This document shows, piece after piece, positions 1-64,000 of a DNA stretch of 64,000 nt. Below the pieces are notes generated by a model. It was not told the origin of the DNA. It ran no database searches and saw nothing but the letters and a program-made list of their open reading frames with translations. The stretch lies in assembly GCF_001571145.1 (NCBI RefSeq), contig NZ_BCTF01000007.1, positions 1 to 64,000 of the forward strand, written 5' to 3'. The position numbers and the translations under genes are program-made. The stretch is from Hydrogenophaga flava NBRC 102514 (GTDB lineage: Bacteria; Pseudomonadota; Gammaproteobacteria; Burkholderiales; Burkholderiaceae_C). Position 1 is the first letter of the stretch. Every line of letters begins with the position of its first letter.

Positions 1-187
1 GAACCAGTTCGGACGCAACCAGGACGGAGCCGTAGAGCTCATCCGCAGCTCCAGGCAGCGCAAAGCTCACAACGAACCAAATCGGGCAGAAAGTAGGAAT
101 CTGAACAGCACCCCAAGTGCTCAGTCCCAGGTCCAGAAGAGAGCTATTTGCTTGCTCTTCCCCAAACTCAGCAGTAGTGACAAACAT
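1..187 (-). CDS. DUF6941-like protein, C-terminus outside window
   Basis: The first 62 codons of a minus-strand gene are visible and the gene runs off the left edge. The start is the ATG at 185-187, preceded on its strand by a strong GGAGG about 8 bases upstream. The N-terminus begins MFVTTAEFGEE and continues with a short strand-turn-strand pattern ending in a phrase like VSFALPGAADELYG. This resembles the small DUF6941 family as I remember it, whose role is unknown. It is divergent from the XRE regulator at 275, and an inverted repeat (191-210) covers its ribosome binding site, so repression by that regulator is plausible. Family assignment is tentative; the coding call is firmer. Confidence 0.6.
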   Translation of the reverse strand, partial: MFVTTAEFGEEQANSSLLDLGLSTWGAVQIPTFCPIWFVVSFALPGAADELYGSVLVASELV

Positions 188-190
188 TCC

Positions 191-210
191 AATGACCTCC
201 AGCGGTCATT
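191..210. promoter_or_regulatory. Inverted repeat, candidate operator
   Basis: A perfect inverted repeat with 7-base arms AATGACC and GGTCATT separated by 6 bases. It covers the Shine-Dalgarno of the minus-strand gene at 1-187 and lies in the divergent region with the XRE regulator gene. A role as the regulator's operator is inference. Confidence 0.45.
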
Positions 211-240
211 GTTACGTATATGCGGGTGATGTTCAAGCGG

Positions 241-256
241 GTGACATTTGCGTCAC
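241..256. promoter_or_regulatory. Second inverted repeat upstream of XRE gene
   Basis: Arms GTGAC and GTCAC flank 6 bases. The TGAC/GTCA half-sites are the same as those inside the 191-210 repeat, with a spacer of 6 instead of 8. It ends 18 bases before the regulator's start codon, where it could mediate autoregulation. A GTTTAAAC palindrome follows at about 260-267. Confidence 0.4.
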
Positions 257-274
257 TTTGTTTAAACTAAACCT

Positions 275-520
275 GTGATGCCCAAAAAGAAACTCACAGA
301 ATCTATTCAGCAGTGCAGCGCACGGGAAGCCCTGGCGTTCAATATGGTTCGTCTTCGCGCAGAGCACCGCTGGAGCCAAGAGGACCTTGCGTACGAAGCG
401 CAAGTGCACCGGACTTTTGTTACCCAGGTTGAACGTCAGCAACGCAACATCACGTTAGACAACCTCGAGAAACTTGCCAAGGCGCTGGGCGTGACTCCAA
501 GTGCCTTGCTTGCTGAGTAA
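275..520 (+). CDS. XRE-family helix-turn-helix regulator
   Basis: An 80-81 aa protein that is almost entirely a Cro/C1-type DNA-binding domain. Residues about 20-75 contain the pattern LRAEHRWSQEDLAYEA, then HRTFVTQVER and the closing helix LEKLAKALGV, the standard XRE five-helix layout. It starts at GTG 275 or the adjacent ATG 278. Such small regulators act as repressors or as controller proteins of restriction-type modules. Two inverted repeats upstream (191-210, 241-256) are likely targets for it and sit between it and the divergent DUF6941-like gene. It may also control the defence operon that begins at 1211, but nothing in the sequence proves that. Confidence 0.85.
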   Translation: MMPKKKLTESIQQCSAREALAFNMVRLRAEHRWSQEDLAYEAQVHRTFVTQVERQQRNITLDNLEKLAKALGVTPSALLAE

Positions 521-575
521 CTGTTAGGTTTGAGTGCTGGAGTTGTCGGACCTGACGGTGGCGCTGTCTTTGTCC

Positions 576-965
576 CTACGACTTCAAGTGCGACGGCTTC
601 TTTCTCGCGCTCAGGAGGTCTCTCAGCGATGTTTCGCGGGGCCATTGCGAAATCTCATCGTCCATCTCGATAGACACAGAAGTAACCTTCTGGCCTGAGT
701 CAGTAGATACACAGAATACCGTTCCGCGCGAGAAGTATCTCGTCGAATAGTCAGCCCCGTTCTCGGCCGCTAGCGCTACACCTTGCGCTCCGAGATTGTC
801 TTCGAGCACGCCGAACTCCAGGAGAGCGTGCCTCGTCAATAGCTGCTCGATGAACGTGCCATCGTCGAATTTCCATGCGTCGGCTTCGATTCGTACGTCT
901 CCCTGGCACCAGTCCGCAAACAGCACTCGCTGAATTTCAGCACTCGTAAAAACTATGTCCTTCAT
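576..965 (-). CDS. Hypothetical protein, 129 aa
   Basis: I do not recognise this protein. The start is taken at ATG 963-965, because GGAGG lies 5 bases upstream on its strand; an upstream in-frame start at 995 has no such signal. The product is acidic, with mixed alpha/beta character, no signal peptide or membrane segment, and a basic C-terminal tail (ARKKPSHLKS). It is divergent from the 1211-12411 operon, so it could be an accessory or immunity-type component, but that is only position-based. Codon use matches the accessory segment rather than the GC-rich chromosome to the right. Confidence 0.6.
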   Translation of the reverse strand: MKDIVFTSAEIQRVLFADWCQGDVRIEADAWKFDDGTFIEQLLTRHALLEFGVLEDNLGAQGVALAAENGADYSTRYFSRGTVFCVSTDSGQKVTSVSIEMDDEISQWPRETSLRDLLSARKKPSHLKS

Positions 966-1210
966 GCAACCTCCAAAAATGTGGGTGCTGACCACCAGCC
1001 CCCTTTCCGATGTAGCGGGGGTGTTTATCTGAGGCGCAGACGCCTCGAGTTCCTTGGACGGCTACGAGTAGAGGTTGGAAACGCCGTCAAACAGTGAAGA
1101 TGCCGCGAGAATGTCACCTAGCTTGCAACCAAATGTTAGACTGATTGCAGCTCTGGCTGCACCAGATTGAGCCGAGCCTTCGTCTAAAGAATCAAGAGCA
1201 GGGGGCGGCA

Positions 1211-2311
1211 ATGGGTCTGACGTTTTCGAAGAGCGTCCGCTTCGGCGCTGTTCGCTTTAATTTCTCTGGCGCCGGCATTGGGATGTCGGTAGGTATCCCT
1301 GGGCTTCGCATCGGTACCGGACCTCGTGGCGCATACATAAGTGGGGGAGTAGGGGGATTCCGCTATCGGCGTAGCCTTGGCGCCGTCCCGAGCAGACCTA
1401 CCAACCCTCGCAGACCTGCCGCGTACTTGCAGGGTGAAGGTGCGCCAGCACCTGAGTATGTAGAAGCATCACCCACCGTCGTTAGCACCAAGGAACACGA
1501 CACGCTTAGCGTGTTGGAGCTCACTGACTCGAACAGCGATGGCCTCCTCCAGTCAATGAACGAGCAGCGTCGAAAGACGCTACTCTGGCCTTTCGTGGCT
1601 GGGGCGCTTTTTCTTCTCTACTTTGCGCTTGCCAATGCGACGAAGTCTTGGCCAGGTTTGGGTCACCTGGCGCTCGCTTTCGCCTTCTCGGCAGTTGTGG
1701 TGTGGGTGTCCTGGCGGGACAAGATGCGCAAGGTCACTGTGCTCTTCTTCGAACCAGATACAACCGTCACTGAGCATTTCGATGCACTAAGCCGTGCGCT
1801 CTCCCAAGCAGCGTCGATGCGCAAGCTCAAGGCAGTAGACAGCACCTCGCGTTACGCGGATAGCAAGTACTCGGCAGGTGCTAGTGAAGGTTTGAAGTTT
1901 TCGCAAACATCCTTGGCCATGGGGCAGGGGCCGGGAATTGTGGCAAATGTTGACGTGCCAGTGATAAAGACAGGACGCACAACGCTAGCTTTCTATCCGG
2001 ACCGGATACTTGCCTTTCAAGGAAGCTCCGTCGGAGGAATCGCGTACGACAGCCTTGTAGCTGTTGAGGAACACGCTCGCTTCATCGAACACGAGTCAGT
2101 GCCAAGCGATGCACAGGTAGTCGACCATACTTGGCAGTTCGTCAATCGAAACGGTGGCCCTGACCGCCGCTTCAAGAACAACAAACAACTACCCATCTGC
2201 GCGTACAGCAAGTTGATGCTGTCAACACGAAGCGGTTTGGACATTCGTCTGCTCGGTTCAAGGGCGCGTGGGTTCGAACCTCTGGTAGTTGCATTGTCAG
2301 AGATGGGCTAA
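1211..2311 (+). CDS. DUF4236 domain membrane protein
   Basis: Residues 1-55 match the DUF4236 pattern: MGLTFSKSVRFG, then glycine-spaced strands (GIGMSVGIPGLRIGTG) and a closing GGVGGFRYRR. The start is ATG 1211 with GGGGGC upstream; an upstream in-frame codon at 1145 would add a non-conserved extension. After a linker there are two hydrophobic segments at about residues 125-145 and 150-170, followed by a soluble C-terminal half of about 190 residues. The domain's function is unknown. It lies 35 bases before the ClpB-like gene with no terminator between, so it is probably the first gene of the operon and may anchor the system to the membrane. Confidence 0.8.
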   Translation: MGLTFSKSVRFGAVRFNFSGAGIGMSVGIPGLRIGTGPRGAYISGGVGGFRYRRSLGAVPSRPTNPRRPAAYLQGEGAPAPEYVEASPTVVSTKEHDTLSVLELTDSNSDGLLQSMNEQRRKTLLWPFVAGALFLLYFALANATKSWPGLGHLALAFAFSAVVVWVSWRDKMRKVTVLFFEPDTTVTEHFDALSRALSQAASMRKLKAVDSTSRYADSKYSAGASEGLKFSQTSLAMGQGPGIVANVDVPVIKTGRTTLAFYPDRILAFQGSSVGGIAYDSLVAVEEHARFIEHESVPSDAQVVDHTWQFVNRNGGPDRRFKNNKQLPICAYSKLMLSTRSGLDIRLLGSRARGFEPLVVALSEMG

Positions 2312-2346
2312 GTGGTGTTGTTGTACAGGTCGTAAGAGGAGTACTC

Positions 2347-4173
2347 GTGGAGCATGTAAACAAGTCCGCGCGGTGGCTACGCGATTTCGAGAGATTCCTC
2401 CCGCTCAAGAGCCAGTTTGTTCTCTCCGGCAATGTACGTGACTTGCAGGTGGTCGAGGTGCAGCCAGGTGTCGTCACTGCCCAACCCTTGAACCAGTGTG
2501 TCGCCACTGCACTCAAGCGGGCAGGCTATGCCCATACGGTTCTTTTTCAGCCGCTTGCAGGCTTCAGTGTTCTGACCGTGCCGGGGGAGACCTCTGGGGC
2601 GGGCGTGTCCTTACTGCAGGAGCTTGGACTGGCAGCCGAAGGTGCCCAAGGGCGGGCGGGAGCGGAGTTGTTGGCAGGAGCGCTGGAGCGAATCGTGAGA
2701 CGCCAAGGTGAGCCCATCGCACTGGTTGTCGATTTTGCTGCCCGTCTGTTGACTCGCCCGAATGACCTTTCTGCCGCCGAACACCATTTGTTTACGCAAG
2801 CTCTGGTGCTTTCACAGCAAGCGGCACCTCGACCTGTAGGCGCAGACCGACGCCCATTTTTTAGCACCCTGCTTTGGATAGTGGAGAAGGAGGGCGACCT
2901 CCCGGATTGGTTCATCGTTGGCAATCCCCGCTTGCGCCACATTCCAGTACCTCGGCCAGACAATCGCGCGAGGCGAGCCCTTGCTCCGGCGCTGCTCAAA
3001 CCACTCGCTGGTGCTGCTCAGGCCACGCCCGAAAGCATGAAGAAAGCCCTGGATAAATTCGTCGACGATACCGAGGGGATGCTCCTCCTGGACGTGAACT
3101 CGATATCGGTCTTGGCACGAGTTGAGGGCGTTCCACTGGACAAAATTGCTGATGCTGTTCGCCGGTACAAAGTTGGCGTCACAGAAGACCCTTGGCTGCA
3201 GATTGGAAGGGAAAAAATTCGGAATGCGGAGTCCTTCATTCGCCAGCGAGTCAAAGGACAACCAGATGCGGTTGTGCACATGCTTGACATCGTTAAGAGA
3301 GCTGTGACTGGGGTTGGCGGGGGTAGACGGGGCGGTCGACCCCGAGGGGTGGCGTTCCTCGCTGGGCCTACCGGCGTAGGCAAGACCGAGCTCGCAAAGA
3401 CCATTACAAGCCTCCTTTTCGGGGACGAGAGTGCCTACATTCGCTTCGATATGTCTGAGTTCAGTGCTGAGCACGCGGACCAGAGGCTGCTAGGCGCACC
3501 ACCTGGGTACATCGGATACGACGCAGGAGGAGAGCTCACGAACGCAATTCGAGAAAAGCCTTTCAGTGTGGTCCTCTTCGATGAGATAGAAAAGGCGCAT
3601 CCGCGGGTTCTGGACAAGTTCCTACAGATTCTGGACGACGGTGTGCTGACGTCTGGCCGCGGCGACCGGGTCTACTTCTCCGAGGCCCTCATTGTCTTCA
3701 CGTCGAACTTGGGCATTTACAAGATGACTGAGTCTGGAGAGCGCGAATTGAATGTCTCCCCGCAAGAGTCGTACGAAGTGGTCAAACAGAAGGTCGAGTC
3801 GGAAGTCGAGCGGCACTTCAAGTTCGTGTTGAACCGGCCGGAAATTCTGAATCGTATGGGCGAGAACATCATAGTTTTCGACTTCATCCGCGAGGATATC
3901 GCCGGTCAGATTTTTGAGCAGATGGTTGCAAGCACTCTGGCAGATATGAAGGAGCAAGAGCTCGACGTAGCTTTGGCGCCAGACGCGATGAACAGCCTGC
4001 GTGCGCTGTGTCTTGAGGACTTATCAAACGGCGGCCGTGGTATCAGAAACAAAGTGGAAGCCCACCTCATCAATCCTTTGGCTCGTGCGCTTTTTGACGC
4101 AGATGCCACTGCTGGCAGCTCGGTCTTGGTTAGTAGTCTTCAGGCTGACAAGCTCTCACTGACCTCTGCGTGA
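2347..4173 (+). CDS. ClpB/ClpA-type AAA+ ATPase
   Basis: A 608-aa AAA+ protein. The C-terminal half is a Clp-type ATPase module: Walker A GPTGVGKT at about residue 338, the DMSEFSAEHA and GAPPGYIGYD loop region, Walker B VVLFDEIEKAH at about 408, sensor-1 IVFTSN, arginine-finger segment LNRPEILNRM, and a small D2-like C-terminal domain. The N-terminal ~300 residues resemble a degenerate ATPase-like region (LSGNVRDL, LVVDFAARLL) with no P-loop, and there is no Clp N-domain. The start is GTG 2347 with AGAGGAG upstream. It is coupled by a TGATG overlap to the radical-SAM gene. The expected action is ATP-driven remodelling of a protein partner. Confidence 0.88.
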   Translation: MEHVNKSARWLRDFERFLPLKSQFVLSGNVRDLQVVEVQPGVVTAQPLNQCVATALKRAGYAHTVLFQPLAGFSVLTVPGETSGAGVSLLQELGLAAEGAQGRAGAELLAGALERIVRRQGEPIALVVDFAARLLTRPNDLSAAEHHLFTQALVLSQQAAPRPVGADRRPFFSTLLWIVEKEGDLPDWFIVGNPRLRHIPVPRPDNRARRALAPALLKPLAGAAQATPESMKKALDKFVDDTEGMLLLDVNSISVLARVEGVPLDKIADAVRRYKVGVTEDPWLQIGREKIRNAESFIRQRVKGQPDAVVHMLDIVKRAVTGVGGGRRGGRPRGVAFLAGPTGVGKTELAKTITSLLFGDESAYIRFDMSEFSAEHADQRLLGAPPGYIGYDAGGELTNAIREKPFSVVLFDEIEKAHPRVLDKFLQILDDGVLTSGRGDRVYFSEALIVFTSNLGIYKMTESGERELNVSPQESYEVVKQKVESEVERHFKFVLNRPEILNRMGENIIVFDFIREDIAGQIFEQMVASTLADMKEQELDVALAPDAMNSLRALCLEDLSNGGRGIRNKVEAHLINPLARALFDADATAGSSVLVSSLQADKLSLTSA

Positions 4174-4808
4174 TGAAGCTTGCTCTTTCGCGCGTGCACT
4201 TCCCTGTGACCACACTAGGCCCAGGCAGGAGGTTGGGTATCTGGCTACAAGGTTGCTCAATCCGCTGTCCTGGTTGTATCTCATCTGATACCTGGGCCAA
4301 GAGGACTCCCGATGTGGAAGTGTCCAACCTCCTCGAACAACTTGATTGTTGGCTTCAGGAGTGCGAAGGCGTCACGATTTCCGGCGGTGAACCGTTTGAA
4401 CAGGCGGATGCACTGGAGCAACTTCTCTACGGAATACGTGAACGGACTGCAGTGAGCGTCCTTGTCTATAGCGGCCTACCGCTCGAGGAACTCAGACAAC
4501 ACACTGTGGTCATGAGAGGGCTCGTCGATTGCCTAATTTCCGACCCGTTTGATGTGCACATGAAGCAATCGAAGTACCTGAGAGGTAGCGACAATCAACG
4601 AATGACTTGCATGACCCCTTTGGGTCAGCGAGTGTTCGGTTCGCTGGACCGAGAACAAGCGGATACAGACCGCCAACTAGACGTGATGTTCGACGACAAC
4701 GGTGAGGTCTGGTTGGTTGGCGTGCCGAGCAGAGGTGACATGCAGCGCTTGAAATCGGTTCTGGCAGGACAGGGGACCTCCCTCACTACCACGGAGGCAC
4801 GCTCGTGA
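4173..4808 (+). CDS. NrdG-like 4Fe-4S radical-SAM activase
   Basis: A 211-aa small radical-SAM protein. The cluster motif is C28-x3-C32-x2-C35 within LQGCSIRCPGC, and the SAM-binding glycine motif follows as TISGGEPFEQ. This layout is that of the small activating enzymes (NrdG, PflA-like 4Fe-4S single-cluster domain). No glycyl-radical enzyme is encoded nearby, so the substrate is unknown; a partner protein of the same operon is the natural suspect. The ATG at 4173 overlaps the preceding stop, and its own stop overlaps the next gene's GTG (GTGA), which indicates translational coupling and a fixed stoichiometry. The last 60 residues do not resemble a known domain. Confidence 0.87.
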   Translation: MKLALSRVHFPVTTLGPGRRLGIWLQGCSIRCPGCISSDTWAKRTPDVEVSNLLEQLDCWLQECEGVTISGGEPFEQADALEQLLYGIRERTAVSVLVYSGLPLEELRQHTVVMRGLVDCLISDPFDVHMKQSKYLRGSDNQRMTCMTPLGQRVFGSLDREQADTDRQLDVMFDDNGEVWLVGVPSRGDMQRLKSVLAGQGTSLTTTEARS

Positions 4809-7800
4809 CTGACCTTGTCCGTTACTGTCCAAGCTGCCATACCGAACGCTCGCTTCACGAAATTTCATGTGAAGGAGAGGTCAGTGGCCATCAATGCAAC
4901 TGGCCGCTGCTGGAGGTTCAAATCACCCCGGCGGGGTGGCGGCCGGTCGAGGTCGTTCCTGCCGAATCCGCACCCACCGCTACACCATCGAATGGAGCCA
5001 TTTGTGCCAATGGGCACCCCCTAGACGTAGGCGACTTCCTTTGTTCGGTTTGCGGAGCAGAGGCTGCTGGTGGCGAACAATCAACTGGGGTGGGTGAGTC
5101 CTCTGCGACCGCAACTTCAGAGACCGTTATTGCAGGGTGGCGAGTACTTCGACAAATCAGTTCGACTGCAGGGCGGCGGGACAGGTACTTCGTCGAAGAA
5201 GACGGAAGTGAGCGCTTCGGCATTCTCACTTTGTATCACCACGGTTGGGAGCCGGACCCGGCGGTCTATGAAGCTCTAAAACGCGTGTCGCTTGAGCACG
5301 TGCCGCAAGTTCTGGCAACTGGTCGCTGGGAGGACCGAGCCTTTGAGGTAACGGAGGAACTCGCCGGCGGAACACTTGCGGACCTGGGCATCGTGGCAAC
5401 TGACTACGCCGGTGTGCGGCGTATCGCCTACGAACTAGGCAAGGCCCTCGATGCACTTTCTGAGGTCGGCCTTCGCCACCGAGACATCCGCCCAGGCACG
5501 TTGTTGGTTCGCAATCGAGACCCTGTCGACCTTGTCATAGGAGGCTTCGGGTCCGCACGCTTGTCGGAATACGACCTAGACATCGTATCGCCGCTTGAAG
5601 TAACCCGGTACACCGCACCTGAGGCAGTTGCAGGCGGGGTTGCCGCAGCATCTGACTGGTGGAGCTTGGGCATAGTACTGTTGGAGCAAATCACCAGTGG
5701 CAGGTGCTTTGAGGGTATTGAGCAACAGGCGTTCCTAATTCATGTTCTCGCCAATGGCGTTCCGATTCCAAGGGATATACCCGCGGAAGTGGCGCTCCTA
5801 CTTCGCGGCTTGCTTGCGCGGGATAGGCACAAGCGTTGGAGGTGGAAGGAAGTGCAAGCCTGGCTTGAAGGCCATGCGCCTGATGCGCCAGAGTCTGGGG
5901 GTGAAAACGCTGGTGCTGGAGATGGACCAGCTCTCGCTCTGGGCGGGAAACAATTCCGTACTCTTTCGTCCTACGCCTTGGCAGCTGCAAGTGCTGCCGT
6001 ATGGGATGAAGCAAGAGACCAACTGGTGCGCGGAGTAGTCACCGACTGGATACAGGCAAAAGGCGCGTCAGCGAAGCTTGTTGCTGGACTTAGGCGGATT
6101 GCTAAGGACGAATCCGTTACAGATGACTGGCGCTTGCTTGTCGCACTGAAGGTACTCAATCCAGACATGCCTCCTGTGATGAGGGGTGCCATTGTCGGCC
6201 CGAAGTGGCTATTGGAAAGCCCACTTGAAGGGTATTCACTGGTCACAGGGCCTGTGCCTGACCTCCTGCACGAACTGGACCAAGACAACTGGCTGCTACG
6301 ACTGAAGCTAAGGGCAACGGCTGTTCGCGAACGGGCTGACCACCTCGCAATTGACCTGGACGAGGACACGCTCCGAATCTACCTGCTGGTCACTTCTAGG
6401 GCCCGCCTAAGCGCGGAGTGGGACAGCCGCAGGCGCGTGTTCCCGGATTCAGAGCATCTCGGACTTCTGAACCTCCTTGAGCGGCGCAGTCTCAGCGAGG
6501 AAGACCTTATCGTTGTCCTGAGCGCGGCACCTAGTCAGCTTCGCTCTTGCGACGCCATAGTGGAAGAGGCCCGACAGCTTGCGCTAGCTGGTGCGGTGAC
6601 AACCTTCGACGTCACAGCCGCGGCTGATATGGTCACTTGGCCGCGCGGAGAGATTCTGGAGGCTTCGGCGGAACGGGTCGAAGGCTTTGCCCGTTGTAGC
6701 TATGCGATGGTGAACGAGTGGGCTGACCGCTTCCGCCTAGAAAAACGTATGCCGTTGGCGCAAGCACTGGTGCTTCTGTCTGTGCCGAAGGAGCAATGGC
6801 AAGAGCCGCATCGGCAGCAGTACTTTTCTCATCTGCTCTCCTTCTTTGAGAAAAAGGTGGTCACTACGGTCATGCGCGGTCCGCTAGTGCGAATGACCAT
6901 TGGCAAAAGTACTGCGCGAGTAGACCTGAGAGAGCTCCATACGAGGCGAATGGATGCTGGTGGTTTGCTAGACCATTTGCTCAAGCGCAATGCAACAGCA
7001 TTGCTCTTGGACCCCGAAGCGCTAGACCCGCTTGGCACGACTGCCTACCGATTGCAAGCACTGGACCGCCAAAGCCAGTTGTACAAGCGCGATACAGGCA
7101 TTGACGGCCTGTATCTTGGTTTTCCTTTCCTGCTGACCAAGGAAGCGAAATCGGGCGCGAGGACGCGTATTGCACCTGTACTGCTCTGGCCGGTGCGTGT
7201 ACACCACGAGGTGGGCGCGAGAACCAACGTACAGCTCTCGTTCGACAACGACCGAGAGGAAGTTCGACTCAACCCCGCACTCGAGAGTTTGGTTGGGCAG
7301 GAGACGGTCAAAAGATGGGCTTCAGTGGCCGAGGAGATTCTTGGACGCTCAGCCCTTCGCGCGGCGGACGTGGTGGATGCGTTTGGAGCATTGGCCACTC
7401 CACGTTCAAGAGAGTTGACCGCATTGCCAGGCCCGAAAGTTGAAGTGCCCGCAAGGGGCATGGAACTTGAGTGCGCTGGTGTCCTGTTTCACATGACCTT
7501 CATGGGTCAGGCTATCGGGGAGGAGATTCGGCAACTGAGGGCCATGCCGCCCTCCGGAACGGGGTTGGAGACCGCGCTTCGCCTGAAGGCAATCGAAACT
7601 GAAGCGCTCCCACTGCCAGTAAGGCCGAAGGAAGTAGACCGCTATTTCACAGTCTCTTCAGACCCATCTCAAGAAGACGCAGTGCTCAGAGCCAGGACTG
7701 CGCCGGGTCTGCTCGTGGAAGGGCCGCCCGGAACGGGTAAGAGCCAAACAATTGTGAACATGGTGGGCGACTCCATTGGCCGGGGAAAAAGCATTCTCAT

Positions 7801-10800
7801 CGTTTGCCAAAAACACGCAGCTCTGGAGGTCGTGCACAAGCGCCTCGTAGCAGAGGGTCTGGGCGAGCGCATCGTCATGGTCAACGACGTCAATAAAGAC
7901 CGAGAGCCAATCATTAGGGCTGTTCGTGAGCAGTTGGAGTCTCTTGCACGGCGACTTTCCGACAATGCACCGCAGATTGCCCGGAGGCGCGAGGCTACGG
8001 CTGCGCGCATTGAATCGAATGAAGCTGCCTTGGACAAGCACCATTCGGCCTTGCATCAGGTCAATGAATCTGTTGGTCTGAGCTATCGCGTTCTGCTTGG
8101 CGAGCTCATCGAACTGGAGCAGGCTGGTGTCGTGCCAGAGGTTCCCGCCTTAAGAGCAATGCTCCAACGGCTGAACATCGGGCAGTTGGCTATGTTGGAG
8201 GAAGAGGTTGCTCCCGTAGTGAGGCACTGGCTGCCCGCGAAATTTGAAGGGAGTGCCTTGGCACAACTGCAGCCGTTCGCTGCAGATTTGGCGACCTTGA
8301 ACGACTTCCGCGAAGCCTTCGAAAATCTCGAAAAGGCCGAGGATGCTCGGCACCAAGTGCTGACCACCCGGCTAGCGAGCTTCGAGGTTGAAGACCCAAA
8401 GCCACATAGGACTTGGCTCTCGTCATACGGCAGCGAGTTTCTTGAGATGCGGGATGAGGAACGAGTGCTCCTTGCAAAGTGGCTGGAGTTGTTCAGGCAT
8501 ACGAAAGAAGGAGAGCTTCCCGGGCTGAAGAGCATTGACGAGCTCAAGAAGCTTCGTGGTGCACTCTCTGCTTGTCGAGTCCAGGACTATGACAAGAAGC
8601 TTTCACCGGTCATGTGTCGTGTCCCTAAAGACAAGTTGGAAAAGCTTAGGGTTCTGACTACTGAAGCTCTGGAGCCGCTCGGATTTTTCGCGAAACTAAA
8701 TGTCTTTCGCATGATGCGGAAGGGAAAGGTTACGAAGTTTCTGCAATCCATTGGCGATGTCGGTTCTGCTGACCGTATGGTGAGCTTGCTGGCTGCCGTA
8801 AAGCTGGAACAGAGTTGGCGCTCCTTACGCAAAGCCGTTGACGAGGCGCATGCGCGCTTGTCATTGCCAGGCCTGGAGTCAGATGCTGGCCCGACGTTGC
8901 TGTCGACGGTTTCAAAGACGCTTGCCGAGCTGCAAGCCGTCGCCTCCCAAGCCGCACATCTCCAAGCTGCACCATGGTCGGAGCGGATGGACAAGGCAGC
9001 ACTTTCAAACACTCGCGATGCCTTCCTCAAGCTGTACGCCGAATTTGATGCAGCTTTTGCACGCCACCAGGTGCGAACAGATAGCCTTGTCGCGCTTGGC
9101 TCGCTTACACCATGGATGCAGCCAACCTGGGCGCAGGAATGCCGACAAGCCGTACTCAAAAACGAGGGCAACGGCCAACGTGTTCAACCTATAGTCGCAG
9201 CAAAGCCATCCCTCGCGGCTTATCAGCTGTTTCGCGGGCGGGCAGCCCAAATGTCAGAGCAGGCGCTACAAGCCTTAGCTTTGCTCAGGTCGAAAGAGGG
9301 ACAGTTCCAATCCTTCTCGCTTGGAGACCTGGAGGATGTCGTACGGCGCGTTCTGGGACGAGAGGCTCGGCTTGCATGGAAGCAAGTGATGGAACAGAGC
9401 ACCCCCGAACTTGCGATGGAGAGAAGGGAGCTCGCCAGCAAGGTGCAAGTCCTGGAACAACTTGACCAAGACATGCGGGTTCTCAATCGCCAACTGCTAC
9501 AGGTCAACTTTGACCTGGCGGGAGTGCGGCCCCTTAGGGAGTGGGAAGACTTCACGCGACTGCGAGGTCAGCGGGCGCGTCGTCTTCGTGAGTTCATTGA
9601 GCTGGGTGCCGGTCTCGGACTGATGAAGTTGCGCTCAGTCTGGATGATGAATCCAGACGTGGCTAGTCGTGTTCTCCCCTTAAAGGCAGGGCTCTTTGAT
9701 ACCGTCATTTATGACGAGGCATCTCAGATGCCTGTGGAGTTCGCCTTACCAACACTTTTCCGCGGCAAGGTAACGGTGGTCAGTGGCGACGAGAAGCAAA
9801 TGCCGCCGACAACGTTCTTCGCGAGCAAGGTAGAAAGCGACGAGGCACACACGTTCGATGGAGAACTCCCGGACGAGGATGCCACTTCCGAGGAGAAGGA
9901 CGCATTCGAAGAGAACTGGAACCGCAGGGAAATCAAGGATTGCCCAGACCTGCTGCAACTTGCCCGAGCAAACCTCCCCAACACGCGACTGCAAATTCAC
10001 TACCGGTCTTCGTACCGCGAGCTCATCGACTACTCGAATGCAGCGTTCTATGCGAATGACCTTAGCGTTCCGGTCAGGCACCCGAGGGACATTGTTAGAG
10101 CGGCCAAGCCAATCGAAATGGTTAGGGTGGACGGCGTCTACGAAGAGCAGACCAATCCAGAGGAGGCGCGGCGCGTGGTCGACATAGTTGCGCAGTTGTG
10201 GAGTACACCTTTGGGGCAGCGTCCCTCCGTCGGGATAGTGACGTTCAATCGCAAACAGGCCGAGCTCATCGAGGATGGCTTGGAAGCGCGAGCGGAAGCA
10301 GATGCTGCTTTCCGAACTGCCTATAGCCAAGAGTCAGAACGCTACGAGGACGGTGAAGACATGAGCGTCTTCGTCAAGAACGTTGAGAACGTGCAAGGTG
10401 ACGAGAGAGATGTCATCGTGTTCTCGTCCACATTTGGACGCAACGCTCAGGGCTCATTCCTACGGTTCTTCGGTGTGCTGGGGCAAAAGGGTGGAGAGAG
10501 GCGACTGAACGTCGCCGTTACTCGCTCACGCAAGAAGGTCTACATGGTGACTTCCATGCCTATCCCTGAAATTAGCGACCTTCTCAGCACGCGCCGCGCG
10601 CCTGCTTCTCCGCGAGATTACCTGCAGGGCTATATGGAGTACGCCCGCTTGGTGTCTTCAGGCGAATTCGAATCGGCAAAGTCACTGTTGGGGCGTATCA
10701 CGCTTAGGCGTGATGTGAAGGGCGTCACCTCGTACAGCAGCGGCAGTGACGACGCTTTCTATCGCTCCGTGGGCGATTTTTTGCGCTCGTTAGGGCACCA

Positions 10801-11080
10801 GGTGGGGGCCACCGAGGACGCTGATGCGTTCGGTCTTGACTATGCCATCGAGCATCCGGAGACTGGCCTCTTCGCAATTGGTATCGAGTGCGATTCCCCA
10901 CGCCACCCATTGCTACAGCACGCCCGAGCACGTGAGGTTTGGCGACCTCAGGTTCTGGGAAGGTCGTTGCCTTATCTGCACCGAGTCTCCTGCCACGGGT
11001 GGTACCACGACGGGGAGCAAGAACGCGGGAGACTTCTCTATGCCGTCAAGAAGGCGCTCGATGTGAGGCACGCTTCATGA
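4805..11080 (+). CDS. Zinc-ribbon/pseudokinase/SF1 helicase/nuclease fusion
   Basis: A 2,091-aa multidomain protein. Residues 1-75 hold two zinc-ribbon-like cysteine clusters (CPSC...C...C and CANGH...CSVC). Residues about 107-360 have a protein-kinase fold: HRDIRPGT near 224, GGFGSAR near 246, TAPEA near 270. The ATP-binding lysine is not evident, the catalytic-loop Asn is Thr and the DFG Asp is Gly, so it is probably a pseudokinase. A long middle region leads to a COG1112/UPF1-like helicase: Walker A GPPGTGKS near 973, DEAS near 1637, QIHYRSSY, and VAVTRSRKK. The C-terminus (about 1980-2085) resembles an MTES_1575/Vsr-type nuclease (DYAIEH...GIECDSP). Kinase-helicase-nuclease combinations recall Mokosh defence, though the neighbours differ. 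Confidence 0.85.
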   Translation: MTDLVRYCPSCHTERSLHEISCEGEVSGHQCNWPLLEVQITPAGWRPVEVVPAESAPTATPSNGAICANGHPLDVGDFLCSVCGAEAAGGEQSTGVGESSATATSETVIAGWRVLRQISSTAGRRDRYFVEEDGSERFGILTLYHHGWEPDPAVYEALKRVSLEHVPQVLATGRWEDRAFEVTEELAGGTLADLGIVATDYAGVRRIAYELGKALDALSEVGLRHRDIRPGTLLVRNRDPVDLVIGGFGSARLSEYDLDIVSPLEVTRYTAPEAVAGGVAAASDWWSLGIVLLEQITSGRCFEGIEQQAFLIHVLANGVPIPRDIPAEVALLLRGLLARDRHKRWRWKEVQAWLEGHAPDAPESGGENAGAGDGPALALGGKQFRTLSSYALAAASAAVWDEARDQLVRGVVTDWIQAKGASAKLVAGLRRIAKDESVTDDWRLLVALKVLNPDMPPVMRGAIVGPKWLLESPLEGYSLVTGPVPDLLHELDQDNWLLRLKLRATAVRERADHLAIDLDEDTLRIYLLVTSRARLSAEWDSRRRVFPDSEHLGLLNLLERRSLSEEDLIVVLSAAPSQLRSCDAIVEEARQLALAGAVTTFDVTAAADMVTWPRGEILEASAERVEGFARCSYAMVNEWADRFRLEKRMPLAQALVLLSVPKEQWQEPHRQQYFSHLLSFFEKKVVTTVMRGPLVRMTIGKSTARVDLRELHTRRMDAGGLLDHLLKRNATALLLDPEALDPLGTTAYRLQALDRQSQLYKRDTGIDGLYLGFPFLLTKEAKSGARTRIAPVLLWPVRVHHEVGARTNVQLSFDNDREEVRLNPALESLVGQETVKRWASVAEEILGRSALRAADVVDAFGALATPRSRELTALPGPKVEVPARGMELECAGVLFHMTFMGQAIGEEIRQLRAMPPSGTGLETALRLKAIETEALPLPVRPKEVDRYFTVSSDPSQEDAVLRARTAPGLLVEGPPGTGKSQTIVNMVGDSIGRGKSILIVCQKHAALEVVHKRLVAEGLGERIVMVNDVNKDREPIIRAVREQLESLARRLSDNAPQIARRREATAARIESNEAALDKHHSALHQVNESVGLSYRVLLGELIELEQAGVVPEVPALRAMLQRLNIGQLAMLEEEVAPVVRHWLPAKFEGSALAQLQPFAADLATLNDFREAFENLEKAEDARHQVLTTRLASFEVEDPKPHRTWLSSYGSEFLEMRDEERVLLAKWLELFRHTKEGELPGLKSIDELKKLRGALSACRVQDYDKKLSPVMCRVPKDKLEKLRVLTTEALEPLGFFAKLNVFRMMRKGKVTKFLQSIGDVGSADRMVSLLAAVKLEQSWRSLRKAVDEAHARLSLPGLESDAGPTLLSTVSKTLAELQAVASQAAHLQAAPWSERMDKAALSNTRDAFLKLYAEFDAAFARHQVRTDSLVALGSLTPWMQPTWAQECRQAVLKNEGNGQRVQPIVAAKPSLAAYQLFRGRAAQMSEQALQALALLRSKEGQFQSFSLGDLEDVVRRVLGREARLAWKQVMEQSTPELAMERRELASKVQVLEQLDQDMRVLNRQLLQVNFDLAGVRPLREWEDFTRLRGQRARRLREFIELGAGLGLMKLRSVWMMNPDVASRVLPLKAGLFDTVIYDEASQMPVEFALPTLFRGKVTVVSGDEKQMPPTTFFASKVESDEAHTFDGELPDEDATSEEKDAFEENWNRREIKDCPDLLQLARANLPNTRLQIHYRSSYRELIDYSNAAFYANDLSVPVRHPRDIVRAAKPIEMVRVDGVYEEQTNPEEARRVVDIVAQLWSTPLGQRPSVGIVTFNRKQAELIEDGLEARAEADAAFRTAYSQESERYEDGEDMSVFVKNVENVQGDERDVIVFSSTFGRNAQGSFLRFFGVLGQKGGERRLNVAVTRSRKKVYMVTSMPIPEISDLLSTRRAPASPRDYLQGYMEYARLVSSGEFESAKSLLGRITLRRDVKGVTSYSSGSDDAFYRSVGDFLRSLGHQVGATEDADAFGLDYAIEHPETGLFAIGIECDSPRHPLLQHARAREVWRPQVLGRSLPYLHRVSCHGWYHDGEQERGRLLYAVKKALDVRHAS

Positions 11081-12411
11081 GTGGACCCAAAGTAGTCAGA
11101 GTCGTAACCCGCGAAGAATTGGTCGCTGCTGGCGAGTCCCTCCTTCACAGGCTCGACGAAGCGCTATCGGAGTGGGAGCGAACTTGCGCGGCACTTGGCG
11201 TCAGTCCTACCGACCAGAAGTCTTGCAAGGACCGTCGTGATGAACTGGAGAAGATGCTGCGCGCAGACAAGTTTGGAGAGTTCGGGCAGGCCGCGGTAGC
11301 TGAGATTGATTTTCTAGAGTCAGATGCGTCTCGTCGGCGAGAAAGAGCAGCTCAAGCGCGCGCTCAGGAGCGTGCCCGATTGGTGAGTGGCCGTGAGCTT
11401 GCGAGCGTGTTGTTACGCCAAGTGACCAATGACGCGCCCGAACGACCGGCATTGGAGCTGGCGGCTGCAGGGGAGCTCACATTGAAAGAGTTGGACGCAG
11501 TACTTGCACGAGCGAGACTGTCGATGTTCCGCCCGACAACAACGCAACTCAGCGCGACTCAGCAGACCCTAGCTGCACGCCTCGCCGGTAGCGAAAGCTC
11601 GATGGTTGATTTTGAAGAATGGCGTGAGAAGTTGGTGGGAGGTGCTTCGAGACTGGAAGCATTGCTTGCGCATATCTCGGAACTGGAGTTGCTGGGTGAG
11701 GCCAGTCGTGCAGACGAACTGCACAAGGAGGTCTTGACTGCTGCTGCCATTGAAGATGACGGTTTGCGAGGGATGCGCCTCGATTCGATGGTTGTCGCTC
11801 TCAAGAAGGCCAAAGATGATGTTGTGGCCCGTGAGCGGCTGCGCCGCCAGGTAGCTCTAGTCGCTGCAGAGTTAGAGCGCTTCAATGAAGCCGCCGAAGT
11901 CATTGCTGTCATGAGGGCTGCAGCCGCCGCCCCAGCGTCCGACCTCAGGAGGGTGCTTGAGGTCGCTGAGGAACAGCTTAGGGAATTTCAGCAAGCTCAG
12001 GTTGCTGCTGCACGGCGAAAGGCTGTACTCGACGGGCTACAGCAACTTGGCTATCAGGTTCACGAACAACTCTCAACCATAACAAGTAAGGGTGGCAGAT
12101 TGGTCGTGAGCAACCCAGCCACGGCAGGCTATGGGGTGGAGATTGCAGCTGGGGCCGGTCTGGAAAGGCTGCAGGTGAGAGCTGTAGCGTTTGACATGAA
12201 TCGAGATGCTGCCGGAGACATTCCGGCCGAGCAGCGCTGGTGTGATGACTTTGGAGCTTTGAGCGGGGTACTTAAGGCAATGGGTTCTAGCTTGATAGTA
12301 GAGAAGGCCCTGGGTGTGGGTGCAGTGCCTATGAAGCTAGCTGTATCCGCGCAGCCTGAAGGCGAGCGTCGCACATCGAATGCCCCCCTACATACTGGAC
12401 GCAAATCGTAG
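11077..12411 (+). CDS. Coiled-coil protein, last gene of operon
   Basis: A 444-aa protein beginning MSGPKVVRVVTREEL. The start is ATG 11077, which overlaps the stop of the helicase fusion (ATGA); an in-frame upstream extension to 10939 lies inside the helicase gene and is not used. Residues about 20-360 are almost continuous charged and Ala/Leu/Glu-rich helix, with heptad-like stretches suggesting long coiled coils. The last ~90 residues are more globular (GGRLVVSNPATAGYGVEI, GDIPAEQRWCDDF). I know no family for it. Overlap with the previous gene argues that it is a structural partner of the helicase. No catalytic motif is visible. Confidence 0.75.
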   Translation: MSGPKVVRVVTREELVAAGESLLHRLDEALSEWERTCAALGVSPTDQKSCKDRRDELEKMLRADKFGEFGQAAVAEIDFLESDASRRRERAAQARAQERARLVSGRELASVLLRQVTNDAPERPALELAAAGELTLKELDAVLARARLSMFRPTTTQLSATQQTLAARLAGSESSMVDFEEWREKLVGGASRLEALLAHISELELLGEASRADELHKEVLTAAAIEDDGLRGMRLDSMVVALKKAKDDVVARERLRRQVALVAAELERFNEAAEVIAVMRAAAAAPASDLRRVLEVAEEQLREFQQAQVAAARRKAVLDGLQQLGYQVHEQLSTITSKGGRLVVSNPATAGYGVEIAAGAGLERLQVRAVAFDMNRDAAGDIPAEQRWCDDFGALSGVLKAMGSSLIVEKALGVGAVPMKLAVSAQPEGERRTSNAPLHTGRKS

Positions 12412-12566
12412 GAAGTCTGAATGTGGTTTGCTGGCGCCCATAGGATGACAGCGCGACCTAGCCCAATCCAGGCGACCTACATTTCAAAAGACCAGATGCG
12501 TCCAGCGCTTAACAACCGCCCGCCAACGCGTTGCAAGCTATCGGTGGCTCATTTATTGGAGATAGT

Positions 12567-13925
12567 ATGGCTATAGTGGAAAGCGTGGACTTTGAAGATG
12601 CCCACCGTAGATTCCGACGGGTAGCGTTGCTTCATTCAGACCGACCGCCAATGGAGCAGTTTGAGACTACGCTTATCACGGGTCACAATGGCTCCCACAA
12701 GAGTACGCTGCTTAAGCAACTCGTAACTTCCTTAGTGGCACCTCGTAAACAAGACTTATTCTCGGAGCGCAACAGGCTCCTAAATCCGGATGCGCACCAA
12801 GTTTTTTGTCTTTCTGGCTCTGCTGCAGACAGATTCCCGTCAAAGGAACGTCCGCAAGGTATCCGCAGTGAATTCGATGTTCCCCATTACACCTATATAG
12901 GACAGCGAGTTGGCAACAACCTTTTGAGTCGAAAGGCCCCTCTTGAAACGATGCTCGCCTTTTCTTTACATCCGCGGGCTGAAAAGCGCTGTGGATGGAG
13001 CTTCTTTTCGGATGCTCATCGGCATGCTGGAATTATTCCGGCTTCAAGATACATCGTAGGCTTTAAGTCGGCCAATCGAGATACAAGAGCTTCGTTGGAA
13101 AATTTGGAGGAAAACCTCAGTGCGATTTCTCCTGAAACAGACGAAGTACGGTACGGCAGGCGGCCATTCCCGAACGTATCGTTTGCGATGGCAAGATGGT
13201 TACTAAAGGAATTCTCTCCTGAGGAGTTTTCCAATCTTCGAATTCTGCTTCAACAGCGCGCTCGCTTCGACATTGGACTTTCTACCCAGGGTGCTTATTG
13301 CGAAAGCACCACCCCCAATGTGCTGAGGCTAGGTCTTCTGTTGGACATTCTTCGTTTACAAGAGGTACATGTCCGTTCTCTATTAAACGACACGGAGTTC
13401 TCGGCGTTTGAACTAAGTTCCGGCGAGTACCATATGTTCTCGACCATTCTTGCGATAGGTTTTGGGCTTGATGAACAATCCGTCCTTCTGATGGATGAGC
13501 CTGAAAATAGCCTCCATCCACAATGGCAAAGGGACCTGATGGACACAGTGTTCAGTACATGCTCCAAGGTTATGCGCGATGGGCATGTAATTGTCTCCAC
13601 GCATTCCCCCCTCATCGTCGGTTCAGCGTCCCAGGGCAGCACGGTGGTAGACATGACGTTAGTAGAACCTCAATTGAGCGTGGTTTCGTACGGCGCGTCA
13701 TCGGATGAGCTTCTTTTGAATCAGTTTGGGGTTGGGTCAAGTCGAAACAAAGTTGTGGTTGATAGAGTGCAGTTAGCAGTTTCACTTGTCGAGCGTGGGG
13801 CATTTGACGCGCCTGAATTTTTGGCTCTGATTCCAGAGTTAATTAATATTCGAACTGCTCTTACCGAGGGCGACCCGATGGTTGAGGTGATTGATGCGCT
13901 CTTGGGAGGGGTTTCGAACAAATGA
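12567..13925 (+). CDS. ptuA: Septu defence ATPase PtuA
   Basis: A 452-aa ABC/SMC-like ATPase. Walker A is GHNGSHKST at about residue 39, the signature LSSGE near 285, Walker B with D-loop LLMDEPENSLHPQWQ near 306, and the H-loop STHSP follows. This is the PtuA layout, and the partner HNH gene overlaps its stop (ATGA), which defines Septu. The start is ATG 12567 with GGAG 6 bases upstream; a TTG at 12531 is less likely. In studied Septu systems PtuA forms a complex with the PtuB nuclease and restrains it until infection. The pair is more AT-rich than its neighbours, which suggests a separate acquisition. Confidence 0.88.
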   Translation: MAIVESVDFEDAHRRFRRVALLHSDRPPMEQFETTLITGHNGSHKSTLLKQLVTSLVAPRKQDLFSERNRLLNPDAHQVFCLSGSAADRFPSKERPQGIRSEFDVPHYTYIGQRVGNNLLSRKAPLETMLAFSLHPRAEKRCGWSFFSDAHRHAGIIPASRYIVGFKSANRDTRASLENLEENLSAISPETDEVRYGRRPFPNVSFAMARWLLKEFSPEEFSNLRILLQQRARFDIGLSTQGAYCESTTPNVLRLGLLLDILRLQEVHVRSLLNDTEFSAFELSSGEYHMFSTILAIGFGLDEQSVLLMDEPENSLHPQWQRDLMDTVFSTCSKVMRDGHVIVSTHSPLIVGSASQGSTVVDMTLVEPQLSVVSYGASSDELLLNQFGVGSSRNKVVVDRVQLAVSLVERGAFDAPEFLALIPELINIRTALTEGDPMVEVIDALLGGVSNK

Positions 13926-14632
13926 ATATTGGGTTCGAGCGCATAAATCCGGTTCCTCTTTATCTTGCGGGAACGACGCAGGCTTTACTCAACGCATACA
14001 CGTGGACGTCAAAGGCACGGATTGTCACTGATTTCAAAACTGAATTGAAGCGTAACCTCAGAACGTGTCAGTTCGGTCGTTGCTGCTTTTGCAGACGACT
14101 CCTTTACGACGATTATGCTGCTCAACTAGAGCATTTCGTCGACAAAGATTCATATCCCGAGCATCGTTTCGAGATTCGCAACCTAGCAGTTTCTTGTGGA
14201 ACATGCAATGTAAAGAAGAACGGGTACTTCTCAAAATGGATGGCTGGATACAGGCGGCTGACCAACAATCCTAACGCGATACGTATTCCGGTATTTTCAA
14301 TTCAACTTAATTCCGGTGCTCAGTTTCCCACCAATTCGGCAGATTTCAGATGGGTCAATCCATATGTTCATAATTACTCGGACCACATTGCCATAGCTCG
14401 TGGTTGGGTATTTACTTGGCATTCCCCTACAGGGCGAAGAACAGTCCGTGGACTCCGGCTGAACGATTTGGCAGAGGTTGAACTACGCGCACTGAAGGAG
14501 AAACTTGAAATGCGAGGAGGCATGCTCTCGATGCTTGTAGCATCTATGTCCGAACTGGAAGTGCATCGAGCACGAGACATCGCGAGGGTCGTTGCAAAAG
14601 TGATTACCCGTCGTCGTAACGCTCGGAATTAG
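13922..14632 (+). CDS. ptuB: Septu HNH nuclease PtuB
   Basis: A 236-aa HNH endonuclease. A zinc-knuckle cysteine pair (CCFC), the catalytic-region LEHFVDK and the second knuckle with Asn/Lys (SCGTCNVKKNGYF) span residues about 45-105, the same order as in PtuB and retron-associated HNH proteins. The rest has no obvious motif apart from a basic C-terminus. Translation is coupled to ptuA by a 4-base ATGA overlap. The expected role is cleavage of nucleic acid when PtuA is triggered by phage. The function call rests on gene pairing plus motifs. Confidence 0.87.
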   Translation: MNIGFERINPVPLYLAGTTQALLNAYTWTSKARIVTDFKTELKRNLRTCQFGRCCFCRRLLYDDYAAQLEHFVDKDSYPEHRFEIRNLAVSCGTCNVKKNGYFSKWMAGYRRLTNNPNAIRIPVFSIQLNSGAQFPTNSADFRWVNPYVHNYSDHIAIARGWVFTWHSPTGRRTVRGLRLNDLAEVELRALKEKLEMRGGMLSMLVASMSELEVHRARDIARVVAKVITRRRNARN

Positions 14633-14962
14633 TTGGGTCGATGCAGGGAATGGAAATAGCTTTCATTGACTGAGTCTGCTGTCAGTCATCTATGTCTTTG
14701 GGACGGCGCAAATATGCAAAGGCCTGCTACCAGGAGGTATCATGTTCCGCCAGGGGTCGCTAGCTTGAGTGACATCGAGAGCCTACTATGTCGAGTTCGT
14801 AAGAAGTCTCTTGAACTACGCGTTCTCAGTGATTTGCCCCTGTAGAGAGACCAAGCTCCTGTACTGCGGGTACATGAATCAATAACAGATAGCTTCAAAG
14901 GTATTTGTTGCTCTCAAACACGGTCGGCGAATAGAGTCACATTCAGATTGAAGGAGCGCTGA
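14633..14962. other. 330-base intergenic region, no gene seen
   Basis: No open frame of convincing length and no RNA gene was recognised. It holds only very short start-stop pairs. A terminator for ptuAB and a promoter for the small gene at 14963 would be expected here, but I see no clear hairpin with a T run. Confidence 0.4.
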
Positions 14963-15172
14963 ATGCTGGCCCCAGAGTGGATTTGTGATGACGGAACTGC
15001 CATCTCATTGGTGAGGATGAGCACTGCACACATTTTGAATGCGCGGGCCTACCTGCTGACTGGAACTGGACCGTACGGGTCGATGCTTCGCACCGAATGT
15101 TCTGGCTTCACCAACGCACAGTGGGTTCGCTTGTTTGAGGCAGAGATTCTGCGTCGCCTAAGAGCAGCGTAG
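14963..15172 (+). CDS. Small hypothetical protein, 69 aa
   Basis: A 69-aa frame with an AAGGAG ribosome binding site placed correctly before ATG 14963, which is the main reason to believe it. The sequence begins MLAPEWICDDGTAISLV and is rich in small, moderately hydrophobic residues without a signal peptide. It sits between Septu and the convergent STAND gene, whose stop is 17 bases beyond its end. Function unknown; it could be an accessory or inhibitor of either neighbour. Confidence 0.55.
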   Translation: MLAPEWICDDGTAISLVRMSTAHILNARAYLLTGTGPYGSMLRTECSGFTNAQWVRLFEAEILRRLRAA

Positions 15173-15188
15173 TCGGCCCTGCCTTGAA

Positions 15189-18100
15189 CTAGCTAGCGAT
15201 GCGTACGGAACGGAAGACCTCACTAAGTTGCACAGCAGCGGCGCGCCTGTCGCCCATGTCTACGAGCCTGTCGAGTGCACGCAATAGTTTCTGCGCCATC
15301 GCCAAGGGCATCGGCTGCTGCCGCTCGCTGAAGCGCTGAATCAGCCCAGACAGCCGGCCTGGAAGTTGCGTACCCCGCCATCCTGGAGGAGTTCCCTCTC
15401 CGACCAGAACGTAGTCAAGGTTGTCAACGAAATGCTGAACAGGGTAGTGCTCCAAGCTGCTTTCGCAAAGGCTCACCCAGGCGCGGGAAACCAAAGGGGC
15501 AGACCCGTGGGCGGAAAGTATTGGCTCAAAGACGGAAATCACAACTCCAACTTCGGTCCAGTCTCGGTTGGCGAAGCGAACCGCCCCTCCAGCGTACCCA
15601 AGGTCGGCGAAGAACAAGTGATTGACTATGGTGACGAAGTCCAGCTTAGAGTGTCCGTCGTGTCTGAAGTGTTCCCAGCCCCGATGGGTTAGAACGCGCT
15701 GCGCGACAGCAGTGAGCAAGGGTAAGGCGTTCCTGGGAATCTTTGGGCTGTCCATCACTTGACCAATCAGATGGGCTGTGAATGGCTGAGTGAGGTTGGT
15801 GAACGCCTCATCATTGGCGGTCATTGCCGGTTGAAGGAAACGTCGCATTCCTTCATCCAGAGACACCATCAGCGAAATCCGAGCCAAGAACTGATATAGA
15901 TGGTGACACCACTCAAAGTTGTTGGTTGCGAAGTCATCGTCAAGTTCTCGCCCGCTTCTCGCCCATGAAGGCGCGATTCGCTCGATGGTCCACTTGGCCA
16001 GGCCCTCGCACCAGTCAAGAAACATCGCCTCGTGTGCTTGGTTCGCCAGTGCGGCTTCAAAGGGGATGACCCGCAGTACCTTCTCGAGGAGTGAGGTGTC
16101 GACGTCCAATGGGTTGACACGCCACTCGGTATTGACGGTGCGGCCACGTCGCCCGCGTGCTTGAACAGCCTCGCCTTCGGGAATCGATATCCAGGGCTCA
16201 GGCCATGTGGGCATCGGGCTGGCCACAGGCTTTCCATCTTGCAGTCTTTGTAGTTCCTCGGTGACCGCCCCCTGAATTCGTACTTGGTACGGTTCTTCTG
16301 GTTCTCCATCTGGACCATACGGCACTTCCAAGAGCGCTAACGCTGTAGCCAGTCTTAGCGCTGCCCACGCGATGTCCGGATACCGCGGCCAGGCACCCAG
16401 TAAGGCGCCAAATGCCGCGACTGCGATTTCCTCGTAGGGATGGGCGCAAAGCTCCGTGAGGAAAGACTGCAGCGGCTTGACGTCATCATCGTCTCCAGCA
16501 ACCGCAAACAATGCCCCCAGCCCCTTGGCGGCGTAGAGCACCGGATGGTGCATGAGGTTCACGCTGCGGGTGAAAGAAGGTTGCTGGCCCTTCGGCGTCT
16601 GCGCAGCACGAGCGCACACTTCACCCGCCCATTGGAAGTGCGCCTCTGCCTTCTCAAGCAAGAGGATTGCAGCTACACCAGCAACGGCCGATTGCCGTTG
16701 GTATGCCAGCTCCGTGTGTATATGTCCAGTGGCGAAAAGGCCTTCGGAATCGAGTTCCTTTGCTGCTGTTGCAGCAGCTTCAAGCGTGAGTGACGCCTTC
16801 AGCTTGCCGTCGTCAAAGTAGGAGTGGGCCCAGTTCAGAAGAGGGAGGTAGCGCCCCATCTCGCTTTGTCGGGCTTGTATCGCCTGAATGTCCTTGCCCG
16901 TTGCCTTGGGATTCTCGTGGGAGATGACGACCTTGGATTCATCCGGGCTGAGCTCTGCGCGATAGTTCTCCTGCTTGCCTAACTCCACCCATATCTCTGC
17001 AGTTCTTGCGAGGTCAGAACGTATGCCAGCGTTCGTTCGTTGCTCAGCGTAGTCAAAGGGCAAGTCCCCCGAGAAGCCTTGGATGGCCGCAGCAGCTAAC
17101 CCACCTAGCTCTCCTCCTCTAAGCACCATAAGAGTGGCGAGCGAGCGGATTTCTGCACGGCGTACCGGTCTTTCATTGCCTTCCTTCACCGCCATGCCGT
17201 GAGGTTTGTCCTGCGGCTTGCTGAACCCGATAAGGTTCGCAATCTGCGACATGTCCTGCACTTGGCGCCGAATGTCCCAGTGCCAAAGGCGCTGATTCGT
17301 CGCAATAGGCAGAGTTGTCGCGGAGCTGTGCTGCTCCTGCAGAGCGATGGCAGCGGCAACAGCAAGGGCGCCCACGGACTGGTGCCCTTCCAAGACGGCT
17401 TTGAGGACGTCGTCAACCGGCGTGCCTTTCTCAAGTTCTCGGAACGCCCAAGCCTCAAGAGCCATCCAGCCTGAGTTGACGGTCGATGGCCCGAAATATC
17501 CACGTGCTCCCAAGTAGAGGCGGCTATCGCCCCAGAACACTTGCCTGCCCCACGGAAATTGCATGACGAGCGGGATAGGTGTTCCATCCTTCTCGTGCGA
17601 GAGCCGGTGCAGCTGGCGCCAAGACCGAGTGGCGTGGTTGGCTACCTCCCGAACCAGTCTTCTACCCTGGTCCGGTGCTTGCAGCAGTAGAGAGTGGAAA
17701 GGCTCCCTAGTAGGCGCCGAAGGGAAGAAAGAGTGTTGGTCGTCGATGGAGAGATGGTTCCATTCAAAGTGGCTGAAGCTGTTTGACACGAGGAAGTCGC
17801 GTCCTCGCAGCTCCTTCTTCACAATGACAGGAAGTCGCTTGCGGACTACGGAAAGCGTGAAGTCCGCCAACTCCTCTGGGCAAGCGCGCGAGAGAAATGG
17901 GGCATGTGTGAAAACGGACTGAACGGCCTGACGTGGCATTCGTTCTAGTCGGCGCAAATCGCGGAGGTACTGAGTGACCAAGAAGCGCTGGGTGAGCGAA
18001 GAGTTCAGCACCAAAGTGCGCAGCGCCGACTCGAGCTCGTCCAAGCCATCCCACCTGTCCTCAATCTCGGCCCAGACCCCGCGGTCCGTCGAGAACTCCC

Positions 18101-20507
18101 TTCGATGCAGTTGATGCTGGAGGTGGTAAAGCCAGGCGAGGCAGGTCTGAACGATGCGCTCGGACACCCGGTTTCGGTTTTGGGAGAACCTGTTCTGCCA
18201 GACCTCGAACGCCGAGACCACTTCTGGAATCACACTGGTTGGGATGTCTGAAGCGTGGTCCAGAAGCCAGTCGCAGAAGCGAGCCCAGGCTGCGACGTCC
18301 GACGGGTGTCCCAACATGTCCGCATACAGCATGCGCTTGGCGAGGTCGAGGTCAGGAGCGTCTGAGCGCTCGAGAACTGCCGTATTCGGCTTCGTCTTTT
18401 CAGCTTGGTACCAAACGACAACCTTGCGGACCCGCGAGTGGGCAGTGTCGAGCATCGCTCGGTCGAAGGCTGTGGAGTACTGCGCGAACGTCTCCAGGGA
18501 GAACGGCCCAGCCATCCACGCGCGCAGCCACTGGGAGCGAAGTCTCTGATTGCCTTCCAGGGCGGCCAAGTGGTTGGACCAGTTCTCGCCGTGGGCAAGC
18601 TCCGACTGGGAGAGCAGCTCGACGACCCGCCCGAGCGCCGGCGGCTCTCCAACTTCACGAATTACCTCTGGCCAGGCACCATCCGCCCGGACCAGGTGCT
18701 GCAGGAACGCCCATTCGAAGAAGATGTCGTGAGAGAACTGCACGGTATGTCCGCGTCTGACAGGTCGAACAATGCCGTCCGCCTCGAGTTCGGCGAGCGC
18801 CTGAGCATCGACATCGGCTATGGGGATACGCCTGCCAAGTTGATGCGCGCCAGTCTTGGCCAGCTGCACCAGGGCATTTCGCCGGTGGCCAACCCGCGTA
18901 GGGTCAGCGCCGTAGCCGCCGCGCTCCCACCACAAAGCTGCAAGGTCGACCTCGGAGGTAGCCTGTGCGTTCGATGAGTCAACCTCCTTGGCAAGCACGG
19001 CCGCGAAAAATGGCCTACGAACGACCGCGCGAACCGAATCACTGCCGAAAAGCAGAGGTCGAAGGGCAGGCTTGGCGCGCGCGAGAGCTTCAGCTTCCTC
19101 GTCGTCGAAAGAGTCAATGGTCTGCGTCCGCACTCCACTCGAGAACAGACTAGCTGGCAACCAAGTGCGCAATGGCTCCATACCCGTGTCGCGCACGGTG
19201 GCCACGACGCACCATCCTGACAGCAAGGGCGAGGAACTGATGGTGTTCAGCAGGTCCAGGATGATGCCTCGGTGTTCTACCTCCACACGGTCAATACCGT
19301 CGACGAACAGCACGCTGGAGCCAGACGCGGAAAGCTCGACTAGGAGCTCCTCCAAGTTGCCGTACGTCATGCCCGCAGCGGCGGCATACTGCGGCCACGT
19401 ACTCCCCCGCAGACGGTCGGACTTTAGAAAGAGGACAGTTCCCGAGGCGGCGAGTTGCTCGACAGCCGAGCGGAGAACGACTGACTTGCCTGCACCTGGC
19501 AAGCCGCCAATCTGCACAAAGCCAGGCGACTTCGCAGCCTTGACCACCGCTTGAACGCAGGTGTCGCGCGGCACACTCAGGTCAGAGATGCAATTCGTGA
19601 TTTCGGAAGCGGCAAGTCGACTCTCCTGCTGTATTGCTTGCAGTGCTCTCTGCGCACTCGGCGCCCCAGCAAGCCGGAATGCACCGTTTAGACGAGAGAC
19701 CAATGTCTTACGGTCGTACCCTGCAGCGCGCCCTTGCGAAACGCGCACCAACGCTAGCAACCGGCGCCACAGGTCGTCGGCGCGGGGACGGTCCACTGGA
19801 GCAAGGGTAGTGGCAAGGCCTGCTACTGTCTGCGCTTCAGTCGGTGAGCCTTCGGTCAGCAAGTCCAAGCGTATGAGGACAAAGTGACTCAGTAGCTTGT
19901 GGGTGGTTGCATCAATTTCGCTGGGCGTCACTTTAAGCGAGAGGATTTCACGAACCGCCTCGAACTGTGTGAGCTTGTCTCCCGCGGCGCCATCGGTCTG
20001 CAGCTTGCGGACGAACTGTTCCGAGGTGCTTTCTGCCCGCGCCCACTCACAAAGCGTCTCAAAGCTCCTCTTGGCTGCGTCCGAGATTTCGCCGGCGATG
20101 ACGCACACCCTGTCCAACGAAACCTGAAAACCCGCGTCCGAGAGCGTTTCATAAGCGTGCTCAATCGTCACTCGGAAGTCAGTGTTCGTTCTCGCAGCGC
20201 TGATTACCAGCTTGCGCTTGACCTGGGCGCTAAAGGCTATCGAGACGTGGTCGGCTCCTTCTGCCCGAATGATGAGGTCGTCCAGAGGCTGCCCGAACGA
20301 ACCTTGTTGCACCGAGACATGTGTGACTACGCGGCCCGGCAGGCCCGGCGCTGTCGTCTCGCAGAGCAACGCTGCTGCGTATACGGAAGCAACCGCATCC
20401 TCAAAGCTGAAGCCTTGGCCGCCAGTCAGTTCAGGCGAAGTTCCATTCGGTGCTTCCTGCGGTGCGCCAGGTGTCTGCTGCCCTGCGGCGTCGTTTTGGG
20501 TCATCAT
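15189..20507 (-). CDS. STAND NTPase with Cap4/PD-(D/E)XK-like N-terminus
   Basis: A 1,772-aa protein with the three-part form of Avs-type immune sensors. Residues about 30-110 resemble a DUF4297/Cap4-like nuclease: a helix FEDAVASVYAAALL, then PLDDLII followed by AQVKRK, which matches the D...QxK core of PD-(D/E)XK folds. A P-loop GGLPGAGKS lies near residue 335 and a Walker B SVLFVDGIDRV near 395, consistent with a STAND/NACHT NTPase. The remaining ~1,300 residues are helical, Leu/Ala/Trp-rich repeats, the likely ligand sensor. The start is ATG 20507 or the next ATG; no strong ribosome site precedes either. It stands alone and is divergent from the gene at 20654. Confidence 0.8.
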   Translation of the reverse strand: MMTQNDAAGQQTPGAPQEAPNGTSPELTGGQGFSFEDAVASVYAAALLCETTAPGLPGRVVTHVSVQQGSFGQPLDDLIIRAEGADHVSIAFSAQVKRKLVISAARTNTDFRVTIEHAYETLSDAGFQVSLDRVCVIAGEISDAAKRSFETLCEWARAESTSEQFVRKLQTDGAAGDKLTQFEAVREILSLKVTPSEIDATTHKLLSHFVLIRLDLLTEGSPTEAQTVAGLATTLAPVDRPRADDLWRRLLALVRVSQGRAAGYDRKTLVSRLNGAFRLAGAPSAQRALQAIQQESRLAASEITNCISDLSVPRDTCVQAVVKAAKSPGFVQIGGLPGAGKSVVLRSAVEQLAASGTVLFLKSDRLRGSTWPQYAAAAGMTYGNLEELLVELSASGSSVLFVDGIDRVEVEHRGIILDLLNTISSSPLLSGWCVVATVRDTGMEPLRTWLPASLFSSGVRTQTIDSFDDEEAEALARAKPALRPLLFGSDSVRAVVRRPFFAAVLAKEVDSSNAQATSEVDLAALWWERGGYGADPTRVGHRRNALVQLAKTGAHQLGRRIPIADVDAQALAELEADGIVRPVRRGHTVQFSHDIFFEWAFLQHLVRADGAWPEVIREVGEPPALGRVVELLSQSELAHGENWSNHLAALEGNQRLRSQWLRAWMAGPFSLETFAQYSTAFDRAMLDTAHSRVRKVVVWYQAEKTKPNTAVLERSDAPDLDLAKRMLYADMLGHPSDVAAWARFCDWLLDHASDIPTSVIPEVVSAFEVWQNRFSQNRNRVSERIVQTCLAWLYHLQHQLHRREFSTDRGVWAEIEDRWDGLDELESALRTLVLNSSLTQRFLVTQYLRDLRRLERMPRQAVQSVFTHAPFLSRACPEELADFTLSVVRKRLPVIVKKELRGRDFLVSNSFSHFEWNHLSIDDQHSFFPSAPTREPFHSLLLQAPDQGRRLVREVANHATRSWRQLHRLSHEKDGTPIPLVMQFPWGRQVFWGDSRLYLGARGYFGPSTVNSGWMALEAWAFRELEKGTPVDDVLKAVLEGHQSVGALAVAAAIALQEQHSSATTLPIATNQRLWHWDIRRQVQDMSQIANLIGFSKPQDKPHGMAVKEGNERPVRRAEIRSLATLMVLRGGELGGLAAAAIQGFSGDLPFDYAEQRTNAGIRSDLARTAEIWVELGKQENYRAELSPDESKVVISHENPKATGKDIQAIQARQSEMGRYLPLLNWAHSYFDDGKLKASLTLEAAATAAKELDSEGLFATGHIHTELAYQRQSAVAGVAAILLLEKAEAHFQWAGEVCARAAQTPKGQQPSFTRSVNLMHHPVLYAAKGLGALFAVAGDDDDVKPLQSFLTELCAHPYEEIAVAAFGALLGAWPRYPDIAWAALRLATALALLEVPYGPDGEPEEPYQVRIQGAVTEELQRLQDGKPVASPMPTWPEPWISIPEGEAVQARGRRGRTVNTEWRVNPLDVDTSLLEKVLRVIPFEAALANQAHEAMFLDWCEGLAKWTIERIAPSWARSGRELDDDFATNNFEWCHHLYQFLARISLMVSLDEGMRRFLQPAMTANDEAFTNLTQPFTAHLIGQVMDSPKIPRNALPLLTAVAQRVLTHRGWEHFRHDGHSKLDFVTIVNHLFFADLGYAGGAVRFANRDWTEVGVVISVFEPILSAHGSAPLVSRAWVSLCESSLEHYPVQHFVDNLDYVLVGEGTPPGWRGTQLPGRLSGLIQRFSERQQPMPLAMAQKLLRALDRLVDMGDRRAAAVQLSEVFRSVRIAS

Positions 20508-20653
20508 TAACTACCGAATCAGTGGCGCAACTGATGATGGTACCTCCGCATCCCGCGGCCTATCCCTTTCACGCTAAAGCTCCCAGTCGGTCACTAGGCC
20601 TGTTGTCAGATGGCTCCTCGCTCACCAAGGTCGAAGACAGATAAATTCAAAGC

Positions 20654-20869
20654 ATGGGTCGACACAATGATACGGAACGTTCACTTCGCACGCAGACTAC
20701 AAAGAGGGGTGAGTCACTGACAGAAAGTCGCTTTGAAGAGCTGCTCAAGAGTGCGAGCAGCTTCTTCGCTGCGGCCGAAGGGCATTCCGATGAAGAGCGT
20801 CGCGCAGTGATTCTGGAAATCAACGCACTCATGAACGAGTACGGCTTAACAGTGGACGATTTCCTTTGA
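20654..20869 (+). CDS. Small hypothetical protein, 71 aa
   Basis: A 71-aa charged, helical protein (FEELLKSASSFFAAAEGHSDEERRAVILEINALMNEYGLTVDDFL). The composition is convincingly protein-like: an amphipathic helix followed by an acidic C-terminus. The start at ATG 20654 has no clear Shine-Dalgarno. It is divergent from the STAND gene and convergent with the small zinc-ribbon gene. Function unknown. Confidence 0.5.
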   Translation: MGRHNDTERSLRTQTTKRGESLTESRFEELLKSASSFFAAAEGHSDEERRAVILEINALMNEYGLTVDDFL

Positions 20870-20880
20870 ACGGGGCAAGT

Positions 20881-21078
20881 TCAAGACACGAGACTATTAG
20901 AGGGCGGCGAGCCTCCTCTCCATGCCGTCACGCTCTCAAAGTGACGGCCGCAACCGTCACAGACTATCGTGCTCGACTTCTGCATCTGAGCCAGTTCGTT
21001 GCGGACGATATCGTGGTGGTAGCTGGTTGAGCCACAGAAGTTGCAACAGTTGGCGGGGCGGGGTTTGGTGCTTTGCAT
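20881..21078 (-). CDS. Small zinc-ribbon protein
   Basis: A 65-aa protein with two cysteine pairs, CNFCGS near residue 12 and CDGCGRHF near 40, spaced as in a zinc ribbon. The paired CxxC knuckles in so short a frame are good evidence for a real gene even though no Shine-Dalgarno is clear before ATG 21078. Such stand-alone ribbons often bind nucleic acid or a larger partner. It lies convergent to the 71-aa gene. Confidence 0.6.
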   Translation of the reverse strand: MQSTKPRPANCCNFCGSTSYHHDIVRNELAQMQKSSTIVCDGCGRHFESVTAWRGGSPPSNSLVS

Positions 21079-21209
21079 GTTGGTCTAATTGTGCAAGTCA
21101 GAACACCATTTGCTACCGACATGGAGGGAATTGCCCGAGATTTGCAACCAGTGTCTCCGTCCCTCAGATGGGAGATGACCGGCTCAGTTCAACCTAAGAC
21201 ACTTCCTGG

Positions 21210-21227
21210 GAGCTTCGCGAGAAGCTC
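21210..21227. repeat. Perfect inverted repeat, 7-base arms
   Basis: GAGCTTC and GAAGCTC flank GCGA in the gap between the zinc-ribbon and thermonuclease genes. It could form a hairpin or be a binding site. No T run follows, so a terminator is not supported. Confidence 0.35.
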
Positions 21228-21293
21228 TCCTCCTTTGGCACAAGATGTGTCTTTCCTTGCCCGGTCCTCCTGGGCATTATTTTTCTAGGTTTT

Positions 21294-21779
21294 ATGAAGA
21301 GTGTGTGGGTGTCCGCTTTCGTACTCGCTGCATCTTTTGGCGTGCATGCCGACGTGATTTCGGGAAAGGTTGTGCGTGTGGCTGATGGCGACACCATCAC
21401 CGTCTTGGACGCGAACCTGCAGCAACACAAGATTCGTTTGGCTGGGATAGACGCACCCGAACGCCGGCAAGCCTTTGGTCAACGCTCGCGCGAGTTCCTT
21501 GCTTCGATGGTGGCGGCGCAGCAGGTCGACGTCGAGACAGAAAAAACTGACAAGTACGGCCGTTCTGTGGGCAAGGTGATTTTGGAGGGGCGGGACGTCA
21601 ATCTGGCTGTTGTGGCAGCTGGTCTTGCTTGGCACTACAAGGAATACGAGAACGAGCAAACTCCCTCTGACCGAATGCTGTACGCAAGTGCTGAGCAGGA
21701 GGCGCGCAGATTCCGAAGGGGACTGTGGTTGGACAACGCACCGGAAGCCCCTTGGGACTGGAGACATAGCGGGCGATGA
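21294..21779 (+). CDS. Secreted thermonuclease-family nuclease
   Basis: A 161-aa staphylococcal-nuclease (OB-fold) protein. Residues 1-19 form a signal peptide ending at AxA-like VHA. The catalytic pattern is present: VVRVADGDTITVL, then IRLAGIDAPERRQAFG with the conserved Asp/Glu and Arg, KYGRSVGKVIL with the second Arg, and the terminal RGLW. It should cleave DNA or RNA with calcium outside the cytoplasm. The start is ATG 21294. Its neighbours are unrelated, so it is probably single-gene cargo. Such genes are common on mobile elements of Proteobacteria. Confidence 0.9.
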   Translation: MKSVWVSAFVLAASFGVHADVISGKVVRVADGDTITVLDANLQQHKIRLAGIDAPERRQAFGQRSREFLASMVAAQQVDVETEKTDKYGRSVGKVILEGRDVNLAVVAAGLAWHYKEYENEQTPSDRMLYASAEQEARRFRRGLWLDNAPEAPWDWRHSGR

Positions 21780-21799
21780 GGAATGCCCAGGTGCTCGCT

Positions 21800-22090
21800 T
21801 TATCGCTTCTTGTCTGAAGGCGCGGTCTTCAAGTTGAACTCCACTGCGTTGGATATTGCTCTCAGAACATCCACGAGGTCGTCACGACGGTCGGCATATC
21901 GCCACCAATGCGGGTCCTGACGGCGCTGAGCGTCTTGCAGCATGTCGTCTGCGTCGAACAACAGGTCCTCGACCCGCCTAAGCAGAGCTCCTGCGCTGGT
22001 GATGTCGCAGACCCCAATCTGCTCTGATTTGATTCGTTCCAGGTCAAGCTCCCGCAAGCCGGGTGTGCATGTCGGTGGCTCGGTTTTCAT
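21800..22090 (-). CDS. Hypothetical protein, 96 aa
   Basis: A 96-aa mostly helical acidic protein with an Arg/Asp-rich middle (RRVEDLLFDADDMLQDAQRRQDP) and a basic tail. It starts at ATG 22090, overlapping the stop of the HAD-like gene by 4 bases, so the two form an operon. I recognise no family. Confidence 0.6.
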   Translation of the reverse strand: MKTEPPTCTPGLRELDLERIKSEQIGVCDITSAGALLRRVEDLLFDADDMLQDAQRRQDPHWWRYADRRDDLVDVLRAISNAVEFNLKTAPSDKKR

Positions 22091-22527
22091 GGGGTCTCGT
22101 GAGCCTGAACTGGGGATGTCGACTGCAGCCAGTTCTTGATGGCGGTTTGAGCCGTTTCGTCCGAAATTCCGCGCTGAGGGTTGAGCAGCAACAAGTTGAC
22201 CGCTGTGCCGGTGAACTCTTGCTTGTCGTCATCGAGTACCAGATGATGCCGAACACGTCGATTTGCCTGGAGCACCAGCTCTATCGATTGTTCGCGGGGT
22301 CCGCGCGGCGCACTGCCGACAAACTTCGGTCCCAACGGCCCGAGTAGTGCTCGCAGTTCTTGGTCGATGTACTCGTAGCGCCAACTGGAATGAACAACTA
22401 TGTGTACGTCGGGGTGGCCGACGAGCAGAGATTCAAGTACAGGTAGCCAGCAAAATCGGCGCCCCTCGGGAAGCTCCGCATCAAGGGGATGGAGGACCCC
22501 ATCAAAGTCGGTGAAGACCAGCCGCAT
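22087..22527 (-). CDS. HAD-like hydrolase
   Basis: A 146-aa protein with the core HAD motifs: FTDFDGVLHP at residues 5-14 (motif I, nucleophile Asp), VHSSWR near 46 (motif II) and LVLDDD near 96 (motif IV acids). No large cap domain is present, so it belongs to the minimal HAD forms, including the type I recall in RNA-repair proteins (HAD_SAK). The substrate could be a phosphorylated nucleic-acid end or a protein. It is co-transcribed with the 96-aa gene downstream. A weak GAAAG precedes ATG 22527. Confidence 0.75.
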   Translation of the reverse strand: MRLVFTDFDGVLHPLDAELPEGRRFCWLPVLESLLVGHPDVHIVVHSSWRYEYIDQELRALLGPLGPKFVGSAPRGPREQSIELVLQANRRVRHHLVLDDDKQEFTGTAVNLLLLNPQRGISDETAQTAIKNWLQSTSPVQAHETP

Positions 22528-22538
22528 CGAAGTCGCTT

Positions 22539-22805
22539 TCAGGTGCAGCTTGGGGTGGAGGATTTGTACTTTGGCTCTTGCCCGTCCTCTTCGTCGCGCG
22601 TCCTCGTGGCACCCGCGTGCCTGTTACCCAGCAGCCCTGCCGAATGTTTGGACGCAAACCCATGGACTGCATCATCAAGTAAGTGAAGGAAATCGTGTGG
22701 GACAGGCTGTTGCGCAGGCATCGCGCGACTGTACCCAGCAGCTGCAGTCTTGTCATCGTGTTCTAGTAGCAATAGCAACTGCACTGCCAGTGCATGGTGT
22801 GTCAC
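22539..22805 (-). CDS. Doubtful small frame, possible gene remnant
   Basis: An 88-codon frame starting at GTG 22805 and ending 12 bases before the HAD-like start. The reading frame stays open for about 25 codons upstream of the GTG with protein-like sequence (CPVFRTFFVREHDLPGRLV) but has no better start. That suggests either a truncated gene or chance. No domain recognised. Confidence 0.3.
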   Translation of the reverse strand: MTHHALAVQLLLLLEHDDKTAAAGYSRAMPAQQPVPHDFLHLLDDAVHGFASKHSAGLLGNRHAGATRTRDEEDGQEPKYKSSTPSCT

Positions 22806-22993
22806 CAGTCGTCCGGGCAGGTCATGCTCGCGGACAAAGAAGGTCCGGAAGACGGGGCATATTGACGCTAGATATGCAAGTGGTGCCTACCTGCGTGGAG
22901 CAGGCTTTCGGGCTTGGCTTTCGATACTCAAAGAGCAATGGTCAGTACATCGCGTACTGGCCGTTGGTGAATCAGTCAAGTTGCAGGCCGCGC

Positions 22994-23611
22994 TCAAAGT
23001 GCCGGTCGAGGGAACCGTAGCCACTCCTGCACTGCAGCAAGCTGCCACTGCCTGCGCGCGTAGCGGGCCAAGGCTTCGGGGACTAGGTCGCCATTGAGCA
23101 CTAGGCGGTTGAGCATGACGGTCAGGTCCAGGTCTGCGATGCACCACTGACCAAACAGGTGGTCCTCGCCGTGCGCGAGCAAAGCAGAGGCTACCTGCAG
23201 CAGCTTCTGCGCAGCCACTTCGCCCGCAGGGCTGAGCGGCGAGACGGTAGGGCCGTAGAAGATGACTTCAGTCGACCTGTCTTGCCGCAGAGCCAGTAGG
23301 TCGCTGCGCAACCAGGCCTGAACCTGCCGTGCGCGTGCTCTGGCCTGTGAGGAGGAGGGATACAGCCGAGGTAGGGGGTGCAACTCTTCGAGGTACTCGG
23401 CAATGGCGGAGGACTCCGAGAGGGCGAACCCGTCGCAGACCAAGGTGGGCACCCTGCCGGTGAGCGAGGTTTCCTTGTAGTCAGGGGTGGCGTTCTGACT
23501 TGCTGCAAGGTCCAGTGGCACGACCTCGAACGAGAGGCCCTTCGTGCGAAGTGCAACGAAGGCGGAAAGCGCATACGGGGATGCGAATTGGGAGTCTACG
23601 TAGAGGAGCAC
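22994..23611 (-). CDS. yfcF: YfcF-type glutathione S-transferase
   Basis: A 205-aa glutathione transferase close to E. coli YfcF, judged by recalled sequence. The N-terminal thioredoxin-like domain includes FASPYALSAFVAL, TGRVPTLVCDGFALSESSAIAEYL with the cis-Pro and the Glu-Ser glutathione-binding pair. The helical C-terminal domain contains RARQVQAWLRSDLL and FGQWCIADLDLTVMLNRL. YfcF has glutathione transferase and peroxidase-type activity linked to oxidative stress. It stands alone on the minus strand between unrelated genes. It is an ordinary bacterial gene carried as cargo, perhaps part of the same stress block as yedK and umuDC. Confidence 0.9.
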   Translation of the reverse strand: MLLYVDSQFASPYALSAFVALRTKGLSFEVVPLDLAASQNATPDYKETSLTGRVPTLVCDGFALSESSAIAEYLEELHPLPRLYPSSSQARARARQVQAWLRSDLLALRQDRSTEVIFYGPTVSPLSPAGEVAAQKLLQVASALLAHGEDHLFGQWCIADLDLTVMLNRLVLNGDLVPEALARYARRQWQLAAVQEWLRFPRPAL

Positions 23612-23697
23612 GGTGGGGTGAATTTCTCTTGAGCTTGGAGGGTTGAGTCAACGTGGCGTGCCCACACAGGAGCGAAATCGCTGACCAAAGCCGCGTC

Positions 23698-24372
23698 CTA
23701 TCGCTTTTTCTTGCCGCGGTCTGGGTCTGGCGTGGAATACAGGAGATGCGCTGGGTACTGGCGCATGAAGTCCATCGACTTTGACGGTGCCGCGGTCAGC
23801 CAGTCGTCGTACTGGTGCTCGTGCAGGATGACGACCATGCGCTTCTCATCGCCGGGCTTGTGAAAGTGCTTGAACAGTTCGTGGTCGTCAGCGTTGACGG
23901 TGAGCATAGTGAAGGTCAGCAGGTCCTCGCCTGATTCCAGCCGTTTGGAAGCCCACAAGCCCGCAACACCCATCGGCAAGCCATCTTTGCGTCGGATTTT
24001 GGTTGGGATGGCTCGCCCGGAACGCCAGTCCGGCTCGACCACTGCCTCTACCGGAATGATGCTGTGCTGCCCCTTGCGCCAGGCTTCCCTGAAGCTGGGT
24101 TTCTCAGCCACCGTCTCAGACCTGGCGTTGTAGGTACGCCGGCCGAAGGCAACTTCGCCAGCCCAGTGCGGAACCAGTCCGAACAATCCCACCATAGCCT
24201 CGCGAGGAGGAACAGCATCGTCACCTACGTCAGCATTCGGGTGGCGCCTTACGAATGGCGCTTGGTAGGTCGGCCAGACATCAGTGCGCAGGTTGGTTCC
24301 GGGGGGCAGCTCGACACCGAAGTGCAGTCGAAGGCGTTCGGTGCTGTTGCAGGCGTCGTAGTTAGAGCACAT
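23698..24372 (-). CDS. yedK: YedK/HMCES SOS-associated peptidase family
   Basis: A 224-aa SRAP-domain protein. Catalytic Cys2 is present at the start (MCSNY), as are the Asn-Arg pair of NARSET, the Glu of VVEPDW and the His-Arg region near FHKPGDEKRMVVIL. The family forms a covalent thiazolidine crosslink with abasic sites in single-stranded DNA through Cys2 and so shields them at replication forks. The start is ATG 24372, which must be right because Cys2 needs Met removal. It is divergent from umuDC, and the LexA box at 24409-24428 lies 36 bases upstream, so it is very likely SOS-induced. The basic C-terminus ends GKKKR. Confidence 0.92.
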   Translation of the reverse strand: MCSNYDACNSTERLRLHFGVELPPGTNLRTDVWPTYQAPFVRRHPNADVGDDAVPPREAMVGLFGLVPHWAGEVAFGRRTYNARSETVAEKPSFREAWRKGQHSIIPVEAVVEPDWRSGRAIPTKIRRKDGLPMGVAGLWASKRLESGEDLLTFTMLTVNADDHELFKHFHKPGDEKRMVVILHEHQYDDWLTAAPSKSMDFMRQYPAHLLYSTPDPDRGKKKR

Positions 24373-24408
24373 ACGGGCATTCTGGTGCGCTCAGGGTCAA
24401 AGTACGTA

Positions 24409-24428
24409 TACTGTACATATGAACAGTA
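24409..24428. promoter_or_regulatory. LexA (SOS) box between yedK and umuD
   Basis: A near-ideal LexA operator of form TACTGT-N8-ACAGTA, perfectly matching the CTG-N10-CAG consensus. It lies in the only divergent space between yedK (minus) and umuD (plus), so one box can control both. It also covers the annotated umuD start ATG at 24419. A TATACT hexamer at 24407-24412 is a candidate -10 element for umuD. Confidence 0.88.
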
Positions 24429-24859
24429 TATCGGTCAGTTGCACACCTCGGCCGCTAGCGGCCGTGCCGCTGTTGTTGCCCATGCCAGAGACAAATGTGC
24501 AGGCCGGGTTTCCGTCTCCTGCCGAGGATTTTGCGGTCAACCGCCTGGACCTGACAGAAATTTTGGTCCGGCATCCGCAGGCCACTTTTGTCTTGCGGGT
24601 CGCTGGCGCCTCGATGCGGGACATGGGCATTGATGACGGGGACCTGCTGGTCGTTGACCGGGCTCTAAAGGCTGTCCATGGACACAATGTCGTCGCTGTG
24701 GTGGACGGTGAGTTCACGGTCAAACAGTTGCACCAGCGCGCGGGTCGGATGAAGCTCAAAGCCGCGAATCCCACCTACCCAGACATCGTGCCCAAGGATG
24801 GTCAGACCATCGAGGTCTGGGGCGTTGTCACCAGCTGCATCAAGCGCTTCGTCGCCTGA
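24419..24859 (+). CDS. umuD: UmuD-like polymerase V accessory protein
   Basis: A 146-aa LexA/UmuD-type protein. The self-cleavage site is AGFPSPA near residue 29 (Ala-Gly instead of the Cys-Gly of E. coli), the nucleophile Ser is in GASM near 64, and the general-base Lys is in VDGEFTVKQL near 101. RecA filaments promote cleavage to UmuD', which joins UmuC to form the translesion polymerase. The start used, ATG 24419, lies inside the LexA box and has no Shine-Dalgarno; either the mRNA is leaderless or translation begins at GTG 24464 or ATG 24482. umuC follows 28 bases later. Confidence 0.9.
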   Translation: MNSISVSCTPRPLAAVPLLLPMPETNVQAGFPSPAEDFAVNRLDLTEILVRHPQATFVLRVAGASMRDMGIDDGDLLVVDRALKAVHGHNVVAVVDGEFTVKQLHQRAGRMKLKAANPTYPDIVPKDGQTIEVWGVVTSCIKRFVA

Positions 24860-24887
24860 GCCGGCATCCAATGCGAGGGATTTCATC

Positions 24888-26198
24888 GTGTTTGCGTTGG
24901 TCGACGGAAATAATTTTTACGTGTCCTGCGAAAGGGTGTTCCGCCCTAGCTTGAACGGGCGCCCGGTTGTGGTGCTGTCGAACAATGACGGTTGCGCCAT
25001 CGCTCGCAGCAATGAAGCCAAGGACTTGGGCATCACGATGGCCGCGCCCTGGTTCAAGATTCGGCACTTGGAAGAGTCGGCTGGGTTGGTGGCCTTGTCG
25101 GCGAATTTTGTCCTCTACGGGGACCTGAGCGACCGTGTGATGACCCTGGCAGCGGGGCTTGGACCTACTCAAGAAATCTACTCAATTGACGAGAGCTTCG
25201 TCGGTCTTCAAGGAGTGAGTGGTGACCTGGTCGCTCGTGGCCGCAAGGTGCGCGAGCGCATCCTGCAGTGGACAGGCATCCCAACGTGTGTCGGTATGGC
25301 GCAGACCAAAACGTTGGCAAAGCTTGCGAATCACATCGCCAAGACCGCTGAACGAAAGCCCGGCAGCTATCCGGCAGAGTTTGCGCAGGTTTTCAACATG
25401 GCGGCGCTACCGGCGCAGGACCTGGACGACGTGCTGCAGGCTACCGACGTAGGCGAAGTGTGGGGTGTAGGTCCGCGTATCTCGCAGCAGCTCAGGGATG
25501 GTGGTATCCGAACCGTACTTGACTTGACCCGGATGGACCCTGCTACCGCGCGAAGGGGCTGGAGCGTGACTTTGGAGAAGACTGTGCGCGAGCTACAGGG
25601 TCATTCATGCATCGACTTGGATGACGCCCCTGGTCCGAAGCAGCAGATTGCTTGCACCCGGTCGTTCGGCAAGCCTGTCCACCAGCTTGCCCCGTTGGTT
25701 GAAGCGGTGAGCGAGTTCGCGGCGCGCGCGGCGGAGAAGCTCAGGACGCAAAGCAGCCTTGCCACGCAGCTGATGGTGTTCATGCACACCTCCCCGTACA
25801 GGCCTGGGCCCCAGTGCTCACGCAGCGTTGTGGTGCCCCTGCGCCGACCCACTGACGACACTTTGGCATTGGCAAAGGCTGCTGAAGAAGGCATGCGCTT
25901 CATGTACATCGCCGGTTTTCAGTTCATCAAGGCTGGCGTGATTTTGGTTGACCTGCAGCCTGCGAGCGTGCATCAGCGGGAGCTGGATTTGGGCGACTCC
26001 AACGAGCAGCAGGCAACACGTGACCGGTCACGACTGATGGCGGCAGTGGACGTCATCAACACTCGCTTCGGCAAAGGCACCGTGCATTCGGGCGGCACAG
26101 GCAAACCTGGGGCCAATCGAGTTTGGACGATGAAGCAAGAGCGCAGGACGCCGGCCTACACGACTTGCCTGGCCGATGTGCCGGTGGCGAGGGCATAG
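24888..26198 (+). CDS. umuC: UmuC Y-family DNA polymerase
   Basis: A 436-aa Y-family polymerase catalytic subunit. Metal-binding motifs are VDGNNFYVSCERVF at the start and SIDESF near residue 105. The steric-gate region is present, as are the helix-hairpin-helix (VGEVWGVGPRIS), the little-finger domain and the C-terminal DUF4113 region (GTGKPGANRVWTMKQERRTP). The start is GTG 24888, with GAGGGA 7 bases before it; an in-frame start at 24798 would overlap umuD. With UmuD' it bypasses DNA lesions at the cost of mutation. Plasmid- and island-borne copies (RumAB, MucAB types) are common, which fits mobile cargo. Confidence 0.93.
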   Translation: MFALVDGNNFYVSCERVFRPSLNGRPVVVLSNNDGCAIARSNEAKDLGITMAAPWFKIRHLEESAGLVALSANFVLYGDLSDRVMTLAAGLGPTQEIYSIDESFVGLQGVSGDLVARGRKVRERILQWTGIPTCVGMAQTKTLAKLANHIAKTAERKPGSYPAEFAQVFNMAALPAQDLDDVLQATDVGEVWGVGPRISQQLRDGGIRTVLDLTRMDPATARRGWSVTLEKTVRELQGHSCIDLDDAPGPKQQIACTRSFGKPVHQLAPLVEAVSEFAARAAEKLRTQSSLATQLMVFMHTSPYRPGPQCSRSVVVPLRRPTDDTLALAKAAEEGMRFMYIAGFQFIKAGVILVDLQPASVHQRELDLGDSNEQQATRDRSRLMAAVDVINTRFGKGTVHSGGTGKPGANRVWTMKQERRTPAYTTCLADVPVARA

Positions 26199-26393
26199 TC
26201 TCCTTGCCTCGGCTCGATTAGGGTAGGTGATGTCTCGGAGGTAGGCGTGGTTTGTAGCGTATCCAGGCTGTCGTCGTGCTCATGCAAGCGTTCGCTCAGT
26301 AGCGTATCAGCGTATGGAATAGCGATTCGGGTCTGGTCCATAGTGCGACCACGCCGAAACCGTTCGTGTTTGCCGGGGTATCATTTTTGCTTG

Positions 26394-26408
26394 GTCCGTT
26401 CAACGGAC
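26394..26408. promoter_or_regulatory. Inverted repeat upstream of 26425 gene
   Basis: GTCCGTT and AACGGAC flank a single C. The repeat ends 16 bases before ATG 26425, a position suited to an operator. The regulator is unknown. The rest of the 26199-26424 gap holds nothing I recognise apart from a weak 61-codon minus-strand frame. Confidence 0.35.
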
Positions 26409-26424
26409 GCACTCAGAACGTCGA

Positions 26425-26880
26425 ATGAGGCCTTCAGTTCACCGCATTGCTGACCCGGTACTCCATTCTCTTGACGCACGAGTCCGGCGTGGTGTGCTGC
26501 GCCGCATCGACGCAATGGAGCGGGAACTTGCCTTCATGGCGGAGCGCGAAGACGATAACGTCAATTTCATTCGAAGACGTGGCTGGAGTGACGAACGTCT
26601 GCAGGTCCTCTTCGTCCTGAACAGCGTATATCAGCAAGTCCTTGGACCAATCCAAGCAGCAGCAAAGGAGGGACCCGAGGGACTCGGCAGCACCATTCCG
26701 GTCAGACATGGCACAGCGTCGTTCAGTCGAAAGACAGCAGGCAGCGTGAAAGTTGCAATGAAAGATTTCATGGTGATGGTCGACACGCTCAAGCTACAGC
26801 GGAGCTGGCTTCATTCCAACACTTGTGGAGATGTGGTGTTTGCCGTTGCCACATTCGAACGCGAGCTGGAGCGAGGCTGA
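26425..26880 (+). CDS. Hypothetical protein, partner of nuclease gene
   Basis: A 151-aa protein of unknown family. It is helical and basic at the N-terminus (RVRRGVLRRIDAMERELAFMAERED), then has a mixed region (FVLNSVYQQVLGPIQAAAKEG) and a C-terminus with no motif. It begins at ATG 26425 without a strong ribosome site; the internal ATG at the MERELAF segment is another possibility. The next gene starts 3 bases after its stop, so the two are almost certainly co-translated, and this protein is likely the partner or regulator of the PD-(D/E)XK candidate. Confidence 0.65.
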   Translation: MRPSVHRIADPVLHSLDARVRRGVLRRIDAMERELAFMAEREDDNVNFIRRRGWSDERLQVLFVLNSVYQQVLGPIQAAAKEGPEGLGSTIPVRHGTASFSRKTAGSVKVAMKDFMVMVDTLKLQRSWLHSNTCGDVVFAVATFERELERG

Positions 26881-26883
26881 GTC

Positions 26884-27738
26884 TTGGTAACCACGGCATC
26901 CCCGGCAGTTCCAGCTTGGCTCGCGACGGCCCAGGACCTCATGACTAAGTTCGCGGCCAATCACCAGCTCGTGCTCAGCGCAACTGAGCGGCAACTCTCG
27001 GCGGCATTCGAAATCGCCTGCCTGCATGCGCTCCTGCGCTTCTACAAGCGTCAGGGTTACACGCTTACGCTCGAGAACCTGAAGGCGAACGAATACAGAT
27101 ACCTGACCTCGCCCTCCGGCAACCCTGCCAACTTTTCGTACGTGACCCTCAGTGGCAACGATGGCGAGTTCGAAGTGCGTCAGCAGGTCCGCGTCGAGTC
27201 CCATGTTGCATCGGACATTAGGTTCACACCTGACATCCTGGTGCTGTTGAAGGACTCCCCTATCGACGCGGCCACCAACGCGGACTTCGCTGCAGGGAAG
27301 CGCAAGCTCTTTTCAGTCAAGAGCGACAAGGTCGTGGCTGCGCACGAGTGCAAGTCAATGAATCCCTTTCCGGAATTGATGGTGAGCTTTGTTGGCATGC
27401 TGGTCACGGCGCACAGTTGGTACCCCAACGGAGCAGAGGTTGCGCCGGCGCCTAAGGGACACCTCGCGCCGACCTTGTTCGTCGGCGGCACAGCCCGGGC
27501 GCTGCACCTCAAGATGATTGCCGCAATGGAGGCTTCATACCGACTCAATATCGTCGTCGGTATGCACTCGGGAACCTGGAGTTTGAAGTCGGCCAAGAAC
27601 AGGCTTTTGTGGAATGGTTCGAAGGCGGCGGGAAACCCTCCAATAGCGGGCGCGACCCAGTCATCGGGAACCACTTCGATGCAACCAGCCGCCCCTACCA
27701 AGGCGAAGAGCGCCAAGAGTGCCGTTGTGGGAAAGTGA
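26884..27738 (+). CDS. PD-(D/E)XK-type nuclease candidate
   Basis: A 284-aa protein with a restriction-endonuclease-like core. A helix with FEIACLHALLRFYKRQGY is followed by strand FTPDILVLL and, after a spacer, VAAHECKSM, giving the PD...ExK catalytic pair. The helix after ECK (FPELMVSFVGML) completes the fold pattern. The C-terminal 40 residues are a Ser/Ala/Pro/Lys-rich tail likely to be disordered. The start is TTG 26884, immediately after the upstream stop; ATG 26941 is the alternative. No methylase or helicase is adjacent, so it is not a classical restriction system. A two-gene defence or toxin-type unit is an inference. Confidence 0.65.
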   Translation: MVTTASPAVPAWLATAQDLMTKFAANHQLVLSATERQLSAAFEIACLHALLRFYKRQGYTLTLENLKANEYRYLTSPSGNPANFSYVTLSGNDGEFEVRQQVRVESHVASDIRFTPDILVLLKDSPIDAATNADFAAGKRKLFSVKSDKVVAAHECKSMNPFPELMVSFVGMLVTAHSWYPNGAEVAPAPKGHLAPTLFVGGTARALHLKMIAAMEASYRLNIVVGMHSGTWSLKSAKNRLLWNGSKAAGNPPIAGATQSSGTTSMQPAAPTKAKSAKSAVVGK

Positions 27739-27873
27739 GTGCCTTATTCACGCCCATTCCACGGGTTTGATGTCAATAAGGCTGTCACAGACGAAGAGCC
27801 CGTTAAGTGTCGGTTGCTGAGAAGCACTGCGTCCGCATACAAAGGAGGTTGCAAAGGTACTCCCAAGGCTTGG

Positions 27874-29315
27874 TCAAGCCTGATACGCCTTCTCCCAGCA
27901 AGCAGTCAGTGCCGCGTAAATCACGGGCATGTCCTGCTCAAACTGATTCTGGGTGATAACTGCGCCGAGAGCTCTTGCGAGTTTTGTCTTGTTCGTCAGA
28001 TTGGGGAATTGGGCGCGTACCGCCGCGGGGTAGTAGTCTTCCAGCCCAGTCGTCGGAAGCATGTGGGCACGGTTGTTGTCGCGGATGTCAGTGTTTTGGT
28101 CAAGAAAGGCAGAAAGCCTTGCCTGCTTGTCTTGACCTGTTGGGGCGTCGAACAGCAAAACCGCGCACCGGCGATAGACTGGCGAGTCCTTTAGCGGCGC
28201 GTAGCATTTCATCAACGCCGCAAGATATTGGGCCTGACGCTCGTCATCCCCATTTGCTGCCACGACATGAATTTTGGGCTTGTCGAGGTAAAATTTGGCG
28301 CAAACCGCTTCGATGAAAAGGACCTCGCTCGGACCTTCGACGACCAAGAAGTTCGCAGGCAGCAAGAGGTCTGTCGGATTCCCGCCGAGCAACTCGTAGA
28401 CCGTTCGAACCCGCTCCTTCTTCGTCATTGGGGTCACGGAGGTTGCCCCGTCTTCCTTCTCTACGACAAACTCTGCTTGCCCCGCGTTTGTGTCTGAAAG
28501 GAAGACTGATGAGTGGGTTGTGATGAATACCTGGTCCACATCCTCAGTTAGGCTTGCTAGTGCGTTCTTTAGCTGGCGCTGCGCCGCTGGATGTAGGTGA
28601 AGCTCAGCCTCATCAATAAAAAAAATGAACGACTTTCCAAGAGCCTCGTGACGACGCGTGTCTGCATGAGCCTTGATGATTGCGAGCATCAGCGCTCGCT
28701 GGTTTGTTTCAGCAGCTTTCGAACATTTGAATCTGGAGACTCAAACAGCTCTTCAAACTTCTGTTTGAACTCAACATAACGGATGTCCTGCTCTAGCGCT
28801 TCCGACACAACGCTGCTGAGCATCTGACCAATGGGTGTTGTGGCCTTGAACGCTGAGACCTCCTTGAGGTTCTTATCCGTCAGGACGAACTCAAAGCGAG
28901 GGATGCAGTTGTTGAACGCACTGTCGACGCCAACTGGCTGCTTTTGCCATTTCCCTTCCTTTGAGTTGTAGACATAGCGTGTCTTAGCATCGACACTGGT
29001 ACGACGAACGCTAAAGACATCGTCTTCGCCAACGATGTTTCTCAACTTCTGTTGATTTTCCTTGTTCGAGATTTGCTCAAGACCAGCTTGAACCTCTGAA
29101 AACGCAATCTCAACGACGATTTCATCACCTTCAGCCGCCCCTGCGTGTCGTAGGTCGGCCAGGTCACCCTTTCCCGAATAAAACCATTCGATAGCTTCGA
29201 ATAGGTTCGATTTGCCGTGGTTGTTTCGGCCGACAAGGATGTTGAATCCACCAGGCTCAAAATCCACGTTTCGCAACGAGCGAAAGTTTTTGATTGACAG
29301 CTTTGAGATTCTCAT
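27874..29315 (-). pseudogene. OLD-family ATPase/TOPRIM nuclease, internally deleted
   Basis: Two consecutive frames together represent one overcoming-lysogeny-defect nuclease. The first (29315-28689, 208 aa) has the N-terminal ATPase part with Walker A GRNNHGKSN. The second (28689-27874, 271 aa) has IDEAELHLHP, the H-loop TTHSS and the TOPRIM domain (VVEGPSEVLFIEAV, LLFDAP). The frames meet in TGATG. Just upstream of the second frame's ATG its frame reads QRALMLAII, the tail of the ABC signature, but the glycine-rich part of the signature is missing. A deletion with a frame change has therefore removed the segment between the first ATPase half and the signature. Intact ATPase function is unlikely. 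Confidence 0.75.
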
Positions 29316-29404
29316 TTTTGTTCCCTTGTGACGATTATGTCCAAGTCCCCCAGAGACAAAAACAAACGTGCATATTACAGTTTGTTTGAAGCCTGAAGTC
29401 GACT

Positions 29405-30016
29405 TTGCCAGGTATACGACGAACTGGCGTCGGCTACCAGAGTGCTACTTTATTTCGCAAAGCGACCTATAAGCTGATGCTTCGCTTGCTGCGGTATGGA
29501 TGTATCCCAGCTGTCGGTCTGATTGCACAGCTTTACCTCTTCACGTTTGAAAACCCCCCTTCGTGCCCCTTTGGGTTCGCCGCATTCCTCACGCCTGAAA
29601 ACATTCGCACCTTGGATGTGGCTGGGGAACTGGGAAGTGGCCCAGACGAAGCCGGTCGTCGACTTCGTTTTCTAAAACCTAGGCATTTGTACTTGCTGTC
29701 GAGTATGGATGATGCCGAGAGGTCTGAAGACCTCAGCCGGACACTTTGTGATGAGGTATGCACTCGGAGCGACTATTTGTTGGAGAGGGCTCGTTCTGGA
29801 GTTTTCTGGCTTGCTGATGCCATCACTACGCTTCTCATTGTTCTCGAAATATTTGCGTTGATACGAGTTTCGCGATGGCTGTTGAAGGCGTTCTCTCTCT
29901 TGCGCACCGACTTGTTTGTGGTTGCTTTTCGTCTTGAGAATGCTGCAGTTACCGACTTATTGTTGAAAGCTGCGCCTAAACCGACTGTTTGTGCTTCACA
30001 CCGAGTTGAATGTTGA
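29405..30016 (+). CDS. Hypothetical membrane protein at transposon end
   Basis: An open frame of 203 codons from TTG 29405, or 179 codons from ATG 29477. Two hydrophobic stretches are visible, LRYGCIPAVGLIAQLYLF near the start and ITTLLIVLEIFALIRV at about two thirds. Its last 40 codons run through the repeats of the transposon end, and the stop lies 8 bases before the terminal ACA, so that part is dictated by the element's end rather than by protein function. I recognise no family. It may be real or partly chance. Confidence 0.45.
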   Translation: MPGIRRTGVGYQSATLFRKATYKLMLRLLRYGCIPAVGLIAQLYLFTFENPPSCPFGFAAFLTPENIRTLDVAGELGSGPDEAGRRLRFLKPRHLYLLSSMDDAERSEDLSRTLCDEVCTRSDYLLERARSGVFWLADAITTLLIVLEIFALIRVSRWLLKAFSLLRTDLFVVAFRLENAAVTDLLLKAAPKPTVCASHRVEC

Positions 30017-30024
30017 AGCCCACA
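29906..30024 (+). repeat. TnsB-site-like repeats and terminal TGTGGGC
   Basis: Four related ~20-bp units start at 29906, 29951, 29980 and 30000, each opening ACCGACTT or a close variant, followed by a T/G-rich stretch ending near GAAGC. The last two abut, and the last runs into the terminus at 30024. On the minus strand one copy reads ACAATAAGTCGGTAACTG, close to the recalled Tn7 TnsB site ACAATAAAGTCTTAAACTG. A weaker copy may lie at 29768. The layout matches a Tn7-family end. Confidence 0.7.
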
Positions 30025-31669
30025 GCGCAGCGACTGGACCTTGTTTCGCGACACGGGTGTGGCTCATCTGATGAGCATCTCCGGTCTTCATGTCACCGTG
30101 TTTGCATGGCTGGCCACGGCGTGCATCGGCTGGGGCTGGCGGCGCTGGGCCCATGTGTGGCCGGGCGTGCTGCTGGCCGTGCCGGCGCCGCGGGCGGCGG
30201 CCTGGGGTGGTGTGGCGGCCGCGACGGCCTATGCCCTGTTTTCGGGCTGGGGTGTGCCGGCGCAGCGCACGGTGCTGATGCTGGCGCTGGTGGTGGGGCT
30301 GCGTCAGGGCGTGCGCCAGTGGCCCTGGCCCCTGGTCTGGCTGCTGGCGATGGTGGCGGTGCTGGCGCTCGACCCCTGGGCCCTGGTGCAGCCGGGGTTC
30401 TGGCTCAGCTTTGTGGCGGTGGGCATCCTGTTCGCCTCGGGATCGCGGCAGAAGGCGGGGCCGGTGCGCCGGCTGCTGCGCGAGCAGGCGGTGATCACGG
30501 TGGCGCTGGCGCCGCTGGGCGTGCTGCTGTTCGGTCAGCTCTCGCTGGCCGGCCTGGTGGCCAACCTGCTGGCCATTCCCTGGGTGACCGGGGTGGTCAC
30601 ACCTCTGGCCATGCTGGGTGTGGTCGTGCCGCCGCTGTGGGATCTGGCGGCGCTGGCCGTGCAGGGGCTCGTGGTGTGTCTGGAATGGCTGGGCGGCTGG
30701 CGCTGGGCCACGCTGTTCCGGCCCATCCCGCCGCTGCCACTGGCGCTGTGTGGTGTGGCTTGCGGGCTGTTGCTGGTGTTGCGCCTGCCGTGGTCGCTGC
30801 GCTCGGCTGGTCTGGTGCTGCTGGCGCCGATGCTGGTCTGGTCACCCAAGCGGCCCGACATCGGCGAGTTCGAGGTGCTGGCGGTCGATGTGGGGCACGG
30901 CAGCGCGGTGCTGGTGCGCACGGCCGGCCACAGCCTGCTCTACGACACCGGTCCGCGCTACGGCCCCGGCAGCGATGCCGGCGACCGGGTGGTGGTGCCG
31001 CTGCTGCGCGCCCTGGGCGAAGCACCCGACACGGTGGTGGTGAGCCACCGCGACAGCGACCACTCGGGCGGCTCGGCCGCGGTGCGCGCCGCCTGGCCGC
31101 GGGCGCGCTGGCTGTCCTCGTTCGGTGAGGGCGAGCGCTGCCTGGCCGGCCAGCGCTGGCAGTGGGACGGGGTGGACTTTGAAGTGCTGCACCCCACACC
31201 GGAGCACTTTGGCCCGGATGGACAGGGACGGCTGCCGAGCAACGCCATGTCCTGCGTGCTGCGCGTGGGCAATGGCCGGCGCTGGGCCTGGCTCAGCGGC
31301 GATCTGGACGCCGAGCGCGAAACCCGGCTGGCGCTGGCGCAACCCCATTTGCGGGCCGATCTGCTGCTGGCACCGCACCACGGCAGTGCATCGTCCAGCA
31401 GCCCGGTGCTGCTCAACACCCTGCGACCTTCGGTGGCGCTGGTCCAGTCGGGCTACCGCAACCGCTTTGGCCATCCGTCGCCGGTGGTGCGGGACCGGTA
31501 CAACGCACGGAACATGCGGTGGGTGGCATCGCCCCAATGTGGTGCGGCTCTGTGGCGCAGCGATGACCCTTTGAGCGTGCAGTGCCACCGGGACACCGTG
31601 CGCCGTTACTGGCACCATCCGGGTGCGCCCGTGGCGGACGATGGCGATGAGGCAGACCCCGGCGGGTGA
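30025..31669 (+). pseudogene. comEC: comEC, C-terminal part cut by transposon
   Basis: The frame begins directly at the junction (R-S-D-W then TLFRDTGVAHLMSISGLHV) and continues 547 codons to the stop. It contains the ComEC competence domain with many membrane helices and the C-terminal metallo-beta-lactamase-like domain (DVGHGSAVLV, HRDSDHSGG, LAPHHGS). ComEC is the inner-membrane channel for DNA uptake in natural transformation. The N-terminal part, including the OB-fold domain, is absent here and should lie beyond the other end of the element. A TTG at 30041 is only the first possible start in the remnant. The host is therefore expected to be non-transformable while the element is in place. 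Confidence 0.88.
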
Positions 31670-31714
31670 CCACTGGCCCGCTCCTTGCTATGCTGGGTAC
31701 AGGAGAAAAAGCCC

Positions 31715-33154
31715 ATGAGCCGACCGATGTTTGACGAAATGAACGCCTCGCCCAGCGAGGTCCGGGCCCACTACCTGAACTACGCACGGTGGCTGGCACA
31801 ACAACCCGAGGAGGTCATGGCATCGCGCCGCGAAGAGGCGGAAATGATCTTCCGCCGCGTCGGCATCACCTTCGCGGTGTACGGTGCCAAGGACGAGGAC
31901 GGCGCCGGCACCGAGCGGCTCATCCCCTTCGACCTGATCCCGCGCATCATTCCCGCGCACGAATGGAAGAGCATGCAGGCCGGGCTGGTGCAGCGCGTGA
32001 CCGCGCTCAACCGCTTCATCCACGACGTCTACCACGACCAGGAAATCATCAAGGCCGGCCACATCCCCGCCGACCAGATCTTCCAGAACGCCCAGTTCCG
32101 CCCCGAGATGATGGGCGTGCAGGTGCCCAGCCAGATCTATTCGCACATTGCAGGCATCGACATCGTGCGCGCGCCGAATGCACAGGGTGAGGGTGAGTAC
32201 TACGTGCTCGAAGACAACCTGCGCGTGCCCAGCGGCGTGAGCTACATGCTGGAAGACCGCAAGATGATGATGCGGCTGTTCCCCGAGCTGTTCGGCCAGA
32301 ACCGCGTGGCCCCGGTGGCGCATTACCCCGACCTGCTGCTGGAAACCCTGCGCGCGGTCAGCCCCGCCACCACGGCCGAGCCCACGGTGGTGGTGCTCAC
32401 GCCCGGCATGTACAACAGCGCCTACTTCGAACACGCCTTCCTGGCGCAGCAGATGGGCGTGGAGCTGGTCGAGGGCCAGGACCTGTTCGTCAAGGACAAC
32501 TTCGTCTACATGCGCACCACCCAGGGGCCCAAGCGCGTGGACGTGATCTACCGCCGCGTGGACGACGACTTCCTCGACCCGCTGGTGTTCCGCCCCACCT
32601 CCACCCTGGGCTGCGCCGGTCTGCTGGGCGTGTACCGCAGCGGCAACGTGACCATCTGCAACGCGGTGGGCACCGGTATCGCCGACGACAAGTCGATCTA
32701 TCCCTACGTGCCCAAGATGATCGAGTTCTACCTGGGCGAAAAACCGATCCTCAACAACGTGCCCACCTTCATGGGCCGCAACCCGGACGACCTCAAGTAC
32801 ATGCTCGACAACATGGCCGAGCTGGTCGTCAAGGAGGTGCACGGCGCCGGCGGTTACGGCATGCTGGTGGGTCCGGCGTCCACCAAGGCCGAGGTGGACG
32901 AGTTCCGCGCCGTGGTCAAGGCCAAGCCCGACGGCTACATCGCGCAGCCCACGCTCAGCCTTTCGACCTGCCCGACCTATGTGGAGAGTGGCATTGCGCC
33001 GCGCCACATCGACCTGAGGCCCTTCGTGCTCTCGGGCAAGGAGGTGCAGATGGTGCCGGGCGGGCTCACACGCGTGGCGCTCAAGGAAGGTTCGCTGGTG
33101 GTCAACTCGTCGCAGGGCGGTGGCACCAAGGACACCTGGATTCTGGAAAACTGA
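31715..33154 (+). CDS. Circularly permuted ATP-grasp protein
   Basis: A 479-aa member of the CP_ATPgrasp family (former DUF404/DUF407). Typical segments are GITFAVYG, PFDLIPRIIPAHEW, YYVLEDNLRVPSGVSYMLEDR, VDVIYRRVDDDFLDP and the glycine loop VKEVHGAGGYGMLVGP. The start is ATG 31715 with AGGAG at a good distance; an upstream in-frame start at 31685 is not supported. It heads a three-gene operon with the alpha-E protein and a transglutaminase, a combination seen across many bacteria and thought to ligate amino acids to make or modify a peptide. The exact substrate is unknown. Confidence 0.9.
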   Translation: MSRPMFDEMNASPSEVRAHYLNYARWLAQQPEEVMASRREEAEMIFRRVGITFAVYGAKDEDGAGTERLIPFDLIPRIIPAHEWKSMQAGLVQRVTALNRFIHDVYHDQEIIKAGHIPADQIFQNAQFRPEMMGVQVPSQIYSHIAGIDIVRAPNAQGEGEYYVLEDNLRVPSGVSYMLEDRKMMMRLFPELFGQNRVAPVAHYPDLLLETLRAVSPATTAEPTVVVLTPGMYNSAYFEHAFLAQQMGVELVEGQDLFVKDNFVYMRTTQGPKRVDVIYRRVDDDFLDPLVFRPTSTLGCAGLLGVYRSGNVTICNAVGTGIADDKSIYPYVPKMIEFYLGEKPILNNVPTFMGRNPDDLKYMLDNMAELVVKEVHGAGGYGMLVGPASTKAEVDEFRAVVKAKPDGYIAQPTLSLSTCPTYVESGIAPRHIDLRPFVLSGKEVQMVPGGLTRVALKEGSLVVNSSQGGGTKDTWILEN

Positions 33155-33166
33155 GAAAGACACGAC

Positions 33167-34126
33167 ATGCTTTCGCGTACCGCCGACCACCTCTTCTGGA
33201 TGTCCCGCTACACCGAGCGGGCCGAGAACACCGCGCGCATGCTCGATGTGAACTACCAGACCTCGCTGCTGCCGCAGTCCGCTGCGGTGGCGCAGGTGGG
33301 CTGGCAGGGCCTGCTGTCCATCAGCGAGCTCATGCCCAGCTACACCGCCAAGTACGGGCAGGACATCACGCCGCGCAACGTCATGGACTTCATGGTGCGC
33401 GACGAGTCCAACCCGTCGTCCATCGTGTCATGCCTGCGCGCGGCGCGCGAGAACGCCCGTGCGGTGCGTGGCGCGCTGACCACCGAGCTGTGGGAGACGC
33501 AGAACGCCACCTGGCTCAAGCTGGCGGGCTACCTCAAGTCCAGGGATTTCGAGCGCGATCCCGGCGCCTTCTTCGAATGGGTCAAGCACCGTTCGCACCT
33601 CTCGCGCGGTGTGGCGGTGGGCACCATGCTGCAGGACGAGGCCTTCCACTTCTACCGAATGGGCTCCTTCCTGGAGCGGGCCGACAACACCGCGCGACTG
33701 CTGGACGTGAAATTCCATGCGGTGCACAGCGATTTCTTCGGTGCCGCCAGCGAGCAGGATCAGGAGTACGACTTCTACCACTGGAGTGCGATCCTGCGCT
33801 CGGTGTCCGGCTTCGAGGTGTACCGCAAGGTCTACCGCGACGTCATCACGCCCGAGCGTGTGGCCGAGCTGCTGATCCTGCGCCCGGACATGCCGCGCAG
33901 CCTGGCCGCCTGCATGAACGAGGTGGTGGCCAACCTGAGCGTGGTGGCCAACGAGATCTCGGCCGAAACGCAGCGCCGCGCCGGCAAGCTCAAGGCCGAC
34001 CTGCAGTACGCGCGCATCGACGAGATCCTCTCGACCGGCCTGCACGCCTTCCTCACGCAGTTCCTCGACCGGGTGAACGAGCTGGGTGGCCGCATCAGCC
34101 AGGACTTCCTGGTGCCGAGCCACTGA
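33167..34126 (+). CDS. Alpha-E (DUF403) domain protein
   Basis: A 319-aa all-helical protein beginning MLSRTADHLFWMSRYTERAEN, the hallmark of the alpha-E family, with a second family motif AFHFYRMGSFLERADNTARLLD near residue 165. It starts 12 bases after the ATP-grasp stop, with GAGAAAG upstream. It always accompanies the permuted ATP-grasp and transglutaminase genes; in related systems they act together on an unknown peptide-like product. No catalytic site is established for the family. Confidence 0.9.
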   Translation: MLSRTADHLFWMSRYTERAENTARMLDVNYQTSLLPQSAAVAQVGWQGLLSISELMPSYTAKYGQDITPRNVMDFMVRDESNPSSIVSCLRAARENARAVRGALTTELWETQNATWLKLAGYLKSRDFERDPGAFFEWVKHRSHLSRGVAVGTMLQDEAFHFYRMGSFLERADNTARLLDVKFHAVHSDFFGAASEQDQEYDFYHWSAILRSVSGFEVYRKVYRDVITPERVAELLILRPDMPRSLAACMNEVVANLSVVANEISAETQRRAGKLKADLQYARIDEILSTGLHAFLTQFLDRVNELGGRISQDFLVPSH

Positions 34127-34171
34127 TCCGGACGGGTACCATGCGGGTCCCCGGCGCGAACCGGAGCCTGC

Positions 34172-35008
34172 ATGAAACTCGTCATCCACCACCACACCCG
34201 TTTCCGCTACAGCCAGCCGCTGCTCCACACGGTGCAGTCGCTGCACCTGTGGCCGGTCAGCAGCGCCTGCCAGAGCGTCGAGCACTGGGAGCTGCGCGTA
34301 CCCAGCACGCTGTGCAGCCAGCCCGACATTGAGGGCAACCGCGTGCACAGCTTCTCGCTCTCGGCACGGCCTGAGAAAAATCTGCGCGAGAACAGCGTCA
34401 CCGCCCGGGGCACGGTGGTGACCCATGGGGTCGCGGAGTTCACCGATCCACCAACCCTGCCGCCGCCGGGCTTCTACCTGCGCTCCACCCCGCTGGCCGA
34501 GCCGCACCCGCGCATGGCCATGTGGGCCCTGCAGGCGGTGCCTGGCCTGGTGGCGGCGCGTGCGCGGGGCGAACTGCCGAGCACCGCCGACCTCGTGGCC
34601 CTGGCCGCTGCCGTGGCCGACAAGGTGCAGTACCGCAAGGGCAGCACAGGGGTGGAGACCACCGCGCTTGAGGCCTTCGACTGGGAGCTGGGCGTTTGCC
34701 AGGACCAGGCGCATGTGATGGTGGCGGTGTGCCGCAGCATCGGCCTGCCGGCGCGCTACGTCAGCGGCTATTTCTACGCCGCCAACGAGCCCGATCTGGC
34801 CAGCCACGCCTGGGTGGACGTGTGCGTGGACCCGGTGCAGCGCCGCTGGCTCAGCCTGGACGTGACCCACCGCTGTCCGACCGACGAACGCCACATCCGC
34901 CTGGCGGCCGCCACCGACTACAGCGCCTGCACGCCGGTCAAGGGGCTGCGGCGCGGCGGGGGAGACGAGGACATGGCGGTGGACATCCGCATCGGCCCCT
35001 GGAGGTGA
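34172..35008 (+). CDS. Transglutaminase-like cysteine protease family
   Basis: A 278-aa protein with an N-terminal bacterial transglutaminase-like beta domain (MKLVIHHHTRFRYSQPLLHTVQ) and a transglutaminase core. The catalytic triad is visible: Cys in GVCQDQAHVMVAVCRS near 175, His in SHAWVDV near 210 and Asp in SLDVTHRC near 230. It closes the ATP-grasp/alpha-E operon, 45 bases downstream, and its stop is 1 base from that of the convergent lytic transglycosylase. It probably acts as a peptidase or amide transferase on the operon's product. Confidence 0.9.
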   Translation: MKLVIHHHTRFRYSQPLLHTVQSLHLWPVSSACQSVEHWELRVPSTLCSQPDIEGNRVHSFSLSARPEKNLRENSVTARGTVVTHGVAEFTDPPTLPPPGFYLRSTPLAEPHPRMAMWALQAVPGLVAARARGELPSTADLVALAAAVADKVQYRKGSTGVETTALEAFDWELGVCQDQAHVMVAVCRSIGLPARYVSGYFYAANEPDLASHAWVDVCVDPVQRRWLSLDVTHRCPTDERHIRLAAATDYSACTPVKGLRRGGGDEDMAVDIRIGPWR

Positions 35009-35009
35009 G

Positions 35010-36251
35010 TCACTGTCGGCGGTTGACCAAGGCTTCGATGGTCTGGCCCAGCTCGATCACCGCCAGGGCGTAGTAGCTGCTCCAGTTGTAGCGCGTGACC
35101 ACGTAGAAGTTGTCGGTGCCGGCGAGGTAGGTGGGGGCCGACCCGCCATTGGCCGGGTCGCCGTTCTGCAGCTCGATCAGCGCCAGCTTGCCGATGTGCT
35201 TCTGCCCCTCGGCGTCCAGCACGGCGCCCTTGGCGCCAAAGCTCTCGGCGCTGAAGCTGGGCAGGATGTCGGGCGCGAGCAGGGCATCCTTGTCCAGCCT
35301 GCTCAGGTCGAAGCTCACCGGGTAGTGGGTCGGCTGGCCGGGCTGCCAGCCGTAGGCCTTGAAGTAGTTGGCCACCGAGCCGATGGCGTCGACCGGGCTG
35401 TTGAACAGGTCGATCTTGCTGTCGCCATCGAAGTCGATCGCGAAGCGCGCCCAGCTGCTGGGCATGAACTGCGGCCAGCCCATGGCGCCCGCGTAGCTGC
35501 CGCGCAGGGTCTGCGGGTCCATGCGGGTGCGGTGGGCCAGGCTCAGGAACTGTTCCAGCTCGCTGCGGAAGAACTCGGCACGGGCCTCGGCGCGCGGGTG
35601 ACTGGCCGGGAAGTCGAAGGCCAGTGTGGCCAGCGCGTCGATCACGCGGAAATTGCCGGTGTGCTGGCCATACAGGGTCTCTACCCCGATCACGCCGACA
35701 ATCAGGCTGGCGGGCACGCCGAACTCGCGCTCGGCGCGTTCCAGGGCTGCACGGTGGGTGTCCCAGAAGCGCTGACCAGCGCGCAGCCGCACCGGCTCGA
35801 TGAATCGAGCGCGGTAAGCGGCCCAGTTCTTGAACGCGGCGCGCGGCGCGGGCAGCGACAGCCGGATCACGGTGGGTTGGCGGCGGGCGGCGCCGATCTG
35901 TTCGCGCACCCATAGCGGGTCGAGACCGCGGCGCTGGGCCAGATCGTCGGCGAACGCCATGGCCACAGGGGACTGTGCGTACGCGGTGATGTCCACCACC
36001 GGCGGCGTGGCCTCTGGTGTGGCTGGCGGTGGCGCGTCAGGCAGGGGTGCAACTGGTGGTGTCGCCGCTGGCGGCGGCACGTCCAGCAACGGTGCCGGGG
36101 GCAGGGCGGGGGGCAGCTCGGTGGCCGGTACGACGGTGGGTGCGACGGGTGAGGTCTCCACCGGTATCTGAGCCTGCACCTGCGCGGCCGCACAGGTCAG
36201 AGACAGGGACAGCAGCGCGGGAACCAGGGCGGGTCGGGATCGTGGGCTCAT
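35010..36251 (-). CDS. mltB: Lytic murein transglycosylase, MltB/SltB type
   Basis: A 413-aa periplasmic enzyme that cleaves the glycan strand of peptidoglycan. Residues 1-28 form a signal peptide (ALLSLSLTCAAAQVQA). A Pro/Val/Ala-rich linker covers residues about 30-90, and the SLT_2 domain follows. The catalytic Glu is in VGVIGVETLYG near 195, and AGAMGWPQFMPSSW near 260 is the family's substrate-groove motif. There is no lipobox Cys at the signal end, so it is probably soluble. It overlaps tgpA by 4 bases, which suggests co-transcription with the downstream side of that cluster. Confidence 0.92.
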   Translation of the reverse strand: MSPRSRPALVPALLSLSLTCAAAQVQAQIPVETSPVAPTVVPATELPPALPPAPLLDVPPPAATPPVAPLPDAPPPATPEATPPVVDITAYAQSPVAMAFADDLAQRRGLDPLWVREQIGAARRQPTVIRLSLPAPRAAFKNWAAYRARFIEPVRLRAGQRFWDTHRAALERAEREFGVPASLIVGVIGVETLYGQHTGNFRVIDALATLAFDFPASHPRAEARAEFFRSELEQFLSLAHRTRMDPQTLRGSYAGAMGWPQFMPSSWARFAIDFDGDSKIDLFNSPVDAIGSVANYFKAYGWQPGQPTHYPVSFDLSRLDKDALLAPDILPSFSAESFGAKGAVLDAEGQKHIGKLALIELQNGDPANGGSAPTYLAGTDNFYVVTRYNWSSYYALAVIELGQTIEALVNRRQ

Positions 36252-38356
36252 GAGGGTGCCCGCCGTGGGGGCCAGGACATCTGTTGAAACTGTTTCTGCA
36301 ATGCGGTCAGCGTATCCGGGCTGTGGGGCGCGTAGCGCAGCGCTTCGAGGCGCAGCAGCCAGGCGCCCAGCTGCTGTGTGAATAGCTGCTCACCAAGCTG
36401 CTCGGATGCGACGCGCGCCAGCTCGCGCGGCGTGGCGTGCTCGCCGGCTTCGACGCCCAGTGCGGCCAGGCGGCGGCGTACACGCGCCAGCGTGCGCAGC
36501 CAGGGGTCGTGCTGCTGGCGTTCCCACAGGGCCCAGGCGGCGCCCGCGAGGCTGACCACCACGACCACGCCGACCAGCACATAGGCCAGATCAGTCCAGC
36601 TCGGCGACTCGAAGCCCAGGTTCTTCAGCAGGTCCAGCTGGCTGCCCTGCGTATAGTTCAGCACCCACTGGTTCCAGCCGTTGTTCACCGCTTCCCAGAC
36701 GTCGCGCAGTTGCTGCGCAAGGGTGGGGTTCAGCGTGCCCAGGGCGGCACCAATGGCACCCTGGGGCGCCACCAATCGCTCGAACGACCCGATGCGGGAT
36801 GGCGACACCGCGCTCGTGGGGTCCACGCGCACCCAGCCCTGGCCTTGCAGCCAGACCTCGGCCCAGGCGTGGGCATCTCGCTGGCGCACAGTCCAGTAGC
36901 CGTCGACGGCATTGAGCTCGCCGCCCTGGTAGCCGGTGACGATGCGGGCCGGGATGTCAAGCGCGCGCATCAGGATCACGAAGCTGGACGCGATGTGCTC
37001 GCAGAAGCCTTCCTTGCGGTCGAACCAGAACTCGTCGGCGGTGTGCTGGCCGTAGACACCGGGGTCGAGTGTGTAGGTGTAGCCGCCGGTGCGCAGGCGG
37101 TTGAGCGCCGCCTCGATCAGCGCCGGAGCGGACTGCGGCCCCGACCCGTGCTCGCGCCGCAGCTCCTGGGCGAAGGCCAGGGTGCGCGGGTTGAAGCCGG
37201 CGGGCAGCGCGATCTGGTCCTGCAGCGCCAGCGACGGCTCCAGCGGGCCGTGGCGGAAGCGGGTGTGGCTCTCGGCGCGGTAGCGCACCAGCTCCGTCAC
37301 CGGCCGCCGCACGAACCACTGCAGTTCCGGTGTCATGAATGCCTTGAGGCCCTGCAGCTCGGGTGCCTGTGTGGCGGCTTCGAGCACGAATACCCAGGGG
37401 CGGTGGTTCGGTTCCATGGTGACTTCGTAGCGGATCGGCTCGCCTGCAAAAGCCAGGTTGGCCTGCAGCTCCATGTGCGGTGGAAAGGCCGAGCGCAGTG
37501 GCTTCCATTCCACGCCGTCAAAATCGGTGAGCACCGGTCCGCGGAAATACAGCTCGCGCTGCGGCGGCACCGGGCCGTCAAAGCGCACGCGCAGCGCGAT
37601 GCGGTCGTCCAGCACCAGTTCGGCGATCTGGCCGACCCGCATTTTTCCGGACAGGCCCGAACGTCCGTCCATGCCGTCGCCCGGCACGCCCCACAGCGGC
37701 GAGAGGCGTGGGAACAGCATGAACGCCACCACCATGATCGGTGCGCCCAGCAGGGCCAGCCGCGCTGCGATGCCGGCGGTCTGCCGCAACGGTGGATGCC
37801 CCACCGGCATGTGGGCGTTGACGACGGCGGTCAGCAGACCCAGCAGCGCCACCAGGATGCCCGCTGCGGTGGGCAGCGACTGGGAATAGAAGAAATGGGT
37901 CAGCAGCGTGAAGAAGCCGAGGAAAAACACCACGAAGGCATCGCGGCGGGCCCGCAACTCCAGCGTCTTGAGCGCCAGCAGCACGACGATCAGCGTGACG
38001 CCCGCGTCGCGGCCGAGCAGGGTCTTGTGGGTCCACCATGTGGCGGCCAGGGTGACCAGCAGCAGGCCGATGCGCCAGCGCCAGCCGGGCAGCGGCCGGC
38101 CCCGCAGGGTGAGCGATGCGCGCCAGACCAGAACACCCGCCGTCAGCGCCGAACACCACCAGGGGATGTGCGGCACCTGCATCATCACCACCCAGGCGAT
38201 GACGGCCAGCAGGAACAGGGTGTCGCGGGTGTCGCGTGGCAAGGCCCCCACGCTCCACCGCTGCGCGGGTCGCTGCCCCCCGAGGGGGCGCGTTTCGCCT
38301 TGGGGCGGCCCGGCGGCGAAACCTTTGTCGCTGTTGCGTTGTGTCTTGGTCAGCAC
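36248..38356 (-). CDS. tgpA: TgpA-type membrane transglutaminase (DUF3488)
   Basis: A 702-aa inner-membrane protein. An N-terminal set of about six helices (TLFLLAVIAWVVMMQVP onward) is followed by a periplasmic transglutaminase core with Cys in RKEGFCEHIASSFVILMR near 450, His in DAHAWAEVWL near 493 and Asp in VRVDPTSAVSP, then one last helix and a DUF4129-like C-terminal tail. TgpA is essential in Pseudomonas; its substrate is not known to me. Residues about 10-40 before the first helix are encoded by a GC-rich repetitive element (38262-38330), so the true start may be further inside. It lies in a MoxR-DUF58-TgpA-MltB cluster. Confidence 0.9.
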   Translation of the reverse strand: MLTKTQRNSDKGFAAGPPQGETRPLGGQRPAQRWSVGALPRDTRDTLFLLAVIAWVVMMQVPHIPWWCSALTAGVLVWRASLTLRGRPLPGWRWRIGLLLVTLAATWWTHKTLLGRDAGVTLIVVLLALKTLELRARRDAFVVFFLGFFTLLTHFFYSQSLPTAAGILVALLGLLTAVVNAHMPVGHPPLRQTAGIAARLALLGAPIMVVAFMLFPRLSPLWGVPGDGMDGRSGLSGKMRVGQIAELVLDDRIALRVRFDGPVPPQRELYFRGPVLTDFDGVEWKPLRSAFPPHMELQANLAFAGEPIRYEVTMEPNHRPWVFVLEAATQAPELQGLKAFMTPELQWFVRRPVTELVRYRAESHTRFRHGPLEPSLALQDQIALPAGFNPRTLAFAQELRREHGSGPQSAPALIEAALNRLRTGGYTYTLDPGVYGQHTADEFWFDRKEGFCEHIASSFVILMRALDIPARIVTGYQGGELNAVDGYWTVRQRDAHAWAEVWLQGQGWVRVDPTSAVSPSRIGSFERLVAPQGAIGAALGTLNPTLAQQLRDVWEAVNNGWNQWVLNYTQGSQLDLLKNLGFESPSWTDLAYVLVGVVVVVSLAGAAWALWERQQHDPWLRTLARVRRRLAALGVEAGEHATPRELARVASEQLGEQLFTQQLGAWLLRLEALRYAPHSPDTLTALQKQFQQMSWPPRRAPS
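38262..38330. repeat. GC-rich palindromic element inside tgpA 5' end
   Basis: The core GCCCCCCGAGGGGGC at 38275-38289 is nearly perfectly palindromic and sits in a GC-rich context (GGGGCGGCCCGGCGGCG). A similar element is found at 62610-62700. I associate this type with intergenic repeats of Comamonadaceae. Here it has been captured in the annotated N-terminus of tgpA. Confidence 0.55.
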
Positions 38357-39338
38357 AGGGCAAGCGCCTCCAGGCAGCGGGCGCGGTGGGTCGGGCCCTG
38401 GTCTGGGGGCAGTTCGCGGCCGGGAATGCGCAGGCCATAGTCCAGCCCCAAACGCTCGGCCATCAGCACCCAGGCGGTGAGGCGCGACAGGCGGGATTCC
38501 AGGTCTGAAGCGCCGCAGCGGGTGTGGTCCAGCCAGAGCTGCTGGCGCTGCGTGGACAGGGCATCCCGGCTGACCAGGTCGTCGCGACCGGCGGCAAAGG
38601 TCTGCGCCGCCTTCTTCCAGACGATGGATTTCTGCGGGTCACCCCGCCGGTAGGCGCGCACGCCGTCGAATTCACCCGTGGTCTGCACGCTCGCGCTGCC
38701 GGCGAAGCCCGGCTGCGCCTCACCGGGCGGCAGGGGCGGCGGGTGGGTCTCGGGGGCGGGGTAGACCAGCACCTGGGCCGCAGGGCGCCACACGGTCCAG
38801 ACGCGGAAGGTGCCCATGGGAAACAGCGTGACAGCGGTCAGCGGTGCCAGAGCATGCAGGCCTCGCCGGGGAAACACCGATGCCACTTGCAGGCGCGTGC
38901 TGCCCTGGGCCGGCACATCGGTCCAGGCGAGGTGGGTGTCGCCAGCGGAAGCCTCACCGATCACGCCGATGCCGATGCTGTGGCGCACCTTGCCCTGCTC
39001 GTTGCCCAGCTGGATGTCCAGCGCCGCCGCATGGCCAGCGTGCACCGGTGCAGGCGGGCTCAGGTGCAGGGTGAGGCCGCGCAGGTTGGCGTGGCAGCTG
39101 TGCATGCCGGTCAGCGCACTGCCAGCCAGCAGGAAGGTCAGCAGATACCCCAGGTTCAGCTGGTAGTTGATGCTGCCCACCAGCAGCAGGAGCAGGGTCA
39201 GCGCCAGCATCCAGCCGGCGCGGGTGGGCAGGATGTAGACGTTGCGCTGCGTCAGCAGCAGGGTGTCGCTGCACGGCTGCCGCGCATGGAACCACTGTCG
39301 CAGCCGTCGGCGCAGGGCGTGCAGCGGGGCCAGCGGGC

Positions 39339-39342
<4 letters not shown>
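38350..39342 (-). CDS. DUF58 domain protein
   Basis: A 330-aa protein with two hydrophobic segments at residues about 35-75 (GWMLALTLLLLLVGSINYQ and LLTFLLAGSALTGM) and the DUF58 core, including GEFDGVRAYRRGDPQKSIVWKKAAQ near 225. DUF58 proteins are always neighbours of MoxR ATPases and are thought to be membrane partners in assembly or cell-envelope processes. Its ATG overlaps the MoxR stop by 4 bases and its 3' end overlaps tgpA, so the three are one operon. Confidence 0.9.
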
Positions 39343-40259
<917 letters not shown>

Positions 40260-40285
40260 GCCGCGAACCTTACCGTAAAAAAGTG

Positions 40286-41239
40286 ATGAGCCAGGCCACC
40301 GGTTATTTCACCCACAGGGACTGCTGGCGGCACGAGATGGGGCCGGGGCACCCCGAATGCCCCGCCCGCCTGGACGCCATCCAGGACCGTTTGCTGGCCT
40401 CCGGTCTGGACATTGCCCTGGACAAACGTGAGGCTACCGCAGCCGCCCTGGCCGATCTTGAGCTGGCCCACGGCCGCATGCACCTGGCAGCGCTGCGGGG
40501 CCTGTCGGACCAGCTGCGCGACGACATCGCTGCCGGCGGCCCCGACCACGCGCAGATCGACCCCGACACCTCGATCAACGTGCACAGCTGGGACGCGATC
40601 CTGATGGCCGCGGGCGCCGCCATCGACGCCACCGACGCGGTCATGGCCGGCGAGCTGGCCAATGCCTTCTGTGCTGTGCGTCCGCCCGGTCACCACGCCA
40701 CGCGCAATCAGGCCATGGGCTTCTGCTTCGTCAACAACGTGGCGGTGGCGGCCAAGTACGCCCTGGAGCGCCACGGCCTGCAGCGCGTGGCCATCATCGA
40801 CTTCGACGTGCACCACGGCAACGGCACCGAGGACATCGTTGCGGGCGACGAGCGCATCCTTATGTGCAGCTTCTACCAGCACCCCTTCTACCCACCCTGG
40901 AACCACTCGACCGCACCCAACCTGGTGAACCTTCCGGTGCCTGCGTACACCAAGGGCATGGATGTGAGGGAGCTGATCGACATGATGTGGCTGCCCCGGC
41001 TCGATGCCCACCGGCCGCAGATGATCTTCATCAGCGCCGGCTTCGACGCCCACCGCGAAGACGACATGGGCCAGATGGGGCTGGTGGAGAACGACTACGC
41101 CTGGATCACCGAACGCATCAAGGAAGTCGCAAAGCGCCACGCCCAGGGCCGCATCGTGAGCTGCCTCGAAGGAGGCTACGACCTCAGCGCCCTGGCGCGG
41201 AGTGTGGAGGCGCATCTGCGCGTGCTGGCGGGGCTTTGA
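40286..41239 (+). CDS. Histone deacetylase-like amidohydrolase
   Basis: A 317-aa enzyme of the class II HDAC/AcuC/acetylpolyamine amidohydrolase superfamily. Zinc-site motifs are visible: RPPGHHATRNQAMGFCFVNN, then IIDFDVHHGNGTEDI with Asp and His ligands, and SAGFDAHREDDMG with the third Asp; GGYDL closes the domain. The start is ATG 40286 with no strong ribosome site; an in-frame 40244 start would overlap the divergent moxR gene. It removes acetyl or similar acyl groups; the substrate may be a polyamine or protein lysine. Confidence 0.92.
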   Translation: MSQATGYFTHRDCWRHEMGPGHPECPARLDAIQDRLLASGLDIALDKREATAAALADLELAHGRMHLAALRGLSDQLRDDIAAGGPDHAQIDPDTSINVHSWDAILMAAGAAIDATDAVMAGELANAFCAVRPPGHHATRNQAMGFCFVNNVAVAAKYALERHGLQRVAIIDFDVHHGNGTEDIVAGDERILMCSFYQHPFYPPWNHSTAPNLVNLPVPAYTKGMDVRELIDMMWLPRLDAHRPQMIFISAGFDAHREDDMGQMGLVENDYAWITERIKEVAKRHAQGRIVSCLEGGYDLSALARSVEAHLRVLAGL

Positions 41240-41284
41240 TGGATTGAAGGGCGCACCGTGCGGCCGAACAGGTTATGAGTTGAG

Positions 41285-42175
41285 ATGCTGAAAAAGGTAC
41301 TGAAACGGATGCCAGGTCTGAAAGGCCTGGCCCAGGAGCTGACGGATCTGCGCCTGCAGGTGCAGGCGGGTCAGGAACGCGAGCAGAGGGCCCATGAAGA
41401 GCGCTTGCGGTTGCAAGGGGAGCTGCAGCGGGCCCGGGACACGATCGGCCGATTGCAGTTGTGCGGGGCCAGCTCTGATCTGGACGACATCCTGGTGCCG
41501 GAGGCTGGTTCGCGAGCGCCGGCCTTCTGCGGGCACAGTGTCGTCTGGCCCTGGTTGCAGGAGCACATCAACCGGCCAGGGCTGGAGGTGCTTGAAATCG
41601 GTTCGCGCCTGGTGGTGGCGCGCGCTCTATGGAAGGAATACCTGCCCGATGTGCAGTACACCGGGTTCGACTACCTGTCGGGCCCCAATGTGGACGTGGT
41701 GGGCGACGCCCACCGCCTTTCTCAATACCTCCCCGGTCGACAGTTCGACTTTGTCTTCTCCTGCGCGGTGTTCGAGCATCTTGTGTGTCCATGGCTCGTG
41801 GTGGAAGAGATTTCGAAGGTGCTGCGCCCAGGGGGCAAGGCGTTCATCGAAACCCATTTTTCCTTCTCGGAACACGAAGCGCCATGGCACTTTTTCCAGT
41901 TCAACAGCCGCGCCCTGGAGCAGCTGTTTCACCCGAGGCTGGGCTTCCGGGTGATCGACAGCGGCCTCTCAAGCCCCATCGTCGGCCGATTCGCCAAGGG
42001 AAGCCAGAGTTACCTGCTGGATCAGCCGGTCAACAACCTGTACGGCCACTCGGAGATCGTGGTGGAGAAGGTAGGTCCCGCGGACCCGGCCTTCTCCTGG
42101 CGCGATGTGGCGCAGGACCTCGCCGCCACCAGTTCTTATCCGCCTCCCCTGGCATCTGTCGCTGATACGCAATGA
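41285..42175 (+). CDS. Class I SAM-dependent methyltransferase
   Basis: A 296-aa protein. Residues about 10-60 form a coiled coil rich in Glu, Arg, Gln and Leu. The methyltransferase fold follows: motif I in LEVLEIGSRLVV near 105, FDYLSGPNVDVVGDA, the VFSCAVFEHLVCPW segment and VLRPGGKAFIETHF near 180. This is the Methyltransf_11 layout seen in glycan and lipid methyltransferases; coiled-coil-plus-methyltransferase proteins are frequent in surface-polysaccharide loci, but no such locus is adjacent. Its last bases overlap the enoyl-CoA hydratase start. Confidence 0.85.
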   Translation: MLKKVLKRMPGLKGLAQELTDLRLQVQAGQEREQRAHEERLRLQGELQRARDTIGRLQLCGASSDLDDILVPEAGSRAPAFCGHSVVWPWLQEHINRPGLEVLEIGSRLVVARALWKEYLPDVQYTGFDYLSGPNVDVVGDAHRLSQYLPGRQFDFVFSCAVFEHLVCPWLVVEEISKVLRPGGKAFIETHFSFSEHEAPWHFFQFNSRALEQLFHPRLGFRVIDSGLSSPIVGRFAKGSQSYLLDQPVNNLYGHSEIVVEKVGPADPAFSWRDVAQDLAATSSYPPPLASVADTQ

Positions 42176-42945
42176 ATGACCTTGTCCTGATGCACACCCG
42201 CGACGAGCGCGGCGTGCACACCCTCACATTGAACAACCCAAAGGCCTTCAACGTCCTGTCCGAGGACATGATGGCGGCGTTCCAGCAGGCGCTGGACGCC
42301 GTGGCCGCCGACCCCGCGGCGCGCGCCGTGGTGATTGCCGCCGAGGGCCGCGCCTTCTGTGCGGGGCATGACCTCAAGCAGATGAAGGCCCGACCCGAGC
42401 TGGCCTACTACCAGTCCCTGTTTGCGACCTGCTCTAAGCTGATGCTGTCGATTCGCAAGCTGGAAGTGCCGGTGATCGCACGCGTGCATGGCCTGGCCAC
42501 TGCCGCCGGCTGCCAGCTGGTCGCCCAGTGCGACCTGGCGGTGGCCGTGAAGGAGGCGAGCTTCGGCGTCAACGGCATCGACGTCGGCCTGTTCTGCGCG
42601 ACGCCCAGCGTGGCGCTGTCGCGCAACATGCTGCCCAAGCAGGCCATGGAGATGCTGCTGACCGGTGATTTCATCTCGGCCGACGAGGCGAAGGCGCGTG
42701 GGCTGGTCAACCGTGTGGTGACGGCCGACGCCCTGGATGCCGAAGTGGCCGCGCTGGTCGATCGCATCCTGGGCAAGCCGCGCGAGGCGCTCGCCATGGG
42801 CAAGGCGCTTTTCTACCGGCAACTGGAAACCGGCATGGAATCGGCGTACCAGCTGGCCGGCCAGACCATGGCCTGCAACATGGTGCACGAAGTGGCGCAA
42901 GAGGGTGTGCAGGCCTTCATCGAGAAAAGGGCGCCCCGATGGTGA
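42172..42945 (+). CDS. Enoyl-CoA hydratase/isomerase family protein
   Basis: A 257-aa crotonase-fold enzyme. The oxyanion-hole segments are RAFCAGHDLKQMK near residue 65 and HGLATAAGCQLVAQCDLAVA near 110, and the expected NGIDVGLFCATP loop follows. In the usual catalytic Glu position (second of the EGIPTMGL-like pattern) this family group has smaller residues, so it may be a hydratase-like protein of the ECHDC3 type rather than a standard beta-oxidation hydratase. It overlaps the methyltransferase (4 bases) and the MscS gene (7 bases). Confidence 0.87.
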   Translation: MNDLVLMHTRDERGVHTLTLNNPKAFNVLSEDMMAAFQQALDAVAADPAARAVVIAAEGRAFCAGHDLKQMKARPELAYYQSLFATCSKLMLSIRKLEVPVIARVHGLATAAGCQLVAQCDLAVAVKEASFGVNGIDVGLFCATPSVALSRNMLPKQAMEMLLTGDFISADEAKARGLVNRVVTADALDAEVAALVDRILGKPREALAMGKALFYRQLETGMESAYQLAGQTMACNMVHEVAQEGVQAFIEKRAPRW

Positions 42946-44264
42946 GCAACAACACCGCTGCACCACCGCCCATTCAGGACTTCGACGCCTGGCTTTCCGG
43001 ATTTCAGCAGACCACCGTGTGGATTGAACTTGGCGTGCTGGCGCTGTGCGTCGGCATGGCCTGGGGGCTGGGCGCCCTGTTGCGGCGCGCGCTCAACAGG
43101 CAGCAGGAGGAATCGTCGATCCTGTTCGGCCGGCAGGTGATCGACGGCGTGCTGTTCCCCTTGCTGTTGCTGACACTGGCCTACGTGGCCCGCAGCGTGC
43201 TTGCGCAACAGATACCACTGGCGGTGTTCAAGGTCGCGATTCCGGTGCTGGTGTCCCTGGTGGTGATCCGGGTCGGCGTGAAGGTGCTGCAGGCCGCGTT
43301 CTCGTCGGCGCCCTGGGTGCGGGTGATGGAACGCACGATCTCCTGGATGGCCTGGGGCTTCATGGTGCTGTGGGTCAGCGGCCTGCTGCCCATCGTGCTG
43401 GAGGAAATGGAGCAGATTACGTGGAAGATGGGCTCCAGCACGGTGAGTCTGCGCACCCTGATCGAAGGCGCGCTGACGGCGGGCGCCATGCTCATCGTCA
43501 CGCTCTGGATTTCTGCTGCGATCGAAGCGCGCCTGCTCAAGTCGGCCATCGGCGGCGACCTGTCGCTGCGAAAGGCGCTGAGCAATGCGACCCGTGCCAT
43601 CCTGATGTTCCTGGGCCTGATCGTCGCACTGTCCGCAGTGGGCATCGACCTGACGGCGCTGTCCGTGCTCGGTGGTGCGGTGGGTGTCGGCATCGGTTTT
43701 GGCCTGCAGAAGCTGGCGGCCAACTACGTCAGCGGCTTCGTGATCCTGGCCGAGCGCAGCATGCGCATCGGCGACAACGTGCGCGTCGACAACTTCGAAG
43801 GGCGCATCACCGACATCACCACCCGCTACACCCTGATCCGCTCGGCGGCGGGACGCGAGTCCATCGTGCCCAACGAGATGCTCATCACCAACCGGGTGGA
43901 GAACCTGTCGCTGGCCGACCCGAAGGTCTGGCAGTCCACCGTGGTGTCGGTGGGCTACGACAGTGATGTGGACGCGGTGCGCCGCCTGCTGGTCGAGGCG
44001 GCGCTGGCACAGCCGCGCGTGCTGCGCGAGCCTTCCCCGAATGCCGCGTTGTCCGCATTCGGCGCCGATGGGCTGGAGTTCACGCTGGGCTACTGGATTG
44101 CAGACCCCGAAAACGGGCAGCTCAATGTGCGCTCCGACGTCAACCTGGCCGTGCTGGCCGCGCTGCGCACGCACGGGATCGAGATCCCATACCCTCAGCG
44201 CGTGGTCCACATGCGTGCCAGCGGCGAACAGCCCAGGTCCTCAGCGGGCCATGAAACCGGGTAA
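42939..44264 (+). CDS. MscS-family mechanosensitive channel
   Basis: A 441-aa membrane protein. Four to five hydrophobic helices precede the pore helix (LGGAVGVGIGFGLQKLAANYVSGF near 250), which carries the Gly/Ala pattern of MscS pores. The beta domain follows (RIGDNVRVDNFEGRITDITTR, then IVPNEMLITNRVENLSL), with an alpha/beta C-terminal cage. It opens under membrane tension to release solutes on hypo-osmotic shock. Its 3' end overlaps the convergent TRAP permease by 24 bases. Confidence 0.92.
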   Translation: MVSNNTAAPPPIQDFDAWLSGFQQTTVWIELGVLALCVGMAWGLGALLRRALNRQQEESSILFGRQVIDGVLFPLLLLTLAYVARSVLAQQIPLAVFKVAIPVLVSLVVIRVGVKVLQAAFSSAPWVRVMERTISWMAWGFMVLWVSGLLPIVLEEMEQITWKMGSSTVSLRTLIEGALTAGAMLIVTLWISAAIEARLLKSAIGGDLSLRKALSNATRAILMFLGLIVALSAVGIDLTALSVLGGAVGVGIGFGLQKLAANYVSGFVILAERSMRIGDNVRVDNFEGRITDITTRYTLIRSAAGRESIVPNEMLITNRVENLSLADPKVWQSTVVSVGYDSDVDAVRRLLVEAALAQPRVLREPSPNAALSAFGADGLEFTLGYWIADPENGQLNVRSDVNLAVLAALRTHGIEIPYPQRVVHMRASGEQPRSSAGHETG

Positions 44265-45536
44265 CCAGAGCGAGATGACGGGGAACGCGATCAGGATGCC
44301 CAGGCGCACGATGTCGGCGAAGACAAAGGGCCAGACGCCGCGGTAGAGCGTGGTGAGCTTCACGCTGGGCAGCAACGAGTTGAGCACGAAGAGGTTCAAC
44401 CCCACCGGGGGCGAGATCATGCCGATCTCGACGATGGTGACGACCAGGATGCCGAACCAGACCGGATCGAAGCCCAGGCCGGTGATGACCGGGAAGAACA
44501 CCGGAATGGTCAGCAGCACGATGGCCAGCTCTTCCATCACCATGCCCAGAGCGAGGTAGATCCCCATCATCACGATCACCACCATGATGGGGTGGGGGCT
44601 GAACTGCAGCACGAAGTCGCGCAGGTCGCCCGGCATGCTGGTGAAGTTGATGAAGCTGGTGAACACCATGGCGCCGATGAGGATGGTGAACAGCATGGCC
44701 GTGGTGCGTGCGCTTTCCTGCAGGATGTCCATGACCACGCGCGGCGTGAGCGTGCGGCGGGCCAGTGCAAACAGGAAAGCACCCGCCGCGCCCACCCCCG
44801 CGCCCTCGGTGGCGGTGAACACGCCACCGTAGATGCCGCCAATGACCAGTGCGAACAGCAGGGCGACGCTCCAGATGCCGCGGATGGCGGCCAGGCGTTG
44901 CGACCAGGTGAATCGTTCGGCCGGGGGGCCGGCGGCGGGGTCGCGCCAGGTGACGAAGACCACTGCCATGCACAGGCAGAAGATGGCCACGATGCCAGGC
45001 AAGATGCCGGCAATGAACAGCTTGCCGATGTCGGTCTCGGTGATGATTCCGTAGATGACCAGAATGGTCGACGGCGGGATGAGGATGCCCAGCGTCCCTC
45101 CGGATGCGATGGAGCCGGTCGCCGGCGTGTCTTTGTAGCCGTGGGCTTTCATCTCCGGGTAGGCGACGCGCGACATGGTGGCAGCGGTTGCGATCGATGA
45201 ACCGCAAATGGACCCGAACCCGCCCGAGGCGATGATGCTGGCCATGGCCAGCCCGCCGCGCCGATGACCCACGAAGGCATTGGCGGCGGTGAACAGCTCC
45301 TTGGCCATGCCTGCGCGGGCCACCAGGTTGCCCATGAGCACAAACAGCGGAATGACCGACAGCACGTAGTGAAAGCCGGTCTCGAAGATCACCTGGCTGG
45401 TGCTGGCAAAGGCCGGCTGCCAGCCGCGCATGAGCCCGAGCCCCCCCAGGCCGGCAATGGTCATGGCCACGGCCTGCGGCACGCGCAGAAAAGCCAGCCC
45501 GAACACCACCAGAAAACCCAGCAGCGCGGCGGTCAT
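44241..45536 (-). CDS. dctM: TRAP transporter large permease DctM
   Basis: A 431-aa, 12-helix membrane protein of the TRAP family (DctM). Typical features are the N-terminal LLGFLVVFGLAFLRVPQAVAM, ASGGFGSICGSSIATAATMSRVAYPEM near 125, and the later repeat TAATEGAGVGAAG. The start is ATG 45536, which overlaps the stop of the small permease; an upstream in-frame start would lie wholly inside that gene. With DctQ it moves an organic acid inward using the sodium gradient, delivered by DctP. The substrate is not determinable from sequence. Confidence 0.93.
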   Translation of the reverse strand: MTAALLGFLVVFGLAFLRVPQAVAMTIAGLGGLGLMRGWQPAFASTSQVIFETGFHYVLSVIPLFVLMGNLVARAGMAKELFTAANAFVGHRRGGLAMASIIASGGFGSICGSSIATAATMSRVAYPEMKAHGYKDTPATGSIASGGTLGILIPPSTILVIYGIITETDIGKLFIAGILPGIVAIFCLCMAVVFVTWRDPAAGPPAERFTWSQRLAAIRGIWSVALLFALVIGGIYGGVFTATEGAGVGAAGAFLFALARRTLTPRVVMDILQESARTTAMLFTILIGAMVFTSFINFTSMPGDLRDFVLQFSPHPIMVVIVMMGIYLALGMVMEELAIVLLTIPVFFPVITGLGFDPVWFGILVVTIVEIGMISPPVGLNLFVLNSLLPSVKLTTLYRGVWPFVFADIVRLGILIAFPVISLWLPGFMAR

Positions 45537-46027
45537 GGTGCGCTCTCCCCGTGGGCCACCGGAATGGGGGGCGAAAAGACGAAGATGGCGTGCACCAGCG
45601 CCGTCAGCAGCAACAGCGCCGCCATCAGCCATGCGACCGGGGATATGGCCAGCTGCAGGTGCACGGTGGTGTCACCGTACTCGGCAAAGCGCTGGGCGCG
45701 TGTGGTCATGAGCCAGGCCAGAAGGCCGAAGGTGCCCGCGCAGACCAGGTGCACCAGCCGCGCCTGGATGCCTTTGAGCCAGGCCGGGACGACGGCGTCC
45801 AGCGAGTCGAACACCACGTGCTCGCTGCGCCAAGAAACCAGCGGCAGCGCGCCGAAGATGACGATGACCATGAGGATCTCCGTCAGCTCCAGTCCGCCGG
45901 GCACGGAATGGTTGAAGAACTTTCGGCCCGTCACATCGATGAGGGTGAGCCACATGATGGCGAACAGCGCCATGGACGCGATCAGGCCGCTGGACCAGCG
46001 CAGGAACTTCTCGGGGGTCTGGAACAT
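45533..46027 (-). CDS. dctQ: TRAP transporter small permease DctQ
   Basis: A 164-aa four-helix protein: helices near residues 12-30, 48-65, 88-108 and 130-155. The LPLVSWRSEHVVFD segment between helices 2 and 3 is the family's signature. It forms the membrane complex with DctM, whose ATG overlaps its stop. The gene follows the binding-protein gene after an 86-base gap containing a strong hairpin (46050-46084). Confidence 0.9.
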   Translation of the reverse strand: MFQTPEKFLRWSSGLIASMALFAIMWLTLIDVTGRKFFNHSVPGGLELTEILMVIVIFGALPLVSWRSEHVVFDSLDAVVPAWLKGIQARLVHLVCAGTFGLLAWLMTTRAQRFAEYGDTTVHLQLAISPVAWLMAALLLLTALVHAIFVFSPPIPVAHGESAP

Positions 46028-46049
46028 GGTGGGGTGTCAGACAAGACAA

Positions 46050-46084
46050 ACCGGCGGGGCGGCCACCGCGGCCACCCCGCCGGT
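46050..46084 (-). terminator. Intergenic stem-loop between dctP and dctQ
   Basis: Fifteen-base arms (ACCGGCGGGGCGGCC and its near complement, one C-A mismatch) enclose a 5-base loop. No T run follows. It lies just after dctP in transcription order and is placed to protect or partly terminate the dctP message, giving more binding protein than permease. This role is inferred from similar hairpins in transporter operons. Confidence 0.55.
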
Positions 46085-46113
46085 CATCAGACGGTGCCAG
46101 GCTGGCACCAGGC

Positions 46114-47130
46114 TTACTTGACCTTTGCGATCTCGGCTCGGAACTCGGCCAGCACCGCCTTGGCGTTCTTCAGGCCCTTGGCTTCAGCCGCTGCCGCCCA
46201 CTTGTCTTCCAGCGGAGCCTGCTTGGCCTTGATCTCGTTCACGAAGGCGTCGGATGCCTTGATGCGCTGGACACCCTGCGCTTTTTGCACGCCATTCACC
46301 GATGCGTCATCGACCTTGTCCCAGCCGGCGCCGAAGCTGCGCGCAACGTATTCCCCCGAGAGTTTGTCCACCACGGCCTTGTCCTGCGCGGACAGGGCGT
46401 CGTACTTGGCCGGGTTCATCATGAACACGAAGCTGGTGTTGTACAGGCCACCGGGCAGGGTGGTGGCGTGCTTGATCATGCTCAGCTTGAAGGAGGCAAT
46501 CGACTCGTCCGGGAACAGGGTGCCGTCCATGACGCCGGTGGACAGCAGTTCAAACGCTTCGGTCGCGGGCTTGAGGGTCGTGTTCCAGCCCATCAGCTTG
46601 GTCAGCTCGTTGATGTTGCCACCGCCAATGCGCCACTTGAGCGCGGCACCGTCGGCAAGGCTGTTGACCGGTTTCTTGCTGTTGAAGATGGTGCCTGGAC
46701 CGTGGGTGAACACACCCAGCACCTTCACGCCCCTGTGCTCGCCCAGCGGGGCGAAGTACTTGCTGTAGATGCGCTGGTAGGCGACCGAGGTGGCCATGGA
46801 GTTGTCGCCCAGGAAGGGGAACTCGGCCATCTGGGTATTGATGAAGCGCCCCGGGGTGTAGCCGTCCACCGTGAAGGAGATGTCGGCCAGGCCGTCGCGC
46901 ACGGCATCAAAAGTGCCGGGAGGGGCCGACACGGACTTGGGCAGGATGTTGCACTTCATGCGCCCGGCGCTTTCTTTCTCCAGCGCATCGCACCATTCCT
47001 TTTGTGCCACGCTGAGCGTGTGCGTGGGCGGCACCCAGGTCGAAGCGGTGAACACGGTCTGGGCCTGGGCGCCGGCGCCCGCGAACAGGGTGGCGGTGAG
47101 CGCCGCAGTGGCGGCAAGGCGAAACTTCAT
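46114..47130 (-). CDS. dctP: TRAP transporter substrate-binding protein DctP
   Basis: A 338-aa periplasmic protein with signal peptide MKFRLAATAALTATLFAG ending at GAQAQ. Family features are LSVAQKEWCDALEKES, GTFDAVRDGLADISF, LGVFTHGPGTIFNSKKPV and LKWRIGGGNINEL; the conserved Arg of this last region (KWRIGG) binds the substrate carboxylate in characterised homologues. It is the first gene of the dctPQM operon, read from the 47.1-47.5 kb region. A carboxylate substrate is likely, since the essential Arg is kept. Confidence 0.92.
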   Translation of the reverse strand: MKFRLAATAALTATLFAGAGAQAQTVFTASTWVPPTHTLSVAQKEWCDALEKESAGRMKCNILPKSVSAPPGTFDAVRDGLADISFTVDGYTPGRFINTQMAEFPFLGDNSMATSVAYQRIYSKYFAPLGEHRGVKVLGVFTHGPGTIFNSKKPVNSLADGAALKWRIGGGNINELTKLMGWNTTLKPATEAFELLSTGVMDGTLFPDESIASFKLSMIKHATTLPGGLYNTSFVFMMNPAKYDALSAQDKAVVDKLSGEYVARSFGAGWDKVDDASVNGVQKAQGVQRIKASDAFVNEIKAKQAPLEDKWAAAAEAKGLKNAKAVLAEFRAEIAKVK

Positions 47131-47241
47131 GCGTTGTCTCCTGGGGGTGGGTTGGATCGTTACGAAAGATAAACAAAATACCCTGATTCACTATAGGCGA
47201 ATCCCCCTGTCGGCCCCCTAGAGAATTACCCGAATTGGCCG

Positions 47242-47255
47242 ACCGACTGGTCGGT
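47242..47255. promoter_or_regulatory. TetR-type operator candidate
   Basis: ACCGAC and GTCGGT flank a central TG, a perfect 6-base-arm palindrome of the form many TetR-family repressors bind. It lies in the divergent region, 112 bases from dctP and 243 bases from etfB, and could serve either. The flanking GACCGACTGGTCGGTT context strengthens it. The regulator is not in the window. Confidence 0.5.
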
Positions 47256-47427
47256 TAATAGGGATTTCCCTTGCTTTGTCGTTGTGGCGGCAGACGCGCC
47301 TGGGGGCATTCGCGATCATCAGCATTCTTCTTCTATAATCATAAAAAAGCACGATCGTTCTATTTTTGTGGCCGTGCAGCAAAAGTCTGGCCAGAAATGT
47401 CGCGTTGCTCGTCAGACGCCTACAATC

Positions 47428-47451
47428 CGAATTGACGTGTACGTCAATTCG
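47428..47451. promoter_or_regulatory. Long palindrome upstream of etfB
   Basis: Eleven-base perfect arms (CGAATTGACGT and its complement) separated by GT, centred 60 bases before the etfB start. The inner TTGACGT-N2-ACGTCAA resembles the MerR-family LiuR motif that I recall from regulation of branched-chain amino acid and acyl-CoA catabolism, where etf genes are known targets. The identity of the regulator is inference. The rest of the 47131-47498 gap shows no gene. Confidence 0.65.
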
Positions 47452-47498
47452 AGCACCCGTTTCAACCCGCCTTTTCCATTCATCAGGAGCAACCGAAC

Positions 47499-48248
47499 AT
47501 GAAGGTCATCGTCCCCGTCAAACGCGTGGTGGACTACAACGTCAAGGTGCGCGTCAAGAGCGACGGCACCGGTGTGGACATCGCCAACGTCAAGATGAGC
47601 ATGAACCCGTTTGACGAGATCGCGGTGGAAGAAGCCGTGCGCCTGAAAGAAAAGGGCGCAGCCACCGAAGTCATAGCCGTCTCCTGCGGCGTGGCGCAAT
47701 GCCAGGAAACCCTGCGCACGGCCATGGCCATCGGCGCCGACCGCGCCATCCTGGTCGAGACCGATGTCGAGTTGCAGCCACTGGCCGTGGCCAAGCTGCT
47801 CAAGGCCCTGGTGGACAAGGAACAGCCGGGTTTGATCATCCTGGGCAAGCAGGCCATCGACGACGACGCCAACCAGACCGGCCAGATGCTGGCTGCGCTG
47901 GCCGACCTGCCGCAGGCCACCTTTGCTTCCAAAGTGGAAGTCGCCGACGGCAAAGCCAAGGTCACCCGTGAAATCGACGGCGGCCTGGAAACCCTGGAAA
48001 TCACGCTGCCTGCGGTCGTCACCACCGATCTGCGCCTGAACGAGCCGCGCTACGTGACGCTGCCCAACATCATGAAGGCCAAGAAGAAGCCGCTGGAGAC
48101 GGTCAAGCCCGCCGACCTCGGTGTCGATGTGACGCCGCGCCTGAAGACTTTGAAGGTCGCCGAACCCGCCAAGCGCGGCGCCGGGGTCAAGGTGCCCGAC
48201 GTGGCCACGCTGGTCGACAAGCTGAAGAACGAAGCCAAGGTCATCTGA
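47499..48248 (+). CDS. etfB: Electron transfer flavoprotein beta subunit
   Basis: A 249-aa EtfB. It begins [20 protein letters not shown], with the AMP-binding and adenine-loop region following ([14 protein letters not shown]) and the recognition loop [21 protein letters not shown] near residue 185, which docks partner dehydrogenases. With EtfA it carries electrons from acyl-CoA and other dehydrogenases to ETF-ubiquinone oxidoreductase. GGAGCAACCGAAC provides the ribosome site. It is in an operon with etfA, and probably under the palindrome at 47428. Confidence 0.96.
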
Positions 48249-48285
48249 AGACCGCTGAACCCAACGATCCAGAGGAATACCGAAC

Positions 48286-49215
48286 ATGACCGCACTTGTC
48301 ATTGCCGAACACGACAACGCTTCCATCAAGGGAGCCACCCTCAACACCGTCACCGCCGCCGCTGCCTGCGGTGGTGATGTGCACGTCCTCGTCGCGGGCC
48401 ACAACTCAGGCGCCGCTGCAGCAGCCGCCGCTCAGATCGCCGGCGTCAGCAAGGTGATCCACGCCGACGGCGAAGGCTTCGCCCACGGCCTGGCCGAGAA
48501 CGTCGCCGCCCAGGTGCTGGCCATTGCGCCCGCCTACAGCCACATCCTGTTCGCCGCCACCGCCGGCGGGAAGAACGTGTCCCCGCGCGTGGCCGCCAAG
48601 CTCGATGTCGCGCAGATCAGCGAAATCAGCAAGGTCATCAGCGCCGACACCTTCGAGCGCCCGATCTACGCCGGCAATGCGATTGCCACCGTGCAGAGCA
48701 GCGATGCCATCAAGGTGATCACCGTGCGCGCCACCGGCTTCGACGCTGCGGGCCAGGGCGGCTCGGCGGCGGTGGAAACCGTGGCGGCAGCAGCCGGCAA
48801 CGGCAAGAGCGCCTACGTCGGCAGCGAAATCGCCAAGAACGACCGTCCTGAACTGACGGCGGCCAAGATCATCGTCAGCGGTGGCCGTGCGCTGGGCAGC
48901 AGCGAGAAGTTCAACGAAGTGATGACCCCGCTGGCCGACAAGCTGGGCGCGGCCATCGGCGCCAGCCGTGCCGCAGTGGACGCGGGCTACGCGCCGAACG
49001 ACCTGCAAGTGGGCCAGACGGGCAAGATCGTTGCGCCGCAGCTGTACATCGCCGCCGGCATCTCGGGTGCCATCCAGCACCTGGCGGGCATGAAGGATTC
49101 GAAGGTGATCGTGGCGATCAACAAGGACCCCGAGGCCCCGATCTTCAGCGTCGCCGACTACGGACTGGAGGCCGACCTGTTCTCGGCTGTGCCGGAACTG
49201 GTGTCGAAGCTGTAA
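48286..49215 (+). CDS. etfA: Electron transfer flavoprotein alpha subunit
   Basis: A 309-aa EtfA. The N-terminal domain begins [21 protein letters not shown], and the C-terminal FAD domain shows the conserved [32 protein letters not shown] and [24 protein letters not shown] segments. It binds the single FAD that accepts electrons from dehydrogenases. It starts 37 bases after etfB with AGAGGAATACC upstream, and a clear intrinsic terminator follows the stop. Confidence 0.97.
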
Positions 49216-49232
49216 ACCGACGGCACCCACAA

Positions 49233-49259
49233 GGGCATCGCGTGCGATGCCCTTTTTTT
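49233..49259 (+). terminator. Rho-independent terminator after etfA
   Basis: GGGCATCGC and its exact complement around GT form a 9-base stem, followed at once by seven T residues. It lies 18 bases after the etfA stop and ends 29 bases before the acyl-CoA dehydrogenase start, so that gene needs readthrough or its own promoter. Confidence 0.9.
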
Positions 49260-49288
49260 GCACCCGCATTCGATCCACGGAGACTTTC

Positions 49289-51079
49289 ATGAGCTACACC
49301 GCCCCCCTCAAGGACATGCTGTTCAACATCGAGCACCTGGCGCGCATCGACCAGGTGGCGCAGCTGCCCGGCTTTGAAGACGCTGGTCTGGAGACCGCGC
49401 AGGCTGTGCTGGAGGAGTGCGCCAAGCTCAACGAAGGCGTGATTGCGCCGCTGAACTGGGAAGGCGACAAGAACCCGTCCTTCTTCAAGGATGGCAACGT
49501 CACCACCACGCCTGGTTTCAAGGAAGCCTTCAAGCAGTACGCCGAAGGCGGCTGGCAGGGGCTGCAGCACCCGGTGGATTTCGGCGGTCAGGGCCTGCCC
49601 AAGACCATCGGCGCGGCTTGCGGTGAGATCCTCAACAGCGCCAATATGAGCTTCGCGCTGTGTCCGCTGCTGACCGACGGTGCCATCGAGGCGCTGATCA
49701 CGGCCGGTTCGGACGACCTGAAGAACATCTACCTGGAGAAGCTGGTCAGTGGCCAGTGGACCGGCACCATGAACCTGACCGAGCCGCAGGCCGGCAGTGA
49801 CCTGGCCGCCGTGCGCAGCCGCGCCGAGCCGCAGCCCGACGGCACGTACAAGGTCTTCGGCACCAAGATCTTCATCACCTACGGTGAGCACGACATGGCC
49901 GAGAACATCGTCCACCTCGTGCTGGCCCGCGTGACCGGCGCGCCCGAGGGCGTCAAGGGCATCAGCCTGTTTGTGGTGCCGAAGTTCATGGTCAATGCCG
50001 ACGGCTCGCTGGGCGCGCGCAACGACGTGCACTGCGTGTCCATCGAACACAAGATGGGCATCAAGGCCTCGCCCACCGCCGTGCTGCAGTACGGCGATCA
50101 CGGCGGCGCCGTGGGCTACCTGGTCGGCGAAGAGAACCGCGGCCTCGAATACATGTTCATCATGATGAACGCCGCGCGTTACGCCGTGGGCGTGCAGGGC
50201 ATCGCCGTGTCCGAGCGCGCGTACCAGAAGGCCGTGGGCTATGCGAAGGACCGCGTGCAGAGCCGCCCGGTGGACGGCAGCTTCACCACCGCCGCGCCCA
50301 TCATTCACCACGCCGACGTCAAGCGCATGCTCATGACCATGCGCGCCGCCACCGAGGGTTGCCGCGCCATGGCCAGTGTGGCCGCCGCCGCCTACGACGC
50401 GGCCCACCACCACCCGGACGCCGAGGTGCGCAAGCAGAACGCGACCTTCTATGAATTCCTGGTGCCGCTGGTCAAGGGTTACAGCACCGAGATGAGCCTG
50501 GAAGTCACCAGCCTGGGCGTGCAGGTGCACGGTGGCATGGGCTTCATCGAAGAGACCGGCGCGGCCCAGTACTACCGCGACGCCAAGATCCTGACCATCT
50601 ACGAAGGCACGACCGCGATCCAGGCCAACGACCTGGTGGGCCGCAAGACCGCGCGCGACGGCGGCACGTCGGCCAAAGCCATTGCGACGCAGATCGAGAA
50701 GACCGAAGCCGAGCTCAAGGCCCACGGCAGCGCCAATGCGCTGGCGGTCGCCAAGCGACTGGGCGCCGCGCGCCAGGCGTTCGTGGATGTGGTGGACTTC
50801 ATCGCCGCCAACACCAAGAGCAACCCCAACGCGGCTTTTGCCGGCAGCGTGCCTTACCTGATGCTGGCTGGCAACCTGATGGCGGGCTGGCAGCTGGCGC
50901 GTGCGCTGCTGGTGGCGGAAGACCTGTCCGCCAAGGGACAGGACGTGCCCTTCATGCAGGCCAAGATCACCACCGCCCGCTTCTACGCCGACCACCTGCT
51001 CAGCCGCGCCCCGGGCGTGCGCGACGCGATCGTGGAAGGTGCCGAGGCAGTGACCGCACTGCCTGCCGAAGCGTTCTGA
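49289..51079 (+). CDS. Acyl-CoA dehydrogenase, long type
   Basis: A 596-aa member of the ~600-residue acyl-CoA dehydrogenase group (DmdC/FadE-like with an extra C-terminal domain). FAD-binding signatures are GTMNLTEPQAGSDLAAVRS near residue 165 and FGTKIFITYGEHD; the catalytic Glu is in ILTIYEGTTAIQANDLVGRK near 435. The start is ATG 49289 with CCACGGAGAC as ribosome site. Electrons would pass to the EtfAB encoded just upstream. The acyl chain length cannot be read from the sequence. Confidence 0.93.
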   Translation: MSYTAPLKDMLFNIEHLARIDQVAQLPGFEDAGLETAQAVLEECAKLNEGVIAPLNWEGDKNPSFFKDGNVTTTPGFKEAFKQYAEGGWQGLQHPVDFGGQGLPKTIGAACGEILNSANMSFALCPLLTDGAIEALITAGSDDLKNIYLEKLVSGQWTGTMNLTEPQAGSDLAAVRSRAEPQPDGTYKVFGTKIFITYGEHDMAENIVHLVLARVTGAPEGVKGISLFVVPKFMVNADGSLGARNDVHCVSIEHKMGIKASPTAVLQYGDHGGAVGYLVGEENRGLEYMFIMMNAARYAVGVQGIAVSERAYQKAVGYAKDRVQSRPVDGSFTTAAPIIHHADVKRMLMTMRAATEGCRAMASVAAAAYDAAHHHPDAEVRKQNATFYEFLVPLVKGYSTEMSLEVTSLGVQVHGGMGFIEETGAAQYYRDAKILTIYEGTTAIQANDLVGRKTARDGGTSAKAIATQIEKTEAELKAHGSANALAVAKRLGAARQAFVDVVDFIAANTKSNPNAAFAGSVPYLMLAGNLMAGWQLARALLVAEDLSAKGQDVPFMQAKITTARFYADHLLSRAPGVRDAIVEGAEAVTALPAEAF

Positions 51080-51108
51080 TATCCGACACCGACAAGACTG
51101 GAGACCCC

Positions 51109-52089
51109 ATGACCCAACGCCAACGCTACCTGCCCCCGGTGCTGCAGAACCTGCCGTTCCCGGTGATTGGCTCGCCGCTGTTCATCATCAGCAACCCCAA
51201 GCTGGTCATCGCCCAGTGCAAGGCGGGGGTGGTGGGCTCCATGCCGGCGCTCAATGCGCGCCCGGCCTCTCAGCTGGACGAGTGGCTGGCCGAGATCACC
51301 GAGGCCCTGGCGGCGCACGACAAGGCGAACCCCGACAACAAGGCCGCGCCGTTCGCGATCAACCAGATCGTGCACAAGAGCAACGACCGCCTGGAACACG
51401 ACCTGGAGCTCTGCGCCAAGTACAAGGTGCCGGTGATCATCACCAGCCTGGGTGCCCGCGAAGACGTGAACCAGGCCGTGCACAGCTGGGGCGGCGTGGT
51501 GATGCACGACGTGATCAACAACGTGTTCGCGCACAAGGCGATCGAGAAGGGCGCCGATGGCCTGATCCCGGTGGCGGCCGGCGCCGGCGGCCACGCCAGC
51601 GTCAAGAGCCCGTTCGCCATGATCCAGGAGATCCGCGAGTGGTTCGACGGCCCGGTCGCGCTGTCGGGCTCCATCGCTTCGGGCGGCGCCATCCTGGCGG
51701 CGCAGGCCATGGGCGCCGACTTCGCCTACATCGGTTCGGCCTTCATCGCCACCGACGAGGCGCGTGCGGTCGAGGGCTACAAGCAGATGATTACCGAGTG
51801 CAACTCGGACGACATCGTCTACAGCAACTTCTACACCGGCGTGCACGGCAACTACCTCAAGGGCAGCATCAAGAACGCGGGTATGGACCCGGACCACCTG
51901 CCGGAGAGCGACCCCAGCAAGATGAACTTCAGCACCGGCGAAGGTGCCAACACCGCCAAGGCCTGGAAGGACATCTGGGGTTGCGGCCAGGGCATCGGCG
52001 CCATCCGCGAGGTGGTGCCTGCAGCCGATCTGGTGGCGCGCTTCAAGCGCGAATACGCCGAGGCCAAGGCCCGCATCTGCGCGGGCTGA
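51109..52089 (+). CDS. Nitronate monooxygenase/NPD family flavoenzyme
   Basis: A 326-aa FMN-dependent TIM-barrel enzyme. Family features are PLFIISNPKLVIAQCKAGVVG near the start, VPVIITSLG, the phosphate-binding AGAGGHAS near residue 160, and SGSIASGGAILAAQAMGADFAYIGSAF near 185. The common annotation is nitronate monooxygenase, but many such proteins next to acyl-CoA dehydrogenases act on other alkyl substrates or as enoyl reductases. It lies 29 bases after the acyl-CoA dehydrogenase with GGAGAC upstream, so the two are likely co-expressed. Confidence 0.88.
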   Translation: MTQRQRYLPPVLQNLPFPVIGSPLFIISNPKLVIAQCKAGVVGSMPALNARPASQLDEWLAEITEALAAHDKANPDNKAAPFAINQIVHKSNDRLEHDLELCAKYKVPVIITSLGAREDVNQAVHSWGGVVMHDVINNVFAHKAIEKGADGLIPVAAGAGGHASVKSPFAMIQEIREWFDGPVALSGSIASGGAILAAQAMGADFAYIGSAFIATDEARAVEGYKQMITECNSDDIVYSNFYTGVHGNYLKGSIKNAGMDPDHLPESDPSKMNFSTGEGANTAKAWKDIWGCGQGIGAIREVVPAADLVARFKREYAEAKARICAG

Positions 52090-52108
52090 GCGGGTCCGTT
52101 CCGCTCAG
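52086..52108. terminator. Hairpin between convergent genes
   Basis: CTGAGCGG and CCGCTCAG form a perfect 8-base stem with a 7-base loop. It overlaps the stop codon of the flavoenzyme on one side and the stop of the PBP gene on the other. No long T run follows on either strand, so a bidirectional terminator is probable but not certain. Confidence 0.5.
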
Positions 52109-54387
52109 TTCTTGAATAGTTCCCGGATCGCGTCGAGGATCGTCGGCGGTCCGGCGTACTGCGCACCCGCAGCGTCCTCGATGGTCGCCACAGCGCCGCC
52201 GTTGGCCCACTCGGCGTAGAGCCAGTCGTCGTTCACGCGGGTCAGACCCGCCGGTGCATCGCCCAGCGCGGTGACAGGCACACCCTTGAGCGCGGCGGCC
52301 ATGTAGTCGGTCCAGATGGGCAGCGCCAGCCGGCCGCCCGACTCGTGGTCGCCCAGGCTCCGGGGTTTGTCGTAGCCCATCCAGACCACTGCCGCCAGCC
52401 CGGGCTGGTAGCCGGCGAACCAGGCGTCGAGCACGTCGTTGGTGGTGCCGGTCTTGCCGTAGATGTCGCTGCGCTTGAGCCGGGCCTGGGCGCGGGCGGC
52501 GGTGCCCACACTGGTCACGTCGTTGAGCATGCTGCCCATCACATAGGCGTTGCGCGCGGGGATCGAGCGGTTCTCTTCGGTCAGCACGGGCGCGGCGGGC
52601 GCCTCGAACAGCACCTTGCCCTGGGCATCGGCGATCTTCTCGATCACCACCGGTTCGACCGACCAGCCGCCATTGGCCAGCGTGGCGTAGGCACGGGCCA
52701 TCTGCAGGGGCGTCACCTGCCCGGTGCCCAGCGCCAGCGTGAGGTTGTCGGGCTGCTTGGCGACGTCGAGGCCAAAGCGCCCCAGCCAGTCGCGCGCGCG
52801 CTGCGTGCTGGTGTGCTGCAGCACGCGCACGCTCACCAGGTTGCTCGACTTGGCCAGCGCGGCGCGCACAGTCAGCGGTTCGCCGGTGGCGTTGCCGCTG
52901 TTGCCGGGTGACCAGCCGTTGGGTGCGGTGAAGGGGCCGTCGTCGACCAGGGTCGAGGGCATCACACGCTCTTCGAGTGCGGCCGAATACAGCAGCGGCT
53001 TGATGGTCGAGCCCGGCTGGCGCCAGCCCTGGGTCACGTGGTTGAAGGGCTGGCGCGCGAAGTCGAAACCGCCGACCAGGGCCCGCACGCGGCCGCTGCG
53101 CGTGTCCAGCGCGACCAGCGCGGCCTCGGCCTCGGGCCATTGCGTGATCGACCAGTCCTTGCCGTTTTTGACCACGCGCAGCACCGACCCCCGCTGGATG
53201 CGCAGCGCGTCTTTGGCCTTGGCCGACAGCCCCGGCTGGGCCCAGCGCAGGCCTTCGCCCTTGATGCGCACCTGCTCGCCGCTGGCCAGCTGCACGCGCA
53301 CTTCCTTCGGCGTGGCGCCCAGCACGATGGCTGCGCGCAGTGTGTCGTCGTCGCGGTGGTCCTTCAGCGCCTCGGCGGCGGCGCGTTCGAGCTCGGGGTC
53401 GTCGGCCGCGGGCAGGTCTTCTTGCGCCTCGGGGCCGCGCCAGGGGTTGCGGCGGTCCTGTGCCAGCACCCCGCGCTGCACGGCGGCATAGGCGGCGCGC
53501 TGGTCGGCTGCGCGCAGCGAGGTGGTGACGCGGATGCCACGCGAGTAGGCGGATTCGCCGAAACGCTCGAACACCACCCGCCGCGCCATCTCGGCCACGT
53601 GGGCGGCATCGACATCGCGTTCGCTGGGGGAGCGCAGGGTGATCTTCTCGGCGCGGGCGGCGGCCAGCTGGGCGTCGTTGATCACGCCGACCGTGTGCAT
53701 GCGCTGCAGCACGACGCGCTGGCGCGCTGTGGCGCGGGCCATGTTGGCCACCGGGTTGGCGTAGTACGGGTTCTGCGGCAGGCCGGCGAGCAGGGCGGTC
53801 TCGGCGATCGTCAGCTGGTCCATGGACTTGCCGAAGTAGGTCTGCGCCGCAGCGGCAAAGCCGTAGGCCCGCTGGCCCAGGAAGATCTCGTTGAGGTAGA
53901 TCTCCAGGATGCGGTCCTTGGATAGTGCCTCCTCGACCTTGAAGGCCAGCAGGATTTCCTTGGCCTTGCGCTCGACCGTCAGTTCGCGCGTGAGCAGCAT
54001 GGTGCGCACGAGCTGCTGGGTGATGGTGCTGGCCCCCTGCTTGCGGCCGCCGGTGATCAGGGCCAGGGCCGCGCGGGCCATGCCCTTGGGGTCGACGCCG
54101 GAGTGCTCGCGAAAGCGCGCGTCCTCCACCGCCAGCACCGCGTCTTGCAGCAGTTTGGGGGTCTTGGAGAGCGGAACGTATTCGCGCCGTTCGGCGCCGA
54201 ACTGCGCCAGCTCCACGCCGTCGGCGGTGAACACCTGCAGCGGCAGCTTGGGCTGGTAGTGGACGATCCTGTCGATGGGCGGCAGGTCGAACGTGGACGC
54301 GTGGGCCGCTGGCGCGGTCAGCAGCAGCGGGGCAGGGGCGGCGAGGGCCAGACCCAGAAGGAGGCGGCGCGAGAGACGCAAAGACAT
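52105..54387 (-). CDS. Bifunctional penicillin-binding protein, PBP1A-like
   Basis: A 760-aa murein synthase. An N-terminal signal-anchor (LLLGLALAAPAPLLLTAPAAHA) is followed by the GT51 transglycosylase with EDARFREHSGVD near residue 90 and KQGASTITQQLVR near 118, then LYLNEIFLGQRAYGFAAAA-type motifs. The transpeptidase has SxxK in PGSTIKPLLYS near 450, SxN in KSSNLVSVR near 515 and KTGTTND near 650. It polymerises and crosslinks peptidoglycan. It is shorter than most PBP1A proteins and might be a second copy. It is divergent from the GT51-type gene at 54501. Confidence 0.9.
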   Translation of the reverse strand: MSLRLSRRLLLGLALAAPAPLLLTAPAAHASTFDLPPIDRIVHYQPKLPLQVFTADGVELAQFGAERREYVPLSKTPKLLQDAVLAVEDARFREHSGVDPKGMARAALALITGGRKQGASTITQQLVRTMLLTRELTVERKAKEILLAFKVEEALSKDRILEIYLNEIFLGQRAYGFAAAAQTYFGKSMDQLTIAETALLAGLPQNPYYANPVANMARATARQRVVLQRMHTVGVINDAQLAAARAEKITLRSPSERDVDAAHVAEMARRVVFERFGESAYSRGIRVTTSLRAADQRAAYAAVQRGVLAQDRRNPWRGPEAQEDLPAADDPELERAAAEALKDHRDDDTLRAAIVLGATPKEVRVQLASGEQVRIKGEGLRWAQPGLSAKAKDALRIQRGSVLRVVKNGKDWSITQWPEAEAALVALDTRSGRVRALVGGFDFARQPFNHVTQGWRQPGSTIKPLLYSAALEERVMPSTLVDDGPFTAPNGWSPGNSGNATGEPLTVRAALAKSSNLVSVRVLQHTSTQRARDWLGRFGLDVAKQPDNLTLALGTGQVTPLQMARAYATLANGGWSVEPVVIEKIADAQGKVLFEAPAAPVLTEENRSIPARNAYVMGSMLNDVTSVGTAARAQARLKRSDIYGKTGTTNDVLDAWFAGYQPGLAAVVWMGYDKPRSLGDHESGGRLALPIWTDYMAAALKGVPVTALGDAPAGLTRVNDDWLYAEWANGGAVATIEDAAGAQYAGPPTILDAIRELFKN

Positions 54388-54500
54388 GGGCGCGAATTAT
54401 CCGGTCGGCGTGTGCGGCACAGGTGAATGGCAGGTAACCGAATGTGCCTTCGGTCCCCGGTTTGCCCCGGCGCCGGACCTGATGGTCGACAATTGTTGCG

Positions 54501-57500
54501 ATGCAGCAGATGGAGCCTCCTTTGCCTGAAGAGCCCGGCCTCATGGTCACCCCGCCGCGGCGCGGTTGGCGCCCGTCCCGGCGCCTGGTGTGGATCGGTG
54601 CGGCGCTGCTGCTGGCGGGCGCGGCGGTGGGCGGTCTGCTGGTGTACGAGGCCCACACCTCCCGCCTGCAGGCCCGGTTCCTGAGCCGCTACGCCGCCGG
54701 GCTGCAGCACCAGACCGCCCCGGGTGCGAGCGACCAGATGCGTTTCCCCTCCCATGGCCCGTTCGACCAGCGGCTGGGCTACACCGCCATCCCGGACGCG
54801 GTGTCCCGGCTGGCGCCACGCGGGTTCGTGATCACCGAACAGGCCCGCCAGAGCCCGGCGCTGCTGGCCCACATCGACCGCAGCCTTTACGCGCCGTTCG
54901 CGGAGAAAAGCCGGACCGGCCTGACCGTGCTGGACTGCCACCGCGAGCCGGTCTACAGCTTCCGCTACCCCTACCGCACGTTCGAGCGCTTCGAGCAGGT
55001 GCCGCCACTGGTGGCCCAGGCCCTGATGTTCATCGAGAACCGCGACCTGCTCGACCCCGACCGGCCGCAGATGAACCCGGCGGTCGACTGGGTGCGCTTC
55101 ACCCGCGCGGTGCTTGGCCAGCTCGGCAGCCGCATCGACCCCGACCTGGACACCCCCGGCGGCAGCACCCTGGCCACCCAGATCGAAAAGTACCGCCACT
55201 CGCCCGACGGCTTCACGCTGGACGCCCGTGAGAAGCTGCGCCAGATGGCGTCGGCCTCCGTGCGCGCCTACCGGCAGGGCGCCGACACGCTGCCGGTGCG
55301 GAGCCAGATCCTGCTGGACTACCTGAACACCGTGCCGCTGTCGGCGGCGCCCCGGCATGGCGAGGTGCACGGGCTGGGCGACGGCCTGTGGGTGTGGTTC
55401 GGGACCGACTTCGAGCGCGCGCGGGCGCTGCTGACGCCCGCCCAGGGACTCGCGGCCGACCCGGCCGAGCGGGCCCAGGTGCTGCGGCAGGTGGTGGCGC
55501 TCATGGTGGCGCACCGGCGGCCGTCCTGGTACCTGGCCGAGGGCCGCGGGGAGCTCGACCAGACCACCGACGCCTACCTGCGGCTGCTGGCCGCCGAAGG
55601 CCTCATCGACACCGGCTGGCGCGATGCCGCCCTGCAGCAGCGGCTGGTGTTCCGCGACATGGTCCGCCAGCCGCCGAAGCTGCCCGCCAGCCCGGGCAAG
55701 GGCACCACCGCCGCGCGCAGCCGCCTGGCCGGCTGGCTGGGCACCTCGCTCTACAACCTCGACCGGCTTGACGCCCGTCTCGACACCACGATCAACGCCG
55801 GACTGCAGGACGCAGTGAGCGGCTACCTCGGGCGCCTGGGCGACCCCGGGTTCGCGCGCAGCCAGGGCCTGATCGGCGAGCGCCTGCTGCAGCCCGGCAC
55901 GCTGGGCGCGGTGCGCTACAGCTTCACCCCTGCTCGAACGCACGCCCGAAGGCAACCAGGTGCGCGTGCAGACCGACACCACCAACCAGCCGCTGGACAT
56001 CAACGAAGGCAGCAAGCTCGAACTCGGTTCCACCGCCAAGCTGCGGGTGCTCGCGACCTACCTGGAACTGGTGGCCGAATTGCACGCCCGCCTGTCGCCG
56101 CAGGAGCCCAAGACCCTGGGCGGCATCGCCTTCGACCGGCAGGATACGCTCACCCGCTGGGCCGTGCAGCACCTGACCACCAGCCCCGACCGCAGCCTGG
56201 ACGCCATGCTGGACGCAGCACTGGAGCGCCGGTTCTCGGCCGATCCGGGCGAGCGCTTCTTCACCGGTGGCGGCCTGCACAGCTTCAACAACTTCAACGC
56301 CGACGACAACGCCCGAGCGCCGACCCTGCGCGAGGCCATGCAGGCCTCGATCAACCTGCCGTTCGTGCGGCTGATGCGCGAGGTGGTGCGCCACACCATG
56401 TACCAGGTGCCGGGCAGCACCGCGCGCCTGCTCGAAGACGACCAGGACCCGCGGCGCAGCGCCTATCTGGCGCGCTTTGCCGACCGCGAAGGCCAGACCT
56501 TTCTGCGCCGCTTCTGGCGCAAGACCGACCAGCGCAACCCGGCCGAGCTGCGGGACTTGCTGCTGGACGGTCTGCGCCCCACGCCCGAGCGGTTGGCCGC
56601 GGTGTTCCGTTATCTGGAGCCCGAGGCGCCAGCCGAGGCGCTCGGTGCATTCCTGCGCGAGCGCCTGGGTGAGAAGGCGCCCGACGCGGCGCGCGTGGTG
56701 CGCCTGCACGAGCGTTTTGCGCCCGGCGCGCTGGACCTGCCCGACCGCGGCTACGTGGCCGGCGTGCACCCGCTCGAACTCTGGCTGGTGGCCTACCGGC
56801 TGCAGCACCCTGGCGCCAGCCTGTCGCAGGCGCTGGAGGACAGCGCCGACGAGCGGCAGGCGGTCTACGGCTGGCTGTTCCGCACCCGGGTCAAGAGTGC
56901 GCAGGACACCCGCATCTACACGCTGCTGGAGGTGGAGGCCTTTCTCGACATCCACAGCCGCTGGGCGCGGCTGGGCTACCCCTTCGGCCACCTCGTGCCC
57001 TCGCTGGCGACGGCGCTGGGCAGCTCGGGCGACCGGCCAGCGGCCCTGGCCGAGCTGATGGGCATCATCGTCAACGACGGGGTGCGCTTGCCCACCCGCC
57101 ACATCACTGGCCTGCACCTGGCCAGTGGCACGCCCTGGGAGACGGCGCTGGGCCGCACCGCGGCGCAGGGCGAGCGTGTGATGGCGCCGGAGGTGGCGCG
57201 GGCGCTGCGCAAGGCCCTGTCCGAGGTGGTGGAGCGGGGCACCGCGCGCCGCCTGTCCGGTAGCTTCAAGACCGAGGGGGGCGAGGACCTGTCACCGGGC
57301 GGCAAGACCGGCACCGGCGACAACCGCGTGGTGGTGCGCGGCCGGGCCGCGCTGGCGCTCAACCGCACCGCCACCTTCGTGTTCCACCTCGGGCCGCGCT
57401 ACTTCGGCAGCCTCACCGCCTATGTGGTGGGGCCGGACGCCGCGAAGTACCGTTTCACCTCGGGCCTGCCGGTGCAGATCCTGACGTCGATCGGGCCGGG

Positions 57501-57561
57501 CCTGATGCCCTATCTGGACGGTACCCAGGGCCGGGCCTGCCCGGTCACGCCGCGCCCTTGA
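54501..57561 (+). pseudogene. GT51/PBP-like gene with single-base frameshift
   Basis: Frames 54501 to about 55930 and about 55931 to 57561 together make one protein of 1,019 codons if one base is removed; the total length of 3,061 bases is three times a whole number plus one. Part one has a membrane anchor (GAALLLAGAAVGGLLV), ENRDLLDP and GGSTLATQIEKYRHS, resembling transglycosylase motifs. Part two has GSTAKLRVLATYLE (SxxK), SIN and GGKTGTGDN, i.e. transpeptidase motifs. The break lies at a run of four C at 55927-55930; with three C the reading would join as SFT-LLERTPEGNQ. It is a sequencing error or a true disruption. Confidence 0.85.
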
Positions 57562-58480
57562 AGCGCGTGAGGCTCTGGCGCCGGAACTCGGTGGGCGTCA
57601 TGCCCTTGATTTCCAGAAAGCGCCGGTTGAAGTTGGCCACGTTGTTGAAGCCGACCTCGTAGCAGATGTGCGTGACCTGCTGGTCGGTGTCCATCAGCAG
57701 CTGGCAGGCGCGGCTGATGCGCACACGGTTGACGAAGTCGGTGAAGGTGTTGCCGGTGGCCTTGCGGAAGAAGCGGCTGAAGCGGCTCTCGCTCATGCCC
57801 AGCTCGGCCGCCAGCGCACCGGCCGAGTGGTCGTCGGCCAGGTGGTCGGTGATGCGGCTGACCACGGCGTGGATCTGGTCGATCGAGGCGTCGTCGTCGT
57901 CGCTCTGCAGCTGCACGCTGGAGAGCAGCCGGTAGTCGGTGCAGGCCGTGAGGTCGGCCATGTAGTCGCAGAAGGCGGTGAGCCGGCGCAGGCCGCGCGC
58001 GTTCTTGACGCGGTGCCAGTGCCGTTCGGCCGCTTCGGACAGACCGAAGAACTCGATGCCGTGTTTGGCGCGCTCCAGCAGCGGCAGCACCTCGCGCAGC
58101 TCGGGGATGGTTTCGGCGGCGCGGGTCAGCGGCTCGTGGGTGAACTGGATCACCAGGTCGCGCTGGGCGACGCCGCCCTCGGGCATGTCCATCGTGACCC
58201 AGTTGTGCGGCAGGCGCGGGCCAGTGAGCACCAGCTGGCCGGCCTGGAAGGGGCCGATCCAGTCGCCCACGAACACCTTGCCGCTGGTACTGGTGATCAG
58301 GTGCAGCTCGTACTCGTCGTGGTAGTGCCAGCGCGCCAGCGGCGTCGGGAAGCCGTGGGACAGGCAGCGCACAAAGCCCACGTCGGACGACAGCTCGTAG
58401 CCCAGGTCGGGCGAACGCACGAACTCGTGCTCCAGCTCGGGCTTGAGCTGGCGCGGGGCGGTGGGCGTCTTCACTGTCAT
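57545..58480 (-). CDS. AraC-family regulator of the polyol operon
   Basis: A 311-aa regulator. The N-terminal cupin-like sensor begins TPLARWHYHDEYELHLITS and has the sugar-binding His pattern; the C-terminal AraC domain has two helix-turn-helix units (LAAELGMSESRFSRFFRKATGN and THICYEVGFNNVANFNRRFLEIKGMTP). The start is ATG 58480; a longer in-frame read-through to 59188 lies inside the dehydrogenase gene on the other frame. It is the last gene on this strand after dalD, a common place for the activator of polyol genes. Its end overlaps the convergent PBP-like gene by 17 bases. Confidence 0.93.
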   Translation of the reverse strand: MTVKTPTAPRQLKPELEHEFVRSPDLGYELSSDVGFVRCLSHGFPTPLARWHYHDEYELHLITSTSGKVFVGDWIGPFQAGQLVLTGPRLPHNWVTMDMPEGGVAQRDLVIQFTHEPLTRAAETIPELREVLPLLERAKHGIEFFGLSEAAERHWHRVKNARGLRRLTAFCDYMADLTACTDYRLLSSVQLQSDDDDASIDQIHAVVSRITDHLADDHSAGALAAELGMSESRFSRFFRKATGNTFTDFVNRVRISRACQLLMDTDQQVTHICYEVGFNNVANFNRRFLEIKGMTPTEFRRQSLTRFKGAA

Positions 58481-58518
58481 GGCGGGCTCCGGCGTCAGGG
58501 CGCCTAAGTTACACCGGT

Positions 58519-59910
58519 TCAGGCCCCGGCGCGCTCTGCCACGAACGCCTGCACGCGGGCAAAGGCCTTGCGAAGGGCCTCGACCAGCTGCGGGTGGCCG
58601 GCCATCTCGCCCCAGAGCGTGGTGTCGGCCGCGTAGGCGACCACCGGGTCGGCCGCGTCGCAAATGGCGTGGGCCACAGCCGGGTCCATGGCCTGGTCCT
58701 GGTAGGTGTAGGGGATCTGGCCGGCGTGCCAGCGCTGCAGGTAGGCCAGGAACAGCGCGGGCAGCATCGCCACGCTGTTGAAGGAGCCGCCGCGCGCCAG
58801 CTGGTCGCGGATGGTGGGCGCGATCATGCCGGGGATCTTGGAGAAGGCGTCCATGGCCACGCGCTGGTTCGTGTCCTGGATGGCGGGGTTGCCGAAGCGG
58901 TCGAGCACCACGTCGCGGTAGCGCTCCAGGTTGATGGGGCATGGCAGCAACACCGGGATGGTGTCGTCGGTCACGTAGTCGTAGGCCATCTTCCGGATGG
59001 CGGCGTCGTGTGTGCCTTCGTGGATGTAGAGGTAGCCCGCCAGCGTGCCAGCCCAGGCGATGCAGCTGTGCGTGGCGTTGAGCAGACGGATCTTGGCTTC
59101 TTCGTGGGCCTGCACCGAGTCCACCATCTCGACGCCGACCTTCTCCCACTCGGGCCGGCCGGCGATGAAGTTCTCTTCGATCACCCACTGGATGAAGCTC
59201 TCGCCCATGATCGCGGCGCGGTCGTCCCAGCCGGTGGCGGCCTTGACGCGTTCGGCCACGTCGGGCGTGGGGCGCGGCGTGATGCGGTCGACCATGGCGT
59301 TGGGGCTGCTGGTGTTCGCTTCCACCCAGGCCTTGAGCGTGGTGTCGCCCAGCGCGTCGATGAACTGCAGCAGGCCGCCGCGCGAGCGCTCGCCGTTGTG
59401 GCGCAGGTTGTCGCAGTTCATCAGCGTCACCGAGCCGGCACTGGCCTTCATGCGCGCGCGCAGGATGCTGACGAGGCCGCCGTAGATCGTGTGGCCGGCC
59501 AGGCCCAGCTTGACCGCTTCGAGGTCGGCGCGCAGGTCGGGGAAGGTGGCCCAGTCGAGCTGGTTGTTGGCGTCGAGGTAGTAACCGGCTTCGGTGACGG
59601 TGAAGCTGATGATGCGCGTGGCCGGGTCGGCGCCGGTGGCGATCAGCGGCGCCAGGTCGTCCTGGTAGGGGATCACGCGCTGGATCGACTCGATGCGGGT
59701 GTAGCTGCGCTCGCCCTGGGGCGTGACGGTCTCCAGCGTGTAGCGGCCGCCCTGGGCCTGCAGGGCAGCGATGGTCTCGGCCATGTCGGGGCGCAGGTTG
59801 CCACCGGCGATGGCCCAGCGCAGGTCGCCCAACTGGCGCAGCTGCTGGATGTAGACGGCCTGGTGGGCGCGGTGGAACGAGCCCAGGCCCAGGTGCAGGA
59901 TGAAGTTCAT
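58519..59910 (-). CDS. dalD: D-arabinitol 4-dehydrogenase
   Basis: A 463-aa member of the mannitol dehydrogenase family, very like Klebsiella DalD as recalled. N-terminal NAD fold LHLGLGSFHRAHQAVYIQQL; then GGRYTLETVTPQGER, FTVTEAGYYL, NCDNLRHNGERSRGGL, MVDRITPRPTPDV, FIQWVIEENFIAGRPEWEKVGVEMV and KIRLLNATHSCIAWAGTL with the catalytic Lys region. It oxidises D-arabinitol to D-xylulose. It lies 23 bases after the ribitol dehydrogenase-like gene in transcription order and shares the operon with the polyol ABC transporter. Confidence 0.9.
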   Translation of the reverse strand: MNFILHLGLGSFHRAHQAVYIQQLRQLGDLRWAIAGGNLRPDMAETIAALQAQGGRYTLETVTPQGERSYTRIESIQRVIPYQDDLAPLIATGADPATRIISFTVTEAGYYLDANNQLDWATFPDLRADLEAVKLGLAGHTIYGGLVSILRARMKASAGSVTLMNCDNLRHNGERSRGGLLQFIDALGDTTLKAWVEANTSSPNAMVDRITPRPTPDVAERVKAATGWDDRAAIMGESFIQWVIEENFIAGRPEWEKVGVEMVDSVQAHEEAKIRLLNATHSCIAWAGTLAGYLYIHEGTHDAAIRKMAYDYVTDDTIPVLLPCPINLERYRDVVLDRFGNPAIQDTNQRVAMDAFSKIPGMIAPTIRDQLARGGSFNSVAMLPALFLAYLQRWHAGQIPYTYQDQAMDPAVAHAICDAADPVVAYAADTTLWGEMAGHPQLVEALRKAFARVQAFVAERAGA

Positions 59911-59935
59911 GGTGCGTCGGTGAAAAGTGGGCGGG

Positions 59936-60679
59936 TCAGAGGTCGAAATTCGTGGGCATGAGCACGACGTCGCGGATGGTCATGCCGCGCGGGCGGGTGA
60001 GCATGAACAGCAGCACCTCGGCCACCTCGGCCGCTTCGATCAGGCTGCCGCTGGCCTTGGCCTCGGCGAGTTTTTCGGCCGGCCAGTCGGACAGCAGCGA
60101 GGTGATGACCGGCCCCGGCGAGACCGAGCCGACGCGGATGCCGTGCTTGAACACCTGGCGGCGCACGGTCTGCACGAAACAGTTCACCGCCCACTTGGAC
60201 GAGGCGTAGACCGGCTCCCAGGGCGTGGGGAAGTGCGCCGCGAGCGAGCTGGTGACGAGGATGTCGCCCGTGCCGCGCCCGATCATGTGCGGCAGCACGT
60301 TGTGCACGTTCTTCATCACCACGTTCACGTTCAGGTTCAACATGCGGTCGATTGCCTCGGGCGTGGCGTCGACCAGGTCGCCGCCGACGTAGAGGCCGGC
60401 GTTGGCGTGGAAGATGTCCAGCTGGCCCAGCAGCGCCAGCGTGTGTTGCAGCAGGCTGTTGCACTGGGCCGGGTCCAGCAGGTCCAGCACCAGGGGCAGG
60501 GCCGTTGCGCCGTTCTCGCCGATGGCGGCGCAGGCCTTGTCCAGCGCGGCGGCGTCGCGGTCGATGAGCACCACGCGGGCGCCGGCACCGGCCAGGGCCT
60601 GGGCGCTGGCGAAACCGATGCCTGAGGCCGCGCCGGTGACGGCGGCGCTCTTGCCTTGCAGGGGTTGTGAAGCGCTCAT
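59936..60679 (-). CDS. rbtD: SDR dehydrogenase, ribitol 2-dehydrogenase type
   Basis: A 247-aa short-chain dehydrogenase. Cofactor motif TGAASGIG near residue 15, NAG in LDIFHANAGLYVGG near 92, catalytic Ser in VTSSLAAHF near 143 and YxxxK in VYASSKWAVN near 157 (here Tyr-Ala-Ser-Ser-Lys). The stretches LDIFHANAG, WEPVYASSKWAV and RDVVLMPTNFDL closely match Klebsiella ribitol dehydrogenase as recalled, which oxidises ribitol to D-ribulose. The start is ATG 60679, with stop of the ABC ATPase only 5 bases away. A related polyol such as xylitol remains possible. Confidence 0.8.
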   Translation of the reverse strand: MSASQPLQGKSAAVTGAASGIGFASAQALAGAGARVVLIDRDAAALDKACAAIGENGATALPLVLDLLDPAQCNSLLQHTLALLGQLDIFHANAGLYVGGDLVDATPEAIDRMLNLNVNVVMKNVHNVLPHMIGRGTGDILVTSSLAAHFPTPWEPVYASSKWAVNCFVQTVRRQVFKHGIRVGSVSPGPVITSLLSDWPAEKLAEAKASGSLIEAAEVAEVLLFMLTRPRGMTIRDVVLMPTNFDL

Positions 60680-60683
60680 GGCG

Positions 60684-61727
<1,044 letters not shown>

Positions 61728-61755
61728 GGTGGTCTCTTGTCTCTCTTGAATGGGG

Positions 61756-62583
61756 TTACTTCACAGCCCCGAACGTGAGGCCCTGGACGAGCTGCTTCTG
61801 GCTGAACCAGCCGAAGACCACGATGGGGGCAATCGCCATGAGCGAGGCGGCGGACAGCTTGGCCCAGAACAGGCCTTCGGGGCTGGAGTAGCTGGCGATC
61901 AGCGTGGCCAGCGTGCCGGCCTTGGCGGAGCTGAGGTTGAGCGACCAGAAGGCCTCGTTCCAGCTCAGCACCAAGCACAGCAGACCGGTCGAAGCCAGGC
62001 CGCCCATGCCCAGCGGCAGCAGCACCTTGGTGGCCTCCTGCCAGAGGGTGGCGCCGTCCATGCGCGCGGCTTCCAGGATCTCGTGCGGGATCTCCTTGAA
62101 GGACGAATACAGCATCCAGACCATGATGGGCAGGTTGGACAGCGTGAACACGATGATCAGGCCCAGCTGCGTGTCCAGCAGCTGGCTCTTTTGCGCCATC
62201 ACGTAGATGGGCACCAGGGCGCCCACGGCCGGCATCATCTTGGTGGAGAGCATCCACATCAGGATGTCCTTGTCGCGCTTGCCCTTGTGGAAGGCCATCG
62301 CGTAGGCGGCGGGGGCGGCGATGGCCAGTCCCAGCAAGGTGGACACCACGCTGGTGACCACCGAGTTCCAGGCGTAGTGCAGGTAGTCGCTGCGCTCCTG
62401 CACCTCGTGGAAGTTCTCCAGCGTGGGCGAGAAGAACAGTTCGGGCGGCACCGCGATGGCCTGCAGCTCGGTCTTGAACGCGGTCAGCAGCAGCCAGCCC
62501 AGCGGGAAGAACAGCAGCAGGGCCACCGCCCATGCGGCCACGGTGCGCACAAGATAGGCCGGTGTGTAGATGGAGGCTCTCAT
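61756..62583 (-). CDS. Polyol ABC transporter permease (MalG type)
   Basis: A 275-aa permease with six predicted helices. The EAA motif is EAARMDGATLWQEATKVLLPLG near residue 185, the coupling-helix signature. The N-terminus is MRASIYTPAYLVRT, and helix 1 AAWAVALLLFFPLGWLLLTAF. The start is taken at ATG 62583; an upstream TTG adds three residues. It is the second permease subunit. The 118-base gap to the first permease gene contains a GC-rich repeat element. Confidence 0.92.
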   Translation of the reverse strand: MRASIYTPAYLVRTVAAWAVALLLFFPLGWLLLTAFKTELQAIAVPPELFFSPTLENFHEVQERSDYLHYAWNSVVTSVVSTLLGLAIAAPAAYAMAFHKGKRDKDILMWMLSTKMMPAVGALVPIYVMAQKSQLLDTQLGLIIVFTLSNLPIMVWMLYSSFKEIPHEILEAARMDGATLWQEATKVLLPLGMGGLASTGLLCLVLSWNEAFWSLNLSSAKAGTLATLIASYSSPEGLFWAKLSAASLMAIAPIVVFGWFSQKQLVQGLTFGAVK

Positions 62584-62609
62584 GCGAAGCAACCTTTGCG
62601 CGAAGTGTC

Positions 62610-62700
62610 TGGTCGAGGGGCGCCGCGGAACCGGCTTTGCCGGGCCGCAGGCGCCGCCCCCTTGAGGGGGACGAGCGGAGCGAGGCAGGGGTGGGCCATG
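62610..62700. repeat. GC-rich palindromic element between permease genes
   Basis: The core GCCCCCTTGAGGGGG at 62656-62670 has arms CCCCC/GGGGG. It is flanked by GC-rich sequence with GCCGGGCCG upstream and GGACGAGCGGAGCGAGG downstream. It resembles the element in the tgpA 5' end (38262-38330) and is of a type I associate with Comamonadaceae intergenic regions. Confidence 0.6.
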
Positions 62701-62701
62701 T

Positions 62702-63580
62702 TCATTTGTCCAGGTTCTTGCCGACCATGCGGATCAGGAAGATCGCGGCGATGTTCGCCAGCAGCACGGCGAACAGGGCACCGGCCGAGGCCACGCCGGC
62801 ATCGAAGTTCAGCAGCGCCTGCTTGAAGATCAGGAAGGCCACGTTGGTGCTGGCGTCGCCCGGGCCACCGCCGGTGGTGGTGTAGATCTCGGCGAAGACG
62901 CTGAGCAAAAAGATCAGTTCGATCATCACCACCACGGCCACCGAACGGCCCAGGTGCGGGATGTAGAGGTAACGCAGCTGTTGCCCGTAGGTGGCGCCGT
63001 CCATGCGCGCGGCTTCCAGCTGCTCGCGGTCCATGCTCTGCAGCGCGGTCATGAAGATCAGCGTGGCAAAGGGCAGCCACTGCCAGCTCACCATGACGAT
63101 CACCGAGAACAGCGGGTGGTCGGTGAGCCAGTCCACCGGCGCGGCGCCGAAGAAGGCCCAGACCTGGGCCAGCACGCCGTAGATGGGGTTCATCATCATG
63201 TTCTTCCACATCAGCGCGTTGACCGTGGGCATGACGAAGAAGGGCGAGATCAGCAGCACGCGCACCAGGCCGCGGCCGGCGAAGGGCTCGTTGATCAGCA
63301 GGGCGATGGCCACGCCCAGGATCACGGTGATCAGGATCACGCTGCCCAGCAGCAGGATGGTGTTGATCACCGAGGTCGTGAACGACGGATCGGTCACGAA
63401 GTATTCGAAGTTCTCCAGCCCGACGAAGCCGCTCTGGTCGGGTTGCATCAGGTTGTAGCGGATGACGGAGAAATAGATCGTCATCACCAGCGGCACGATC
63501 ATCCACAGGAAGAGCGTGGCCACCGCGGGCGTCAGCAGAAGACGCGGCAGGGTGCGCGATGTGGGGCGGTTCATGGCCAT
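62702..63580 (-). CDS. Polyol ABC transporter permease (MalF type)
   Basis: A 292-aa six-helix permease. The EAA motif EAARMDGATYGQQLRYLYIPHLG lies near residue 190, helix 1 is ATLFLWMIVPLVMTIYFSVI, and the periplasmic loop after it has PDQSGFVGLENFEYFV, the usual layout of the first permease of sugar importers. The start MAMNRPTSRTLPRLL at 63580 follows two hairpins downstream of the binding-protein gene. It pairs with the second permease. Confidence 0.92.
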   Translation of the reverse strand: MAMNRPTSRTLPRLLLTPAVATLFLWMIVPLVMTIYFSVIRYNLMQPDQSGFVGLENFEYFVTDPSFTTSVINTILLLGSVILITVILGVAIALLINEPFAGRGLVRVLLISPFFVMPTVNALMWKNMMMNPIYGVLAQVWAFFGAAPVDWLTDHPLFSVIVMVSWQWLPFATLIFMTALQSMDREQLEAARMDGATYGQQLRYLYIPHLGRSVAVVVMIELIFLLSVFAEIYTTTGGGPGDASTNVAFLIFKQALLNFDAGVASAGALFAVLLANIAAIFLIRMVGKNLDK

Positions 63581-63597
63581 GGACGTGAGAGGGGAAA

Positions 63598-63646
63598 GCC
63601 CCTCCCCGCGGGCGGGAGAGGGGGCGGTCAGACCGTGTGGGGTCTG
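63598..63646 (-). terminator. Stem-loops after the polyol-binding protein gene
   Basis: Two hairpins lie between the binding-protein stop and the permease start. CAGACC and GGTCTG (63629-63646) flank a 6-base loop. GCCCCTCCCCGC pairs with GCGGGAGAGGGG (63598-63624) with one bulge. Neither has a long T run. They may stabilise or partly end the binding-protein message. Confidence 0.4.
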
Positions 63647-63653
63647 CAGTGGC

Positions 63654-64000
63654 TTACTTGTAGTAGCCGGCCTTCTTCATCTCGCGTTCGGCGGCGACCT
63701 GCGAGGCCTTCAGCGCGTCGTCCACGCTGGTCTTGCCGGCGAGCGCGGCGCTCATCTGCTGGCCCACGGCGATGCCGATGGACTGGAACTCCGGAATGGC
63801 GGCGAACTGCACGCCCACATACGGGCTCTTGGGCAGGGTCGAGTCGGTCGGGTTGGCCGATTCGATGGCCTTGAGCTCGGCGGCGGCGAAGCGGGCCGCC
63901 TTCTGGAATTCCGGCGAGGCGTAGGTGCTCTTGCGGGTGCCGGTGGGCACGTTGGCCCAGCCGTTGGTCTTGGCAACCAGCTGGATGTATTCCTTGCTGG
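63654..64000 (-). CDS. Polyol ABC transporter binding protein, partial
   Basis: The C-terminal 115 codons of a gene that enters from beyond the right edge. It reads SKEYIQLVAKTNGWANVPTGTR at the window end, then FQKAARFAAAELKAIES, GVQFAAIPEFQSIGIAVGQQ and DDALKASQVAAEREMKKAGYYK before the stop. This is the C-terminal pattern of extracellular solute-binding family 1 proteins of the sorbitol/mannitol type. It is the first visible gene of the polyol operon; regulation is likely by the AraC protein at 57545. The N-terminus and promoter lie beyond 64000. Confidence 0.88.
   Translation of the reverse strand, partial: SKEYIQLVAKTNGWANVPTGTRKSTYASPEFQKAARFAAAELKAIESANPTDSTLPKSPYVGVQFAAIPEFQSIGIAVGQQMSAALAGKTSVDDALKASQVAAEREMKKAGYYK

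Follow-up and report, generated by a model that had tools for sequence, protein, structure and literature searches.

Positions 1,211 to 12,411 of the window (the whole stretch of 64,000 nucleotides that was analysed) carry five tightly packed genes, g1 to g5, four of which (g2 to g5) constitute a conserved and mobile unit that looks like an undescribed antiviral system. The four genes encode a ClpC-like AAA+ protein, an NrdG-like radical-SAM protein, a large helicase-nuclease fusion, and a coiled-coil protein. The reading we prefer, and to which we give about an even chance, is that of a mobile, probably antiviral four-gene system, in which a helicase-nuclease effector is triggered by infection and controlled by a core consisting of the AAA+ protein, the radical-SAM protein, and an adaptor.

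A conserved and mobile four-gene unit

All five genes lie on the plus strand. The first, g1 (1211..2311; 366 amino acids), encodes a DUF4236 protein (Pfam, 6.2e-12) with hydrophobic segments and is separated by a gap of 35 bp from g2 (2347..4173; 608 amino acids). The last three junctions are 4-bp overlaps: between g2 and g3 (4170..4808; 212 amino acids) at 4170-4173 (GTGA), between g3 and g4 (4805..11080; 2,091 amino acids) at 4805-4808 (GTGA), and between g4 and g5 (11077..12411; 444 amino acids) at 11077-11080 (ATGA). The arrangement first proposed, five packed genes with start/stop overlaps at the last three junctions, was thereby confirmed, and the operon is real. A simple scan of positions 950-1260 did not reveal a sigma-70-like promoter.

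Co-occurrence across genomes, the check suggested for the operon, bore out four of the genes. Of 33 loci with matches to g2, g3, and a g4-type helicase, 30 (window included) contained g2, g3, g4, and g5 in this order. The three exceptions were a locus cut by a contig end (L008), one of a different type (L083), and one (L099) where g2, g3, and pieces of g4 were present on a long contig and no g5 was detected. For 26 of the 30 four-gene loci, the pairwise distances of the genes correlated with r between 0.90 and 0.95, a value as high being reached in none of 999 permutations. The conserved unit is therefore composed of four genes, not of five as originally predicted: among the fetched loci, DUF4236 was encoded near only four. 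In the window, L002, and L082, it lies directly upstream, and in L007 nearby on the opposite strand (confirmed by Pfam in L007 and L082). A profile built from these four did not detect it at the other fetched loci, whose flanks extended no farther than about 10 kb. Thus, g1 is accessory and lies outside the core.

The hosts of the four-gene loci are Proteobacteria (Pseudomonadota), Flavobacteriaceae, and one Acidobacteria metagenome-assembled genome (MAG), and loci of the g2-g5 type are also carried by plasmids of Rhizobium and Caballeronia. Within the genus, g3 was found in none of 35 genomes (the window's own genome excluded), and the N-terminal module of g2, when used as the query, matched 5 of 398 genomes of the phylum at E 1e-10 and no phage record; g3 matched a single viral contig (32% identity) among viral sequences. 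In three genomes (G558, G559, and G669), g3 was absent within the 16-19 kb read around g2, and present elsewhere in the genome. With this patchy and partly plasmid-borne distribution, the four-gene set is mobile. The operon itself resides in the left 30 kb of the window, where the GC content is lower (0.51-0.62 versus 0.61-0.72); it is adjoined by Septu (PADLOC), and the same low-GC stretch contains an OLD-like gene in two frames. These features agree in part with the "defence-rich transposon" initially proposed as its setting; no transposon was identified.

Predicted properties of the four proteins

The fusion protein g4 begins with two Zn-ribbon-like clusters (C8, C11, C22, C31 and C67, H71, C80, C83; 4826..5053), present in 26/26 aligned rows. 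They are followed by a pseudokinase domain (5156..5863; Pkinase, 4.6e-17), a DUF4011 segment (7046..7288; 1.6e-10), a UPF1/SMUBP2-like SF1 helicase core with a long insert (7643..10561; AAA_11 and AAA_12; SMUBP-2, 4b3f, 2.4e-10), and an MTES_1575 nuclease domain (10757..11038; 3.4e-14). The Walker residues of the helicase were kept in all 26 rows, and D2012 and C2029 of the nuclease in 25, the 26th row being without that stretch. In the kinase-like domain, the catalytic lysine of strand beta-3 was absent from all 26 window-type rows and the DFG aspartate from 21. Pfam matches and conserved residues hence uphold the predicted Zn-ribbon/pseudokinase/helicase/nuclease fusion, the kinase residues being lost across the window-type clade. 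Models of anti-phage or candidate anti-phage proteins align with the C-terminal half: residues 947-2086 matched PDC-S37 (PADLOC, 5.6e-137), residues 945-2087 the anti-phage protein ProA (NCBIfam, 4.8e-141), and the C-terminal end, with a best stretch of about 480 residues, matched Hhe (PADLOC, 1.8e-59).

In g2, an N-terminal D1-like AAA module (2347..3216), which is specific to this family and in whose sequence no P-loop is seen, precedes a D2-like AAA+ module (3340..4131) with intact Walker A, Walker B, and pore-loop Tyr388. GPTGVGKTE, DEIEK, Y388, and R564 were invariant or conserved in at least 90% of 50 rows. Pfam assigned AAA_2 (3.3e-47) and ClpB_D2-small (1.7e-4), and an AlphaFold model (mean pLDDT 86.6) aligned over its full length with ClpC and ClpB, at a TM of about 0.5 and an rmsd mostly of 8-14. 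The designation "ClpB-type ATPase" needs refining: g2 is better described as a ClpABC-like two-module protein whose first module is devoid of a P-loop.

The protein encoded by g3 (Fer4_12, 6e-23) contains the CX3CX2C motif for a [4Fe-4S] cluster at residues 29-36 (4254..4277) and a GGEP at 72-75, that is, both motifs (CX3CX2C plus GGE-type) of the radical-SAM superfamily. C29, C33, C36, and GGEP were kept in 58/58 rows, as were other residues beyond the cluster cysteines. Its best NCBIfam match was NrdG (TIGR02491), and the pyruvate formate-lyase-activating enzyme was its sole match in a sequence search of the PDB. The usual partners of such an activase were not detected: neither the Gly_radical domain nor NrdD (NRDD) was found in any of ten genomes with the family (that of the window and nine others), while the same searches were positive in 3 and 6, respectively, of 14 control genomes. 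The predicted lack of a glycyl-radical enzyme nearby was therefore not only upheld but extends genome-wide to ten genomes, and the idea that g3 serves such an enzyme elsewhere in the genome is unsupported as regards these two families. From the conserved motifs, we infer that g3 is an active radical-SAM enzyme without a glycyl-radical client.

The coiled-coil protein g5 had no match in Pfam (scanned from residue 2), PADLOC, or NCBIfam at E 0.1. It starts with a near-invariant MSGP (11077..11088), of which M1 and S2 were invariant and G3 and P4 conserved in at least 90% of 47 rows; of 50 frames of at least 250 amino acids in 84 records that begin with a start codon followed by SGP, 47 were the coiled-coil gene. 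The C-terminal alpha/beta domain (12037..12330) contains invariant G325-Y326, D381, and G415, and near-invariant W388-C389. In the structure model (mean pLDDT 87.4, pTM 0.81), strands were restricted to residues 2-10 and 341-413. Solved structures did not match the model at E ≤0.001; a second comparison gave middling matches, including KA1/AMPK-like domains (Z 6-8), a likeness that may reflect a common arrangement only. G325-Y326 may be kept only for the fold. The motif MSGP is not strictly tied to g3, because a relative in Moellerella (MSRAD) and the locus L100 (MSAEA) retain g3 without it, and L109 has MSGE and no g3 within its 19 kb. A role of Gly3 as the obligatory radical site is weakened by the three of 47 rows with serine at this position (L019, L049, and L037), and by L100 and L083.

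Related loci and proposed control of the effector

The same partner genes also occur with other outputs. At 19 loci (class B), the order is g5-g2-g3-kinase, and no helicase matched in the fetched DNA. The lysine, HRD aspartate, asparagine, and DFG aspartate were present in 25/25 rows of this kinase, which thus appears to be an active Ser/Thr kinase. In the g3 tree, the window type (class A) and class B, the latter from varied Betaproteobacteria, are each set apart by a branch for which support is modest (84 and 83). The window-type pseudokinase is related to these active-looking kinases, which share its partner genes. Further relatives of the core are accompanied by genes for FHA, PP2C, and DUF4407 proteins, and Moellerella encodes g2, g3, and a distant g5-like protein together with PIN plus helicase (E. 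coli genomes contained nothing closely matching this locus).

In the preferred reading, g4 would be the effector, a nucleic acid translocase-nuclease of the Hhe/PDC-S37 kind, whose Zn-ribbon/pseudokinase front end would dock it to the other components. The control core, common to relatives with other outputs, would be formed by g2, g3, and g5. As an unfoldase with one working ring, g2 would pull on, or remodel, g5 or a g4-g5 assembly. The putative adaptor g5 would consist of one globular unit, made of the MSGP N-terminus and the C-terminal domain and joined by a long helical coil, and this unit would be the point where control acts. A partner protein, most likely g5, would be modified by g3, by which the system is locked or licensed; upon infection, the lock would be released and g4 would degrade nucleic acid. 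A more specific version, put forward tentatively and with a probability well short of even, is a protein-radical immune switch: g3 would act as an activase on g5, where MSGP meets G325-Y326 and W388-C389, and would leave a radical or covalent mark that is read by the one-ring unfoldase g2. One core of AAA+ protein, radical-SAM protein, and adaptor would then have been plugged into an active kinase, into PIN plus helicase, or, with the kinase residues lost, into a fused helicase-nuclease.

Relatives of residues 945-2087 (Hhe, ProA, and PDC-S37) are catalogued as stand-alone proteins with a known or candidate anti-phage role, so g4 might alone be the working part, as in Hhe, with g2, g3, and g5 serving folding, assembly, or control of toxicity. 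This appears unlikely given that these genes not only accompany g4 at 30 of the 33 loci but are also found at the class B loci; because they occur there without a helicase match, they are not mere helpers of g4. The kinase, FHA, PP2C, and DUF4407 genes beside the same core, and the varied betaproteobacterial hosts of class B, would also fit a phospho-signalling system for stress or protein quality that is not antiviral. It would have comprised an ancestral active kinase with FHA, PP2C, AAA+, and radical-SAM proteins, and its window form would have been redirected to nucleic acid, for instance to combat plasmids or to repair DNA. We regard it as rather improbable, since the window type has lost the kinase residues, carries a helicase-nuclease of the anti-phage kind, and is distributed patchily and partly on plasmids.

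The neighbourhood of the genes bears on the same question. Flanks of class A loci other than the window matched models for IetA, Mokosh, GajB, BREX, and others (PADLOC, among the matches listed; 139/158 ORFs at 21/23 loci scanned). Class B flanks also matched defence models, MADS and R-M (120/174 ORFs at 14/19 loci; in both classes, some of the loci left out are near-copies), so enrichment in defence islands does not set the window type apart. The numbers of defence families in the flanks, 81 (best 25 shown) for class A versus 21 for class B, include many overlapping models and were not used as proof. A conflict role, as originally predicted, is consistent with the relatives of the effector, the mobility, and the neighbours, and it is from these analogies that we infer it, although the flanks of class B are defence-matched as well. 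Alternatively, g3 could gate the unfoldase without modifying any partner, as a sensor of oxygen, redox state, or the SAM level (which phage enzymes that degrade SAM would lower, for example). A [4Fe-4S]-SAM site is known to respond to both oxygen and SAM, and the lack of Gly_radical or NRDD matches in all ten genomes agrees with such a role; to this we assign a small probability, because GGEP is kept in 58/58 rows along with other positions outside the cluster cysteines, which fits catalysis better than sensing.

If the preferred reading is true, this would be a conflict system controlled in a new way, by radical-SAM chemistry, an unfoldase, and an adaptor rather than by a nucleotide messenger or a protease. 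It would also define a client question for a clade of NrdG-type radical-SAM proteins in genomes with no detectable glycyl-radical domain, and the loss of kinase residues in the helicase-nuclease type would be a testable example of an immune regulator whose output was swapped and whose core was retained.

Comparison with known systems

Neither PADLOC nor NCBIfam has a named system matching this gene set, and the literature searched, which excluded preprints and most subscription journals, contained no recognisable description of it among the matches listed; the statement that no named system has this set is supported within this scope. No phage test of any relative was found, nor any publication that accounts for the names ProA and PDC-S37; PMC11811056 includes PDC-M37 in a count. 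Ternary conflict systems in which FtsH is combined with vWA and MoxR have been described (Kaur et al, 2020; PMC7159879). Their AAA+ protein has an inactive first module, and some stand beside a radical-SAM protein proposed to modify a peptide effector, two features that recall g2 and g3; however, their AAA+ protein is FtsH-type and vWA is central to them, whereas Pfam matched no vWA in the proteins scanned here.

With ClpC and ClpB, g2 shares the two-module AAA+ fold and an intact D2, but it differs in its first module without a P-loop and in having no Clp_N match (Pfam), and it scores 262.6 bits against a ClpB cut-off of 1232.1 (TIGR03346). The model for DolB of Dodola matched g2 as well (PADLOC, 1e-16). 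DolB has DolA as its partner, and no DolA model was among the matches listed for seven proteins (for g4, the best 25 of 30 families; for the two Septu proteins, the best 25 of 142 and 25 of 66). The CX3CX2C motif and Fer4_12 domain connect g3 to NrdG and the pyruvate formate-lyase-activating enzyme. Membership in NrdG was nonetheless rejected: g3 scores 75.9 bits, below the cut-off of 126.1, is separate in the tree from the rows taken to be canonical NrdG, and comes from genomes without an NrdD or Gly_radical match (10/10).

Mokosh (MkoA, MkoB, and MkoC) combines a kinase-like domain with an SF1 helicase and has a PLD-type nuclease component. Like it, g4 joins a kinase-like domain and an SF1 helicase in one protein (MkoA model on the helicase, 9.3e-48), but its kinase residues are degenerate, its nuclease is MTES_1575, and no PLD family was among the Pfam matches of g1 to g5, on which grounds membership was rejected. 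Mokosh is not known to include anything that corresponds to the AAA+, radical-SAM, or coiled-coil protein, in line with the original view that only the kinase-helicase-nuclease idea is shared. In Hhe (NF042953; PADLOC and NCBIfam), DUF4011, an SF1 helicase, and a C-terminal nuclease are likewise combined in one chain, and the alignments of g4 with PDC-S37 and ProA (NF058533) span about 1140 residues. Yet, g4 reaches 299 bits for Hhe (cut-off 2000) and 471.9 bits for ProA (cut-off 1500), and was therefore assigned to neither. What distinguishes it from Hhe, PDC-S37, and ProA alike is the addition of Zn ribbons and a pseudokinase, and the company of three conserved partner genes.

The operon and its surroundings

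The operon (1211-12411, plus strand) comprises five genes, g1 to g5, with 4-bp overlaps at the last three junctions and 35 bp between g1 and g2. Domain-model searches of the operon proteins bore out the domain calls of the original prediction for g1 to g4 and added detail: g1 is a DUF4236 protein, g2 an AAA+ protein of the ClpB/ClpC type, g3 an NrdG-like radical-SAM protein, and g4 a fusion of zinc ribbons, a kinase-like domain, DUF4011, a UPF1-like helicase, and an MTES_1575 nuclease. No family was assigned to g5, a coiled-coil protein. The operon's immediate downstream neighbours are the PtuA and PtuB genes of a Septu pair (12531-14632; PADLOC, 1.5e-177 and 1.1e-101). Over the first 30 kb of the window, GC content is 0.51-0.62, against 0.61-0.72 in the remainder; the step near 30000 (0.51 at 28-30 kb, 0.71 at 30-32 kb) coincides with a competence-protein gene at 30041 and is possibly the right edge of an island. 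Genes for SNase, GST, SRAP, an S24 peptidase (UmuD-like), and a UmuC-like protein occupy 21294-26198. Two features lie on the minus strand: a 1772-aa protein (15189-20507) with weak matches only (PDC-M54A, 6.3e-16; DUF626_VIII, 2.6e-11; Zeta_toxin, 6e-4), and an OLD-like ATPase in two adjacent frames (27874-29315), one matching the N-terminal part of PADLOC's Old model and the other a later part, which looks like an interrupted gene.

Conservation of the gene set

A scan for g3 yielded 78 loci, 54 of which contained a g2 relative (the window's copy excluded). When several searches were pooled, 33 loci, including the window, combined g2 and g3 with a g4-type helicase match; in 30 of them, g2-g3-g4-g5 occurred in this order and on one strand. 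As to the exceptions, L008 ends at a contig end, L083 is of another type, and L099 lacks a detected g5; g4 is in two frames at L003, L009, and L019. Pairwise distances of the four proteins co-vary (r 0.90 to 0.95; 26 of the 30 loci), with none of 999 permutations as high. DUF4236 was encountered near four loci (by a profile built from these same four), and g1 is therefore taken as accessory. The co-occurrence across genomes by which the original prediction was to be checked is thus supported for g2 to g5, but not for the five-gene unit as a whole.

The four-gene set occurs in Alpha-, Beta-, and Gammaproteobacteria, in Flavobacteriaceae, and in one Acidobacteria MAG. The g3 tree places the copy of this MAG among those of Alphaproteobacteria (support 86), and misbinning of MAG contigs is possible. 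g3 was absent from all 35 same-genus genomes, some of them incomplete. The four-gene unit is mobile.

To avoid bias toward g3, the family-specific N-terminal module of g2 was used as a query against whole genomes. It was present in 5 of 398 genomes (phylum sample) and 6 of 369 (class sample), two being common to both, which leaves nine. g3 adjoins g2 in five (the window's genome, G376, G211, G256, and G069), lies about 7 kb away in G637, and was not found within the 16-19 kb read around g2 in G558, G559, and G669; g2 is in two frames in G558 and begins at a contig end in G669. A g3-like protein was encoded somewhere in each of the six genomes examined (G559, G558, G669, G637, G069, and G256; best E 1e-24 or lower). 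As a base rate, 5 of 59 genomes (the window's own excluded) had a g3 match at E 0.001, and under 1e-20 only G040, which itself carries the core (locus L103). The g5 profile matched 3 of the 398 genomes, all with g2.

Properties of g2, g3, and g5

The window's genome (completeness 100) had no match to NRDD or Gly_radical, the families of the usual clients of NrdG-type activases, and the nine other family-bearing genomes searched, making 10 in all, had none either; the same searches gave matches in 6 and 3, respectively, of 14 control genomes. The lack of a glycyl-radical enzyme, originally remarked on for the vicinity of the operon, extends genome-wide as far as these two families are concerned. 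CX3CX2C, GGEP, and further residues of g3 are retained in 58 of 58 rows which, together with the missing client, suggests that g3 is probably an active radical-SAM enzyme with a different job. A clade of 11 rows lacking g2, from Clostridia, Coriobacteria, and one Verrucomicrobium, stands out in the 85-row g3 tree (99% SH-aLRT) and is taken to be putative canonical NrdG. The window type (class A) and the kinase type described below (class B) each occupy one side of a branch (support 84 and 83, respectively). Other types are dispersed, L083 falling among rows without g2.

The g2 model aligns lengthwise with ClpC and ClpB (TM about 0.5, rmsd mostly 8-14). Its first module has no P-loop in sequence and its second retains Walker A, Walker B, the pore-loop Tyr, and R564; g2 is probably an unfoldase with a single working ring.

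In g5, M1, S2, G325, Y326, D381, and G415 are invariant, and G3, P4, W388, and C389 conserved at 90% or more (47 rows, mean column identity 30%). Among 84 records selected for g3 (1.52 Mb in total), frames of at least 250 aa that open with a start codon plus Ser-Gly-Pro numbered 50, and 47 of these were the coiled-coil gene (L052 being counted by position and a weak C-terminal domain match); the motif has exceptions. The predicted model is good (mean pLDDT 87.4), and its structural matches span both ends. Since strands occur only at 2-10 and 341-413, the N-terminal strand should, in the model, pair with the C-terminal domain.

Alternative outputs and likely function

In class B (19 loci; Gallionella, Undibacterium, and others), the gene after g5-g2-g3 encodes a kinase (~790 aa) alignable with the N-terminal part of g4; no helicase match was found in the fetched DNA of these 19 loci, which include two, L034 and L036, with intergenic gaps of 1.4-3 kb. 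All 25 kinase rows (class B and further relatives) have Lys, HRD Asp, Asn, and DFG Asp. In the window type, none of the 26 rows has the Lys of the kinase-like domain and 21 lack the DFG Asp, the five that retain it being Flavobacteria. Outside class A, Lys is kept in L041, L047a, L048, L050, L052, L053, L029, L055, L056, L100, and L103 (L047b was unaligned); thus, predicted loss of the kinase active site goes together with helicase-nuclease fusion. FHA, PP2C, and DUF4407 genes accompany the core in other relatives. A further output type is the Moellerella plasmid operon (L083, 584-10537), encoding an SF1 helicase (1318 aa), a PIN protein, a coiled-coil protein, a ClpC-like AAA+ protein, and an NrdG-like protein. 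In Marinifilum (L052, 4381-11976), kinase, MSGPK coiled-coil, AAA+, radical-SAM, FHA, and PP2C genes stand in a row. On a Geminocystis plasmid (L084, 9956-20588), a coiled-coil protein that starts MSGSPK is encoded at 17237, close to a related AAA+ gene at 19356, and several other genes separate these from the NrdG-like gene at 9956.

A role of the operon in defence is quite likely, because the effector half of g4 belongs to a kind listed as anti-phage (PADLOC and NCBIfam models), the unit is mobile, and class A flanks match IetA, Mokosh, GajB, BREX, and other models, among the matches listed. Class B flanks likewise match MADS and R-M models, which makes the neighbourhood no more than supporting evidence. 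g4 probably is the effector; that g2 acts on g5 is conceivable but somewhat doubtful, and that g3 does so slightly more doubtful still. These gradings are judgements, not computed values.

The original prediction knew of no named system with this gene set, and none emerged here: g3 and g5 matched no PADLOC model at E 0.1, and no description of the set was recognisable in the published literature searched, preprints aside. g4 scores below the cut-offs of the NCBIfam models for Hhe and ProA, proteins resembling its C-terminal half; its best PADLOC model is PDC-S37, spanning residues 947-2086.
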